Assembly (NCBI GenBank): GCA_012295275.1 | Contig: CM022678.1 | Span: 69,501 to 133,500, forward strand | Source: Chrysomallon squamiferum | Lineage: Eukaryota; Mollusca; Gastropoda; Neomphalida; Peltospiridae | Length of the DNA: 64,000 nucleotides | Direction of reading: 5' to 3' | Shown: positions 1 through 64,000 of the stretch, one piece after another | How positions within the stretch are numbered: the stretch's first letter is position 1 | How the letters are laid out: the number at the start of each line of letters is the position of its first letter | The notes under the pieces: model-generated | What the model was told of the DNA's origin: nothing | What the model saw: only the letters and a program-made list of their open reading frames with translations | Databases searched by the model: none | Position numbers and translations under genes: made by a program

Positions 1-306
1 TGTGTGGGTCCTAAAAGTTCTTTACTAAAACTTGAAGCCAATCATCTGACGTCAGCAAGAAGAGAAATCACGCAATGTCGCCTGTGCACATGGTGTCACA
101 TGAATGACTGTATTGAAAGGTCACCGACTGAGTTAAACACAGCTGTCCAGTCTTTTTGTCAGTCGTCAGTGTCCATAGTCAGAGGTCAGATGTGTTATGT
201 ACAGAATGTGAAACGTTTATTAAAACCAGTAAAAGACCCAAAGTGGTTGCAGAACGAACTGTACTTTGACGTATATCATCAAAATGACGAGAGATTTGTG
301 TATTAA
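1..306 (+). CDS. terminal exon of an unrecognised protein (5' part off window)
   Basis: An open frame runs from the first base to a TAA at 304-306, giving about 101 residues, and is followed 30 bases later by an AATAAA signal, as expected for a last coding exon plus short 3' UTR. The peptide is soluble-looking and Cys-rich near its middle (CRLCTWCHMNDC, about residues 27-38) and ends in an aromatic, acidic tail (NELYFDVYHQNDERFVY). There is no signal peptide or membrane segment. I do not recognise the family. The first methionine is not visible, so the true exon start lies upstream of the window or at an acceptor I cannot place. The spaced Cys/His residues could bind metal, but that is inference. 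Confidence 0.45.
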   Translation, partial: CVGPKSSLLKLEANHLTSARREITQCRLCTWCHMNDCIERSPTELNTAVQSFCQSSVSIVRGQMCYVQNVKRLLKPVKDPKWLQNELYFDVYHQNDERFVY

Positions 307-337
307 CCCTGTAACTGTTATTCATCCTGTATGTAGA

Positions 338-343
338 AATAAA
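338..343 (+). promoter_or_regulatory. poly(A) signal AATAAA
   Basis: AATAAA lies 32 bases after the stop codon of the upstream exon, with further AATAAA-like runs at 351-360. This supports a transcript ending near 360-380. Confidence 0.5.
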
Positions 344-714
344 AGTCTTAAATAAATAAATATACAACAATAATTAAAAAACAGTAACATTATTATTATT
401 ATTATTTCATCTATATATTTTTTTCTTTACTTTTCTTTCTTTTTTTTTTTTCTTTCTAGACGAATGTTATTTTATTATTATTTGAGGTATTCATTTATTT
501 TTTGATTACGTTTGTGACAGATAACTACATATATTTATATGTAGATGTTTTATATATATTTTGATCGATTTGCATATTGGTATCGTCTTTGACCAGTCTA
601 TTAAAAAAGAAAACAAAATTTGTATTTCTGTCCACGTCTCCGACAGCAAAAAACCCCAAAATCAAGAACATCGAAAGTAACAAAAACAGTAAATTAATAC
701 ATCAATAAATAAAC

Positions 715-761
<47 letters not shown>

Positions 762-1548
762 TCTTGTGTTAAGTGTTACAGAAGAAAAGTTAAGTTTTTA
801 TACACATGTACATATGTATTGTGTGTTTTAGTGTGTATGTATGCATATATGTATGTATGTATGTATGCATCTCTGTATACATGTATGGAACTTTTCACGT
901 TCATTTAGCTTCAAGAAACATTTTATTTTCACTTTCATATTATTTTATTTCACCCATAATTTTATTTTTGATCTGATTTTATCATTTCATTTGTTTCATT
1001 CATTTTTTATTTCCATTTAACTATTATTCACTGTTCTTGTTATTTCTTCTTATTACTATTATTGTATTATCTTATTATACTACCTCTGCTGTTGCTGCCT
1101 ATATTATTGTATTATTATTATTATTATTATTATATTTATTAATGTAACATATGGTGCTGGAGATTTACGTAATGTGTTGCCAGTTGAGTTAACAAGGAAT
1201 TTGAGAACAATTGAACTCATTATTAAGAATAGAAACATTATATTTATAAGGTTACCAAGAAGATGTATTAATACCTGTCTAAGTTTGTTTGTGGCGAACA
1301 GTAGGTCAATTCTGGTAACTTTAATCAAACTACACTTACCATGTTAGGTTGTTGTTGTTGTTTCCCCAATGGAATTATACATATATGTGATAATATGTAA
1401 TAATAATAATAATAATGGACAATAAGTAAATAAATAAATACATAAATAAATAAAATAACAAATGTGTGAAACTAAATTAATCAGAACAATTTTAAACTAC
1501 AACGACATTTACATTCTTCACACATCTTTCATTGTGTTTCTAACTGTA
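344..1548. other. AT-rich non-coding stretch with microsatellites
   Basis: No supported gene. It holds a TAA trinucleotide run at about 715-762, TATG/TGTA-rich sequence at 800-880, and short TTA runs near 1110-1140. Confidence 0.6.
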
Positions 1549-1681
1549 ATTGGCTGGTAAAGAATCTTTTAAATTACATGGAATAATTTATTTTGTTCAG
1601 TCTATTGTTGTAAAGTCTGTTTCTAAACAGATCAGCCAAATCTTCTCTTAACTGACATCGAAGTAAGTTTGACATTTTATG

Positions 1682-1720
<39 letters not shown>

Positions 1721-2391
1721 CTCTCTATCTCTCATTTTCAAGACTCTCCTTTTATTATTTACTTTTGTCTCTATATAATTTGATTTCACTCAGTATTTTT
1801 TCAATTCCTTACTTTTCATTTTAATATTATTATTATATTGTAATTATGATTATGATATTGTTATAATAATAATAATTATTATTATTATTATTATTATTAT
1901 TATGTTGTTGTTGTTGTTGTTATTATTGATGTTGTTGCTGTTGTTGCTGGGGGTTTTGTGGGTATTTTTGTGTTTATTAGCTCTACAGATACTTAGGTCG
2001 CATGTTAATTGTGTTCAATTATTATTATTGTTATCATTATCATCATCATTATATTTTTACTGTTTATTGATTAATTTTAAGTCAGTTATTTATTTTTTTT
2101 CTTGCTTTAGTGGACTGTTTCATTTTCCAAAATAGAGCATGGCAAAACATATGTACAAACACTCAGACATACATATACATTCGCAAATATATATACACAC
2201 TGCAGAAAACATACATCTATAAAACAGACGTGAAGGTCGACTTCCAATAACAGCCACTTACCCATAGACAGACGGATAATATATATATTAAATTATACAA
2301 ACGTCTGAGTGCGAGAAACTTGTTATTTTATTTATTTAGTTTTGTTTGTTTTGTTTTATTATATTTATTATTATTATTATTATTATTATTA

Positions 2392-2434
<43 letters not shown>

Positions 2435-3540
2435 CAAAAGTAGTAACAGTTTTATCAATTGGTTACGTAAATTTTCCATTCATGACAGAATTTTAAATCC
2501 TGATGTCGCTACTGTATAATAGAACTGGTGAAACCATGTAGTGAAATAATTTTAATTGACATTGATGGACATAATGTTGCATCTTCTTCTGCCGTAGAAT
2601 GAAATACATAGTTTTCTTGTATTTGTCTGTGTAACATGTTTCTTGATTTAGTAAATCTATTTAACTTGTGCATTAAAAATCAAAACATTTATAGATTTTA
2701 GATATCTTGGTAATATTCGCACGAAGTACAAAGCAAATTGAAAAACAACAGAAAAACAATAACATTTCATGAGCATTAAGGAATCACTGAACAATTTATC
2801 TTTTGTTTATTTCATGGCATTCAGCGATTTTAAATATGCATTCTGTGTCATTAAGATACAAGGAGAACAGTAAAGGAGATCAATGTTCACTAGCAGGGGA
2901 AATAGTCCGTTAATGAGTTATGTGCACCGACACAAGATTTAATATTTCGATACATGTATATTAACATAACACATTTACCATTTACACCATTGTTTATAAA
3001 TTTTCACCACTTTGAATGAAACGATTGCTGAAATCTATAAACGTACCAAAACAGTTTTTTTCTTCCGTGCTTCATCAGTTCGATTACACCGTATAGTGTG
3101 TAAAAATCAGTCATTTGTGCAATAATCCTTCCTAATCCTGCTTGAACGTCAGTATATCATTTTTCAAGAAACAACTTTAGTCTATTATTTAACACAGTGT
3201 TAAAGAGTTGCCGAAGACAGTTAAGTAATGTAATAAATCTATACTTTTCTGATTATTTTTATCACCAATTTCATAAATTGAGTAAGGGGAGATATCAGTT
3301 TCAAACACAAAATATAAAGTCACATATTCATATATCAACAGTTTGCTTAATATATTCATTAATTATATTGCCTTGACCCAAAGTTTTGACGTTCTTGATA
3401 AATTTAACAACTGTAAGTATTTTACATTCTAAAATAGTATATTTAGTAAACTGTATTTTCTAAATCTGTGGTAAATTTTGTTATGGAGGCTGTCATTACT
3501 GAGGTTTACGTCAGGAAAGTATTGGTGTAGTGATTCTTAA
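1549..3540 (-). mobile_element. decayed non-LTR retrotransposon (LINE) copy 1
   Basis: The segment recurs at 33147-35000 with long collinear similarity (for example the stretches starting TTGGCTGGTAAAGAATC and AGGTCGACTTCCAATAAC), so it is a dispersed element. The reverse strand of about 2955-3375 translates, across several stops, into reverse-transcriptase-like fragments: NIINEYIKQTVD, then YRFITLLNCLRQLF, LNNRLKLFLEK, QAGLGRIIAQ and FYTLYGVIELMKHGRKKLFW. These match the fingers/palm region of non-LTR RTs in order. It is dead, with many stops and no intact frame. A CT run (1682-1718), TTA/TTG low-complexity DNA (1862-1950) and a TA run (2396-2432) lie inside. Confidence 0.6.
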
Positions 3541-4493
3541 GGTTCAAAATCAAGAACTTCAAATTTTAAGATTTTCTAATACACGTAGCGAGCGAAGTAG
3601 TTTATATATATATATATTTGGTCTACAAATATCCTGATCTTTTCTTTGACAAATTTGAAATTCAGCACGTTGTTGGCTCGTTTGTAAAATTAAATAATTC
3701 TCTAAACATTCTATCATGTTATTTGTTTCAGTTGTCAACATTAGATAATCAGGGAGTTCTGTGTGCTGGCGTTATATTCTGTAGATATGTTATTAAATTT
3801 GTTTTACGGCATATCAAAAGTATCACTGTTAAAATAGGGACACCCTTTAGTTGGTATATAACCCAGTAAACATGAGCCATAATACATATTCAGATGTGTT
3901 TTGATATAAATTACTTTTGCAGGAAAATTACTTCAATATTAATAATAATAATAATAATATATTAATAATAAATAATAATAATAATAATAATAATATAAGT
4001 ATCTGTGTAACAACATGAACCATCACATCTGTCACGTTCTACACTTACAGTAACACACTTTAATTACAGTAACACACTTTAATTACAGTAACACGCTTTA
4101 ATTACAGTAACACGCTTTAATTACAGTAACACACTTTAATTACAGTAACACACTTTATTACAGTAACACTTTAATTACCAACTGAACTGAACTTTACTTT
4201 ACAGTCAGGCCGCAGTCTGAGGATTTCATACAAAATTAATAACATTATAACAAGTATGACAAGATGGTAGATTTACATAATGTACATAATAATAAATTAT
4301 AAACAATATATCAATATTTCACAAAGGATTTGAAAAATTCAGGATTAGATTACAGAGAGTAGAAAGTTTTGTAGGACGCCCGCTTTTTGAGAATTAAATA
4401 ATATATAAACTTATGAGTGCTTAATTTAGATTGACAGAAAATGGTAGGTAACATTTCTTTTGATTCTTGATAAACATACGTGTAAATATATAA
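3541..4493. other. non-coding, microsatellite and short-repeat DNA up to the gap
   Basis: No supported gene. AAT-type microsatellite occupies about 3940-3995. The short frames here show no domain signature. Confidence 0.5.
4046..4180. repeat. 19-bp tandem repeat, about 7 copies
   Basis: ACAGTAACACACTTTAATT recurs head to tail about seven times with one-base variants and a shortened last unit. A single related unit (AGTAACACACTTTAATTA) sits at about 30176-30195 next to another ATA microsatellite, so unit and microsatellite probably belong to one dispersed element. Confidence 0.8.
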
Positions 4494-4693
4494 NNNNNNN
4501 NNNNNNNNNNNNNNNNNNNNNNNNNNNNNNNNNNNNNNNNNNNNNNNNNNNNNNNNNNNNNNNNNNNNNNNNNNNNNNNNNNNNNNNNNNNNNNNNNNNN
4601 NNNNNNNNNNNNNNNNNNNNNNNNNNNNNNNNNNNNNNNNNNNNNNNNNNNNNNNNNNNNNNNNNNNNNNNNNNNNNNNNNNNNNNNNNNNNN
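4494..4693. other. assembly gap, 200 N
   Basis: Exactly 200 N, a fixed scaffolding gap rather than a measured distance. Sequence on the right starts with nanopore adapter. Confidence 0.99.
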
Positions 4694-4711
4694 TTCGTTC
4701 AGTTACGTATT
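4694..4711 (+). other. residual Oxford Nanopore ligation-adapter sequence
   Basis: TTCGTTCAGTTACGTATT directly after the gap equals the 3' part of the nanopore ligation adapter top strand. Homology to the right-hand copy of the 36.1-kb repeat starts immediately after it, so it is not genomic. Confidence 0.9.
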
Positions 4712-5096
4712 ACTGAGAAAACTTAAGAATATTTATTGAAACTATTGGTGACATCTGTTCATTTTCATTGTTTGTTCCAGCATTTAATAGTGAAAAATAA
4801 TAAATATAAGTTATTGAAACTACTTTTACATTGTTTGTTTTGTAATATAGTAAATTATTTTATGATATGTTCATTTTATATTGTTTATATGGCACGGTTT
4901 TGATATTAGGGTTGACAAAACTAAAAACTATAACTTAGTTACTATTCTGATATATTAAGTATTGTGACAAAATTAAAAGTATAACATAGTAAAACTGTTC
5001 TGATAGTTATTATATTTACATAATTTAATGAGTTGCAGTTCAGAAAACAGACTATAAGGCTTTGTGATAATGATTACATTTTGCAGGTCATGCCAA

Positions 5097-5152
5097 CAGA
5101 TAACATAAAAAGTTCAAGTATCTTCTAACAGCAGAAATGTCTTTCTTCAGAA
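5097..5152 (+). CDS. gene A copy 1, Ser-rich 5' exon (indel-damaged)
   Basis: Counterpart of 41177-41247. The acceptor TTTTGCAG precedes it. Compared with the right copy, several single bases are missing and the donor has become AATATG, so the frame cannot be read here. See the right copy for the peptide. The damage fits poor consensus near the contig end. Confidence 0.4.
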
Positions 5153-5873
5153 TATGATGAGTGTTTATATCTTTATCAATCGGTATACATAAATCTAGTG
5201 CTTACCTTTGGATAAGAAAATTCAGAAATGGACAAAATTATTATTTGTAGCGATGGGCTTTTAGGTGTTGTTTTGCTTTTTATTATCATTTTGTAAACTG
5301 ACGCTTTTCTGATTTATATTGTAAATAAATTAACAATTTAAAGGGTTCTAAGTACTTTCTGACAGACAAAATTAAAAAATAATAATAATAAAAAAAATAA
5401 ATAAAAAAATAACATAAAATAAAAAATAATTGCATACTAATTACTCCTGACTATTATAATTATTGTGTTCACCATTATTTACTGTAATCTTAGGTCATAT
5501 GTCCACAACATCTATGCATAATTAGTTAACAATACTAAGCACATTTGTTAAAAAACACATATTGCTGTATTCAGTAATACATTTTAGACAGACACAGTAT
5601 TATACTGTATGTTGCCATATCTCTACATACAATTAAAAACATTTGCTGTGTTTACAACATGCACATTCATTACATAGACACACACAAATATATTCAGAGA
5701 CACATGTGTGCTGTCATATCTCTACATATATATAAAACAGTTTTGTGTTTTCAAAATTGCTACAACATTTTATAATTATATCTAATTCTCAGTATTTTGC
5801 AGGTAAAAACATTTTTGAAATTATGCATTGAAGTTGTGAATTATAAAAGTGTGTTTACTCTGTTTTACTGCAG

Positions 5874-5935
5874 GACTAATGTCAAGTAATATATATCATT
5901 CTGGTTCTACTGAAATGACAGGTAACACTATACCC
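5874..5935 (+). CDS. gene A copy 1, cassette exon with RHIM-like motif
   Basis: Acceptor TTTTACTGCAG and donor GTAAGTTA. The exon enters with 2 nt of a split codon and reads LMSSNIYHSGSTEMTGNTIP. The portion NIYHSGSTEMTGN has the spacing of RHIM motifs (N-I-Y-N/H). This copy has lost one G at the exon-donor junction (ACCCGTAAG against ACCCGGTAAG in the right copy), so it is 62 nt rather than 63. The right copy at 41980-42042 is the better version. Confidence 0.55.
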
Positions 5936-6351
5936 GTAAGTTAAAACTGAAAGTTTTCTCTTCTCTATATATTTAATAGTGTAACAGAATACACAGTAGA
6001 CATTAGTACTTTAACTATCAGACACTGTTACCTGAATAACATTGAAACAGCACATAAATAGAAAGATACAATAAATATAAACATACATACTTGTACCTAC
6101 AGTTAGCTCATACACAGAAAACAGACATACACAGACATACACATAAATACATTCAGACTGAGACACACTATGTATGTTAAACTGTATGCTGTCATGTTTC
6201 TACATATATATAAAAAAATTGTTTTGTTTTTCAAAAATTGCTACATTTTATAATTATATCTAATTCTCAGTATTTTTGCAGATAAAACATTTTTAGAAAT
6301 TATGCATTGAAATTGTGAATTATAAAAAGTATTTGCTCTCTTTCACTGCAG

Positions 6352-6414
6352 TACAACTGCCAGCAGATGCATCTCATTCTGTTTCTTCTCAAATAGGAAA
6401 TAACTATGTATCCG
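6352..6414 (+). CDS. gene A copy 1, cassette exon with RHIM-like motif
   Basis: 63 nt between acceptor CTTTCACTGCAG and donor GTAAGTTA. Reading 2+60+1 gives QLPADASHSVSSQIGNNYVS. SQIGNNYV resembles the RHIM core (V/I-Q-I/V-G-x-x-N), and the H three residues after A matches the N/H position of RHIMs. Intact in both copies (see 42463-42525). Skipping it would keep the frame. Confidence 0.6.
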
Positions 6415-6858
6415 GTAAGTTAATAACTGAAAGTTTTCTGTTCTCTACATGTTTAATAGATAACAGAATACATACTAAATATTAGTACTTTTTTCTCAGA
6501 CACTGTGACCTGAACAACATAGAAAGATGCACATTAATACATAGACACAATACATATGAATATACATACCTGTACCTACATTTAGCACATACACAGAACA
6601 CATACATACACATATATATATGCAGGCGTGCAGTACACAGATATACACACAGATATATTCAGACTGAGATACAGTGTATGTATGTTAAACTGCATGATGT
6701 CATATCTCTTACATATATATAAAATCAAAATGTGTTTCAAACACTGGTGCTGCATTTAATAATTACATCTAATTCACAGAATCTTGCAGGTAAAACATTT
6801 TTAGATATTATGCATTAAATTTATGAATAATAAAATATATATTTACTTTGTTTCACAG

Positions 6859-6919
6859 GACAGTCCTTAATAAACATAATTAACAGTCCAGGTGCTAAAA
6901 GTAGGAGATATTAAACTGA
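6859..6919 (+). CDS. gene A copy 1, cassette exon with RHIM-like motif (1-bp insertion)
   Basis: Acceptor TTGTTTCACAG, donor GTAAGTTA. It encodes the QSLINIINSPGAKVGDIKL exon, but GCTAAAAG here has one A more than the right copy (GCTAAAG), so the frame breaks in a homopolymer. The right copy (42970-43029) is 60 nt and in frame. Confidence 0.5.
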
Positions 6920-6960
6920 GTAAGTTAAAAACTGAAAAGTTTTCTTTTGTGTGTCTGTTT

Positions 6961-9900
6961 AATATATAACACATCCGAGTGAGTGCAATACATCATCACG
7001 AGGAGACGAGTGCAGATTGTTATATATGAAAATATTTAGAATCCTCATCTAATATCTTTTCCAATACATCATGTATATAACTTGAAACTGACTAAGTTGT
7101 AGCAGTTTCTAATAATGTTTATGCAACAGAATACCCAAGTAACCAATGGCTTCAGGAAATATTCAGGAATTTCAGATTATAGAATTAAAAAACGTTGTTC
7201 TGGTGAATGCAGCAGGTCAGAAATATGAAAATGTGTCCAGATGCTAAAGCGATGGTCAGTGACAGATTAAAAACAGGTCTGTAAAAAAATACTTAGTAGA
7301 AGTATCAGTGTTATTAACATACTGAAGTGCACATTTCATATCATGTTTCAGAGTTTCAACTTTTATTATGATCTCATTATGTGCATACACTGAGATGGCA
7401 ATGTGTGTATGTATGTTTCTTGATAGATACAAAGATATTTGTAAAGTTGATGAAGGTTTTGTCCTGTTTTGGCACTCATGATCTTAGTGGATGTAACCTA
7501 AAACAGCAGTGAAGTACACAAGTAAAACCTAATTAACAGACAAGCTGACGTCACCAAGCTCACTCAGTAACTGTTTAGAAGTCATTTTACCGCAGTGTTG
7601 ACCTTCTAGCAACATAGCTAAATATTACCAGACAAAACTACTTATTTTCATTAAATCAAACACTGAGTCAAAGTTTTGACACCATTAATGTTGCCCAGAA
7701 CAAAGTCTGTGCTGCAGAGGTTACCCTAATAAAACCAAAACCTTGTTAACTAAGAAATTGTAATTTTGAGAGCAACATTAATATTTTTGATACAAGTAAT
7801 ATCATTTTTTCCTTTGAGTGAGGGGAGTAAAAGAAATGAAAAAATATTTTAATTGTTTTACCTGTTCGGAAATAGCTGTCCGATCTATGTGTGCAGGGCT
7901 GGAAATCAAAGCATTTTGTTTCATTTTAACTATTCTCGTTTTTTTACTTTAACAATTTCAAAAATTACTTATTATTCCTCTATAATTATCAAAGCAACAT
8001 TAATTATCCATAACACTTCCGGCTTTTACCTATGAAACTAAATAAATTACACTTTATTAACAGAAAAAAAACAGAAAGAAAGAAACTTTATATAACTGTA
8101 TTAATTTATTGCAGTCATAATCCTTAGTTGATATGTATTATTACTCATTTATAAACTATAATACATAATTTTAAGTAGTGTTACGGAAAAGAAAATGATT
8201 ATGCAAACATTTTTTGAATTACGTAGAATTTACACACACACAGACACATAAAAACATAAATAAATTAACACAAACATTCACACATACAAACATATTCAGG
8301 CATAGAAAAAGTTTTGACTGAGATTTTCTTCTTAAACTGTTGATATAACTCAACATGACTATATATGCCTGTCATTATTATCACCTGTAAATACTAAATA
8401 TACTGCAAAGCATACATAACATCAACAGCAACAACAACAACAACAATAATAATAATAACAATAACAACAGCAACAATAAACAGTGGGGCATCTAAGGCAC
8501 TCACAAGCGACCATTAATTAACACCATCGTCACGTAACCAAATTAGAACCCTTTATTGGGCATAACACTCTTCCTCCAAAATAACACTAACTATACATAG
8601 GAAACTCCCTGTATCGGGTAGATAGCTACCCAATTTGGCTTGACTCTAAGGCCATATATGTATTTATATTTAATGTTAAATCATTAGAAACACAAAAACA
8701 GAAGTTTGGATTAAAGAATATATGATCTAATAATAGTTATTTACCAAGTAAGCTTACAATGTCTGCACAGCCGATTGCAAACAGTTTTACGCCACAAAAT
8801 TCACATACTTGAACATGTGAGAGATATTTCATATGTTTAAACTAGGAAACCCCAAGATGTATTTGAAGATGCAAGTATATCAAACTAATGTTCTGTTTAG
8901 CAGGACATTGACGTGACAGTCAGTTAATAATAACACCATTGTGGTATCTATGTTTACAATTACTGATGGTCAGTGTTGATCTCAGATACCCACTATTCTC
9001 ACCCACTGTTTCAGAGATAACAGTCTACAGTTACTGTGATGAGTCTGATCTCAGATTACCAGCCGTGCTCCAAATTAATGGTTATACCAGTGATTCTCAA
9101 CAAGTGTGCCGCGGCAATTGATTCTCAACCAGTGTGCCGCAAACTTTTGTAGAAAAACAGTTTGAGAAAAAACACGATTGACTGACCTGTCATTCAGAAA
9201 CATGGAAAATCATTCTGTTGTTAATCATCACAAAGTTGTAATAACTTGTCACATGTTTTCACTCATTATTTCAGTGCTTAAATTTTCTCCAAGTGTATAT
9301 TTGTGACATTTCCATTTGTATTGTTTATATCATGTTTATATTGTTTATATATTTTGGGATCAATTCCTCCTACATTAATTTGAGTGAGTATAATTACAAC
9401 TATTCAGATATTATCTGTACATTTATATTGTTTATATAACAAAATTTTGTAATAGCATTAAGTTTAAGTTATTCTGATATTACTAGTGTTAATCCTATAT
9501 TATTTAACTCGCCCAACTGTGATTGTTCTACATGTTTTAACATTATTTGCAATTTGTGATGGTTTTCAAAGAAAAACAGAAAGATTTAAATTCGAACATT
9601 TTCAGTATGATAAAATTTTAGAAGACAGTCTATAAGATTAAAACTAGTATTAATACAAGGAACTAGATGTAGGTCTCTAGAAGAGTATGCAAGATGTAGG
9701 AGGTTTTGGGATCAATTCCTCCTGATAGAATCTTGAGCTGTTTCTATTTTAGCAGTGCAGAACAACTGAGTTATGAAATAGTAACTGTCTGTGGGTAGGT
9801 ATAAATGTAATAAGAAATAGTGGACTGTGAAGTGACAACACAGGGTTTTTTCTTGTATTATCTAAATGTTCCTTAATCTTATGTCTAACCTCATATAAAT

Positions 9901-9979
9901 AAAAAAAAATTCTTCCTTCTGTTAAAAAAAACACAACAAAAGAAAATAAAAACTCAAATCCTTATATTACTTTTTACAG
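6961..9979. other. gene A intron, about 3 kb
   Basis: Between the cassette exons and the Ser-rich exon I see no convincing exon. It holds CA-rich and AAC/AAT-rich stretches (about 8230-8300 and 8420-8480), a hAT-like terminal fragment (9088-9150), and from about 9170 a block paralogous to 18440-19540 upstream of gene B. The small open frame at 7853-8035 is identical in the right copy only because the whole region is duplicated. Confidence 0.6.
9088..9150. mobile_element. hAT-type terminal-repeat fragment inside gene A intron
   Basis: CAGTGATTCTCAACAAGTG and then GATTCTCAACCAGTGTGCC repeat the terminal-inverted-repeat motif seen at the ends of the hAT element at 52440-54047. Only terminal sequence is present. 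The right copy (about 45196-45258) has CATGG instead of CCGCGG between the two halves. Confidence 0.5.
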
Positions 9980-10297
9980 TTCAACCAATACAGATGACAA
10001 AAAAGAGTTCAAAAAATCTTTCTAGCATCACAGCTGATTTTTCCTCTGACAACATCACAGCTGAGTCTTCCTCTGACAACATCACAACTGAGTCTTCCAT
10101 TGACAACATCACAGCTGATTCTTCCTCTGACAACATCACAACTGAGTCTTCCATTGACAACATCACAGCTGAGTCTTCCTCTGACAACATCACAGCTGAG
10201 TCTTCCATTGACAACATCACAGCTGAGTCTTCCTCAGGCAACATCACAACTGAGTCTTCCTCGGACAACATCAATCCTAGAGTAATTTTTATTTATG
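9980..10297 (+). CDS. gene A copy 1, Ser/Thr/Asn-rich repeat exon
   Basis: 318 nt between acceptor CTTTTTACAG and donor GTAATAC, reading 2+315+1, so it keeps the phase of the neighbouring cassette exons. The peptide begins QPIQMTKKSSKN and continues with nine 9-residue repeats of the type SSDNITAES/SIDNITTES, encoded by a 27-bp tandem repeat. It ends in a hydrophobic segment NPRVIFIYG similar in layout to the RHIM-like end of the gene B exon at 19980. Each repeat carries an N-I-T sequon, but no signal peptide is seen, so glycosylation is not implied. It looks like a flexible acidic spacer. The right copy (46092-46409) is identical in translation. Confidence 0.65.
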
Positions 10298-10488
10298 GTA
10301 ATACATAGAGCATTTCAATATATTATTTTCTTTATTGATTGGAAACTCTAAGCAGAATTATTATTTGTATCTGTTCCAATGCAGTTTTCAATATATTGTT
10401 TTGATGAGGCAATTCTAATCTGACAAAATTATTATTTATATCTGTAACTGTCTTATATTGTTTACTTTTCTAAAAAGATTATTTGTAA

Positions 10489-11293
10489 ACTGACATTTTT
10501 TTCTGATTTAAACTGATAATAAATTAACAACTGAAAAGGTTTCATGTACTCTCTTACAGGCAAACGTAGCAAAAATAATAAATTTAAAAAATAGACTAAT
10601 TATTGTTTCATCATAACTATTATAATTATTCTTGTGTTGACCATTATTTATTTTAATGTTGTAAAGCAATGCTCACATCAAATGTTATCTATGTATAATT
10701 AGTTAGCATTACTAAAGACAGTTGTTAAAACATATATTGCTATATTCTGTAATACTGTTCACACAGACTGTATTATACTGTATGCTGCCATATCTCTATA
10801 GATAGATAAAAATTTTCTATATTCTTAGAAATCATGCACTGAAGTTACAGAAATGTTTTTACTCTGTTTCACAGGATCAACGGTGATAAATAACATTAGC
10901 AGTCAGATTTGTCAATTCAGACATGACAATACAGCCAGTAAGTTAAAGACTGACATTTTTTTCTGATTTAAACTGATAATAAATTAACAACTGAAAAGGT
11001 TTCATGTACTCTCTTACAGGCAAACGTAGCAAAAAATAATAAATTTAAAAATAGACTAATTATTGTTTCATCATAACTATTATAATTATTCTTGTGTTGA
11101 CCATTATTTATTTTAATGTTGTAAAGCAATGCTCACATCAAATGTTATCTATGTATAATTAGTTAGCATTACTAAAGACAGTTGTTAAAACATATATTGC
11201 TATATTCTGTAATACTGTTCACACAGACTGTATTATACTGTGTGCTGCCATATCTCTATAGATAGACATGACAATACAGCCAGTAAGTTAAAG
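10489..11293. repeat. local tandem duplication, ~318-bp units 460 bp apart
   Basis: 10489-10806 recurs at 10949-11265 nearly unchanged. The tail 11266-11293 (ACATGACAATACAGCCAGTA...) repeats the 3' end and donor of the exon at 10875-10937. The second unit therefore carries a stub of the exon. The arrangement is shared with the right copy (46600-47400). Confidence 0.85.
10875..10937 (+). CDS. gene A copy 1, 63-nt cassette exon (weak RHIM-like)
   Basis: Acceptor CTGTTTCACAG, donor GTAAGTTA, 2+60+1 nt. Peptide STVINNISSQICQFRHDNTA. It aligns by position with the other cassette exons, and CQFRHDNT could correspond to the V-Q-V-G-x-x-N core, but the glycine is missing, so the motif is weak. Identical in the right copy (46985-47047). 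Confidence 0.5.
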
Positions 11294-12177
11294 ACTAAAA
11301 CTGTTCTCTTCTCTACATTTTTAATAGGTAACAGTCATGAATTTAGATTGCTGTCAGTGCCATAACATTCCGTAATAGATTATCAAAAGGCTGTTATCAT
11401 AAAAATTAAATATGTATCTTTGATTAGCAACTGAACTGTAGCCCATATTAGATTTCATGAATTAGTGTCCTTGTCCATAACTATTGATGAGATATTTCCA
11501 CTTTCCAACAGCAAAATACAAACAGTTAAATATTATAAATTCCACAAAGTATTACAAATTGCGGGCCATTTATTAGATACATGTACACTCTGTATACATT
11601 TCTGTATTTATAAACCTGGTGGGGGCTTGTCATATTTTGGTTCACACTTTCTTAATGGATGACTAAAAAAAACTAATCACCAGGCAAGTTCATGTCACCA
11701 AACTCATTTGGTCATTTCTGATTTTCAGAAATCATTTTACTACAGTGCAGACTTTCTAGCAACTACTTAGCTAAATTATTAACTACAAAACTATTTTTCA
11801 TTAAATAGAAGAAAGTGTTATACATTTATTTTGGTATCAAACAATAAAAGCAAGTAGTAATCTGCCACTCACAGCAGTTAAATAGTCTCTCTCTCTCTCT
11901 GTGTGTGTGAAACCTAATCACTTAAACATGGTCATATAACTGGCATTTCCTTGACCAATAACATGTCACATATAGAAATGCATACATGTATACTAATCAA
12001 ACATAATTTAAACATGTAGTTTGTGGACAGTATAACACATACTAGTTACAAAATAATAGTTGAAGGATCAATTTTTTTTTAACATGGATATTACAGTTAC
12101 TTTTCTATAAAATCAACACAATTACTACACACATGCATATTCAGAACTGTCTAATGAGTAATATCTCCACATTTCAG
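11294..12177. other. gene A intron before the ankyrin exon
   Basis: No exon seen. It contains a CT/GT microsatellite at about 11886-11910 whose length differs between the two copies. Confidence 0.5.
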
Positions 12178-12811
12178 TTCTTGATAAAGAAGTAGGGAAG
12201 ATAAAAGGGATGAAACTAAAATGCTAGAAATCCTGGTTAATTCTGGAAATCCTGTGGATATAATAAATGACAAAAACAATAAAGGTGAAACAGCTTTGAT
12301 TGTAGCTCTGAAAAACCATTGTAGACAGAAAGCTGGTTTTTTACTGGAATGTGGAGCTGATCCTTGTGCATCAGACGATGATAGAAATTCTGTTTTGCTT
12401 CTAGCTGCTAAACAAGGATATTTTGAAATTGTGAAACAATTGATTAAGAAAGGAGTTGATGTGAATACTAAAAACAGTACAGGTGAAACTCCTCTGTTTA
12501 CAGCTGTTAAGTATGAACAGAACAAAGTAGCGTTGTATTTACTGGAAAATGGAGCTGATCCTAATTTAACAGACAATGATGAAAATTCTGTTTTACACCT
12601 AGCAGCTAAATGTGGAAATAGAGAAATTGTGACAGCACTGATTGGAAAAGGTGTTAATGTAAATATTAGAAACATTACAGGTGAAACTCCTGTTTTAACA
12701 GCTGTTAAGCATCAGCAGAAGGGTATAGTTTCATATTTACAGGAAAATGGTGCTGATCTTACTATAAAAGACAATGATAACAATTCTGTTTATCACCTAG
12801 CAGCTAAATAA
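12178..12811 (+). CDS. gene A copy 1, ankyrin-repeat exon
   Basis: The exon starts after CACATTTCAG in the same split-codon phase as the upstream exons. Comparison with the right copy gives VLDKEVVEDKRDETKM as the entry. This copy lacks one base at GTAGGGAAG (GTAGTGGAAG in the other), so the open frame restarts at 12221. The 196-residue frame contains about five ankyrin repeats with canonical GETPLFTAV, LLENGADPN and SVLHLAA elements, expected to form a protein-binding solenoid. The TAA at 12809-12811 falls where the repeat pattern expects CAA (AAK-Q-ENVEIV), and it is present in both copies, so it is probably a real nonsense mutation or the end of the protein. Confidence 0.7.
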
Positions 12812-13318
12812 GAAAATGTAGAAATTGTGACAAAATTGATTGAAAAGATGTTGATATAAATATTTGTAATGGAACCTCATTAATGCCTTTTTGCCAGGCT
12901 TGTTTTTAATCGAAATTTTGTCTTCTATGTAGTGAATTATATAATATTCGTAAAACACTTATTTTTATAAGTGGTAATTATGGTATACATTTTAATATTA
13001 CAGTCTGTTATCCTTTAGACAGGAGGAGCCAAATTTTAGGTATTAATACCAATTAAGCTAATCTCCGTACAGGGGAAACTCCTCTTTCTACAGCTGTTAA
13101 GTATAAACAGAAACGTGTAGTTTTGTATTTACTGGAACGTGGAGCTGTTCTTAATTAACAACATCAGCTCCATGTTCCAGTAAATACAAAACTACACATT
13201 TCTGTTTTACACCTAGCAGCTAAACATGGAAATATAGAAATTGTGAGAGTATTGATTGAAAAAGGTTCTGCTGTAAATATTTTCAGTCAAGGTAAATCGC
13301 CCTTTCATGTAACATGAA
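12812..13318 (+). pseudogene. decayed ankyrin-repeat continuation with fold-back
   Basis: Ankyrin coding resumes in pieces: ENVEIVTKLIEK after the stop, GETPLSTAVKYKQKRVVLYLLERGA at 13070-13145, and VLHLAAKHGNIEIVRVLIEKGSAVNI at 13200-13280, ending at a TGA in CATGTAACATGA. Frames are disrupted by stops, an AT-rich insertion (12880-13040) and an inverted duplication at 13115-13197. The same lesions occur in the right copy. Confidence 0.6.
13115..13197. repeat. inverted repeat within ankyrin sequence
   Basis: GTGTAGTTTTGTATTTACTG...GGAGCTG is followed, after about 17 bases, by its reverse complement CAGCTCC...CAGTAAATACAAAACTACAC with about one mismatch over 32 bases. One arm is in coding orientation, the other inverted. 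The right copy has it at about 49201-49280 with small losses. Confidence 0.8.
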
Positions 13319-13630
13319 ATTAAATGTATATCTGATGCACAAGCATTGAGCAGTCTGAAAAAAAGAAAAACAAAACAGAAGTTTTGTATTAATATTGAGA
13401 AATTTATGAATATAAATAAATGAAACTATTCTAATATTGTCTATGTATTTTCATTGTTTATATAACTTAGTTTACTAAAATTATTCTTAAGATATGTGCA
13501 TATATATTTTTTATATAACACATTGTGGTACTAGGATTGACAAAACTAAAATATAACTTAGTAAAGTATTTTGATAATTATTATATAATTTTACAATAGA
13601 TGATAAAATAAAAATGTTACAAAAAAGATA
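13319..13630. other. spacer between ankyrin fragments
   Basis: AT-rich. It includes the block CTATGTATTTTCATTGTTTATATAAC and the TTGACAAAACTAAAATATAACTTAG block, which are also found upstream at 4740-4990. No exon seen. Confidence 0.5.
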
Positions 13631-14595
13631 GTGAAACCTGACTGTTTTGATGTTCTTGCTCATGAGTTTACTGACTTGCTGGCATCAAATAATGCCAGAG
13701 AAATTATTTCACATCCATCACTGAAAGATGAAGGGTTTGTAAAGTATCTCATAGGGGAAAAACATTTTGGTGGTAGACTGTCTGAAATACTGCATCAGAA
13801 ACTTTTTGAAAATGCATTTCATAAAAACAGTCCTCATTCAATACTTGCTCAAAAGAAATATTTTTATATATCAGTAGAAATATTTCATGTCTTCTTGACA
13901 ATGAGTCAAAAACTATATCTAGTTACATGTGGTATTTGGAAGTTGAAGACACTTTTAATTTTCATTCACTGTTCCAAGTGAGTGCATTGTGAATAGACAA
14001 AGAACATTAAGATTGTTCACATCAAATCTATGTAAAATGAAACTAACGTGTTTGAAAAAAGAACTTTTAGATATTTCTTGTTTGTTTGGTGATGAAGATA
14101 TTGTGAGAATGTTGCTAAAATCAGGTGTTACACCAACATTTGATACACTGAATGCAGCTGCTTGTTCAAAAACAGACAGTGCTACCATACTCAAAGAACT
14201 GTTACAGTATAAAAAGAAGATGAAATTGAATATTTGTTCTCACTTGTTACATATTTCAATTTGTTCAGGTAACATGAACATTGCCTGTCTGTTGGCTGAG
14301 ATGATAAACAATGAGAAACAGTGAAATAAAGGAAAAAGTTGTAAAACTTTTATTGGTTAGGTTCCAAAGTACTTCAAGTGTTATAAAAGAAATAGTAAAA
14401 CTGAAACCTGATTGTGTAAATGATGAGAACAGAGATAAAGTACTTTTAGCAGCAGCAATGTGGGGATCTACTGATACAGTGAATGTTCCCACTGAACAGA
14501 GATGTAATGATACAGATGGAAACAACTGAAAGAAAAGTGAAATACTGAAAGTGGTAAGTGATATTTAACACTGTAGATGTTGTTCAGAAATATTT
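13631..14595 (+). pseudogene. STAND C-terminal plus ankyrin-like fragment
   Basis: Three overlapping frames (13631-13981, 13989-14324, 14311-14529) carry one coding sequence broken by single-base shifts. The first reads CFDVLAHEFTDLLASNNAR and LSEILHQKLFENAFHKNS, like the helical segment after the NTPase in STAND/ankyrin proteins. The next are degenerate ankyrin repeats (LLDISCLFGDEDIVRMLLKS, LLHISICSGNMNIACLLAEM, DENRDKVLLAAAMWGSTDTV). No P-loop is present. The end is similar to the isolated fragment at 35535-35725, which continues further in the same frame. Probably a relic of another family member. Confidence 0.55.
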
Positions 14596-15774
14596 AAATG
14601 AAGGGAGACAATAGGCCCCTGCTTGCTCACCCAATAATACAATAACATGTTTTTAACAACTTCAATTGCATTTACTTAGGCTAATAATAACATAGATTGT
14701 CCAAGATCAGGTCACAGTCTACATTTCATTGTTTATGTAGCGCTGCTATAACCAGACGGTAATTATTCATACAATATCATGCAGCATCCACGCTTTATTC
14801 AGTAAATAGATACCTAGACAGAGAACTACATCAATAAAATAATCTCTCAGTGAAAACCAGTTTGAGTGTTTAAACAAAGCGTGCCCACCATAACCAGACG
14901 GTAATTAATCACACAGTATCATGCAGCATCCAAGTGGCTGTTTACCTTCCTGCTCCCTGAATCGTAAAGGTTGCAATTGGACTAAATGAAATGGTTTCGG
15001 GTCAAGAGTTCGAGGTGGAAAATCGTAAGGAGTTACTACATCTGCAGCTCTGATTGGTGGTTATAGGTGACAGTGACTCGAGTGAGTATTAAATTTTGTG
15101 CAAAGCAAGCGGTACTACCCGGAAGTGAGGAGGATTCGCGGAATGGGAAGATAACTCTAAATAATTACATTGCGGAATCGGCCCATTAAAAGAAATGAAT
15201 GTTGACATGAAAGCTTCCAATATAAAATTTACGAGAATTAAAAGTTTGTGTATGCATTCATTGTCGTGCTAAGACTCATGTTGACTTCGAAATATAAATG
15301 AATAAAGAAAGAAAGAAAGAAAGAAACTGAAGTAAATTTATTGGTCACTAGTAAATTAGATGAAATGAATATCAAAAATTTTAATTTTTTATTTACTTAC
15401 TTTCAAAATTAAACATGACAGATCTGCATGTTAATCATCTATCTTTTATTAGTGTTTTATGTAGAAAATTAAAATAAGACATCCAAAAAGAAAACAATTG
15501 AAATGAAATGAAATTAAATAAAATAAATAAATAATGAATAAATATGTAAGAAAATAAGTAAATAAAGTTACGTATAATTGGATGAAAGGTTATAAAATAA
15601 AATTATGTTTACGAGTTAGTATACCAAACAGGGCCGAATGAAGGTTAAACGCAGAGTGATTGAGAAATTAAATTAAATAAATAAATAAACAATGTCTACC
15701 CTGACTTCTCTGACAAAAAACAGAGTAGTCTTTCTTGCTGGATGAACAATGTTGATCTAAAGAGCAATATAAAA

Positions 15775-15805
<31 letters not shown>

Positions 15806-16213
15806 TGTAAATCTATTAGCCATGACATAACTTAGTAACTTTAAAATAATTAACATTCAGTCACTATGTTTAATAACGATTTATTTACTGTAAGTAAACC
15901 CTTGTATACAGCGTAAATCTGTCAAACTAGTTTGACAGACGTGCTATATTTAGAACTGATTTGTAAAGCTGCAGACGTTGTCACAAAGTAATACACCGTG
16001 TGCAAACCTGTGACGTGTCGTCTTACAAAAATATCGTGTCTCCAAGACGACGATTCACAGGGCGAGAAGACGGCATAGAATTTGTGACATTCCTTAGTTT
16101 AAAAGATTCGGGTTTTACTTCGATTTCTACTACAGGTCGGCAAAATCTAAATCTACTATTTTAGTAGTCACTGTTGATTGTTTATTTAAAATTTAAAATT
16201 TAAAATTTTCTAT
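14596..16213. other. non-coding with dispersed-repeat remnants
   Basis: No gene seen. A 46-bp direct repeat (TAACCAGACGGTAATTA...ATCATGCAGCATCCA) occurs at about 14748-14794 and 14889-14934. GC-richer, non-repetitive sequence lies at 14930-15190, AAAG repeats at 15305-15330, and a TG run at 15782-15804. Confidence 0.5.
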
Positions 16214-16560
16214 GGCGATCTCGGACTGTCACACCCGAAACTCGGTTTATGTTTGAGTTTTCATTTAAAAAACAGTTATGAACTAATAAAATTTAAATAT
16301 TTCTATTTATTACATCAAGTTCTTTATAAAACAATAAACATACGAAACAAAAAGGGTATTATCGTCCGGTACATGAATATAGGTATACTTGACATCATAC
16401 GTTTTCGTTTCCAAACGATTAAAAATATTTTCAATACAGAACGTTTAGTCAACTTTTAATAATAAAGGTTAATTTAATATGTATTGATTTGTTATAATCA
16501 TAATATAATATTGAAATGTAATGTAAAATGGCTAAGGATATTTCTCTCCAAACAACAATA
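16214..16560. repeat. dispersed repeat shared with 35727-36240
   Basis: Shared segments include the GATCTCGGACT/GATCCCGGACT start, GAGTTTTCATTT, AAAACAATAAACA and GAACGTTTAGTCA, in the same order and orientation. The second copy directly abuts an ankyrin fragment. Confidence 0.7.
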
Positions 16561-16959
16561 AATAAATAAATAAGTAATAAAAAACTTTTTATGACTAACA
16601 GAAAAAAAAACCTAATTTGTTATAATGTCCTTTCTAATTTGTATTTATGTATGTATTTATTTCCTCGGAATATGTAATTTTAATATGGAAAGTCATGAAA
16701 GATTGACATCAGCCAAGTATCAAATTTCTCGATTTATTAAACGAAAATTTAAAAATTTAGTAAATTACATCATTACGATAAATTAAATGAAAAGATATGA
16801 AGTACGATCGAATAAGTTTGAGAATGTTTGCGAATGAAACGTTTATTATTCAAAATGAATGTTCTCGCTGTGGTTAACTTGTAAAGTAGACAAGTTCGAG
16901 TTTGATAAACACAATTTCCGGTCCAAGGTGCATGCCGGTTTATATTTCACGTAGCTAAA

Positions 16960-17018
16960 CAGAACCACGTGATTTAAAATGGCGGAACGGTTCTAAGTAT
17001 TACATCAGAAATAAAAAG
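16960..17018 (+). promoter_or_regulatory. promoter-like segment / possible 5' exon of gene B
   Basis: A CACGTG E-box (16966-16971) is followed by AAAATGGCGG (16976-16985), which resembles the YY1-type element of animal core promoters, and then by AAG/GTAAAA (donor at 17019). This is what a short non-coding first exon looks like. It lies about 2.5 kb before the first recognisable gene B exon. The stretch 17019-18440 has no exon I can support. Confidence 0.35.
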
Positions 17019-18440
17019 GTAAAACAAATTTGTAATGTACTTTCTTATGGTTTTATTCGGATAATGTTTTCTACTTTGGTATGTGACCTATAGCAAAAAA
17101 GAAAATTGCGGATATTAACAAATATTAACACTAAATACTAATAAAAAACAACAATGATCATCATTTTAAAACTACATCTACTATTACATTTAATGTTTAA
17201 GTCACAGAGTGGTGAAATATATGTTCAAGCACAATCATAACTTATAATAATTACTGTAGAATAATTTTCAAATGCATAAAACACCTTTTGAACATTTTAA
17301 GCAGTGTTGTTGTTGTTGTATTATCATATAGTAACACTAAAACTTGTAACAGGGTTATCTTTTCACTGAATCAACTGTCATAGCTTGTATAATGTCAATA
17401 ATCTAAATGTAATCAAACTTTGTCCCATCACAAAATAATAATTCAGATTTCAGGCACTGTTTTCTCAGTATGAAGTTATATGCTCTTAACAGTTAACTGG
17501 AAGTAATATACAGACAAAAGAAGAAATCGTATAAAGACTTAAGATCTTTTATTTTATAAAGTGAACAAAATTTGTAATATAGTATGCAGCAGATTACTGA
17601 AAACAGTAAACTACAAATTCTCAAAATGTGTGTTTATACAAGCAGACACAATGAAGAAAAAAATTATCTTTTACATGTGACAGCATCACCCTGATTTGAA
17701 GTATTTATCACTATTTTATAATAATTTGTTCCAAAAATAAAAATTTACCAAGTTCATATGTTGTATTAAATAAGTAATGCATTTCAAATAATTTTAATTA
17801 GAGAATTGAAAGTGTTGTCTACTGAAAGACATTGCGTTAAACTGTCTAGATGTTTAAACTGAACACAAAAAAGTGATATCTGTTTTAAATGTATTGTAAT
17901 ATTTGCCTACAAAACTGTTGGGCACCTGACAGTATTTTACTATGACTAAAAAAACAAGTGTTACAAAGGCTGGTAAATAAACTGAGAAAAATGAATTTGT
18001 TTTGTAACAGCAAGCCACTGGCGATAAGAAAATGGAACAAATGTTTTAGACTTCAGATTTTTGTTTTGACATCACAGTATTATCAAATAATCACATATCA
18101 CTTCAAAATAATTTGCAGAGTTCATAGAACGGGGAAAAATGTTATTTGAGTCTCAGATCTGTGGTTAAAGGTTCCATAGCAAGAAAACACTCCTTGGTTC
18201 TAGGTGACTGCCTACACTGTCTTTCTCTTCCCTCTAGCTAATTTTTTATTTTGCGGAAAAGGCAGTCATAGTGACTCAAATAATGCCCCAAATGTGCTCC
18301 AGTGCATTCAGATCTGTACTCATGACTGACCAAGGCAGAACTGTTAAAGCTTTGTTGTGCACTCATTCAGACTGTCAAGTTAAATATTTTATTTGTAGCT
18401 AATAGATGAAAATACTGCTGTTTGAAAAAAAACATGGAGA
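17019..18440. other. putative gene B first intron
   Basis: AT-rich. A dispersed repeat fragment at 18287-18355 (CCCCAAATGTGCTCC... CATGACTGACCAAGGCAGAA) is shared with 40349-40420. The 63-residue open frame at 17958-18149 has no domain signature and is taken as chance. Confidence 0.45.
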
Positions 18441-18596
18441 CATGATACACTGACCTGTCACAGGGAAAGCAGTTGTAACTCATTCAGAAATATGGAACAT
18501 AATTCTGTTGTTAATCATCACAAAGTTGTAATTACTTGTCACATGTTGTCACTCATTATCTCAGTGCTTAACTTTTTCCAGGTGTATTGGGTTGTA

Positions 18597-18787
18597 GAAT
18601 AAGTCATTCATGGTTCATAACTGATTCAAATTTTATTGCAGAAGTATCAACAAACTTGTTGGTCATCGGGAAAATGTGATAAATAACAAGGGAAATTAAG
18701 TTACATCTTGTTATCAATTAAGCTTAAGTTTTCTTCTATGTAATGATTAAATTTAATTGAACTACAATGAGTTATTCCTCAACCCAA
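18597..18787. mobile_element. mariner-like MITE, 191 bp, TA target duplication
   Basis: The termini TTGGGTTGTAGAATAA and TTATTCCTCAACCCAA are inverted repeats of mariner type (TTGGGTTG). TA flanks both ends (18595-18596, 18788-18789). The paralogous locus at 9280-9305 reads AAGTGTATATTTGTGAC without the insert, giving an empty site. No transposase is inside. Confidence 0.85.
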
Positions 18788-18918
18788 TATATTTGTGACA
18801 TTTTTATTTGTTACACCGGACAGGTTTAGTTCATTTCAGTGATTTCTGACAACAGTTCTGTTGAATTTTACCATGTATATTTGTAATGTTTATTAAAAAA
18901 ATCAGTGTGTGTTTCAGG

Positions 18919-19011
18919 TTGACCAAGGCATAAGACACAAACAACCCAGTCAGCTCGTCCACAACCCCTAAAAAAAGAAGCAAAAATAAACAAAAACCAA
19001 AATGAAGTAAA
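18919..19011 (+). CDS. possible basic exon of gene B
   Basis: An acceptor (GTGTGTTTCAG) and a donor (AAAG/GTAATT) bracket 93 nt. One frame contains TNNPVSSSTTPKKRSKNKQK, a Ser/Thr stretch followed by a basic cluster resembling a nuclear localisation signal, but stops occur at both ends of that frame. It could be an exon with homopolymer errors or a chance arrangement. Confidence 0.2.
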
Positions 19012-19543
19012 GGTAATTAATTACAACTAAGTTTTTATGTAATAACATTGTGAAAACTGTATTTTGTTAAGTATTTTTAAATAGCATATTTTACATCTCT
19101 ATTTACAAAAATTAGTACATTTAATGGTTTATATTTGATTATTTAAAAAAAATGTAGTAGGAATATATTTATAGAACAAAAGTTGAGAATACTGTCTATA
19201 AGGCTAAGACTAATATTAATACAAGGTACCAGATGTTGGTCTCTAGTATGTGCAAGGTATAATATGTCTTTGGATCAATTCCTACTGATAGAATTTGTAG
19301 CTGCTTTCATTTCAGTTCGTGCTCAACAACTGATGTATGAACTTGTATGTGCTGTCTGTGGGTAGGTGTAAATGAAGTATCACTTGTTGTTAATGAGAAA
19401 GAGTAGACTGTTAAGTGATAGCACTGGGTTTCTTCTTGTATTATCTGAATGTTCCTTAATCTTATGTGTAACTTCATGTAAATAAAATGAGTTGAATAAA
19501 ACATTTCTTTTTATATTAGAAATCATTATTTTATTTTTAACAG

Positions 19544-19617
19544 CTCAACCAACAGTGATTATGAAAAAATGTGTTCAGCAATTTTATCTGACATCACAGA
19601 TGTGGCATCCTCAAAGA
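19544..19617 (+). CDS. gene B, 5' Ser/Asp-rich exon
   Basis: Acceptor TTTTTAACAG, donor GTATGAC. Read as 1+72+1 nt it gives STNSDYEKMCSAILSDITDV followed by ASSK. The equivalent gene A exon (41177-41247) has the same 1-nt entry, TCA start and GTATGAC donor, which argues for this frame. It would follow an exon ending after two codon bases. Function unknown, probably linker or N-terminal sequence. Confidence 0.45.
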
Positions 19618-19979
19618 GTATGACAAAATTATATTTTTAATAATGAAGTATTTCAAATCATGTTTATTTTATATATTTTTTTTTTTTTTGTTAGGCTTTG
19701 TAAAGTGTTGCTTTTTTGTCTTATATTCATAAATAAATTGACAATTCTAATATTTTCATCTGGTTTTTATTTGAAAATACACACTTGTTATTATTTGATT
19801 GGATAATTAGTTAATAATATTAAACACGTTTTTTAAAACATATAATTTTATTGTTATATTGAGAAATACTGTTAAGACAGACTGTATTAATACTGTCATA
19901 CCTCTACATGTAGCTAAAAATCACATGGTTTTAGAAATTATTTTAATAAATATAATTTTAAATAATTTCTTTTACTCAG

Positions 19980-20081
19980 TTAGAAGAACACAACCACTAG
20001 TAAAACATAATGTAAATATCAGCACAGTTCACAATTACCAGGATGTGTCTAATAACAGGAATGTTGTGTTTGGAAATCAAG
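19980..20081 (+). CDS. gene B exon with RHIM-like motif
   Basis: The acceptor TTCTTTTACTCAG is good. The exon enters with 2 nt and reads RRTQPLVKHNVNIS, TVHNYQD, VSNNRNVVFGNQV. The last part fits hydrophobic-x-N-x3-hydrophobic-x-hydrophobic-G, the RHIM layout. The donor is poor: gene A has GTAAGTTAAAAACTG where gene B has GTTATTAAAAACTG, so the exon may be weakly spliced or dead, or read through to a TGA at 20093. Its intron flanks are paralogous to the ~480-bp units of gene A. Confidence 0.5.
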
Positions 20082-20602
20082 TTATTAAAAACTGAAAGTT
20101 AAAAACTGAACGTTTTCTTTTCTCTACCTGTTTAATAAATAACAAAATACACACCACACTAGTCATTAGTACTTTTCTGTCATTCACTGTGACATGACCA
20201 GCACAGAAACATGCACACACAGGCACAATACATACAAACATTCATTCACACATAAATTATAAGTATTGTTATTCTCATTTAGATTTTATGTTTAATATTT
20301 TATTAATATAATTCAACCTAATTTAAACAACCCAATACAGATGTCATTATTAGTAGTAGCAAGAACATAGTAATAATAATAACACTGTGAACAATAACAG
20401 TACATAATTAACAACATGTAAAAACAAATAAAAGTAGTGGTTTTAATAAATAATTAATAAGTAAAAAGATCCAACAGTAATAATATTACATGTTTATTGT
20501 TTCATGAATAAAGTGTAGAGTAATTGTAAAGATCACTTTAATCATTCTCTTTTACACAACATCAATAATATAAATTTACTTGTTTATTTTTTGTTACTTC
20601 AG

Positions 20603-20632
20603 CAACTGATGAACAAGCATCCAATATCAAAG
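20603..20632 (+). CDS. gene B 30-nt micro-exon
   Basis: TTTTTTGTTACTTCAG acceptor and AAAG/GTATAT donor bracket 30 nt that read 2+27+1, giving TDEQASNIK. It keeps the family's phase, which is the main support. The second unit at 21413-21450 reads CAAAGACTGATAAATGAGC with an in-frame stop and no good donor. Confidence 0.45.
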
Positions 20633-21412
20633 GTATATTTTTATTTCATTTTTTATTATTATTAGTTGTACAATTTTCCATGATAACAAAACAGTCATCT
20701 CATTACTTTCACACATCTAAAATTGTGACATCTTATCTTTTGTTAAATTCTGATGAACAAAAAGCATGACAACAAACTGCCGTTTTTACTTCAGAAACTT
20801 CACATTAGATGATCAGTTAAAAAATGATATTATTTATATTTAAACAGTAAAATATCTTCTATACAATTAATACTTCCTTTTATTGTGTAACATGACTGTT
20901 GTAATAGGAAATCAGTTATTAAAAGTAGTAACATAGACAAAATACATACACTTAACAGATATATGGAACATGTACATAAACACACACATATATGCAGACA
21001 CGCATTACACAGACATGTATAATATTCACACAGTGCATGTATGTTAAACTGATCAGCATTTTCTTCTTAACTTGTTAGTATAACTCAAATGAAGTAAACG
21101 AGACTATATGCCTATCACTATTACTAAAATACAGTGCAGGGTACACATGACAGCAGCAATAATCACAACAACAACAGCAATAATAATACCAACAATAGCA
21201 ATAGATAAATAACATTAGTTATAAGAAACAACAGCAGTAGTTTTGATAATAGTAGGAGTAAGTATATAAAACCAGTAAGAAAGATCTAATAATAATGTTA
21301 TATGCTTCATGTTCAGTGAATAAAGTGCAGGGTATTTGTACAGATCACTTTAATCATTTCTTTTACACAACATCAGTAATGTAAACTTGTTTTATTTTTA
21401 TGATATTTCAGC

Positions 21413-21452
21413 AAAGACTGATAAATGAGCTTTCAGTATTAGATGGGTTTTT
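21413..21452 (+). pseudogene. decayed copy of the gene B micro-exon
   Basis: Follows TATGATATTTCAG. It aligns with 20603-20632 but has TGA in frame and lacks the GTATAT donor. Confidence 0.5.
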
Positions 21453-21696
21453 TATCTCCTGAAAGATGTTCATTTATAACAAGATAATCATCTGATTAGG
21501 TCTGCACCATATAAAATTGTGATGTCTTATTTATGTTAAATTCTGATGAACTAAAACTATGACAACCTTTTTTATCATTATTTTAGAACCTTCAATCTAA
21601 TAACCAATTAAAATTTATATACTTTTATTTAAATAGTAAAATATGTTTAAAATAGTTAAAGACAGATCTTTTTTGTTTGTTTATGTTGTGATGCAG

Positions 21697-22978
21697 AGTA
21701 TACCAGGTCAGTGTTAAACTCAGTTGACTGGAGTGTCTATGTTGAAACAAGAGCAGAGAAAAGAGGTGTTGAACTTTTGAAGAAACATGGTGTTGTGATT
21801 GTAGTAGGATGTCCAGGTTCAGGAAAAGACAACTCTAGCTTTGAGGATGATGAGAGAGATAGAAAAAGAAGAAAAAAGAGAATCTTACTCACTGACTCAT
21901 CACTATGAATTCAATGACATCTCTCTATTTAGAAATAAGAAATTTGTTGTTCTCATTGATGACATATTTGGTAAGACTAATCTTGTTTCATATTTTAGAG
22001 ACTCATGGAAACCGAAATTTATAAAGGTGTGGAGTCTTGTTCAGGATGGTTCTTTGAAATGTATTATTACTTTAAGAAAACAAATATTTTCAGAAACTAA
22101 AACTAGTTTGAAGAAATTTGGTCTGTTTAATGAGAATCATGTTTTTGATCTCTGTTGTCTGAATTATTATGAAAAGGAACAAATTCTAAACAAATATCTT
22201 AAAAAACACAATGTTACCGTGAATGAAAATGGTAAAAAAGACTGTCATTTACAATTCATTTACAGAGTTAGGATTTCCTCAGATGTGTGTGTATTATGTT
22301 AATTCAAGTGATGCACAAAAAAAAGAGGAGTTGAGTTTTTAAGAAACCTGTAGAGTATCTCAGACAAGAGCTGGAAAATTTGAAAACTGACAAAACTTTA
22401 CAGATCAATTATCTGGTTCTACTGCTGATTTTGTTCAAAGAAGGCAGTCTCAGCATTGATTCACTGGACCCATTTAAAAATGACTCTGACAGTGACATAA
22501 TGAAATTAATAAGGTTGCTAGAGCAAGTCTGCCCGAGTCTGAAAAACACTGGTCTTAGAGATATAAAGAAAACAGCTGATGTAATGTGTGGTACCTATTT
22601 GAAGTGTTGTGAGAATAAATACACATTTATTCACCAGTCAGTAATTGACTGTTTGTTTCTGATGTTTTCAGTAGAGTTTTCAAAGAAAGCAGCAGAGTTT
22701 CTAGAAGTGAGTCCTGTCTCCATGTTGTTAGAATATGTTGTTCAGTGTCGTCTTGGTAAAGGAGCTGATCCTAATCTGAATGCAGATGTTAACCAGAAAC
22801 TGATTCAACAGTTTGAAGAGGAAATTAAATTAAAACTGTGGTCTGATGACAAAACTAGTTTAAATTTGTCCACTTTAGACTCACCTCTCCACATTTCAGT
22901 TCTGCGTGGTGACTTAGATATGTTAAAATCACTAATAAAGAGAAATGCTGATGTTAACATGAGTAAACAGTGAGGAAA
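21697..22978 (+). pseudogene. gene B STAND-type P-loop NTPase (frames broken by single-base shifts)
   Basis: The exon enters after ATGCAG with 2 nt of a split codon (YTRSVLNSVDWSVYVETRAE). Walker A is GVVIVVGCPGSGK, and the next residues TTLALRMMREIE lie in the adjacent frame, so one surplus A in GGAAAAGACA breaks the P-loop codon. Walker B is KKFVVLIDDIFGK, followed by a sensor-like arginine region (CIITLRKQIFSE). A second shift near 22265 separates this from LGFPQMCVYYV, and a third region at 22380-22973 gives the helical C-terminal part (YTFIHQSVIDCLFLMF) and the first ankyrin repeat (SPLHISVLRGDLDMLKSLIK). Order and motifs match the STAND NTPases called nSTAND3 found with ankyrin repeats. 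Such proteins act as ATP-switched oligomerising sensors. Whether the shifts are sequencing errors or mutations is open. Confidence 0.7.
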
Positions 22979-24099
22979 ACTCCACTTCATGAAACTGTAA
23001 AAAGCAGTGAAACACAGAAAGGAAGTAGCTTTGTTGTTACTGCAAAATGGTGCTGATACTAATATAACAGATAAAAAAAATAATTCAGCACTGCACATAG
23101 CATCTCAAATTGACATAAAAGTGGTAAAAGAAGTAGTAAAAAAAGGTGTTCAAATAAATGTAATTAACACTGAAGGTCAAACTCCTCTTTTTTTGTCCTT
23201 ATACAGTAACAAACCAGAAATAACTTCATACTTACTGAAACATGGAGCTGATCCTAATTTAACAGACATTCATAACAATTCTGTTTTACACTTAGCAGCT
23301 GAACATGGAAATCTAAAAATTGTGAGAGCACTGATTGAAAAAGGAGTTGATGTAAATATTAAAAACGGTCAAGGTGAAACTCCTCTTTTTACAGCTGTTA
23401 AGTATGAACATTGCAAAGTAGTTTTGTATTTACTGGAACATGGAGCTGATCCTCATTCAAAAGACAATAATAACAATTCTATTTTACATTTAGCTAAAGC
23501 ATGGAAATAGAAAATATTGTGACAGCTCTGATTGAAAAACATGTTGATGTAAACATTATAAACAGAAGTGGTGACACTCCTCTTTTTTGCAGCTATCAAG
23601 TATGGGCAGAACAAAGTAGTTTTGTACTTACTGGAAAATGGAGCTGATCTAATTTAAAAGACAGTGATGAAAATTCTGTTTTACACATAGCAGCTATACA
23701 AGAAAAATCTAGAACTTTTGACAGCACTGATTGAAAAAGAATTTGATATAAATGTTAGAAACAGTAAAGGTGAAACTCCTCTCTTTACAGCTCTGAATTA
23801 CTACAAATATGATTTTTACAAGCACCCACCAGCTGTGTAAATGTCGTAATAATGAAACTCTCAGAAGTAATTTTGTATTTACTGGATCATGGAGCTGATC
23901 CTAATATAACAGACAATGATAACAATTGTGTTTCCCAACAGACAGCTTATTGTGCAAATCTAACAATTATGAGAAAACTAACTGAATGAGGTGTTGATGT
24001 AAATGTTATTAATTCAATTGAAAAACTCCTATTGATATAGCTAACAGTTGCAGATTTCATCCGTAACAAGGAAATTGTCTTTACTGAATGCTAAAGATG
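22979..24099 (+). pseudogene. gene B ankyrin-repeat domain (partly open)
   Basis: Directly follows the NTPase. A long open frame (23007-23510) holds about five ankyrin repeats (VALLLLQNGADTN, SALHIASQ, GQTPLFLSL, YLLKHGADPN, SVLHLAAEHGN, ALIEKGVDVN). At 23497 LHLAKAWK replaces the expected LHLAAKHGN after a one-base change. Further repeats continue to about 24090 in shifting frames. The last recognisable sequence is LLNAKDG at a possible donor ATG/GTAAGA (24100). The high similarity between repeats suggests recent repeat amplification. The domain probably recognises a ligand or partner. Confidence 0.65.
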
Positions 24100-25201
24100 G
24101 TAAGAGATGAATAGATTTTTCATATAAAACCCTTGAACTTTTCAGTTTTGATATAAATATTACACAGACTGTCTTTTAAGTGGAAGATTACCTGGTGAGA
24201 ATCTTTTACAGTTGAAATAAAATATTTGTTCATGAAATTAAAGTTCAGTTGAATAATTGCTGAGAATATCTTAAAATTGTGCAGAAATATTTATTTATAA
24301 AAGTGATGTTCATAAAAAAAAAAACCAGACAGATGTTGACAAGATATCTGAATTTGTTTTGTAATTTCTGTGGTACAAAGTTGATCAGAATTTTCAACTT
24401 CATCCTGAAATACATTGATTTCTGACATAGTTTCATTTTGGACTGCTTCATTTGTACTTACTTTTAATATAATGTTGTATTTATGTGTGTGGTAAATAAA
24501 ATGTACAGTTTTAACTGTTCAATTCAGAAGTGTAATTACTGACACATTAGTCAGACCACATTTCCAAAATAAAATTTGTAAACAAACCGTGTTGAAGAAT
24601 AAAAGCCAGTGTAAGTTTGTGTAACTATATGGCTGTGTTGTCTGGTGTATATCTAAATACTGTAAATTGTTTCGATTCAGATATTAATTAGTGTGTACTC
24701 TGCTATTTCTATTCTAATATTGTATTAATGCATGGTGTAGTTTTTGTTTCCATACAAATGTTGTATTGCCATATTTTATTATTTATTGTGTCTATTAAAT
24801 GCTGTATTATTGTTATATAGTCTTCTGTTTCTATTCAAGTATTTAGTTGTCGATTGTATTTATATGTAACAAGAAATATTATAATACTGTGTATGTTTAT
24901 GAAATTTTAACTTGATTTTGTCTTTTCACTGAAATACTTTGGGAGATTTATTGCACATTTCAATTTAAAAAAGTGTTAAGATATGTTAGGATTGCCAATA
25001 ATAAAACATACTACAACAGTACTAATACTGATGTTAATTTTGATCAGGTTATTCAGTCAGTGAAAAGTCAGAAAGTATTATAATATTTAATGTAAGATTT
25101 TTATATATTTTATTTTACAAAATGTTTGTTTCTTTTTCTTGTTTTTAATAAATACATTTTTATTTTTACATAAAATGTAATTTTTTAATTTTATATATAT
25201 A
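24100..25201. other. AT-rich non-coding stretch downstream of gene B
   Basis: No exon recognised. Several AATAAA hexamers occur (for example near 24496 and 25003), so a 3' UTR could lie here, but no stop codon is tied to them. Confidence 0.5.
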
Positions 25202-25413
25202 CAGGGGGTGCAAAAGAAGGTACACAGTTATGAAAAAAAAAAGAAAACACTTACAGTACTCATGACATTTATTATTAAAACAAAAAAGCTAATATAAAAA
25301 TACAAGCATTTTTATTAATTTAAATAAAATGTGGTTAATGACACTCAAAATAAGAAAAATGAATTTAATGTGCTACTAAAGCCACTGATGTGATACTACT
25401 TTTGCAACCCCTG
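25202..25413. mobile_element. MITE, 212 bp, Tc1/mariner-type
   Basis: CAGGGGGTGCAAAAG at the left and CTTTTGCAACCCCTG at the right are inverted repeats. TA flanks both ends (25200-25201, 25414-25415). The interior is AT-rich and non-coding. Confidence 0.8.
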
Positions 25414-27213
25414 TAGATACTGAAGGCTGTATTTTTATTGTTAGTTTCATTTGTTTTATTGTCATACAAAAGAAAGTACCAGCAATTTTTTTGATTTATG
25501 TTATTAATGATGTAATGCTTACATTTGACAAAATGATCATTAGAAAATAGAGTAACACAATCAATAAAGAAAAGTTAAGTTTTCATTGTTAATACATTTT
25601 GTCTGCATTTATATAGTTAATAGAAAACAGTGCACCGTAATGTACAGTATTCATATTTTGATCCACTTCTTTCGTTTTGTTAGTAGTAGTAATAGTAGTA
25701 TTTTTATTGTAGATAGTTAGGAAACTGTTCAGAGTATTACACTGTCAAAGTTTTCATTAAGAAACACTAAATAATCAGTAAAGTAAATATTAAGTTTAAG
25801 ATAAGAATATTATTAGATAGATAGATAGATATAATCTGTTAAATAATTATAATCCAATAATTAATAAAGTTAATGTAATTTTTAAAGTAGGAATATTTTT
25901 AGCTAATAATGTTTACATTTATCTGTTTAATGATTCTAAAATAGTTAATAATTAATCAAGTAAATTTAAGTTTAAATTAGGAATATTTTATTTAAATATT
26001 TTCATTTTTATATTTAATAATTGCAAACTTGTCAATAATTAGTAAAGTAAATGTAAGTTTAAATTAGGAATATTTTTTATTTAACAGTGTTTTCATTTAT
26101 CTCTTTGACATTAAACTATGAGTTTGAAATTAAACTGATTTAATTTGTGTGACAAAATTTTAGTACTATTATTTTATTTGTAGAAAACTTGTATCAAATT
26201 ACTTTTTTGTGATGAATTATGATTATTACTACTAAAAACTATTTTGAGGAATGTATTGGACTTTGTATTACACTGATAGGTTGTATACATTTGTTTCATT
26301 ATTTATTTATTCATTTATTTATTTATATATTTATTTATTATTATTATTATTATCATCATCATTATTAATATTATTATTATTATTATTATTATTATTAAAA
26401 ATTATTTAGAGGAATGTATTGGACTATACATTACACTGAAGGATTATTTTGTATATCTTTTAATTTTTTTTAGTTCTTTTTATTTATTTGTTGTTGTTAT
26501 TTGGGTATCTATATCTATTTAATCATTAGAACATACTAAATCAATTTATATAGCAAATACATACATATATATAATTATCTTTTTTTTCTTATTTAATTTG
26601 TATGGTAGAATGTTTTTATTACCTTTATTTTGTATCAACGAACTTTAGATCAATCTTTAACTTACTCTTTTATAATTAACTGCATATTTAGTTATTGGAT
26701 TGTTTCTGATTTGTTACACATCCATTTGTTAAAGTTAGTTGAACAGTTAATAATATTAGTACAACAGTCTCCTGTGATCAATTGTTTTTCAATTAAATAC
26801 AATGAAAATAAAGAATAATAATAAAAAATATGAAAATTAAAAATCAAAGAATTTACTGAATGTCATAATAATAATGATGATAGCAAGAAAGACAGAAGAA
26901 ATAATATCCTAATTTTTATTTAGTTGAGACATGTTAATGTATTTTTATATACTTTTTGTAGCACAATAAGTTTATCTACGATTTTCACAAAAAGCAGCAA
27001 ATCAGTTTAACAAAATACTTGGTTTGGTTGGTTGTGCAAGTCACGTGATAGAGGAGTTGTCTTAAGCTTTTGTTTTTGTTGGGATTAGTGACAAAGACAA
27101 TTAATCAACTTTCCAGTATCATTGGTAATCAAACTACTTTTAATTGCTTTGTGTTTGTTTTTCATTTTGACTTTGGTATATTGCAATAGAGATTAATTCT
27201 TTAATTATTCCCC
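25414..27213. other. AT-rich non-coding with degenerate tandem repeats
   Basis: About 25760-26110 holds four degenerate units of roughly 88 bp sharing AATAATTARTAAAGTAAATG and TTAGGAATATTTT. A ~65-bp segment (AATTATTT/GAGGAATGTATTGGACT) occurs at 26230 and again at 26400 around a TTA/TTTA microsatellite. No gene seen. Confidence 0.55.
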
Positions 27214-27535
27214 AAGCTAATTGTGTAACAACTGGAAGATGAGTCTATCATTGTATGCTAGGTAACTAAGCTAATTGTGTAACAACTGGAAGATGAGTCT
27301 ATTATTGTATGCTAGGTAGCTAAGCTAACTGTGTAACAACTGGAAGATGAGTCTATTATTGTATGCTAGGTAGCTAAGCTAACTGTGTAACAACTGGAAG
27401 ATGAGTCTATTATTGTATGCTAGGTAGCTAAGCTAATTGTGTAACAACTGGAAGATGAGTCTATCATTGTATGCTAGGTAGCTAAGCTAATTGCGTAACA
27501 ACTGGAAGATGAGTCTATTATTGTATGCTAGGTAG
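27214..27535. repeat. 54-bp minisatellite, 6 copies
   Basis: AAGCTAATTGTGTAACAACT followed by GGAAGATGAGTCTATTATTG and TATGCTAGGTAGCT repeats head to tail at 27214, 27268, 27322 and onward with few substitutions. No spacers. Confidence 0.95.
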
Positions 27536-27889
27536 AGGGCATCTGATTACCAATTCAGTCATGAACTGTGTTTTTGTAAGGCGTGTGACAAATGGATGTG
27601 TACAAAATGGGATGATACTGATAAGAGTACCACTTGATTGTGAAAGTCCATTAAATTGCTACTGTTTTAAAATAATAATTAAATATCATAAAACTAATGT
27701 TATAATGTTGAATACTAAATGAAAGATATAATAAACGTTATTACTGTGTGTGTGTGTGTGTGACCAATATAATCTTGTTAAATAAGTAAATACTAAATTT
27801 GAATTTTGTTTAATTGAATTAGTTTAGAATTTACTGTATCACTAATTTCTTTAAAATTTTTATTGTATATATATATTCTAATGGTAATT

Positions 27890-28087
27890 ATTATTATGAT
27901 TATTATTATTAATAATATGGAGTGTATTGTAATTAATTTTTATTATTAATATGGAGTATTGTTATTAATTATTATTATTACGATTATTATTATTATTATT
28001 ATTAATATGGAGTGTATTGTAATTATTATTATTATTATTAGTAGTAGTAGTATTATTAGTATTATTATTAATATGGAGTGTATTGTA

Positions 28088-28135
<48 letters not shown>

Positions 28136-28160
28136 ACGGAGTGTATTGTAATACCATTAA
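27890..28160. repeat. ATT microsatellite interrupted by ATGGAGTGTATTGTAA units
   Basis: Five or so repeats of (ATT)n plus AATATGGAGTGTATTGTAA. The open frames here are pure low complexity. Confidence 0.85.
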
Positions 28161-28214
28161 CAATTATAATAAATATGCTTTATAAATGGTAATTACTTTT
28201 GTTTTCTTTATCAG

Positions 28215-28349
28215 ATGAAGTATATTTAAAAAACAAAACCACACTGCAGTGGAATAATTCAGTGTATGAGTTCAGCCTGACTTTCACTAGTGACACTGAA
28301 TTACACACCAGCATGTCTGCTAACTCTGCTAATGGAATCTTCCATGCAA
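28215..28349 (+). CDS. orphan exon candidate, family phase, RHIM-like
   Basis: TTTTGTTTTCTTTATCAG acceptor and CAA/GTAAAT donor enclose 135 nt reading 2+132+1. The peptide starts EVYLKNKTTLQWNNSVYEFS and then runs through LTFTSDTELHTSMSANSANG. LKNKTTLQWNN fits hydrophobic-x-N-x3-hydrophobic-Q-hydrophobic with N in place of G. Phase and motif agree with gene A and B exons, so it may be a cassette of gene B or of a third gene. There is no transcript evidence. Confidence 0.35.
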
Positions 28350-28439
28350 GTAAATTGTGGAATGTTCTAACAAAACACAGACCCAGTTTATTATGTTAAT
28401 TTCCTCATAAAAAGTAAATTAGTCATGTAATGTTTGACA

Positions 28440-29178
28440 TGTTTTAGTGTAGATTCTCTAGGTTTGGGGTGGAATGCAATATTTGTTATGTTTCAATCTA
28501 TTTTCTTAGGAATTGGGGTAGAGTGTGATCAATGTAATGTTTGGTATATTTCAGTGAATATTCTCTAGATTGGTGTAGAGTATGATAAATGTAATGTTTG
28601 GTATATTTCAGTGTATATTCTCTAGATTGGTGTAGAGTATGATAAATGTAATGTTTGGTATATTTCAGTGAATATTCTCTAGATTGGTGTAGAGTATGAT
28701 AAATGTAATGTTTGGTATATTTCAGTGAATATTCTCTAGGTTGGGGTAGAGTATGATAAATGTAATGTTTGGTATAGTTCAGTGTGTATTCTCTAGGTTG
28801 GGGTAGAGTATGATAAATGTAATGTTTGGTATATTTCAGTGTATATTCTCTAGGTTGGGGTAGAGTATGATAAATGTAATGTTTGGTATGTTTCAGTGTA
28901 TATTCTCTAGGTTGGGGTGGAGTATGATAAATGTAAGTTTGGTATATTTCAGTGTATATTCTCTAGGTTGGGGTGGAGTATGATAAATGTAAGTTTGGTA
29001 TATTTCAGTGTATATTCTCTAGGTTGGGGTGGAGTATGATAAATGTAATGTTTGGTATATTTCAGTGTATATTCTCTAGGTTGGGGTAGAGAATGATACA
29101 TGTAATGTTTGGTATATTTCAGTGTATATTCTCTAGGTTGGGGTAGAGAATGATACATGTAATGTTTGTTATGTTTCA
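28440..29178. repeat. 57-bp minisatellite, about 13 copies
   Basis: TATTCTCTAGGTTGGGGTAG, AGTATGATAAATGTAATG and TTTGGTATATTTCAGTG repeat with a 56-57 bp period. Every unit carries TATATTTCAG, a plausible splice acceptor, just upstream of an exon candidate at 29181. Confidence 0.95.
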
Positions 29179-29180
29179 AG

Positions 29181-29254
29181 CTGGTTGCTCTGGGACTAAA
29201 GTTGGAATGATGATTCCAAACAGCAGCACAGAAAACAACATATTGAATGTGTTG
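29181..29254 (+). CDS. orphan exon candidate with RHIM-like core
   Basis: After TTATGTTTCAAG the sequence reads 2 nt, then GCSGTKVGMMIPNSSTENNI followed by LNVL, up to the donor GTAAAT. CSGTKVG resembles the RIPK3 RHIM core CSGVQVG. Length 74 nt, so it does not leave the family's 1 nt. The acceptor is weak and one of the minisatellite acceptors could be used instead. Confidence 0.3.
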
Positions 29255-29305
29255 GTAAATAAATAAATAATATATATATATATAATGTTTTTATTACATA
29301 TATAT

Positions 29306-29391
29306 ACTCAGTCAATATATATTAAATAAAATGTTCTTATTACATATATATATGTAATAAGAACATTTTATTAAATATATATTGACTGAGT
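29306..29391. repeat. 86-bp near-perfect palindrome
   Basis: ACTCAGTCAATATATATTAA... reads into its own reverse complement ...ATATATTGACTGAGT with a single-base difference. It would form a long hairpin. Confidence 0.9.
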
Positions 29392-29938
29392 TGAACGTAA
29401 AGTTTCTGTGAGTTTTGTGTTACTTGTAGCCAGGTATTTCAGACTGATGTCACTCACAGTACAGCACCTCAGCAATCAGGTCTTTCTCCTGTTTTTATAT
29501 CTGCTTCCACATTCCTTGCGAAAAACCCCATAACAAAATTCAAATAAGAAAATGTTTCCCGAAATGTTGGCTGTTGACAGTACATCATGCAGTAGGTTAT
29601 TATAAACAGAGTTCACTGTAATATCTGTAATCTGCATAAAAACTATCTTAATTATTTTGTCTGTAGAATAAACAGCACACTTTCTGGAATCTTTCACAAG
29701 AAAATATAATCTCATGTTTGTGTAAAAACTTGAATCTCTTTCAAGTGTCAAAAAAAGAAGAAAAAAGACAACAACAGCATGATATGTTTAGTCTGTTTTT
29801 ATTTTGGTTTCAGTGTGCATTAAGATTAAATAATTATATGAAATACTACATATCTACACACAATAACATAAATTAAAATACTCTTTAGCACACACCTACA
29901 TACAAATACATTTAAAAACTCATAAAATGCTTGCAGAC
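29392..29938. other. non-coding with dispersed repeat
   Basis: About 29655-29800 is similar to 36536-36690 (shared TCTTTCACAA, TATAATCTC, TTTGTGTAAAAACT, AATCTCTTTCAA, TGTCAAAAAAA). No exon supported. Confidence 0.5.
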
Positions 29939-30002
<64 letters not shown>

Positions 30003-30025
30003 TAACAATAACAATAATAGTAGTA

Positions 30026-30083
<58 letters not shown>

Positions 30084-30100
30084 TAACAATAATAGTAGTA

Positions 30101-30142
<42 letters not shown>
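29939..30142. repeat. compound ATA microsatellite, ~200 bp
   Basis: ATA trinucleotides with two internal (AACAAT)/(AGTAGT) interruptions repeated in the same order, so the array itself is duplicated. All long open frames here are artefacts of this. Confidence 0.97.
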
Positions 30143-30551
30143 TATGTACTCCACATCTGGTACTTTCTACACCTAGAGTAACACACTTTAATTATCAACA
30201 CAAACACACAAACAAAAGTACATTAAATACTTGCTGAGTCAGATGTATGTTAAAATGCTAACAAACTTTTACTGAACAAAATACATTAAAACTATCACAG
30301 ATATAAACAAAGCAACCTCTAAGCATATCTACATTAACCTTGATGAAGAATTTAACAAAATTTCTCTGTATTAAATGAAATTATTGATAGGAGGAAGGAA
30401 ATATAAATAATTCTGTTATGGAATGATTCCTGTCATGTTTTTTCAGTGGTTGAGAGTGTTTGGCTTATGTGCTGTATAGTGTGTTACAAAGAAAGCAAGC
30501 TATAATTGCTTTTTTAAATTTAATTTTAATTTTTTTTTTATTGTTTTATAG

Positions 30552-30617
30552 AATCAGGTAGCAATACAGTGGAAATAAATTCTGTGGGTCTTGACAGCTA
30601 TTGTGCAAAGAAAGAAA
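30552..30617 (+). CDS. orphan exon candidate in family phase
   Basis: ATTGTTTTATAG acceptor, then 2 nt and SGSNTVEINSVGLDSYCAKK. The TVEIN segment is a weak RHIM-like match with the glycine lost. The 3' end is uncertain because ATT microsatellite follows and no clear donor is seen. Confidence 0.25.
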
Positions 30618-30629
30618 TTATTGTTATTG

Positions 30630-30757
30630 CTATTATTATGATTATTATTATTATTATTATTATTATTATACTTGAGTTATTATACTTTTTTTATTTTCTC
30701 ATTCTGTATGGCTGTTTCCCCCTCACACTTCAGTGTGTGTGTGCGTGTGTGTGTGTA

Positions 30758-30821
<64 letters not shown>

Positions 30822-31031
30822 TGCACATGTGTGTATGTGTTTGTATTCTAATTTGTATATAAAATGAACTAAATAAGTAAGCATATATGTACGTAAGTAT
30901 GCAAGCATGTATGTATTATGTACATATATATGTATGTATATATACATGTATATATGTATGTATGTATGAATTGGTATGTGTGTGTATTTTTTTATTTTCT
31001 CATTCTGTATGGCTGTTTCCCCCTCACACTT

Positions 31032-31080
<49 letters not shown>

Positions 31081-31265
31081 TGCAGATGTTTGTATGTGTT
31101 TGTATTCTAATTTGTATATAAAATGAACTAAATAAGTAAGTATGCAAGCATGTATATATTATGTACATATATATGTATGTATATATACATGTATATATGT
31201 ATGTATGTATGTATTGGTATGTGTGTGTATCTCTCTCTCTCTCTCTCTGTATGTGTGTATGTTGT

Positions 31266-31298
<33 letters not shown>
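30630..31298. repeat. duplicated ~300-bp unit with GT and TATG microsatellites
   Basis: TTTTATTTTCTCATTCTGTATGG, CCCCCTCACACTTCAG, a long GT run, TTTGTATTCTAATTTGTATA and TATGTA-rich DNA occur at about 30688-30975 and again at 30988-31230. A CT run and another GT run follow. Confidence 0.9.
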
Positions 31299-31299
<1 letters not shown>

Positions 31300-31302
<3 letters not shown>

Positions 31303-31378
31303 GAAAGTGACCATGTTTTCATTCATGAAGGGGAAGTAACTTTACTGTTGCTACAGAGGATTTCAGTTAATAAACAGG
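31300..31378 (+). other. possible short coding fragment
   Basis: ESDHVFIHEGEVTLLLLQR then ISVNKQ, followed by a donor-like CAG/GTATTA. EVTLLLLQ is like the ankyrin helix EVALLLLQNGAD of gene B. There is no acceptor because the upstream DNA is a GT run. Possibly a stray ankyrin relic. Confidence 0.2.
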
Positions 31379-31893
31379 TATTATGTTTGAAATAAAAATA
31401 ATAATAAAAATAAAAATAATAAAAACCATTAAAAAGTTAAAATAAATTTTTTTATATATATATAATAATAAAAGCATTGTATGACTAAAGGGAAAAAATA
31501 ATTTTATTTAATATTAACTGTTTCTAGTATCATAGACAGAGAAATACAGATTGCTTTTTCACGTCAATGTAAGGTATTTCATGTAAATATTGAAGACAGT
31601 TGTAGAAACATAAAAATTTACAAACTACAAGCAGAGTGATGAATAAAACCTGGACCCAACCTGGGACTTGATTTGAAAACTTGTCTTGTTCTGTACATTC
31701 TACAGTTATAATACTAAAATATAATTTAGAATTTTGTTTGAAACAAAGAAAGAAAGAAAGAAATAATAAAATAATATAGTAATTTAAACAAATACAATAT
31801 TTACTTGCTGATAATTCAGTTTAATCCATCTTTAGACATTAGCTGAATGTATGTTATTAAAACATTGTACCATATTTTGTTTATTTTATTTCA

Positions 31894-31948
<55 letters not shown>

Positions 31949-32191
31949 TGTTTATTTATTTATTTGTTTTTCTCATTTTGTCATTTTCATGAAGAAATGG
32001 GGTTACAGATGGATTTCATTTAATCTTATATTAAAGGTGCTTTGATTTTGATAGTGGAACTATACCAAAGAAAACGGATATTCTCTTAAAGAAGGAGCTC
32101 TCTTTTTAGGAGGAAGTTTAATGAATATATTGTAATGGCTGCTTCCAGGTGGTAAAACTTTTTGTGAAGTAGAAATCGTTATTGAAACATC
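31379..32191. other. non-coding, EXOSC6 upstream region
   Basis: Contains a TTA microsatellite (about 31893-31950). The segment 32050-32190 is more mixed in composition and should hold the EXOSC6 promoter and 5' UTR. No motif stands out. Confidence 0.4.
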
Positions 32192-32687
32192 ATGCCAAGT
32201 GATACGAGGCGAATAACTGGTCCTGAAGTTACATTAAACCCGTATACATTTGTGAAATCAGATGTCGTTGATGAAAATGTAAGATAACTTTTACAAACCT
32301 TTGTGATTATTCATCGCAGCGATAGTAACTTAATAATTAATTATTGACAGTCTCAGTCTGAGTATTAATATTTGATTAATGATTAATAACGTAACATAGT
32401 AATAATCATTATAATGATGTAAATGGTAAGTTAGTAATTGAAATCTGTTATCTGTTTAGGTGATATGTTACGTTTTTCATATCGAGTGATTAAATTGACT
32501 GAATTCGACAGAGCTGCTATGATGTCTGATGCAGTGATACACTGATAGTAAAATTGAAATAATGAAAATCGTTGGATCATGTATTTTATTAAATATTAAA
32601 AATAATATTATATCCTTTCTACTTTTCAAAAGTTAAATATCAGTGTGCAAGAAGATGGACGTAAAGCTGTAGAATTTCGACCTTTGT
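32192..32687 (+). CDS. EXOSC6: EXOSC6 (exosome subunit MTR3) exons 1 and 2 only
   Basis: Exon 1 (32192-32278) starts at ATG and reads MPSDTRRITGPEVTLNPYTF then VKSDVVDEN to a GTAAGA donor. Exon 2 (32633-32687) follows TTTTCAAAAG and reads LNISVQEDGRKAVEFRPL to a GTAAGT donor, leaving one codon base. MPxDxRRIxGPE at the start and GR..E.RP before the first RNase PH strand are characteristic of EXOSC6/MTR3, a structural RNase-PH-like subunit of the nine-subunit RNA exosome ring involved in RNA processing and decay. The rest of the RNase PH domain, starting with the conserved GL.SQAKGSAY region, is not found downstream in the window. The gene is therefore split by a large intron crossing the assembly gap, or truncated in this duplicated unit. 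Start chosen by similarity. Confidence 0.7.
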
Positions 32688-33146
32688 GTAAGTTAAATTA
32701 TTTATATTATTTTTAATTGTGTATGAAGACATTTTTTTTGTCTCTGGTTGGAAATAAACTGTAATGGCATATCATTTCTCAGAAATCTCCAGACCTAGAT
32801 TTATTTAATTTTATTAAAATCGATAACTGTTTATAATTGAAACATAGTTGTAACTTGTTTGGTATCTGCACTTATTTGAGCCATTAATACACAGTGTATT
32901 GTTTTTATTTATTTATATATCACTAATAGTTTTGTTAATATACCTGTCCTTGTCATGTGACAGGTTTATCAGAAATTATCAAATACTATTTTCCTGTGTT
33001 GTAGACGATACACATAAAACTTTATATTATTAATTTAAAAAACAAGATTAGCTACTACAACACAAAGTGAGTTTTCTCTTTCACTACTTCTGTTTCTGAC
33101 AACACTGTATAATGAGTATATTTAAAAAATATAAATAAAAAAAAAC
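32688..33146. other. EXOSC6 intron 2 start
   Basis: AT-rich. No further exon recognised. Confidence 0.4.
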
Positions 33147-33281
33147 TTGGCTGGTAAAGAATCTTTTAAATTACATGGAATAATTTAGACTTTTTATTCA
33201 GTCTGTTGTAGTAATGTCTGTTTCTAAACAGATCAGCCAGATCTTCTCTTAATTGACATTGAAGAAACTTTGACTTTTTAT

Positions 33282-33318
<37 letters not shown>

Positions 33319-35000
33319 GCGTATCTTCATTTTGTTTCAAGAGACTCCTTTTGTTATTTACTTTGTCTTCATTTAATTTGATTTCACTCAATATTTTCTT
33401 TCATTTCCTTACTTTTTCATTTTAATATTGTTATTATTGTTGCTATTGTTATTATGATTATTATTATTATTAAGTTGTTGATGTTGTTGCTCCTATTGTT
33501 GCTGGGTTTTTTTGTGTTTTTTGCTGTGTTTATTAGCTCCGCAGGTACTTAGATCGCATGTTAATTGTGTTCACTGTCATCATTATTATCATTATCATCA
33601 TCATCATTATATTTATTACTGTTTATTGATTAATTTTAAGTGTGTTATTTATTTTCTTTCTTGCTTTAGTAGACTGTTTTATTTTCCAAAATAGAGCACT
33701 CGCAAACATATATGTACAAACACACAGACATACATATACATTCACAAATGTAAGTATACACACTGCAGAAAACATACATCTATAAAACAGACGTGTAGGT
33801 CGACTTCCAATAACAGCCACTTACACAAAGACAGACGGATAATATATATCTTAAATTATACAAAGGTTTGAGTGCGAGAAACTCATTATTTTATTTATTT
33901 ATTTTTGTTTGTTTTTATTTTATTATATTTATTATTTTATTATTATTGTTATTGTGTATATATATATATATATCTAATGTATGTATATAAATCAAGTTTT
34001 TCATTTAATATGTAGAATTTGTATATTTCCTTGAAAGTAGTAACACTTTTATCAATTGGTTACGTTACATTTTCCATAAATGAGCTTTCTGTATTTCTCT
34101 GTATAACATGTTTCTTGACTTAGTAAATCTATTTAACTTGTGCAGTAAAAATCAAAAACATTCATTGATTTTTAGATATCTTGGTAATTATATGCACGAA
34201 GTACAGATCAGATTGAAAAGAATTTTTTTTTGAATTATTTTATGCATATATTAAGGAATCACTGAACAATTTATATTTGTTTATTCCATGTCATTCAGGG
34301 ATTTTAAATATATCTTCTGTGTCATTAAGATACAAGCAGAACAGTAAATTAGATCAATTTTCACTAGCAGGAGAAATAGTCCGATAATGAGTTATGTGCA
34401 CTGACACAAGATTTAATATTTCGATATATATTGTAAATTACCTGCACACATTTACCATTTATACCATTGCTAATAAATTTTCACCACTTTGAATGAAAAG
34501 ATTGCTGAAATCTATAAACGTACCAAAACAGTTTTTTCTTCCGTGCTTTCATCAGTTCGATTATACCGTATAGTGTAAAAATTGGGTCATTTGTACAATA
34601 ATCCTTCCTAATCCTGCTTGAACGTCAGTCAGTATATCAGTTTTTTCAAGAAACAACTTTAGTCTATTATTTAACACAGTGTAAAGAGTTGCCGAAGACA
34701 GTTAAGTAATGTAATAAATCTATAATTTTCTGGATTATTTTTATCACCACTTTTATAAATTGAGTAAAAGGAGATATCAATTTCAAAAACAAAATATAAC
34801 AGTTTCACATAATTATGCATCATACAATCAACAGTTTGCTTAATATATTCATTAATTATATTTCTAGACACAAAGTTTTGATGTTCTTGATAAATTTAAC
34901 AACTGTAAGTATTTTACATTCTAAAATAGTATACTTAGTAAACTGTTACTTTCTAAATCTGTGGTAAATTTTTGATGTGGAGGCTGTCATCACTGATGTT
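33147..35000 (-). mobile_element. decayed non-LTR retrotransposon (LINE) copy 2
   Basis: Collinear with 1549-3540. On the reverse strand the frame at 34671-34871 reads IINEYIKQTVD, FEIDISFYSIYKSGDKNNPEN and YRFITLLNCLRQLFT. The YKSGDKNNPENYRxITLLNCLxxLFT block is diagnostic of non-LTR reverse transcriptases. Further RT blocks lie at lower coordinates with stops. Partial third and fourth pieces occur at about 37107-37215 and 37912-38300. Confidence 0.75.
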
Positions 35001-35534
35001 TATGTTAGTAAAGCACAGATCCGGTGTTTCCAAAGGAGGTAGATTACGTTCCTGAAACATTCGCGTGCGTATTTGCTAAGATCTGTAAGTTTCTGTTCTG
35101 TTTCTGTTCTATTTTCCAGTTATATCTTCTTAAATGTTTTAATACTACATTATTGTAGCGTTTACTGGTCTCTGATTGTTTTCCATTGTTTTCTTGTGTT
35201 TTCCTATTGCTAAACTGTTCTAGCTTCAGTGTATTTTCTTCTGTCTTTTGTTAAATGCCTAGGGGGTAGATTTGCTTCGAGTATATCCAATGTATTTACT
35301 CAGGTGTTCACAAATACATTACTGATACAGTTCACAGAGCTGTTAAGCTATTCATGTTAGAAAATATCTCTTACAAGTAGTTTTATCAATATTTCTATCA
35401 TTACCAACTCTTCCATTTATAGTATATTGTTATTTTGCAAAATATACAGATATATAGATAGACAGATAAATAGATAGATAGATAGACAGATCGATAGATA
35501 GATTATATTTATATCAATCTTGTATTCATGACTT
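35001..35534. other. non-coding
   Basis: No gene recognised. A GATA-type microsatellite lies at about 35445-35510. Confidence 0.4.
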
Positions 35535-35725
35535 TGACCAGAACAGAGATAAAGTACTTTTAGCAGCAGCAATATGCTGATCTACTGATACAGTGAATTT
35601 TCTCATTGAGCACAGATGTAATGATAAAGATGAGAACAGCTGTAAGAAAAGTCAAGTACTCAAAGTAGCAGTGATGTTTAACAGTGCTGATGTTGTTCAG
35701 TGTCTTCTTGATAAAAGAGTGATCC
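35535..35725 (+). pseudogene. isolated ankyrin-repeat fragment
   Basis: Reads NRDKVLLAAAMC-stop-STDTVNFLIEHRCND and then LKVAVMFNSADVVQCLLDKR. It matches 14425-14590 and continues beyond the point where that copy decays. It joins directly to the dispersed repeat at 35727. Confidence 0.65.
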
Positions 35726-35726
35726 C

Positions 35727-36240
35727 GGACTCTGACATGCGAAACTCATTTTTCATTTGAGTTTTCATTTTGAAAATAGTTATGACCAAATCAAATTACA
35801 ATATTTCTATTTCTTTAATTTATTCAATTATAAAACAATAAACACACGAACGAAAAGGGTTATCGTCTGGTATATTTAATGTAAGTATGACAGAAACAGG
35901 CCTGACATCAGACCAGTTTTGTCTCCAGACGCAGTGACCCAACTTTTCTACCTTGCGCGTTATGTCTGTTTAGCAGAGAATAAAGATGGCGCCAGTAAGG
36001 GTCCATTAACTCGATAGAGGATTAAAATGTTAATTGGTTTCGTCAAATGTTGATACTGATGTAAATTTCAAAAGCTTCAAAAAATATAGACACTGATTAA
36101 AAATATTTTCTGTAGAGAACGTTTAGTCAGCTTTAATAACCCAGGTTAATTTCATATGTATTCGTTTGGTATAATTATAATTTAATATTGAAATATAGTA
36201 AAGGTGAGGTCTTTCTAAGCAACAACTACAACAATAATCA
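35727..36240. repeat. dispersed repeat (partner of 16214-16560) with promoter-like YY1 motif
   Basis: Same landmarks as the other copy plus an insertion holding AAAGATGGCGCC (about 35984-35995), a YY1-like element in a locally GC-richer stretch. Gene B's upstream copy is followed by its own AAAATGGCGG about 0.4 kb later. Confidence 0.6.
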
Positions 36241-36332
36241 ATCAATAAATAATAAAAACAAATTGTTGACTAAAAAAACACCAAACAAACAAAAAAAACA
36301 AATGAACGAACAAAGAACAAATTGATGATAAC

Positions 36333-36384
<52 letters not shown>

Positions 36385-38335
36385 TTTTTTTTTCTCAATT
36401 TCGAATTTTAACATGCAGTCTTTTCTCATTAAAATTATTTTCGACGAGGCCACATAAGATTCGTATTAGCCATGTGTTCATTAAAAGAACATTTAACTAT
36501 TTATTAACCTTTAGTTCGTATAAACACGATGTTAACTCTTTTGTGTGTAGAAGAAAAACAGCAGTGTCTGGACTCTTTCACAAATTTATATAATCTCTTA
36601 CGTTTGTGTAAAAACTATAATCTCTTTCAAATGTCAAAAAAAAAAAAAAACACCCCAAAAACATAAACAAAAAGACGACAACAAAATAAAAGATTGATAT
36701 AGTTATGATTAGAAAGTAGTTTAATATCATAATTTTACCTTCCTTTTTTTTTTTTCTTACAGTTAGAGTTACATTTTGTGGTTAGAAAATTGAAATAATT
36801 AGATAAGAAGAAAATTAAACTAACCAGATAGCAATAAAATTAAATAACAATAGCTAAACGGCAAGAAAATACAAATAACTAGATAGCAAGAAAATCAAAA
36901 TAAGTATTTAGAAAGACAAAAACACATATATGTACTGTTTTAGTACAGGATTATGTAATTTATATTACATGTATGTAAGATTACCATTAAAATAATAATA
37001 ATAAATAGATAAATAGACAAAATAACAAACGTCTGAACCTAAATTCATTTGAACAGTTTAAAACTATGACGACATTCACACAACTTTGACCGCTGTTTCT
37101 AGCTACAGAACTTGGCTAGTAAAGAATATTTTAAATTACATGGAATAATATTACATATTTTTATCAATCTATTCTTTTAAAGTCTCTCTCTAAACACATC
37201 AGCCAAATCTTCTTTTAACTGATATAGTAGAAATTTTTACTTGTTATGTACATTTATCTATTTATCTATCTCGGTATCTATGTATGTATATGTATGTTTG
37301 TATCTATTATTATTTCGCTGTTGTTGCTTATTTCTTATCCTCAAGACAGAGAAATGGTGGTCCACATTAAAATTGTTCATAACAATATTTTTATTTATCG
37401 TCGTCTCATAATTTCACCTATTACAAGACCATAAATTTATAATTATTTGAATATATATATATATATATTCAAATATAAAAATGTTCAAAGCTGACGTATG
37501 GTTCTATCTTGTCTGCAAATAAATTTTGAAAGAATAGGTAGGGTTACTGTTGTTGCTGCGTTAATCTATAACTTCGTTTACATATTCGCAGAAGAGAATT
37601 TGTTTCTAGAAAGAAAGTTTCCAGTGGAGACATTTTATTTATCAAAAATAAAAAGGGTTTCTTTTTTCTTTTTTTATTTCTTTTTACTTTTTTAAACATT
37701 AGTTTTAGTTATATAGCATTAGTTCTTCCCAAGACGAAATACTTATAATTATTAATATAACTCAAAAATAAACAAACTATAATAATACAAAAATAAAATA
37801 AAATAAAATAAAATAAATTTATAAATATAAACAAATAATCGTAATAAATAAATAAATAAAATGAATTATTACACTGAAGGATGGCTGATTTCAAATAATT
37901 CTAAATTTATGGAATCGTAATGGGTGAACATTTTATTGTATAGTAGAACAGGTGAAACCATGTAGTGAAATATTTTTAGTTGTCACTGGATAGAAATAAT
38001 GTTACATCTTCTCTGTCGTAGAATGAAATCAGAGCTTTTTTGTATTTGTCTGTGTAACATGTTTCTTGACTTAGTAAATCTATTTAACTTGTGAAAAGTA
38101 ATATATCAAGATACTTGTAACTTTCTTCATTATCAAGTTTTAATTTTATTTTTAATTTTATTTAAAAAAAAAAAAAAAATTGTAATATTTGTAGCTGCCA
38201 TTAAAAGTTAAGACTTTCGTCTTTTTACAGTTTACTGTTAGTTTCCATTTAGTGCAGTGAGAATCACAAACATTTATGAATTTTTACATATCTTGATAAT
38301 TATGTGCACGAACTACAGTGTCAGGGGTATAAAGT

Positions 38336-38384
<49 letters not shown>

Positions 38385-38524
38385 TTATAAATAGAAGTGA
38401 TTTAAATGTATTGAACTGTAAAATTTATATCTGCGATTGTCTTAAAGCTGCCTGGAACAAACAAAATTAAATTCAGTGTTGATATTTCTGGTTTTAGAGA
38501 ATTTCATTACACTAAAAATGACAT
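36241..38524. other. non-coding, microsatellites and LINE pieces
   Basis: AT run at 36336-36379, dispersed repeat at 36536-36690 (partner 29655-29800), LINE pieces at about 37107-37215 and 37912-38300, and a CA run at 38337-38383. No gene supported. Confidence 0.5.
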
Positions 38525-39067
38525 CTACGTCATGTCATTCTCCCCGTCGCCTTCATACGCAACGCCTACCATCTGCAGACACAAAACCTGGATTCGTCTG
38601 TGAATAAACGTCTGATCCCATTGTCTGCGTCGCCTGTGTTGATGTATTCTGGCCCCTTTGAGATGTTTCCGAAGGTGACGCGCTGTCAGGGGAACATCTA
38701 CAACACGGTGACGTGCTTGTAATCCAGCAGCATGGAGACTGCTAGGGACAGTTTGAGCATGAATTCTAGTGTGTGTGGTTTGCTGAAAACTACGGGATAA
38801 ATGTCGAGCACTTTCGAACCTCTGACGTCTAAATCTTCCCTTTGAGTAGTTAATCTGGTCTACCAGAACGTGGTCGATCACGGTGTACGCGCTGGCGGAG
38901 ACGTGACATGGTACTTCTACATGAAAGTACTGAGCGACGTCGTGTACACGTTGGCCGGCGTTAACCCGTCCCATTGCTTCATAACGTTGATTTTCCGTTA
39001 AGCCAGAACGGCGACCCATCAAAATAAGATAACTTCTTTCTTTTGTTTTTGGCGCGCGATATGACAA
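38525..39067 (-). pseudogene. Tc1-like transposase, truncated and frameshifted
   Basis: The reverse strand begins with MGRRSGLTENQRYEAMGRVN (from 39019) and AGQRVHDVAQYFHV, the first helix-turn-helix of Tc1-family transposases. The second HTH and GRPR-like hook (STMSRLRQRVHRDRPRSGRP) lies in a neighbouring frame. The original frame resumes at HLSRSFQQTTHTRIHAQTV and runs to RRRQWDQT. The first catalytic aspartate region (LFTDESRF) is again out of frame near 38600. The rest of the DDE domain is missing. I found no clear terminal inverted repeats. It is markedly GC-richer than its surroundings, which fits a mobile element of different origin. Confidence 0.8.
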
Positions 39068-40061
39068 ATGGTGACTTTTTCATTATCCAAAGCCATAGGG
39101 AATATGCATCTAACATATTACAAAGTTTTATCACTTATTTCAATTTATTTGGAAGCAACAGTCATTTACAAAAACTTGCTAAACTTTTCTGGTTAGGTAT
39201 ATTTTTAACTCCTTAAGTAAATCTACTATTGACGGTTAAAGTTATAATTTCTTTGTTCTTGGAATTTGAGACAGAAATAATAATATAAAAGGCTTCTAAT
39301 AAACGGCCCCCTCCGATAAAAGAAAAAAAAGTAGCGGGTTATTGTCTGAATGCAGTTGAATGTTTACTTGTCATTGAACTCTCAAACTACAGATGTAACA
39401 CAGAGTCTCAAAAGTAACATTTTCTCTCTGCATCAGCTTTTTAAACTATTTTATGGACTCTGCAGCTCCATACGTTGAAATGTTTTGTCTTTAGTATTAG
39501 ATGGGACAGGTGATTATGTGATAATACTTTGATAAAAATAATCTGACACTTAATACAACAGTGGGTTGTTTCCCAACTCAAATTCTCTGTTTACTGTAAT
39601 GTATTTGTAAAAAAAAAGGTTTACTAGTCACTCAGAGCGTTTTTCCAGATAAATATAACAATAAATTTAAAACAGATGTCACTCTTTTGTGTTCAGATAA
39701 TTTAACACTTGAGTTCTTCAGTAGACCACACTTTCAGCTTTGCTCATATTTAACTGTATTCAGTTACTTACTTAATACGACATATTTCTGGAACAAATAA
39801 TTATAAAATAGTGAGAAATACTTCAAATCCGGATAATGCTGAAACATGTTGTACAAGATTGTTTTTTTCATCATTGTGTCTGTTTGTATAAACACACTGA
39901 GAATATGTTGCTTTCAGCTTTCAATAATCTGCAACATTCTCCATTCCAAATCTTGATCACTTCATGATTTCATGTTAATGTACGGACACATTTTCTCTCT
40001 TCTGTGGTTAGCATCTTGAAAAAAAATAATTAAAGCCAATACAGTATTTACTCTTTCACAG
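39068..40061. other. non-coding
   Basis: No gene or clear repeat identified apart from short AT-rich runs. Confidence 0.4.
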
Positions 40062-40125
40062 GAGGATAACTGGCAACAAACATAATTAACAGTCCACATG
40101 CTCATATAGAAAACAATCAACTGCA
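40062..40125 (+). pseudogene. decayed RHIM-like cassette exon upstream of gene A copy 2
   Basis: After CTCTTTCACAG the sequence aligns with the exon at 42970 (shared AACATAATTAACAGTCCA). The frame has a stop at its second codon and then reads LATNIINSPHAHIENNQLH. NIINSPHAHIENN keeps the RHIM-like spacing. The donor has changed from GTAAGTT to ATAAGTT. Its counterpart would lie left of the contig end in copy 1. Confidence 0.5.
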
Positions 40126-40256
40126 TAAGTTAACTGTTTTGTGGACCGGATTTTAAGTTCATTTTACACCGGGTTAACAACGCCTGAAATCAGAATGGTT
40201 TATTACTTTGATATGGGATGAAATGAATTACATTACTGATAAAAGTGATATTATAC

Positions 40257-40299
<43 letters not shown>

Positions 40300-41176
40300 T
40301 CCATTCCTTTTATACAGCTGTTCTGACTATATACAAGACCCAGTGGTAACCCAAATGTGCTCCAGCATTTTCAAATCTGGACTCATGACTGGCCAAGGCA
40401 GAATTGTTAAAACTTTGTTTTATAGTTGGGCTGTTACTTGATGAGATTACCAATGACAGTGATTGTAGTGAAGTTGATACCCAGTACATTTGCTGGACAT
40501 CATTTTTGTATCCATTCCTTTTATCTGCCATATTTTTGCCTCTGATGTCCTCCTTCATGTAATATATACTGTGAATGACACAATACAATGGAGTTAAATA
40601 TGCATATATGATGTAGAATATTCTGCAGTTTGGAAAACTCATGGGTGGACATTGGTAAGTTTTCACTTATGGTGTTTGTATAACTTAATTTAGTACTGAT
40701 ATTGAGAAAACTGAGCATATAACTTACTAAAAGTATTCTGGTGTTATCTATATATTTCCATTGCTTATGTTACAATTTAGTTTTAGTACTGAGAAAACTA
40801 AGAATATGTTTTATTGAAACTATTATGATAGTATCTGTTCATTTTCATTGTTTATTTAACTTAATTTAATATTAGTATTGAAAAATATGTAAATATAAGT
40901 TATTGAAACTACTTTTACATTGTTTGTTTTACTTAATATAGTAAAATTATTTTATGATATGTTCATTTATATTGTTTATATAGCACAGTTTGATATTAGG
41001 GTTGACAAAACTAAAACTATAACTTAGTTACTATTCTGATATATTAAGTACACTTGACAAAATTAAGAGTATAACATAGTAAAACTGTTCTGATAATTAT
41101 TATATTTACATAATTTAATAGTGCAGTTCAGAAAACAGACTATAAAGGCTTTGTGATAATGATTACATTTTTACAG
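40126..41176. other. non-coding before gene A copy 2
   Basis: TAA microsatellite at 40256-40301, dispersed repeat 40349-40420 (partner 18287-18355). Homology to the left gene A copy begins at about 40788. Confidence 0.5.
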
Positions 41177-41247
41177 GTCATACCAACAAGATAACATAAA
41201 AAGTTCAGAAGTATCTTCTAACAGCAGAAATGTCTCTTCTTCAGAGA
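41177..41247 (+). CDS. gene A copy 2, Ser-rich 5' exon
   Basis: Acceptor TTTTTACAG, donor GTATGAC. Read as 1+69+1 nt it gives SYQQDNIKSSEVSSNSRNVS followed by SSE. Same entry phase and donor as gene B exon 19544-19617. Ser/Asn-rich, probably disordered. Confidence 0.45.
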
Positions 41248-41979
41248 GTATGACAAAATTGTTTATATCTTTATCAATCAGTATACATAAATCTAGTGCT
41301 TACCTTTGGATAAGAAATTCGAAATGGACAAAATTATTATTTATGTGTAACGATGTAGCTTTTAAATTGTTGTTTACTTTTTATTATCATTTGTAAACTG
41401 ACACTTTTCTGATTTATATTGTAAATAAATTAACAATTTAAAGGGTTCTAAGTACTTTCTGACAGACGAAATTAAAAAAAATAATAATAATAAAAAAATA
41501 AATAAAAAAATAACATAAAATAAAAATAATTGCATACTAATTACTCCTGACTATTATAATTATTGTGTTCACCATTATTTACTGTAATGCTTAGGTCATA
41601 TGTCACAACATCTATGCATAATTAGTTAACAATACTAAGCACATTTGTTAAGAAACACATATTGCTGTATTCAGTAATACATTTTAGACAGACTGTATTA
41701 TACTGTATGTTGCCATATCTCTACATACAGATTAAAAACATTTGCTGTGTGTTACAAACATGCAGACATTCATTACATAGACACACACAAATATATTCAG
41801 AGACACATGTGTGCTGTCATATCTCTACATATATATAAAACAGTTTTTTGTGTTTCAAAAATTGCTACAACATTTTATAATTATATCTAATTCTCAGTAT
41901 TTTGCAGGTAAAAACATTTTTTGAAATTATGCATTGAAGTTGTGAATTATAAAAGTGTGTTTACTCTGTTTTACTGCAG

Positions 41980-42042
41980 GACTAATGTCAAGTAATATAT
42001 ATCATTCTGGTTCTACTGAAATGACAGGTAACACTATACCCG
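41980..42042 (+). CDS. gene A copy 2, cassette exon with RHIM-like motif
   Basis: 63 nt between TTACTGCAG and GTAAGTTA, 2+60+1. LMSSNIYHSGSTEMTGNTIP. NIYHSGSTEMTGN lines up with RIPK3-type NIYNCSGVQVGDN at the N, I, Y and N/H positions but has E-M-T in place of Q-V-G. Confidence 0.6.
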
Positions 42043-42462
42043 GTAAGTTAAAAACTGAAAGTTTTCTCTTCTCTATATATTTAATAGTGTAACAGAATAC
42101 ACAGTAGACATTAGTACTTTGCTATCAGACACTGTTACCTGAATAACATTGAAACACGCACATAAATAGAAAGATACAATAAATATAAACATACATACTT
42201 GTACCTACAGTTAGCTCATACACAGAAAACAGACATACACAGACATACACATAAATACATTCAGACTGAGACACACTATATGTATGTTAAACTGTATGCT
42301 GTCATGTTTCTACATATATATAAAAACATTGTTTTGTTTTTCAAAAATTGCTACATTTTATAATTATATCTAATTCTCAGTATTTTGCAGATAAAAACAT
42401 TTTTAGAAATTATGCATTGAAATTGTGAATTATAAAAAAGTATTTGCTCTCTTTCACTGCAG

Positions 42463-42525
42463 TACAACTGCCAGCAGATGCATCTCATTCTGTTTCTTCT
42501 CAAATAGGAAATAACTATGTATCCG
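42463..42525 (+). CDS. gene A copy 2, cassette exon with RHIM-like motif
   Basis: 63 nt between TTTCACTGCAG and GTAAGTTA, 2+60+1. QLPADASHSVSSQIGNNYVS. The QIGNN core is the closest in this array to the RHIM tetrad. Confidence 0.62.
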
Positions 42526-42969
42526 GTAAGTTAATAACTGAAAGTTTTCTGTTCTCTACATGTTTAATAGATAACAGAATACATACTAAATATTAGTACT
42601 TTTTTCTCAGACACTGTGACCTGAACAACATAGAAAGATGCACATTAATACATAGACACAATACATATGAATATACATACCTGTACCTACATTTAGCACA
42701 TACACAGAACACATACATACACATATATATATGCAGACGTGCAGTACACAGATATACACACAGATATATTCAGACTGAGATACAGTGTATGTATGTTAAA
42801 CTGCATGATGTCATATCTCTTACATATATATAAAATCAAAATGTGTTTCAAACACTGGTGCTGCATTTAATAATTACATCTAATTCACAGAATCTTGCAG
42901 GTAAAACATTTTTAGATATTATGCATTAAATTTATGAATAATAAAATATATATTTACTTTGTTTCACAG

Positions 42970-43029
42970 GACAGTCCTTAATAAACATAATTAACAGTCC
43001 AGGTGCTAAAGTAGGAGATATTAAACTGA
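42970..43029 (+). CDS. gene A copy 2, cassette exon with RHIM-like motif
   Basis: 60 nt between TTGTTTCACAG and GTAAGTTA, 2+57+1. QSLINIINSPGAKVGDIKL. IINSPGAKVGD matches the RIPK1 layout IYNSTGIQIGA position for position (I-x-N-S-x-G-x-x-V/I-G). Clean frame, unlike the left copy. Confidence 0.62.
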
Positions 43030-46000
43030 GTAAGTTAAAAACTGAAAGTTTTCTTTTGTGTGTCTGTTTAATATATAACACATCACGAGTGCAATACACA
43101 TCACGAGGAGACGAGTGCAGATTGTTATATATGAAAATATTTAGAATCCTCATCTAATATCTTTTCCAATACATCATGTATATAACTTGAAACTGACTAA
43201 GTTGTAGCAGTTTCTAATAATGTTTATGCAACAGAATACCCAAGTAACCAATAGCTTGCGGAAATATTCAGGAATTTCAGATTATAGAATTAAAAAACGT
43301 TGTTACGGTGAATGCAGCAGGTCAGAAATATGAAAATGTGTCCAGATGCTAAAACGATGGTCAGTGACAGATTAAAAACAGGTCTGTAAAAGAAATACTT
43401 AGTAGAAGTATCAGTGTTATTAACATACTGAAGTGCACATTTCATATCATGTTTCAGAGTTTCAACTTTTTATTATGATCTCATTATGTGCATACACTGA
43501 GATGGCAATGTGTGTATGTATGTTTCTTGATAGATACAAAGATATTTGTAAAGTTGATGAAGGTTTTGTCCTGTTTTGGCACTCATGATCTTAGTGGATG
43601 TAACCTAAAACAGCAGTGAAGTACACAAGTAAAACCTAATTAACAGACAAGCTGACGTCACCAAGCTCACTCAGTAACTGTTTAGAAGTCATTTTACCGC
43701 AGTGTTGACCTTCTAGCAACATAGCTAAATATTACCAGACAAAACTACTTATTTTTCATTAAATCAAACACTGAGTCAAAGTTTTGACACCATTAATGTT
43801 GCCCAGAACAAAGTCTGTGCTGCAGAGGTTACCCTAATAAAACCAAAACCTTGTTAACTAAGAAATTGTAATTTTGAGAGCAACATTAATATTTTTGATA
43901 CAAGTAATATCATTTTTTCCTTTGAGTGAGGGGAGTAAAAGAAATGAAAAAATATTTTAATTGTTTTACCTGTTCGGAAATAGCTGTCCGATCTATGTGT
44001 GCAGGGCTGGAAATCAAAGCATTTTGTTTCATTTTAACTATTCTCGTTTTTTTACTTTAACAATTTCAAAAATTACTTATTATTCCTCTATAATTATCAA
44101 AGCAACATTAATTATCCATAACACTTCCGGCTTTTACCTATGAAACTAAATAAATTACACTTTATTAACAGAAAAAAAACAGAAAGAAAGAAACTTTATA
44201 TAACTGTATTAATTTATTGCAGTCATAATCCTTAGTTGATATGTATTATTACTCATTTATAAACTATAATACATAATTTTAAGTAGTGTTACGGAAAAGA
44301 AAATGATTATGCAAACATTTTTTGAATTACGTAGAATTTACACACACACAGACACATAAAAACATAAATAAATTAACACAAACATTCACACATACAAACA
44401 TATTCAGGCATAGAAAAAGTTTTGACTGAGATTTTCTTCTTAAACTGTTGATATAACTCAACATGACTATATATGCCTGTCATTATTATCACCTGTAAAT
44501 ACTAAATATACTGCAAAGCATACATAACATCAACAGCAACAACAACAACAACAATAATAATAATAACAATAACAACAGCAACAATAAACAGTGGGGCATC
44601 TAAGGCACTCACAAGCGACCCGTAATTAACACCATCGTCACGTAACCAAATTAGAACCCTTTATTGGGCATAACACTCTTCCTCCAAAATAACACTAACT
44701 ATACATAGGAAACTCCCTGTATCGGGTAGATAGCTACCCAATTTGGCTTGACTCTAAGGCCATATATGTATTTATATTTAATGTTAAATCATTAGAAACA
44801 CAAAAACAGAAGTTTGGATTAAAGAATATATGATCTAATAATAGTTATTTACCAAGTAAGCTTACAATGTCTGCACAGCCGATTGCAAACAGTTTTACGC
44901 CACAAAATTCACATACTTGAACATGTGAGAGATATTTCATATGTTTAAACTAGGAAACCCCAAGATGTATTTGAAGATGCAAGTATATCAAACTAATGTT
45001 CTGTTTAGCAGGACATTGACGTGACAGTCAGTTAATAATAACACCATTGTGGTATCTATGTTTACAATTACTGATGGTCAGTGTTGATCTCAGATACCCA
45101 CTATTCTCACCCACTGTTTCAGAGATAACAGTCTACAGTTACTGTGATGAGTCTGATCTCAGATTACCAGCCGTGCTCCAAATTAATGGTTATACCAGTG
45201 ATTCTCAACAAGTGTGCATGGCAATTGATTCTCAACCAGTGTGCCGCAAACTTTTGTAGAAAAAACAGTTTGAGAAAAAAAACACGATTGACTGACCTGT
45301 CATTCAGAAACATGGAAAATCATTCTGTTGTTAATCATCACAAAGTTGTAATAACTTGTCACATGTTTTCACTCATTATTTCAGTGCTTAAATTTTTCCA
45401 AGTGTATATTTGTGACATTTCCATTTGTATTGTTTATATCATGTTTATATTGTTTATATATTTTGGGATCAATTCCTCCTACATTAATTTGAGTGAGTAT
45501 AATTACAACTATTCAGATATTATCTGTACATTTATATTGTTTATATAACAAAATTTTGTAATAGCATTAAGTTTAAGTTATTCTGATATTACTAGTGTTA
45601 ATCCTATATTATTTAACTTCAAGCCCAACTGTGATTGTTCTACATGTTTTAACATTATTTGCAATTTGTGATGGTTTTCAAAGAAAAACAGAAAGATTTA
45701 AATTCGAACATTTTCAGTATGATAAAATTTTAGAAGACAGTCTATAAGATTAAAACTAGTATTAATACAAGGAACTAGATGTAGGTCTCTAGAAGAGTAT
45801 GCAAGATGTAGGAGGTTTTGGGATCAATTCCTCCTGATAGAATCTTGAGCTGTTTCTATTTTAGCAGTGCAGAACAACTGAGTTATGAAATAGTAACTGT
45901 CTGTGGGTAGGTATAAATGTAATAAGAAATAGTGGACTGTGAAGTGACAACACAGGGTTTTTTCTTGTATTATCTAAATGTTCCTTAATCTTATGTCTAA

Positions 46001-46091
46001 CCTCATATAAATAAAAAAAAATTCTTCCTTCTGTTAAAAAAAACACAACAAAAGAAAATAAAAACTCAAATCCTTATATTACTTTTTACAG
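43030..46091. other. gene A copy 2 intron
   Basis: Counterpart of 6961-9979. No additional exon recognised. The hAT-terminus fragment is at about 45196-45258. Confidence 0.6.
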
Positions 46092-46409
46092 TTCAACCAA
46101 TACAGATGACAAAAAAGAGTTCAAAAAATCTTTCTAGCATCACAGCTGATTTTTCCTCTGACAACATCACAGCTGAGTCTTCCTCTGACAACATCACAAC
46201 TGAGTCTTCCATTGACAACATCACAGCTGATTCTTCCTCTGACAACATCACAACTGAGTCTTCCATTGACAACATCACAGCTGAGTCTTCCTCTGACAAC
46301 ATCACAGCTGAGTCTTCCATTGACAACATCACAGCTGAGTCTTCCTCAGGCAACATCACAACTGAGTCTTCCTCGGACAACATCAATCCTAGAGTAATTT
46401 TTATTTATG
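46092..46409 (+). CDS. gene A copy 2, Ser/Thr/Asn-rich repeat exon
   Basis: Identical in translation to 9980-10297: nine 9-residue NIT repeats then NPRVIFIYG, 318 nt, same splice phase. The perfect conservation of a 27-bp repeat array between copies argues for the same locus or a very recent duplication. Confidence 0.65.
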
Positions 46410-46984
46410 GTAATACATAGAGCATTTCAATATATTATTTTCTTTATTGATTGGAAACTCTAAGCAGAATTATTATTTGTATCTGTTCCAATGCAGTTTT
46501 TCAATATATTGTTTTGATGGGCAATTCTAATCTGACAAAATTATTATTTATATCTGTAACTGTCTTATATTGTTTACTTTTCTAAAAAGATTATTTGTAA
46601 ACTGACATTTTTTTCTGATTTAAACTGATAATAAATTAACAACTGAAAAGGTTTCATGTACTCTCTACAGGCAAACGTAGCAAAAATAATAAATTTAAAA
46701 ATAGACTAATTATTGTTTCATCATAACTATTATAATTATTCTTGTGTTGACCATTATTTATTTTAATGTTGTAAAGCAATGCTCACATCAAATGTTATCT
46801 ATGTATAATTAGTTAGCATTACTAAAGACAGTTGTTAAAACATATATTGCTATATTCTGTAATACTGTTCACACAGACTGTATTATACTGTATGCTGCCA
46901 TATCTCTATAGATAGATAAAAATTTTCTATATTCTTAGAAATCATGCACTGAAGTTACAGAAATGTTTTTACTCTGTTTCACAG

Positions 46985-47047
46985 GATCAACGGTGATAAA
47001 TAACATTAGCAGTCAGATTTGTCAATTCAGACATGACAATACAGCCA
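46985..47047 (+). CDS. gene A copy 2, 63-nt cassette exon (weak RHIM-like)
   Basis: STVINNISSQICQFRHDNTA, same boundaries as 10875-10937. Confidence 0.5.
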
Positions 47048-48276
47048 GTAAGTTAAAGACTGACATTTTTTTCTGATTTAAACTGATAATAAATTAACAA
47101 CTGAAAAGGTTTCATGTACTCTCTTACAGGCAAACGTAGCAAAAATAATAAATTTAAAAAATAGACTAATTATTGTTTCATCATAACTATTATAATTATT
47201 CTTGTGTTGACCATTATTTATTTTAATGTTGTAAAGCAATGCTCACATCAAATGTTATCTATGTATAATTAGTTAGCATTACTAAAGACAGTTGTTAAAA
47301 CATATATTGCTATATTCTGTAATACTGTTCACACAGACTGTATTATACTGTGTGCTGCCATATCTCTATAGATAGACATGACAATACAGCCAGTAAGTTA
47401 AAGACTAAAACTGTTCTCTTCTCTACATTTTTAATAGGTAACAGTCATGAATTTAGATTGCTGTCAGTGCCATAACATTCAGTAATAGATTATCAAAAGG
47501 CTGTTATCATAAAAATTAAATATGTATCTTTGATTAGCAACTGAACTGTAGCCCATATTAGATTTCATGAATTAGTGTCCTTGTCCATAACTATTGATGA
47601 GATATTTCCACTTTCCAACAGCAAAATACAAACAGTTAAATATTATAAATTCCACAAAGTATTACAAATTATATTTTTATTAGATACATGTACACTCTGT
47701 ATACATTTCTGTATTTATAAACCTGGTGGGGGCTTGTCATATTTTGGTTCACACTTTTCTTAATGGATGACTAAAAAAAAACTAATCACCAGGCAAGTTC
47801 ATGTCACCAAACTCATTTGGTCATTTCTGATTTTCAGAAATCATTTTACTACAGTGCAGACTTTCTAGCAACTACTTAGCTAAATTATTAACTACAAAAC
47901 TATTTTCATTAAATAGAAGAAAAAGTGTTATACATTTATTTTGGTATCAAACAATAAAAGCAAGTAGTAATCTGCCACTCACAGCAGTTAAATAGTCTCT
48001 CTCTCTGTGTGTGAAACCTAATCACTTAAACATGGTCATATAACTGGCATTTCCTTGACCAATAACATGTCACATATAGAAATGCATACATGTATACTAA
48101 TCAAACATAATTTAAACATGTAGTTTGTGGACAGTATAACACATACTAGTTACAAAATAATAGTTGAAGGATCAATTTTTTTTAACATGGATATTACAGT
48201 TACTTTTCTATAAAATCAACACAATTACAAATGCATATTCAGAACTGTCTTAATGAGTAATATCTCCACATTTCAG

Positions 48277-48905
48277 TTCTTGATAAAGAAGTAGTGGAAG
48301 ATAAAAGGGATGAAACTAAAATGCTAGAAATCCTGGTTAATTCTGGAAATCCTGTGATATAATAAATGACAAAAACAATAAAGGTGAAACAGCTTTGATT
48401 GTAGCTCTGAAAACCATTGTAGACAGAAAGCTGGTTTTTACTGGAATGTGGAGCTGATCCTTGTGCATCAGACGATGATAGAAATTCTGTTTTGCTTCTA
48501 GCTGCTAAACAAGGATATTTTGAAATTGTGAAACAATTGATTAAGAAAGGAGTTGATGTGAATACTAAAAACAGTACAGGTGAAACTCCCTCTGTTTACA
48601 GCTGTTAAGTATGAACAGAACAAAGTAGCGTTGTATTTACTGGAAAATGGGAGCTGATCCTAATTTAACAGACAATGATGAAAATTCTGTTTTACACTAG
48701 CAGCTAAATGTGGAAATAGAAAATTGTGACAGCACTGATTGGAAAAGGTGTTAATGTAAATATTAGAAACATTACAGGTGAAACTCCTGTTTTAACAGCT
48801 GTTAAACATCAGCAGAAGGGTATAGTTTCATATTTACAGGAAAATGGTGCTGATCTTACTATAAAAGACAATGATAATTCTGTTTATCACCCAGCAGCTA
48901 AATAA
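48277..48905 (+). pseudogene. gene A copy 2, ankyrin-repeat exon (multiple indels)
   Basis: The entry VLDKEVVEDKRDETKM is intact here, whereas copy 1 has a one-base loss. After that, at least eight single-base indels relative to copy 1 break the ankyrin frame (CCTGTGATA for CCTGTGGATA, ACTCCCTCTG for ACTCCTCTG, AATGGGAGC for AATGGAGC and others). The same final TAA is present. Each copy supplies bases the other lost, so the frame damage is more likely consensus error than mutation. Confidence 0.6.
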
Positions 48906-50355
48906 GAAAATGTAGAAATTGTGACAAAATTGATTGAAAAGATGTTGATATAAATATTTGTAATGGAACCTCATTAATGCCTTTTGCCAGGCTTGTTTTA
49001 ACGAAATTTTGTCTTCTATGTAGTGAATTATATATATTCAGAAACACTTATTTTTATAAGTGGTAATTATGGTATACATTTAATATTACAGTCTGTTATC
49101 CTTTTAGACAGGAGGAGCCAAATTTTAGGTATTAATACCAATTAAAGCTAATCTCATTAGGGAAACTCTTTTCTACAGCTGTTAAGTATAAACAGAAAAC
49201 GTGTAGTTTTGTATTTACTGGAACGGAGCTGTTCTTGATTAACAACATCAGCTCCATGTTCCAGTAAATACAAAGACACATTTCTTTACACCCAACAGCT
49301 AAACATGGAAATATAGAAATTGTGAGAGTATTGATTGAAAAGGTTCTGCTGTAAATATTTTCAAATCAAGGTAAATGCCTTTCATGTAACATGAAATTAA
49401 ATGTATATCTGATGCACAAGCATTGAGCAGTCTGAAAAAAAAAAAAAAACAGAAGTTTTGTATTAATATTGAGAAATTTATGAATATAAATAAATGAAAC
49501 CATTCTAATATTGTCTATGTATTTTCCACATTGTTTATAACTTAGTTTACTAAAATTATTCCAAGATATGTGCATATATATTTTTTATATAACACATTGT
49601 GGTACTAGGATTGACAAAACTAAAATATAACTTAGTAAAGTATTTTGATAATTATTATATAATTTTACAATAGATGATAAAATAAAAATGTTACAAAAAA
49701 GATAGTGAAACCTGACTGTTTTGATGTTCTTGCTCGCAGGTTTATTGACTTGCTGGCATCAAATAATGCCAGGAGAAATTATTTCACATCCATCACTGAA
49801 AGATGAAGGGTTTGGCAAAAGCATCTCATGAGGAAAACATTTTGGTGGTAGACTGTCTGAAATACTGCATCAGAAACTTTTTGAAAATGCATTTCATAAA
49901 AACAGTCCTCATTCAATACTTGCTCAAAAGAAATATTTTTATATATCAGTAGAAATATTTCATGTCTTCTTGACAATGAGTCAAAAACTATATCTAGTTA
50001 CATGTGGTATTTGGAAGTTGAAGACACTTAAATTTCATTCACTGTTCCAAGAGTGCATTTTAATAGATGAAGAACATTAAGATTGTTCACATCAAATCTA
50101 TAAAATGAAACCATAATTTGGTTTGAAAAAAAAAGAACTTTAGATATTTTTGTTTGTTTGGTGATGAAGATATTGTGAATGTTGTTAAAACTAGGTGTTG
50201 TACCAACATTTGATATTAATTAATGGTTTTGTTCAAAAACAGACAGCTACTATACTCAAAGAACTGTTACAGTATAAAAGAAGATGAAATTAAATATTTG
50301 TTCTCACTTGTTACATATTTCAATTTGTCTTAGGTAATATGAACATTGCTCATCT
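48906..50355 (+). pseudogene. right copy of the decayed ankyrin/STAND tail
   Basis: Counterpart of 12812-14285, including the ankyrin fold-back (49201-49280) and the CFDVLA.. STAND C-terminal fragment (49705-49975), with many more small deletions. Ends at the adapter. Confidence 0.6.
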
Positions 50356-50385
50356 AGCAATACGTAACTGAAACGAAGCATACCA
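50356..50385 (-). other. residual Oxford Nanopore adapter (reverse orientation)
   Basis: AGCAATACGTAACTGAAACG followed by AAGCA is the adapter bottom strand with one extra A and a noisy tail, directly before the gap. It is the inverse of 4694-4711. Confidence 0.9.
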
Positions 50386-50585
50386 NNNNNNNNNNNNNNN
50401 NNNNNNNNNNNNNNNNNNNNNNNNNNNNNNNNNNNNNNNNNNNNNNNNNNNNNNNNNNNNNNNNNNNNNNNNNNNNNNNNNNNNNNNNNNNNNNNNNNNN
50501 NNNNNNNNNNNNNNNNNNNNNNNNNNNNNNNNNNNNNNNNNNNNNNNNNNNNNNNNNNNNNNNNNNNNNNNNNNNNNNNNNNNNN
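50386..50585. other. assembly gap, 200 N
   Basis: Exactly 200 N, the same fixed size as the first gap. Confidence 0.99.
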
Positions 50586-51351
50586 TTGACTGTGTAATTA
50601 AAAAAATGTGACTGTTGATTATAATAGATAATATTTGCATATACTACAGATATAAACTATATATAATATCAACTATCCACTATGAACATCAAAACAAAAC
50701 ACAACATTTAAATTAGTAAGAAAATTAAATAATGCGAGTATTATAATATTATAATTTCTATTTCTTTAATTTTCACGAACAGGTTATGTTATAAATATAT
50801 ATAACTCAAGCTCTCTTACACACGTAAACGTTTCGTTTTAATTTTGAAATAAATTAGCGAAAAAATATTTTAAAAATATCATTTTAGAAATAAATACGGA
50901 AATAAAATAGTGACTAAACAGAATTTTTATTATTATTATTATTATTATTTATTTGCTAAATTGAAAAAAATAAATAAATAAAGGGGAGAACTATATTAAT
51001 CATCATCATCATCATGATCACAGTATAAAGGACAACAAAAATAACAAAAACAACAACAATAAACAAATAAATAAATAAATAAATAAATAAATAAACGAAA
51101 CTACAAGGCAGCTTATGTTTCGCTGCCATGACAACTCGTTTATCGATCGACTTAAGGTCGTGTCGCAGAGCTCAAACAAAATTAATAAACTAGGTCACCC
51201 CCCACCCCATACCATCCCATCCAGTTCTCAGTACTCACTGCTGATGTGAATTTCACCTTAAACACTGAACAAACAACTGACGCTTTAGAATTCTTTCCGA
51301 AAACATTTATTACAACAAATTCAACAACAAAACAGACACGAACAAATTGAA

Positions 51352-51403
<52 letters not shown>

Positions 51404-51753
51404 TAAAATAAAATAATATTAAATAAAAATAAAATAATAAATATAAATAAATAAATAAATAATAATAGCAACAACAACATCATAACAACAACACTAATAA
51501 TAGTAACAATGAGAAAAACAATAATAAGAAGTAAAACTAGATAGACTACTTATATGTAACAGTTGCAGCAGTAGTAGTAATTAATTAATTTATACGTAAC
51601 TACATTTTCCAGTACACGAGAAGTAAAACAGCTGGCTAGATACTGCTCATTTCCTGTCACCAACAAATAGTTTTCAGTAAACGTCAAACTTTTAGAACAG
51701 TAAATAAATAAATAAGCAAATAATCTATATACAGGTTTTCATATTAAATTAAT

Positions 51754-51806
<53 letters not shown>

Positions 51807-52431
51807 TCTCTTTATTTTTCTTGTTATTGTTTAGATTACTACATGCTAGAGCAGGGGCTGATAGACGTTTTACAGCACGACAAAATATTGTATAGGTTCA
51901 GCTTAAGTTTAAGTGAAAACAATGATTTCTTCTAATATTGTCTTTATGTATCAAACTTTCTTAAAACATCTTAAAGAAAAGTAATGAAACAACCATTTTT
52001 ATCTATTTTTTATATCCAACACTCAAGCCATAATCTATATTTAATACTTAATAAATAGGCTTAACTTTGCCAAAATCTTCTTTTGATTAAAATCTTTGTT
52101 TAGTATTTAGTGCTTTCTTTGGTATCCGAAAAGTCTTATTAATTTTCAAAGATTCACATCTGATTTATTTAAGTGTTCTCCATATTGTCTTTTCTTTTTT
52201 CCACTTTTCTTGATAATATTGGAATCTTCATCCTGAGTAATGGCTAACTGTCGCTTGTGATCCAGCAACACACCCACTGCCTTGTTTATAACAGTTTACT
52301 CTGATTTATATGTTGTTAGCACACAAACCAATACCATTCAATAATGCAAAAACAACAAAAAGTCACTAAATTTGAACTAACCGCCATTTCCCGCTTGAAA
52401 CTTTACTAGCTACTGTTGTTATTTTGAATGC
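50586..52431. other. non-coding, microsatellite-rich
   Basis: AAT/AAAT runs at about 51060-51095, 51357-51403 and 51420-51470, and a TTA run at 51755-51806. No gene recognised. Confidence 0.55.
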
Positions 52432-53275
52432 CACTATACCAGTGATTCTCAACCGCCGTGTCGCGACATACAAGTGTGTCGCGAGGCAAGGTGTGTCGCG
52501 AAACTTTGTGACGAACACCGGAAAACACGGACAATGTGCATAAATCTCGGTTTCGTGTTCCACTAATAAGCCTTGGAGGAAGGAACTTCCTTTCTCCAAT
52601 GAATATGCACAACAACCTTTGCACCTTTCGCTCAAGGTCGATCAGTAGCCCATGAGACGTCAGTGTGATAGGTTGTGTGTGTGGTGTTGTTCCGCACTGG
52701 TAATGCCGATTGCCGAATTAACTTCGCTGTGTTTTAAATTATTGTCATTCTTAAACACTTCTTAGTAAAGAGATGTAGCTAACTAGGTGTATTTAGTTAA
52801 GAAATTATGCTAGTTAGAACAGACTTTGCAAATCTGTTCAGTTAACAGTGTTTACTATTTACTTACATCGAACTCAATCGTACTGCACACTCGATTTTGA
52901 CCTCTAAATTACAGATGAATTTAAACTAAATTAGCTTGTGGCTGAACGCTGTTTTCTGTGCTTGCATATTTTTCAATTTGTTTAGCTCAGAATCAGTGTT
53001 GTTCACGTACTTTCAAACTATTGTTTTTAGCTCGCAATACTCGAGTTAAATCATATGGTGAATTAATTAAATAAGGATATTCAGTTTTTGTTATTGCATT
53101 GGTAGAATAAAGGTTAGTTTTTACCATATATTTCAGAAGGTGATTGAGTGAAAAAAAAATTGAACACTACTTAATGTTCCAGTTTGACACAGGATGTTGA
53201 CCGTTGACACACGGATCAGTTTAACACTGCCTGTTGTTTACTGTTGTTGGTTAGATTAGCGCGTGTTACTTCACA

Positions 53276-53755
53276 ATGGATAAATTTGTTAAAAGGAAGG
53301 ATGTTAGTGACGGGTGTGAGGTTGAAACAGAACATACAATGAAGCCCACAAAATCCAGCACAAAAAAGGCAAAAGTTCACCATAATAGACGGTATTGTGA
53401 TGATTATTTGAAGTTTGGATTTTCTTGGTCAGGAGATGTTGCTCAACCATGTCCATTATGTATAGTTTGTGGTGAAAAAATGGCCAATGAATCCATGGTA
53501 CCAAATAAATTACTAAGATATTTCACGACTAAACATTCCTACCTACAAGATAAAGATCTGAATTATTTTCAAAGACTGTTACAACAGCAATCAAAACGAC
53601 GCAATGTTTTTCAGAAAACAATGACCGTGTCTGAACCGGCTCAATTCGCTTCAGTTGAGGTAGCTGAAATAATAGCAATGAAATCCAAATCCCACACTCT
53701 TGCTGAGTCAGTTATCCTTCCCGCTTGTAAAAAGATGGTGGAATCCATAATATAA
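53276..53755 (+). CDS. N-terminal part of hAT transposase (BED-finger type)
   Basis: 159 residues starting MDKFVKRKDVSDG. It contains YCDDYLKFGFSWSGD, then a BED-type zinc finger CPLCIVCGEKM...NKLLRYFTTKH, in which the usual first His (RHF) is Tyr, followed by LQDKDLNYFQRLLQQQSKR and LAESVILPACKKMVESI. This order is that of the ZBED5/FAM200-like hAT transposases. The RNase-H catalytic core is absent because the element is internally deleted. The peptide could still bind element ends, but the altered finger makes that uncertain. Confidence 0.8.
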   Translation: MDKFVKRKDVSDGCEVETEHTMKPTKSSTKKAKVHHNRRYCDDYLKFGFSWSGDVAQPCPLCIVCGEKMANESMVPNKLLRYFTTKHSYLQDKDLNYFQRLLQQQSKRRNVFQKTMTVSEPAQFASVEVAEIIAMKSKSHTLAESVILPACKKMVESII

Positions 53756-53764
53756 AAAATAAGA

Positions 53765-53874
53765 AGAGAGAAAGACTACGTTCCACTGAAGAAGAAATGA
53801 GAGTTTGCTTATCGCACATACGACCAAATATTCAAGAAGTCATAAGACAACACCAGGCACAAGTTTCACACTAG
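53765..53874 (+). pseudogene. C-terminal remnant of the hAT transposase
   Basis: In another frame, RLRSTEEEMRVCLSHIRPNI then QEVIRQHQAQVSH ends at TAG 53872-53874. This is the conserved C-terminus of the same transposase family (LR..LS.IRPNI..). Its position right after the N-terminal part shows an internal deletion of the catalytic region. Confidence 0.7.
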
Positions 53875-54055
53875 GTAAGTGGCAATTCTGGGATACTAAC
53901 ATAATAAATTGAATCAGACAAGTCCATATATGTACTTTTTAATTTATTTTACGATTTCATCATATAATATTTAAAATTATTACTGTGTCGCGACAGTTTC
54001 ATGCGCTCGTGGGTATGTCGAGAGTAAAAAAAGGTTGAGAAACACTGCACTATAC

Positions 54056-55790
<1,735 letters not shown>

Positions 55791-55792
<2 letters not shown>

Positions 55793-56307
55793 AAGGAAAT
55801 AAAAATAATTGTAATAAAGTAATAATAAAATAAGATCATTTAAAAAAAACAAAAAACTACTGGATTTATTGGAACAAAAATCTGCGGGAAATAAAATAAT
55901 AAAAGTAAAAATAAAAATAAAATGGCGCGCGTTCTGTTTCACTGAAATAACACTCAACGTCGTATTGTTATTACTTTACGCACACTGAACGTAACCGCAT
56001 TCTGTGAGTGTGGAAATAAATGCTGACATGTAATATCTCTGTTTACCTCGCTTTAGCCCGCCTGAACCGAGAGCAATGTAAACATGGACGACACCCTATC
56101 GTATTTCACGTCACAGGCTATAGTCACGTGATGTTTGACATTACTTTCTTTTACGGCGTCAAAACAGATACTTTTTTGTTGATTTGTTTCAAAGTACACT
56201 GTCTCGTTTATTACTGAGTAAAGTACGTAAAAGCCTCAAAGTACGATACGTTTATTCACTTCACATATAAACAAGAAAACTAAGTTAGAGAAAGCTATTC
56301 TTATTAA

Positions 56308-56351
<44 letters not shown>

Positions 56352-58840
56352 TTCTGTCGAGTTCACACACGAATATATATAAGATGATAATAAACAATGA
56401 GATTATTTTCAGTGTTTTTATCTCATCTACAGCCTAACTTTGTGGTTTAAATACACTTCTGATACAGTATGTTAAAAAAATAAAATAAACAAAAACAAAA
56501 TTAAATATATATATATATATATATAAAAATAATTGAAAAAGAATACTTCAGTTTTTTGAAATACGTGTAGCTATATTGCTTTCTAAACTGGTTTATATGT
56601 ATTCATTTTGTCAAATACAAATCGTTACTATTCTAAAACTGTAAAAAGTATTAATTATCAGCTCATCAACAGAATTCTGTTCTGTTACACACAACCAACA
56701 GACATCTGTGATGTGAATAAACAGATGGACAGACAGATACACAGAAAGTCAGTCAGACACACTGGCAGATAGATAGATAGGTAGGTAGGTAGGTAGATAG
56801 ACAGATAAAATATATACGCAGAAAGCCAAAGACAGACAGAGAAACGTATGGATAAATATGTAATTACAGAGGATGAACGGACAATAAACACATATACACA
56901 CTTAAATACAAACAATACATATACACATATACCTATATACATACATATACAAACACATATGTTTGTGTGTGTGTGCGTGTGTACAGAAAAATGATTAAAA
57001 CAGTGTGTACGATCCAGAATATAATATATTCTTCTAAGCTTGCTGTTTTTATATTTAGTCAAAGGAAGAAGGTCACGTGATACTGAATAATAACTGTTGA
57101 AGATAAACAAAAGATGACGATGATAATAATAACAAAACAACAAATTTATAACACACACATACACACACACGCACACATAAACAAATATTCGAAATGAAAG
57201 AGTGAAAGATTAACGATGTGTAAAGAAACATAATAAATAAATAAATAAATAAATAACACATGAAAGAAAAAATATGTATGTGTACAGGATAATGTAAAAA
57301 TAGAATAATCCAGATAAATTATTACGATAAATTTATAAAAATGGAAAATGTATTATTGTTGTTGTTGCAGTCATCATCATCGTTATTGTCAACATCATAA
57401 TTTGTTAATTAATTTATTATTGTTGTTGTTGTTTATATTTGTTGATTTTTAAAAAGCTTTAGTTTAGATGTGATGTTAATTAATGAGTTAATTCAGATGC
57501 TTATCACGATTTCCTATATAATAATAATAATCATAACAAAGAAGACAGAATACTGACTTAGCGAATGACACAGCGAAAATATGATCTGTCAGTTTTTACA
57601 AAATGTGCCGATTATTTTTTTGTAAACGGAATAGTCAATCATAATTATTTTATTCTTCTATTGTCGGATCGTGACATCGTTTTTTTTTTTTTTATTTTTT
57701 TTTCTACTTTTTTTTTTTTTTTTTTTTAAGAATGAGACACATAGTCATTTGAAATAGCAGTTCAATAGAAAATTCAGGATTCTGTAACAAATATAGAACA
57801 ATGTCACGTTTTCTTTTTTACTGAATAAGAAATTAGAGACTGTTACTATAGAAAACAATGACGTCACTGCTGACTGAATGGAAATGAAACAAGAGAAAGA
57901 TATAAGTGACGTCACTATTTGTTTTTCGCACGGGTAGCTAGCACAACGAGATAGCGTTACACGCTGTGACGTAACTGGTATATTTATCATGTATTATGAG
58001 TAATAGGTGTAACTGTAAACATTAGTCACCGAACATTACAGTATTCACATGTCTTTATATTATTCTGATTTCAAAACAAAAATAAATAAATAAATATGAT
58101 AAATAAGTTTCTTTTATATTAACATACAACCTAAATATCTTTTTCCCACCTAATTAATGAACACTAATTACAGTAAGTAAGATATTTTTATTAATAAATT
58201 AATTAAAGTTTATATTTGTATTTCTGTGCGTTTCCTCATATCTTGTTATTATTGTATAGTGTTACTTTATTTTTATTTTGTATAACTAGCTGTAGCGAGC
58301 GCGTAATAAAATATTACATGTTACCCTTTTGAACTAGTACTCGGTTTTTATCTAGCGATAAAAAAATAAAGAGAGAGAAGAAGAACAACAACAATAATAT
58401 AAAATCACATATAAAGGAATATTATGTCAGTATTTTGTCACGTTTCAAATATAAACACACAGATGCACACACACGAACACACACAGATTATCATTAATAA
58501 TAATATAGGTAAAATTCCCACATTGCCTGTATTCCAAGTGTTAGCAACAAGTTCTATTAAATTCACAAAAATTGAAAAGATTTCAAACATCAGTTATGTG
58601 AAAATTATCTGATGAGCCACTGACAAGCTTTGATCCAGCAGTCGTCCGCATGTTACAGTTTTGAAACGGTTAAGCTTGTAATTAGTAATAACAGAAAATA
58701 AATATATAAATAATTGCTTTTGTACTATTATTATCTTCAGTTCTTACTCTTGTTGTTGTTATTTATTTATTCAAAGTTATTTTTGTTTTCATTACTGGGA
58801 TAATGTTTGTTCAAAATTCTTGTTCAGGGACGACACCCAG
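55791..58840. other. non-coding, microsatellite-rich
   Basis: TAA run at 56310-56351, GATA/GGTA repeats at about 56765-56800, CA-rich DNA at 56885-57180 and T runs at 57680-57730. TGACGTCA palindromes occur at 57859 and 57907 within 57840-57975, a GC-richer patch that also holds TGACGTAA. No gene recognised. Confidence 0.45.
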
Positions 58841-58858
58841 CTGGTTGAACGATCGTTT

Positions 58859-59678
58859 AGTTGTCTGGGTGCTGCAAGCTGGTTGTGCGAGTTCGTAGTG
58901 ACGTCACGCTGCTGACACGTCAGTGTTGTTGTCTGTGTGCTGCAAGCTGGTTGTGCGAGTTCGTAGTGACGTCACGCTGCTGACACGTCAGTGTTGTTGT
59001 CTGGGTGCTGCAAGCTGGTTGTGCGAGTTCGTAGTGACGTCACGCTGCTGACACGTCAGTGTTGTTGTCTGGCTGCTGCAAGCTGGTTGTGCGAGTTCGT
59101 AGTGACGTCACGCTGCTGACACGTCAGTCTTGTCTGTGTGCTGCAAGCTGGTTGTGCGAGTTCGTAGTGACGTCACGCTGCTGACACGTCAGTGTTGCTG
59201 TCTGGGTGCTGCAAGCTGGTTGTGCGAGTTCGTAGTGACGTCACGCTGCTGACACGTCAGTCTTGTTGTCTGTGTGCTGCAAGCTGGTTGTGCGAGTTCG
59301 TAGTGACGTCACGCTGCTGACACGTCAGTCTTCTTGTCTGGGTGCTGCAAGCTGGTTGTGCGAGTTCGTAGTGACGTCACGCTGCTGACACTTCAGTGTT
59401 GTTTTCTGGGTGCTGCAAGCTGGTTGTGCGAGTTCGTAGTGACGTCACGCTGCTGACACGTCAGTGTTGTTGTCTGGGTGCTGCAACTGGTTGTGCGAGT
59501 TCGTAGTGACGTCACGCTGCTGACACGTCAGTGTTGTTGTCTGGGTGCTGCAAGCTGGTTGTGCCAGTTCGTAGTGACGTCACGCTGCTGACACGTCAGT
59601 CTTGTTGTCTGGGTGCTGCAAGCTGGTTGTGCAAGTTCGTAGTGACGTCACGCTGCTGAGACGTCAATCTTCTTGTCG
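58859..59678. repeat. 68-bp minisatellite, 12 copies, each with a CRE palindrome
   Basis: GCTGCAAGCTGGTTGTGCGA starts units at 58871, 58939, 59007, 59075, 59140, 59208, 59276, 59344, 59412, 59480, 59547 and 59615. Units are 65-68 bp with very few substitutions, and each contains GTAGTGACGTCACGCTGC and TGACACGTCAGT. The array is GC-rich and CpG-containing in an AT-rich setting. No open frame runs through it. Confidence 0.97.
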
Positions 59679-60138
59679 ACATTTTACATGAGTTTGTCCT
59701 CAATCAATTCTGCGACAAACCACTACCGTAAAGCTCTTAATAACCTACTTTTGTTTGTTACTCGAATAGGGTGCGTCATTCCTTTTGTTACGCACAGGTA
59801 AAATAATAACTCAGTTTTTGTAAATAAACGTTGGTTCAAGAACACATGATGGTATGAATTTACATTTAAAAAAAATAAAGAAAGAAAGAAAAAAAAATCG
59901 GTCACGAAGCAAAAGCAAAGTTCGTAGTCGATAGCAACAGTTTATTTTGAAGTGCACACAGTCTATACATATTTTTTAATGTATTCGCTATTGCAAAGAC
60001 TCACCTGTACTTTGAGTAACAGGATTTAGAAATAAGATTTAAGAGACCTACATTCAGGTGTGTGTCTCTGTGTGTCATAATGAAAATAATAAATGAATAA
60101 ATGAATAAAAGGTAAACTATTGTACTTATGATATAGCT
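59679..60138. other. non-coding
   Basis: No gene or repeat identified beyond short A-rich runs. Confidence 0.4.
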
Positions 60139-60327
60139 CAATGGTTTCCGAAATCTATATTTACTGTGATGGGTCCCAAACCAATCTACACGTTTTTATT
60201 TATTCCTCCTTCCAAGTCAAGTTGAAAAAATCTAAACCATACCCTGGCTCAAGAACAATCTCGCGACCCCCAGAAAAAAGGCTGGCAACCTTTCTGGGGT
60301 TCGCGATACTCAGGGTGAAAACCTATG
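60139..60327. mobile_element. non-autonomous hAT MITE, ~189 bp
   Basis: The left end CAATGGTTTCCGAAATC and right end GGGTGAAAACCTATG resemble degenerate hAT termini (CAGTGGTTCTCAACC type). Interior CTCGCGACCCCCAG and CTGGGGTTCGCGA form an inverted pair. The flanks ATATAGCT and ATTTAGCG match at 6 of 8 bases, consistent with an aged target duplication. Confidence 0.6.
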
Positions 60328-60352
60328 ATTTAGCGGTAGTAGTAACACTGAC

Positions 60353-60412
<60 letters not shown>

Positions 60413-61300
60413 AGTAAAATAATAAAAGATAATAATAATAAAAACAAAGATAAATAAATAAAAATAAGAAACTTGAACAGGACTACAAATTCTTACAAAG
60501 AAATACGAGCTTAAACCTTTCATTGTGGAATAACTGTCACAGGTATCGGATTATTAACATGAAGTATAAACAGAGCTGTTAGAAGTATTAATCTGTTGTT
60601 ATGACAGTTAAAAATAAACTTGACGTCAGTGCAAATTACTATTATTACTGTTTACTTTCTGACTGCTAAATGTTTATTTCATCACTGACGCACGGAAATT
60701 GACCAGTTAGTTCACAGACTCGTTTAGCTGGTAGAGATGTTCTGTTTCAGGTTTTCTTTTTCTTCTTCTTCTTCTTTTTATTTTATTTTTATTTTTAAAT
60801 TTTAATCTCGCAAAAAAGGACGAGAAACATCTTGCGCCAGTGGAAATGTTAACGTAGCTTTTTAACCCGGGCAGACGTAAATTCGAAAGGTCGCGAGTCG
60901 ACGATCGTCTGCAGTGTCTAAACTAAACCAGATAACTCTTTGACAGTACCAGTAGAGTTCTCTCCTTTCATTTATTCGAAAATAATCTTTTTATCACGTA
61001 TTATAACTATCTGATCGGCAGAACTAAATCTTTGGCGCCCTAAAGCTTCAACTTTTATGAGAAGCTTTCGAAATCAGCAACGAGATCTGCGTCACCATTT
61101 TTATTATGTCCTGTGGGTTTCTTCCGTGACAGCTTTAAAAGTGTATTTACGGTCTGTTAGATTCATCTTTGTATGCAGTTTAGCATTTTGAATGTTCTCT
61201 GTCTTATGTACGTCTGATTAGACTCTGCACATAGACAATATTCGGGAATGCACTGGCGCAGGAGGACAAAGTCCAATCACGACCACACAAAACCCGTTAG
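60328..61300. other. non-coding
   Basis: TAA run at 60354-60411. The rest is unique-looking sequence of higher GC (60820-61150) with no recognisable frame. Confidence 0.4.
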
Positions 61301-61387
61301 ATGCCGCTGATGAGACTCGAACATACGGCACCCATTCGTCCACACTTCGAAGGCGGACGATGTAACTGTTCGGCCACCGAGAGAACC
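61301..61387 (-). repeat. tRNA-like sequence, probable SINE head
   Basis: The reverse strand begins GGTTCTCTCGGTGGCCGAAC (A-box like GGTGGCCGAACAGTTAC), has a Ser/Leu-like arm GTCCGCCTTCGAAGTGTGGAC and a B-box like TGTTCGAGTCTC. About 87 nt, as for a class II tRNA, but the acceptor arms do not pair, so it is a tRNA-derived SINE or tRNA pseudogene rather than a functional tRNA. Confidence 0.55.
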
Positions 61388-62929
<1,542 letters not shown>

Positions 62930-63615
62930 TCAAACATGGATATCGACCGTTTCTAATAAACAGGAATCGTGTTCGTATATAACTGGTAAAATTACAAAAC
63001 GCTTAAAACGTGACACAGGATATAGACAAGGGGATCTGTTATTTCACTGTCTTTCCATCTTTTATGTTGAGAGTCTTGGAATCTTGGTAAGAAATAAGAA
63101 ACGTATATACAGGATTGATATAAACGGCAATGAATTTAGAAATTTCGCCGACGACACAACCTTGCTATTAGGTTAGTGTGATAAAACTCTGTGAGCGTCT
63201 GTGGAAACAAAATGTTTTACCGATATATCTGATCTTAAAGTTAATACATATCAAACAAATACAATAAACTTAGGGAAATACCAAATTAATCACAAAAAAA
63301 GATCTAATAAAACAAAAATTAAAATGGACTACATAATTCACAATACGGATTTGTGTCAAATACAAAATTTAAAATTATATGCAAAGTTGAATGCGGTTAA
63401 AAGGCTGCTTGAACAATGGTCAAAGTTTTCTTTCTCACCTCTGGAAAAATTACTGCAATCAAAAGTTTAGTTTCATCGAAAATTGTTTGTTTGTTTTTCT
63501 TCTCTGCCAAATCCAACAAACTGTTTCTTTAAAATATTAGAAACATATTTCTGGAACAAACAAACCCCGACAAAATATATAAAAAAATATTATTTCAGGA
63601 TTAAATATATAAATT
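62930..63615 (+). mobile_element. L1-like non-LTR retrotransposon fragment (RT palm to thumb)
   Basis: The plus strand reads TGYRQGDLLFHCLSIFYVES (RQGDPLSP-type block), LGILVRNKKRIYRIDINGNE, FRNFADDTTLLLG (the catalytic F/Y-A-D-D motif), then DLKVNTYQTNTINLGKYQ and LNAVKRLLEQWSKFSFSPLE, SLVSSKIVCLFF. This is the order of the RT palm and thumb in L1/Tx1-like elements. Frames shift at least twice and the 5' part is missing. The open frame at 63201-63470 is the thumb piece. Confidence 0.8.
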
Positions 63616-63696
63616 CGAACCAATACATTGCTTGTCTTTTGTGTAACTGTTTATAATCTAGAGCGTCACTGATATTGGTTTATGGATCACCTACAG

Positions 63697-64000
63697 CAGC
63701 GGTTCTCAAACGTTTTGAAGTCGGGGCACACTTGAAGCCTTACAATAAATTCCGGGCACACTACACACAATATGCTAAGAAATATACTACAAAATGTAAA
63801 ATAAATTACAGAAATAACTGAAAGAAGAGTATAGACCTTTATTCATCATCTATTTGTTAAATAATAAATTAATAATAATAATAATAATAATGTTTACCGA
63901 CTGTTGAATACCTACATACTAATAGGCGGCTATTTATTGCATATTACAGGAAATGTAATAGAAATTAAAATATCCGTAAATCAATAAATTCATCAAGAAA
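63697..64000. mobile_element. left end of a hAT-like element (runs off window)
   Basis: CAGCGGTTCTCAAACGTTTT and later GGGGCACACTTGAAGC and GGGCACACTACA are characteristic of hAT terminal sequence. The other end lies beyond the window. Confidence 0.45.

Follow-up and report, generated by a model that had tools for sequence, protein, structure and literature searches.

Tandem cassette exons of probable RHIM ancestry beside nSTAND3-ankyrin receptor genes in the snail Chrysomallon squamiferum

A family of short cassette exons in the genome of Chrysomallon squamiferum probably supplies the N-terminal signaling segment of an expanded and diversified family of NLR-like receptors, and this segment is best read as RHIM-derived and likely of the amyloid type. 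The exons that drew attention to the family, e1 to e3, stand in tandem in a stretch of 64,000 nucleotides (the window), where an earlier note made from the letters alone had described them as phase-matched.

Rereading of the sequence bears out the boundaries of these three exons. Each is an in-frame cassette that both enters and leaves in phase 1: 2 bases finish a codon, whole codons follow and a single base remains. The exons are flanked by the acceptor ...cac(tgc)ag and by the donor GTAAGTTAAAAACTGAAAG or GTAAGTTAATAACTGAAAG, and the introns around them are homologous units. In order, their peptides are LMSSNIYHSGSTEMTGNTIP, QLPADASHSVSSQIGNNYVS and QSLINIINSPGAKVGDIKL, with TEMT, SQIG and AKVG in the tetrad region. 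A fourth, decayed exon named in the same note is present as a remnant, but it is unusable as an exon because its donor is lost (ATAAGTT where other cassettes read GTAAGTT) and TAA is the second whole codon of its phase-1 frame. The Ser-rich exon 5' of the cassettes has a translated match of 89% identity at C14:12690986, and exons e4 and e5 are placed between e3 and the ankyrin exon. The features of the window are collected in Table 1.

Table 1. Cassette, receptor and duplicated-block features of the window
Feature	Position	Strand	Remarks
Copy A of block	4708..14284	+	97% identity to 40784-50349 (copy B)
Copy A exons	e1 5874-5935, e2 6352-6414, e3 6859-6919, e4 9980-10297	+	twins of copy B
Copy A exons, rest	e5 10875-10937, ankyrin exon from 12178	+	twins of copy B
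Ser-rich exon, gene 2	19544..19617	+	phase 2 in, phase 1 out
Gene 2 candidate cassette, NVNISTVHNYQDVSNN	19980..20080	+	degenerate donor GTTATT, out of phase
Gene 2 mini-exon TDEQASNIK	20603..20632	+	30 nt, phase 1-1
Gene 2 nSTAND3 + ankyrin exon	21697..24090 (end approximate)	+	phase 1 in; several frame breaks
Decayed cassette remnant, NIINSPHAHIENN	40062..40125	+	ATAAGTT at donor place; early in-frame stop
Ser-rich exon, SYQQDNIKSSEVSSNSRNVSSSE	41177..41247	+	phase 2 in, phase 1 out; 5' of cassettes
Cassette e1, E class, NIYHSGSTEMTGN	41980..42042	+	63 nt, phase 1-1
Cassette e2, Q class, ASHSVSSQIGNNYV	42463..42525	+	63 nt, phase 1-1; RHIM score tests
Cassette e3, NIINSPGAKVGD	42970..43029	+	60 nt, phase 1-1; RIPK3 RHIM score test
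Exon e4	46092..46409	+	318 nt, phase 1-1; 27-nt tandem repeats, nine-residue DNITAESSS
Cassette e5, VINNISSQICQFRHDN	46985..47047	+	63 nt, phase 1-1; score not RHIM-like
Ankyrin exon, copy B	48277..48960 (end approximate)	+	phase 1 in; several indels break frame

Decay has probably set in among the gene copies of the window. In copy A, e1 (62 nt) and e3 (61 nt) are both out of frame, and the ankyrin exon is open for 207 aa before a TAA at 12809-12811. Both receptor genes of the window, gene 1 and gene 2, are broken. The block duplication itself may be an assembly artefact, since the two copies form the start and the end of a single contig bounded by the 200-N gaps 4494-4693 and 50386-50585, and the differences between them are concentrated at the ends of this contig. 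No nSTAND3 domain was found in gene 1, whose array leads into the ankyrin exon and then into decay. The nSTAND3 NTPase of gene 2 (PF20720) scores 56.1 bits against a cut-off of 27.2, and the mini-exon of this gene has weak translated matches (E 0.04 and 0.11) 5' of nSTAND3 exons at two other loci.

For the proposal that the array serves a STAND/ankyrin protein, loci elsewhere speak in favor, as cassettes precede nSTAND3-ankyrin frames there; the window, where the ankyrin exon lacks nSTAND3, speaks against it. Three other C14 loci have cassettes 5' of an nSTAND3-ankyrin frame that is long and open, and an open receptor frame of this kind, L019:542-6340, encodes 1933 aa with nSTAND3. At 4/4 loci the nSTAND3 exon is in phase 1 when read from an AG in a shared homologous position; other nearby AGs would give other phases. 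Across the genome, nSTAND3 has 163 candidate places, and all 22 that were scored exceed the Pfam cut-off. By coordinates, nSTAND3 lies within 4 kb of four of the five open C14 intermediates. Comparison of six 5' regions did not locate the 5' ends of the receptor genes.

Some canonical RHIM exons lie in the same position. A whole-genome search with the Pfam RHIM profile returned 11 places, five of them on C10 and three on C3. Two of the four C10 exons scored, which are 87 nt long, pass the cut-off of 20 bits (22.2 and 20.3), and the two others reach 19.6 and 18.1. Their tetrads are VQIG or FQIG, with one degenerate copy reading VLFR, and canonical cassettes are single or paired in the two C10 loci read. 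The Pfam-positive exons are located 5' of nSTAND3-ankyrin frames. Overall, nSTAND3 lies no more than 2.5 kb downstream of three of the five C10 exons (L032, L034 and L035, the last by coordinates), and it was not found within the 1.5 kb read at the remaining two (L038 and L039). The C10 exons have the same phase as e1 to e3 and lie on the same side of nSTAND3, and the downstream intron flanks of four of them score 59-106 against those of e1 to e3, compared with a maximum of 33 for shuffles made in two-base blocks. Together these features point to common descent of e1 to e3 and the C10 RHIM exons. Upstream flanks are barely above shuffles, some not above, and thus descent of the flanks is better supported than descent of the motif itself.

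The cassette family is spread over the genome and comprises 84 exons in the DNA read, of which 71 are exactly 63 nt long. An initial search by flanks alone admitted too much, with 84 of its 310 units open, and strict flanks were used instead. Among 65 units selected solely by their intron flanks in the DNA read up to then, 61 hold an open exon of 3n length in phase 1-1 between AG and GT, a unit being counted as passing if any AG within a 9-nt stretch worked. Looser flanks gave an open 3n phase 1-1 exon in 72/78 and 72/81 units. Random 20-codon frames in the same regions were open in 10404/35378 cases (29%), and open phase 1-1 cassettes thus exceed the chance expectation. The largest array, on C11, consists of 43 exons, for the most part spaced by about 500 bp, which join in silico into a single 906-aa frame; this joint frame is partly by construction, because each exon had been preselected as open. 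Array products had no relative at E<=0.001 or at E<=1 among 5.8 billion proteins, with about 8,000 candidates, preselected by shared words and length, scored in each search. Assignment of the C11 array to the adjoining RING/Deltex-like gene was rejected, as the intervening exon is in phase 0 (by eye), leaving adjacency only; the neighboring RING exon could accept phase 1 (by eye).

The uniform 63-nt unit and the length of the C11 array also fit a different reading, in which the 21-codon exons are the successive coils of an LRR-like or beta-helix-like repeat solenoid whose recognition surface varies. Ligands would then drive diversification, and the RHIM look would reflect ancestry or coincidence. 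Five C14 and five C11 cassettes joined in one concatemer match plant LRR receptor kinases by phmmer (6 PDB sequences, best E 3.5e-6, with single stretches no better than 0.024), and two column-permuted controls have no LRR match. Bactofilin, a beta-helix fold (E 0.02; 15.5 bits, cut-off 27.9), and Phage_spike (E 0.13 and 4.7) were also listed, but neither reaches its cut-off. Also, pN above pS is usual in recognition repeats. However, the C11 Q-class repeats alone have no PDB match, and a Pfam search of four array products lists none of the LRR families at E<=10. The lowest-entropy cassette positions are polar (S7, S9, S11 and N17) rather than the hydrophobic I6, I14 and V19, some genes have few cassettes, lengths range from 51 to 66 nt, and the C10 siblings are RHIMs by Pfam. 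A solenoid is judged unlikely, though it deserves more weight than the other alternatives considered below.

Cassettes of the C14/window/C9 group change more in amino acids than at silent or intron sites. Across 15 disjoint pairs, pN/pS is 1.93 (bootstrap 1.18-5.40), compared with 0.64 and 0.99 for the same pairs in shifted frames, and it is 2.44 in the 13 pairs left after removal of the window's e1/e2 pair, which is an extreme case in this test, and of pairs whose introns differ by more than 0.15. Cassette pN exceeds intron divergence (P 3e-15), whereas pS does not differ from it (P 0.32). For the nSTAND3-ankyrin body, dN/dS is 0.65-1.16. The C11 array gives pN/pS 1.37, which is not significant (bootstrap 0.98-2.58, Fisher P 0.17).

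These rates bear on the idea that the C14, C11 and C15 tandem cassettes are duplication by-products of a formerly useful RHIM exon, now mostly skipped or neutral, with only the single C10-type exon functional. The window copies look decayed, three read members of the C14:254-276 kb series have a GC donor and no usable acceptor, the tetrad is lost, and at larger distances C11 dN is near both dS and intron divergence, all as such an account would have it. Against it are the open, in-phase exons in nearly all strictly flank-picked units, a pN/pS above 1 in the true frame only and the conserved core SHSGSxQIG(D/N)N; it appears somewhat less probable than the solenoid.

The RHIM likeness of the window exons holds in part. 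Against the RHIM of human RIPK3, e3 scores 11.6 bits, a value reached by 0/11,586 local background peptides and by 0/2,000 of its own shuffles, and the score of e2 against RIPK1 is reached by 0.0009 of the background and 0.01 of its shuffles. With a 7-sequence RHIM profile that includes C10 siblings, 44 of the 11,586 background peptides and 7 of 2,000 own shuffles score at least as high as e1; the corresponding counts are 21 and 7 for e2, and 92 and 33 for e3. The possibility raised in the earlier note, that scores might be no better than those of shuffled peptides, thus fails for e2 and e3. Neither e1 nor the decayed exon scores well against RIPK1 or RIPK3, and e5 shows no RHIM likeness. The Pfam RHIM search proposed for each exon (PF12721) gave nothing at E<=10 for e1, e2 or e3, singly or joined, or for the decayed exon, e5 and the gene 2 exon. 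It likewise gave none for ten C14/C9/C11/C15 paralogue peptides and five open C14 intermediates of 84/87 nt. Among eight concatemers, RHIM was listed for two, both from C11, at 8.9 and 9.1 bits against the cut-off of 20. The strict tetrad [VIL]Q[VIL]G occurs in 1/78 units, and a relaxed form with any residue before Q in 28/78. By hhalign, the cassette profile aligns in register with RHIM at probabilities of 69% and 80%, with E-values of 4.5e-5 and 1.4e-5 that each hold for one comparison.

That Ser/Asn/Gly-rich exons fit a permissive motif by chance, with no RHIM relation, would agree with the missing Pfam match of the window exons, with a PDB search at E<=10 in which the array profile found only two antibody entries (best match the loop NIYHSGST at E 0.83) and none of the RHIM chains, and with gerPA as the best Pfam family of one C11 concatemer (21.5 bits, E 2.8e-4, cut-off 27.3), but the background and shuffle tests, the register found by hhalign and the downstream flanks common with Pfam-positive C10 exons make it very improbable.

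Under the preferred reading of RHIM descent, a receptor would consist of a Ser/Thr-rich exon, RHIM-derived cassettes in numbers from one to many, in some cases a mini-exon, and a single long exon for the nSTAND3 NTPase and ankyrin repeats. Because every cassette is in phase 1-1, any number could be joined, skipped or duplicated in frame. The ankyrin part might sense a ligand, upon which the NTPase would oligomerize and bring the N-terminal motifs together, and the clustered motifs could then nucleate assembly with a RHIM partner. A candidate adaptor is suggested by the C3 loci, where RHIM-like exons of 16.6-17.3 bits (below the cut-off of 20) adjoin Death-domain exons. RIPK1 likewise combines a RHIM with a Death domain, but inspection by eye of approximately 5 kb on the upstream side of one C3 copy turned up no kinase. 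Drosophila IMD and PGRP proteins, with their cryptic RHIM, are another comparison for these loci. Within the arrays on C14, C11 and C15, drift would have turned the motif into ISHSGS(T/A)QIG(D/N)N or TEIxxN, and it would have multiplied. The fast protein change of C14-type cassettes is as expected under selection for different partner specificity or pathogen escape. More tentatively, the arrays might be fast-diversifying homotypic assembly codes, in which selection separates paralogues or splice forms by partner, without cross-talk; this is a possibility rather than an expectation.

If the receptor model is true, an N-terminal RHIM exon on STAND-ankyrin receptors would link the RHIM of animals with the amyloid motifs that fungi and bacteria carry on receptors, and the assembly-code reading, if true, would provide an animal counterpart of their insulated NLR amyloid motif families. 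Cassette arrays in which amino-acid change outpaces silent change would also be a natural library for studies of how amyloid signaling motifs acquire specificity. No report of STAND-ankyrin receptors with RHIM-derived cassette arrays was found among the open-access papers searched. A 2021 review raises the question of whether RHIM is the sole metazoan signaling amyloid (PMC7889193).

Among known systems, molluscan nSTAND3-ankyrin proteins (Gigantopelta LOC121387078 and Haliotis rufescens LOC124125871) have the same nSTAND3 and ankyrin body, the nearest being 47% identical to the L019 frame. In the annotated N-termini of 11 of 12 Gigantopelta/Haliotis relatives (P0012 excluded), neither a RHIM-type nor the cassette motif is above shuffles, and one Haliotis rufescens protein (P0008) has a caspase domain in the slot where the snail has cassettes. 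Known RHIMs accompany a kinase or a TIR/Z-alpha protein. Human RHIMs are described from four proteins, RIPK1, RIPK3, ZBP1 and TRIF (PMC9444067), and the cassettes have in common with them the N-I-x-(N/H)-x3-x-Q-(I/V)-G register. In window-type exons, by contrast, the residue before Q is usually polar and the QIGxN spacing is one residue shorter, and several such exons stand in tandem beside a STAND-ankyrin receptor. TQIG is the typical tetrad of the cassette-family consensus; placed in human RIPK3, it is reported not to activate NF-kB (PMC12119088). The same source describes fast-evolving sites in the RHIM region of primate RIPK3, with the tetrad retained, and spiralian RIPK1 homologues that have a RHIM tetrad and a Death domain. 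A further parallel is found in the NLR amyloid signalosomes of fungi and bacteria (NWD2/HET-S, PP motif and BASS), of which the PP and BASS3 motifs are described as RHIM-related (PMC7889193, PMC12261475). As in the snail model, an N-terminal amyloid-type motif belongs to a STAND receptor whose sensor is made of repeats, but the snail is an animal, has one motif per exon and would present these motifs in arrays of up to 43 exons.

The three short exons of the window, e1, e2 and e3 (63, 63 and 60 nt), are real in the sequence. As the earlier note had read them, each requires two bases at its 5' end and leaves one at its 3' end. Each is flanked by a pyrimidine-rich acceptor and by GTAAGTTA(A/T)AACTGAAAG. 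The fourth exon that had been assigned to this array cannot be retained, as its donor is gone and an early stop is present.

Features in the window and at related loci; locations lacking a chromosome prefix are window coordinates
Feature	Location	Strand	Remarks
Exon e1	41980-42042
Exon e2	42463-42525
Exon e3	42970-43029
Decayed exon	40062-40125
Exon e4, phase 1-1	46092-46409	+	DNITAESSS repeats; from sequence
Exon e5, phase 1-1	46985-47047	+	from sequence
Ankyrin exon after e5	start 48277	+	phase-1 acceptor; from sequence
Exon block, copy A	4708-14284
Exon block, copy B	40784-50349
57-bp tandem unit	28473-29178		12 copies
68-bp tandem unit	58860-59677		12 copies, 95% match, locally higher GC
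Tc1/mariner-like reading frame	38525-39079	-	transposon-like remnant, by eye only
ZBED/hAT-like reading frame	53255-53755	+	transposon-like remnant, by eye only
Repeated cassette trio	C14:1277730-1282645		one member seemingly with AT for GT donor, like the decayed window exon (by eye)
Matches to a C10 RHIM exon	C14:254844-275911		ten, mostly about 2.5 kb apart; three members read have no usable acceptor and a GC donor
Cassette array (L023-L025)	C11:14028427-14054202		43 cassettes, spacing mostly about 500 bp
RING/Deltex-like gene	C11:14055636-14056989		adjoins C11 array; link is adjacency only
RHIM-like peptide LQLGHNNHL (L031)	C1:46003606-46003647		21.0 bits, over Pfam cut-off
Three RHIM-like exons beside Death-domain frames (L033, L036, L040)	C3:1601343-1626858		exons within 23 kb; 17.3, 17.1 and 16.6 bits, below cut-off

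These exons belong to a genome-wide family of cassettes, or short phase 1-1 exons. Within 220 kb around the first matches plus the window (C14:69501-133500 of the 404.6-Mb genome), a profile of the peptides (A1) found 84 such exons at 14 bits or more, 71 of them exactly 63 nt long. They are distributed among a C11 block (42), five C14 blocks (12, 7, 5, 4 and 2), C15 (7), C9 (2) and the window (3: both copies of e2 plus copy-B e1, since e3 had been matched with a different donor and copy-A e1 is not in frame). Majority residues of the family are Q-x-x-A-(N/D)-I-S-H-S-G-S-T-Q-I-G-(D/N)-N-Y-V-S, and a second peptide class ends in ...STEI(S/R)xNTIN. When units were selected by their intron flanks only, 61 of 65 had an open exon, a length divisible by three, AG and GT, compared with 29% of random 20-codon frames open in the same DNA; thus, the units are coding exons. 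The four misses comprise one unit for which no acceptor was found and three whose length is not a multiple of three. The 43 cassettes on C11, each chosen beforehand as open, join to a 906-aa frame, and a stretch weakly resembling a hAT transposase frame (17.3 bits, under its cut-off) breaks up the array.

By profile and tetrad criteria, the window exons are not RHIMs. The Pfam model (PF12721, cut-off 20 bits), which gives 43.4 bits for RIPK3 as a positive control, finds nothing at E<=10 in the window exons or in ten paralogue peptides. It is listed for two of eight concatemers (8.9 and 9.1 bits, in register), in one of which gerPA scores more (21.5 bits, below its own cut-off) and a HET-S motif model reaches 10.6. 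The core tetrad (V/I/L)Q(V/I/L)G occurs strictly in one of 78 units and in relaxed form in 28; Q is present in 50, G in 48, N or H at position 8 in 66, and N at position 17 in 63.

Peptides were also scored against the RIPK3 and RIPK1 RHIMs, with shuffled peptides and 11,586 background peptides taken locally as controls. The 11.6 bits of e3 against RIPK3 are reached by no background peptide and by 0 of 2,000 shuffles, and the 5.3 bits of e2 against RIPK1 by 0.0009 of the background and 0.01 of its own shuffles. Scores against both are weak for e1 and for the decayed exon, and e5 gives no match. The RHIM-like character proposed earlier thus survives for e3 and e2 as a resemblance better than that of shuffled peptides, but not as a profile match or a strict tetrad. 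Among the 69 family peptides, the 99th percentile of background is exceeded by 39 (RIPK3) and 31 (RIPK1), and that of family shuffles by 23 and 10; against profile A3, which itself contains C10 siblings, the counts are 43/69 and 39/69. Profile-profile comparison with RHIM gave probabilities of 68.7% and 79.9%, in the same register.

A PF12721 search of the whole genome yielded 11 places: five on C10, three on C3, two on C7, which look like chance, and one on C1. The C10 exons (87 nt, phase 1-1, e.g. PTVNIHHCGNVQIGAENKLI) share the acceptor and donor context of the window exons; scores of 22.2 and 20.3 pass the cut-off, and 19.6 and 18.1 fall just below. The introns downstream of them resemble their counterparts at e1-e3, with scores of 59-106 versus shuffle maxima of 23-33, and upstream matches are marginal. 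An nSTAND3 domain lies within 2.5 kb downstream at three of the five C10 places, and none was seen in the 1.5 kb read at the other two. When the DNA of one C10 exon served as query, 31 places were returned (C14 17, C10 12, C9 1, C13 1). Among ten that were read, five C14 exons of 84 or 87 nt are open (at 303.6, 319.9, 558.8, 1111.8 and 1227.0 kb) and are intermediate in sequence, for example ISDCGNVLIGDNSTLI and FQVGDNNTII; Pfam RHIM recognizes none of the five, and for four a listed nSTAND3 place follows downstream, on the same strand and no more than 4 kb away. The other five are broken: three belong to the C14 series between 255 and 271 kb, and C13 and C9 hold one each. From all of these tests, the aptest description of the window exons is that of diverged relatives of the true RHIM exons which the same receptor family contains.

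At C14:1.169, 1.285 and 2.315 Mb, each array leads into a single long open frame that carries nSTAND3 and ankyrin repeats. These frames span 939 codons (up to where the sequence read ends), 2260 (N gap included) and 1933, with Pfam applied to the first and third. At four of four loci, including the second window gene (19.5-24 kb), the nSTAND3 exon can be entered in phase 1 from an AG at a homologous place, although other nearby AGs would yield other phases. A Ser-rich exon upstream of the cassettes exits in phase 1; the 30-nt mini-exon that separates the cassettes from nSTAND3 is likewise phase 1-1. The order Ser-rich exon, cassettes, mini-exon, nSTAND3 is frame-consistent, and joining by splicing is predicted. 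A start codon for these genes was sought and not found. The vent snail Gigantopelta aegis supplies the closest proteins to one C14 receptor (L019), at 47% identity. The genome as a whole shows a strong nSTAND3 expansion, with 163 candidates, many on C14 and C4, and all 22 scored places over cut-off.

Adjacency and frame at the three C14 loci thus support the proposal that such arrays serve a STAND/ankyrin protein, which the window copies do not bear out. The window copies are probably decaying, because the copy-A ankyrin frame reaches a TAA after 207 aa, no nSTAND3 is seen between its cassettes and that frame, and the second window gene (nSTAND3, Pfam 56.1 bits, plus ankyrins) is broken by frame changes; indels may also stem from nanopore assembly. 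The exon block occurs twice, 97% identical, at opposite ends of one contig (4694-50385) that a 200-N gap bounds on either side; the identity covers 9.6 kb at each end. Since differences concentrate at the contig ends and are almost absent from the middle kilobases, the second copy may have arisen in assembly (haplotype or repeat artefact) or by very recent duplication.

Overall, we consider it rather probable that the cassettes constitute a RHIM-derived segment for homotypic assembly on an NLR-like receptor, which would have grown by exon duplication and then diversified. The main rival reading, a repeat solenoid, seems unlikely: a mixed C14/C11 concatemer resembles plant LRRs (E 3.5e-6; two permuted controls do not) and beta-helix-type Pfam models turn up below their cut-offs, but the Q class of C11 peptides by itself lacks such resemblance, no LRR family appears in the Pfam search of array products, and the conserved positions are polar core residues rather than a hydrophobic core.

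Diversification of the proposed assembly segment was gauged from 15 disjoint nearest pairs (C14, window and C9; Fisher tests on sites). Values were pN 0.176, pS 0.091 and intron 0.070 (pN>pS, P 0.0014; pN>intron, P 3e-15; pS versus intron, P 0.32). The in-frame pN/pS of 1.93 (bootstrap 1.18-5.40; shifted frames 0.64 and 0.99) derives from few short paralogous exons paired by intron similarity, with gene conversion possible. C11 gives 1.37 (0.98-2.58, P 0.17), and the nSTAND3-ankyrin body has dN/dS of 0.65-1.16 (three genes plus a window fragment). Between e1 and e2, introns differ by 11%, nonsynonymous exon sites by 47% and synonymous sites by 5%. Judged from proteins, the arrays look lineage-specific, because no relatives were found among 5.8 billion proteins (about 8,000 candidates scored per search) and the motif in 11 N-termini of Gigantopelta and Haliotis relatives is not above shuffles.

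Two of the C3 RHIM-like exons lie no more than 1.5 kb from intact Death-domain frames (E 1e-11 at one; 1.9e-12 and 4.9e-14 at the other), and at the third the Death domain is broken (21.8 bits, cut-off 22.6); these loci are candidates for RIPK1- or IMD-type adaptors. That a caspase domain occupies the N-terminal slot in an abalone caspase-STAND-ankyrin receptor (Haliotis rufescens LOC124125871, P0008; caspase 36-258, nSTAND3 307-470, then ankyrins) fits a role of that slot in signalling and not in sensing. A strong caution is that the TQIG typical of the cassette consensus is the lamprey tetrad reported not to activate NF-kB in human RIPK3 (PMC12119088), so that classical RHIM signalling may be lost in the derived cassettes, or their partner may have changed.
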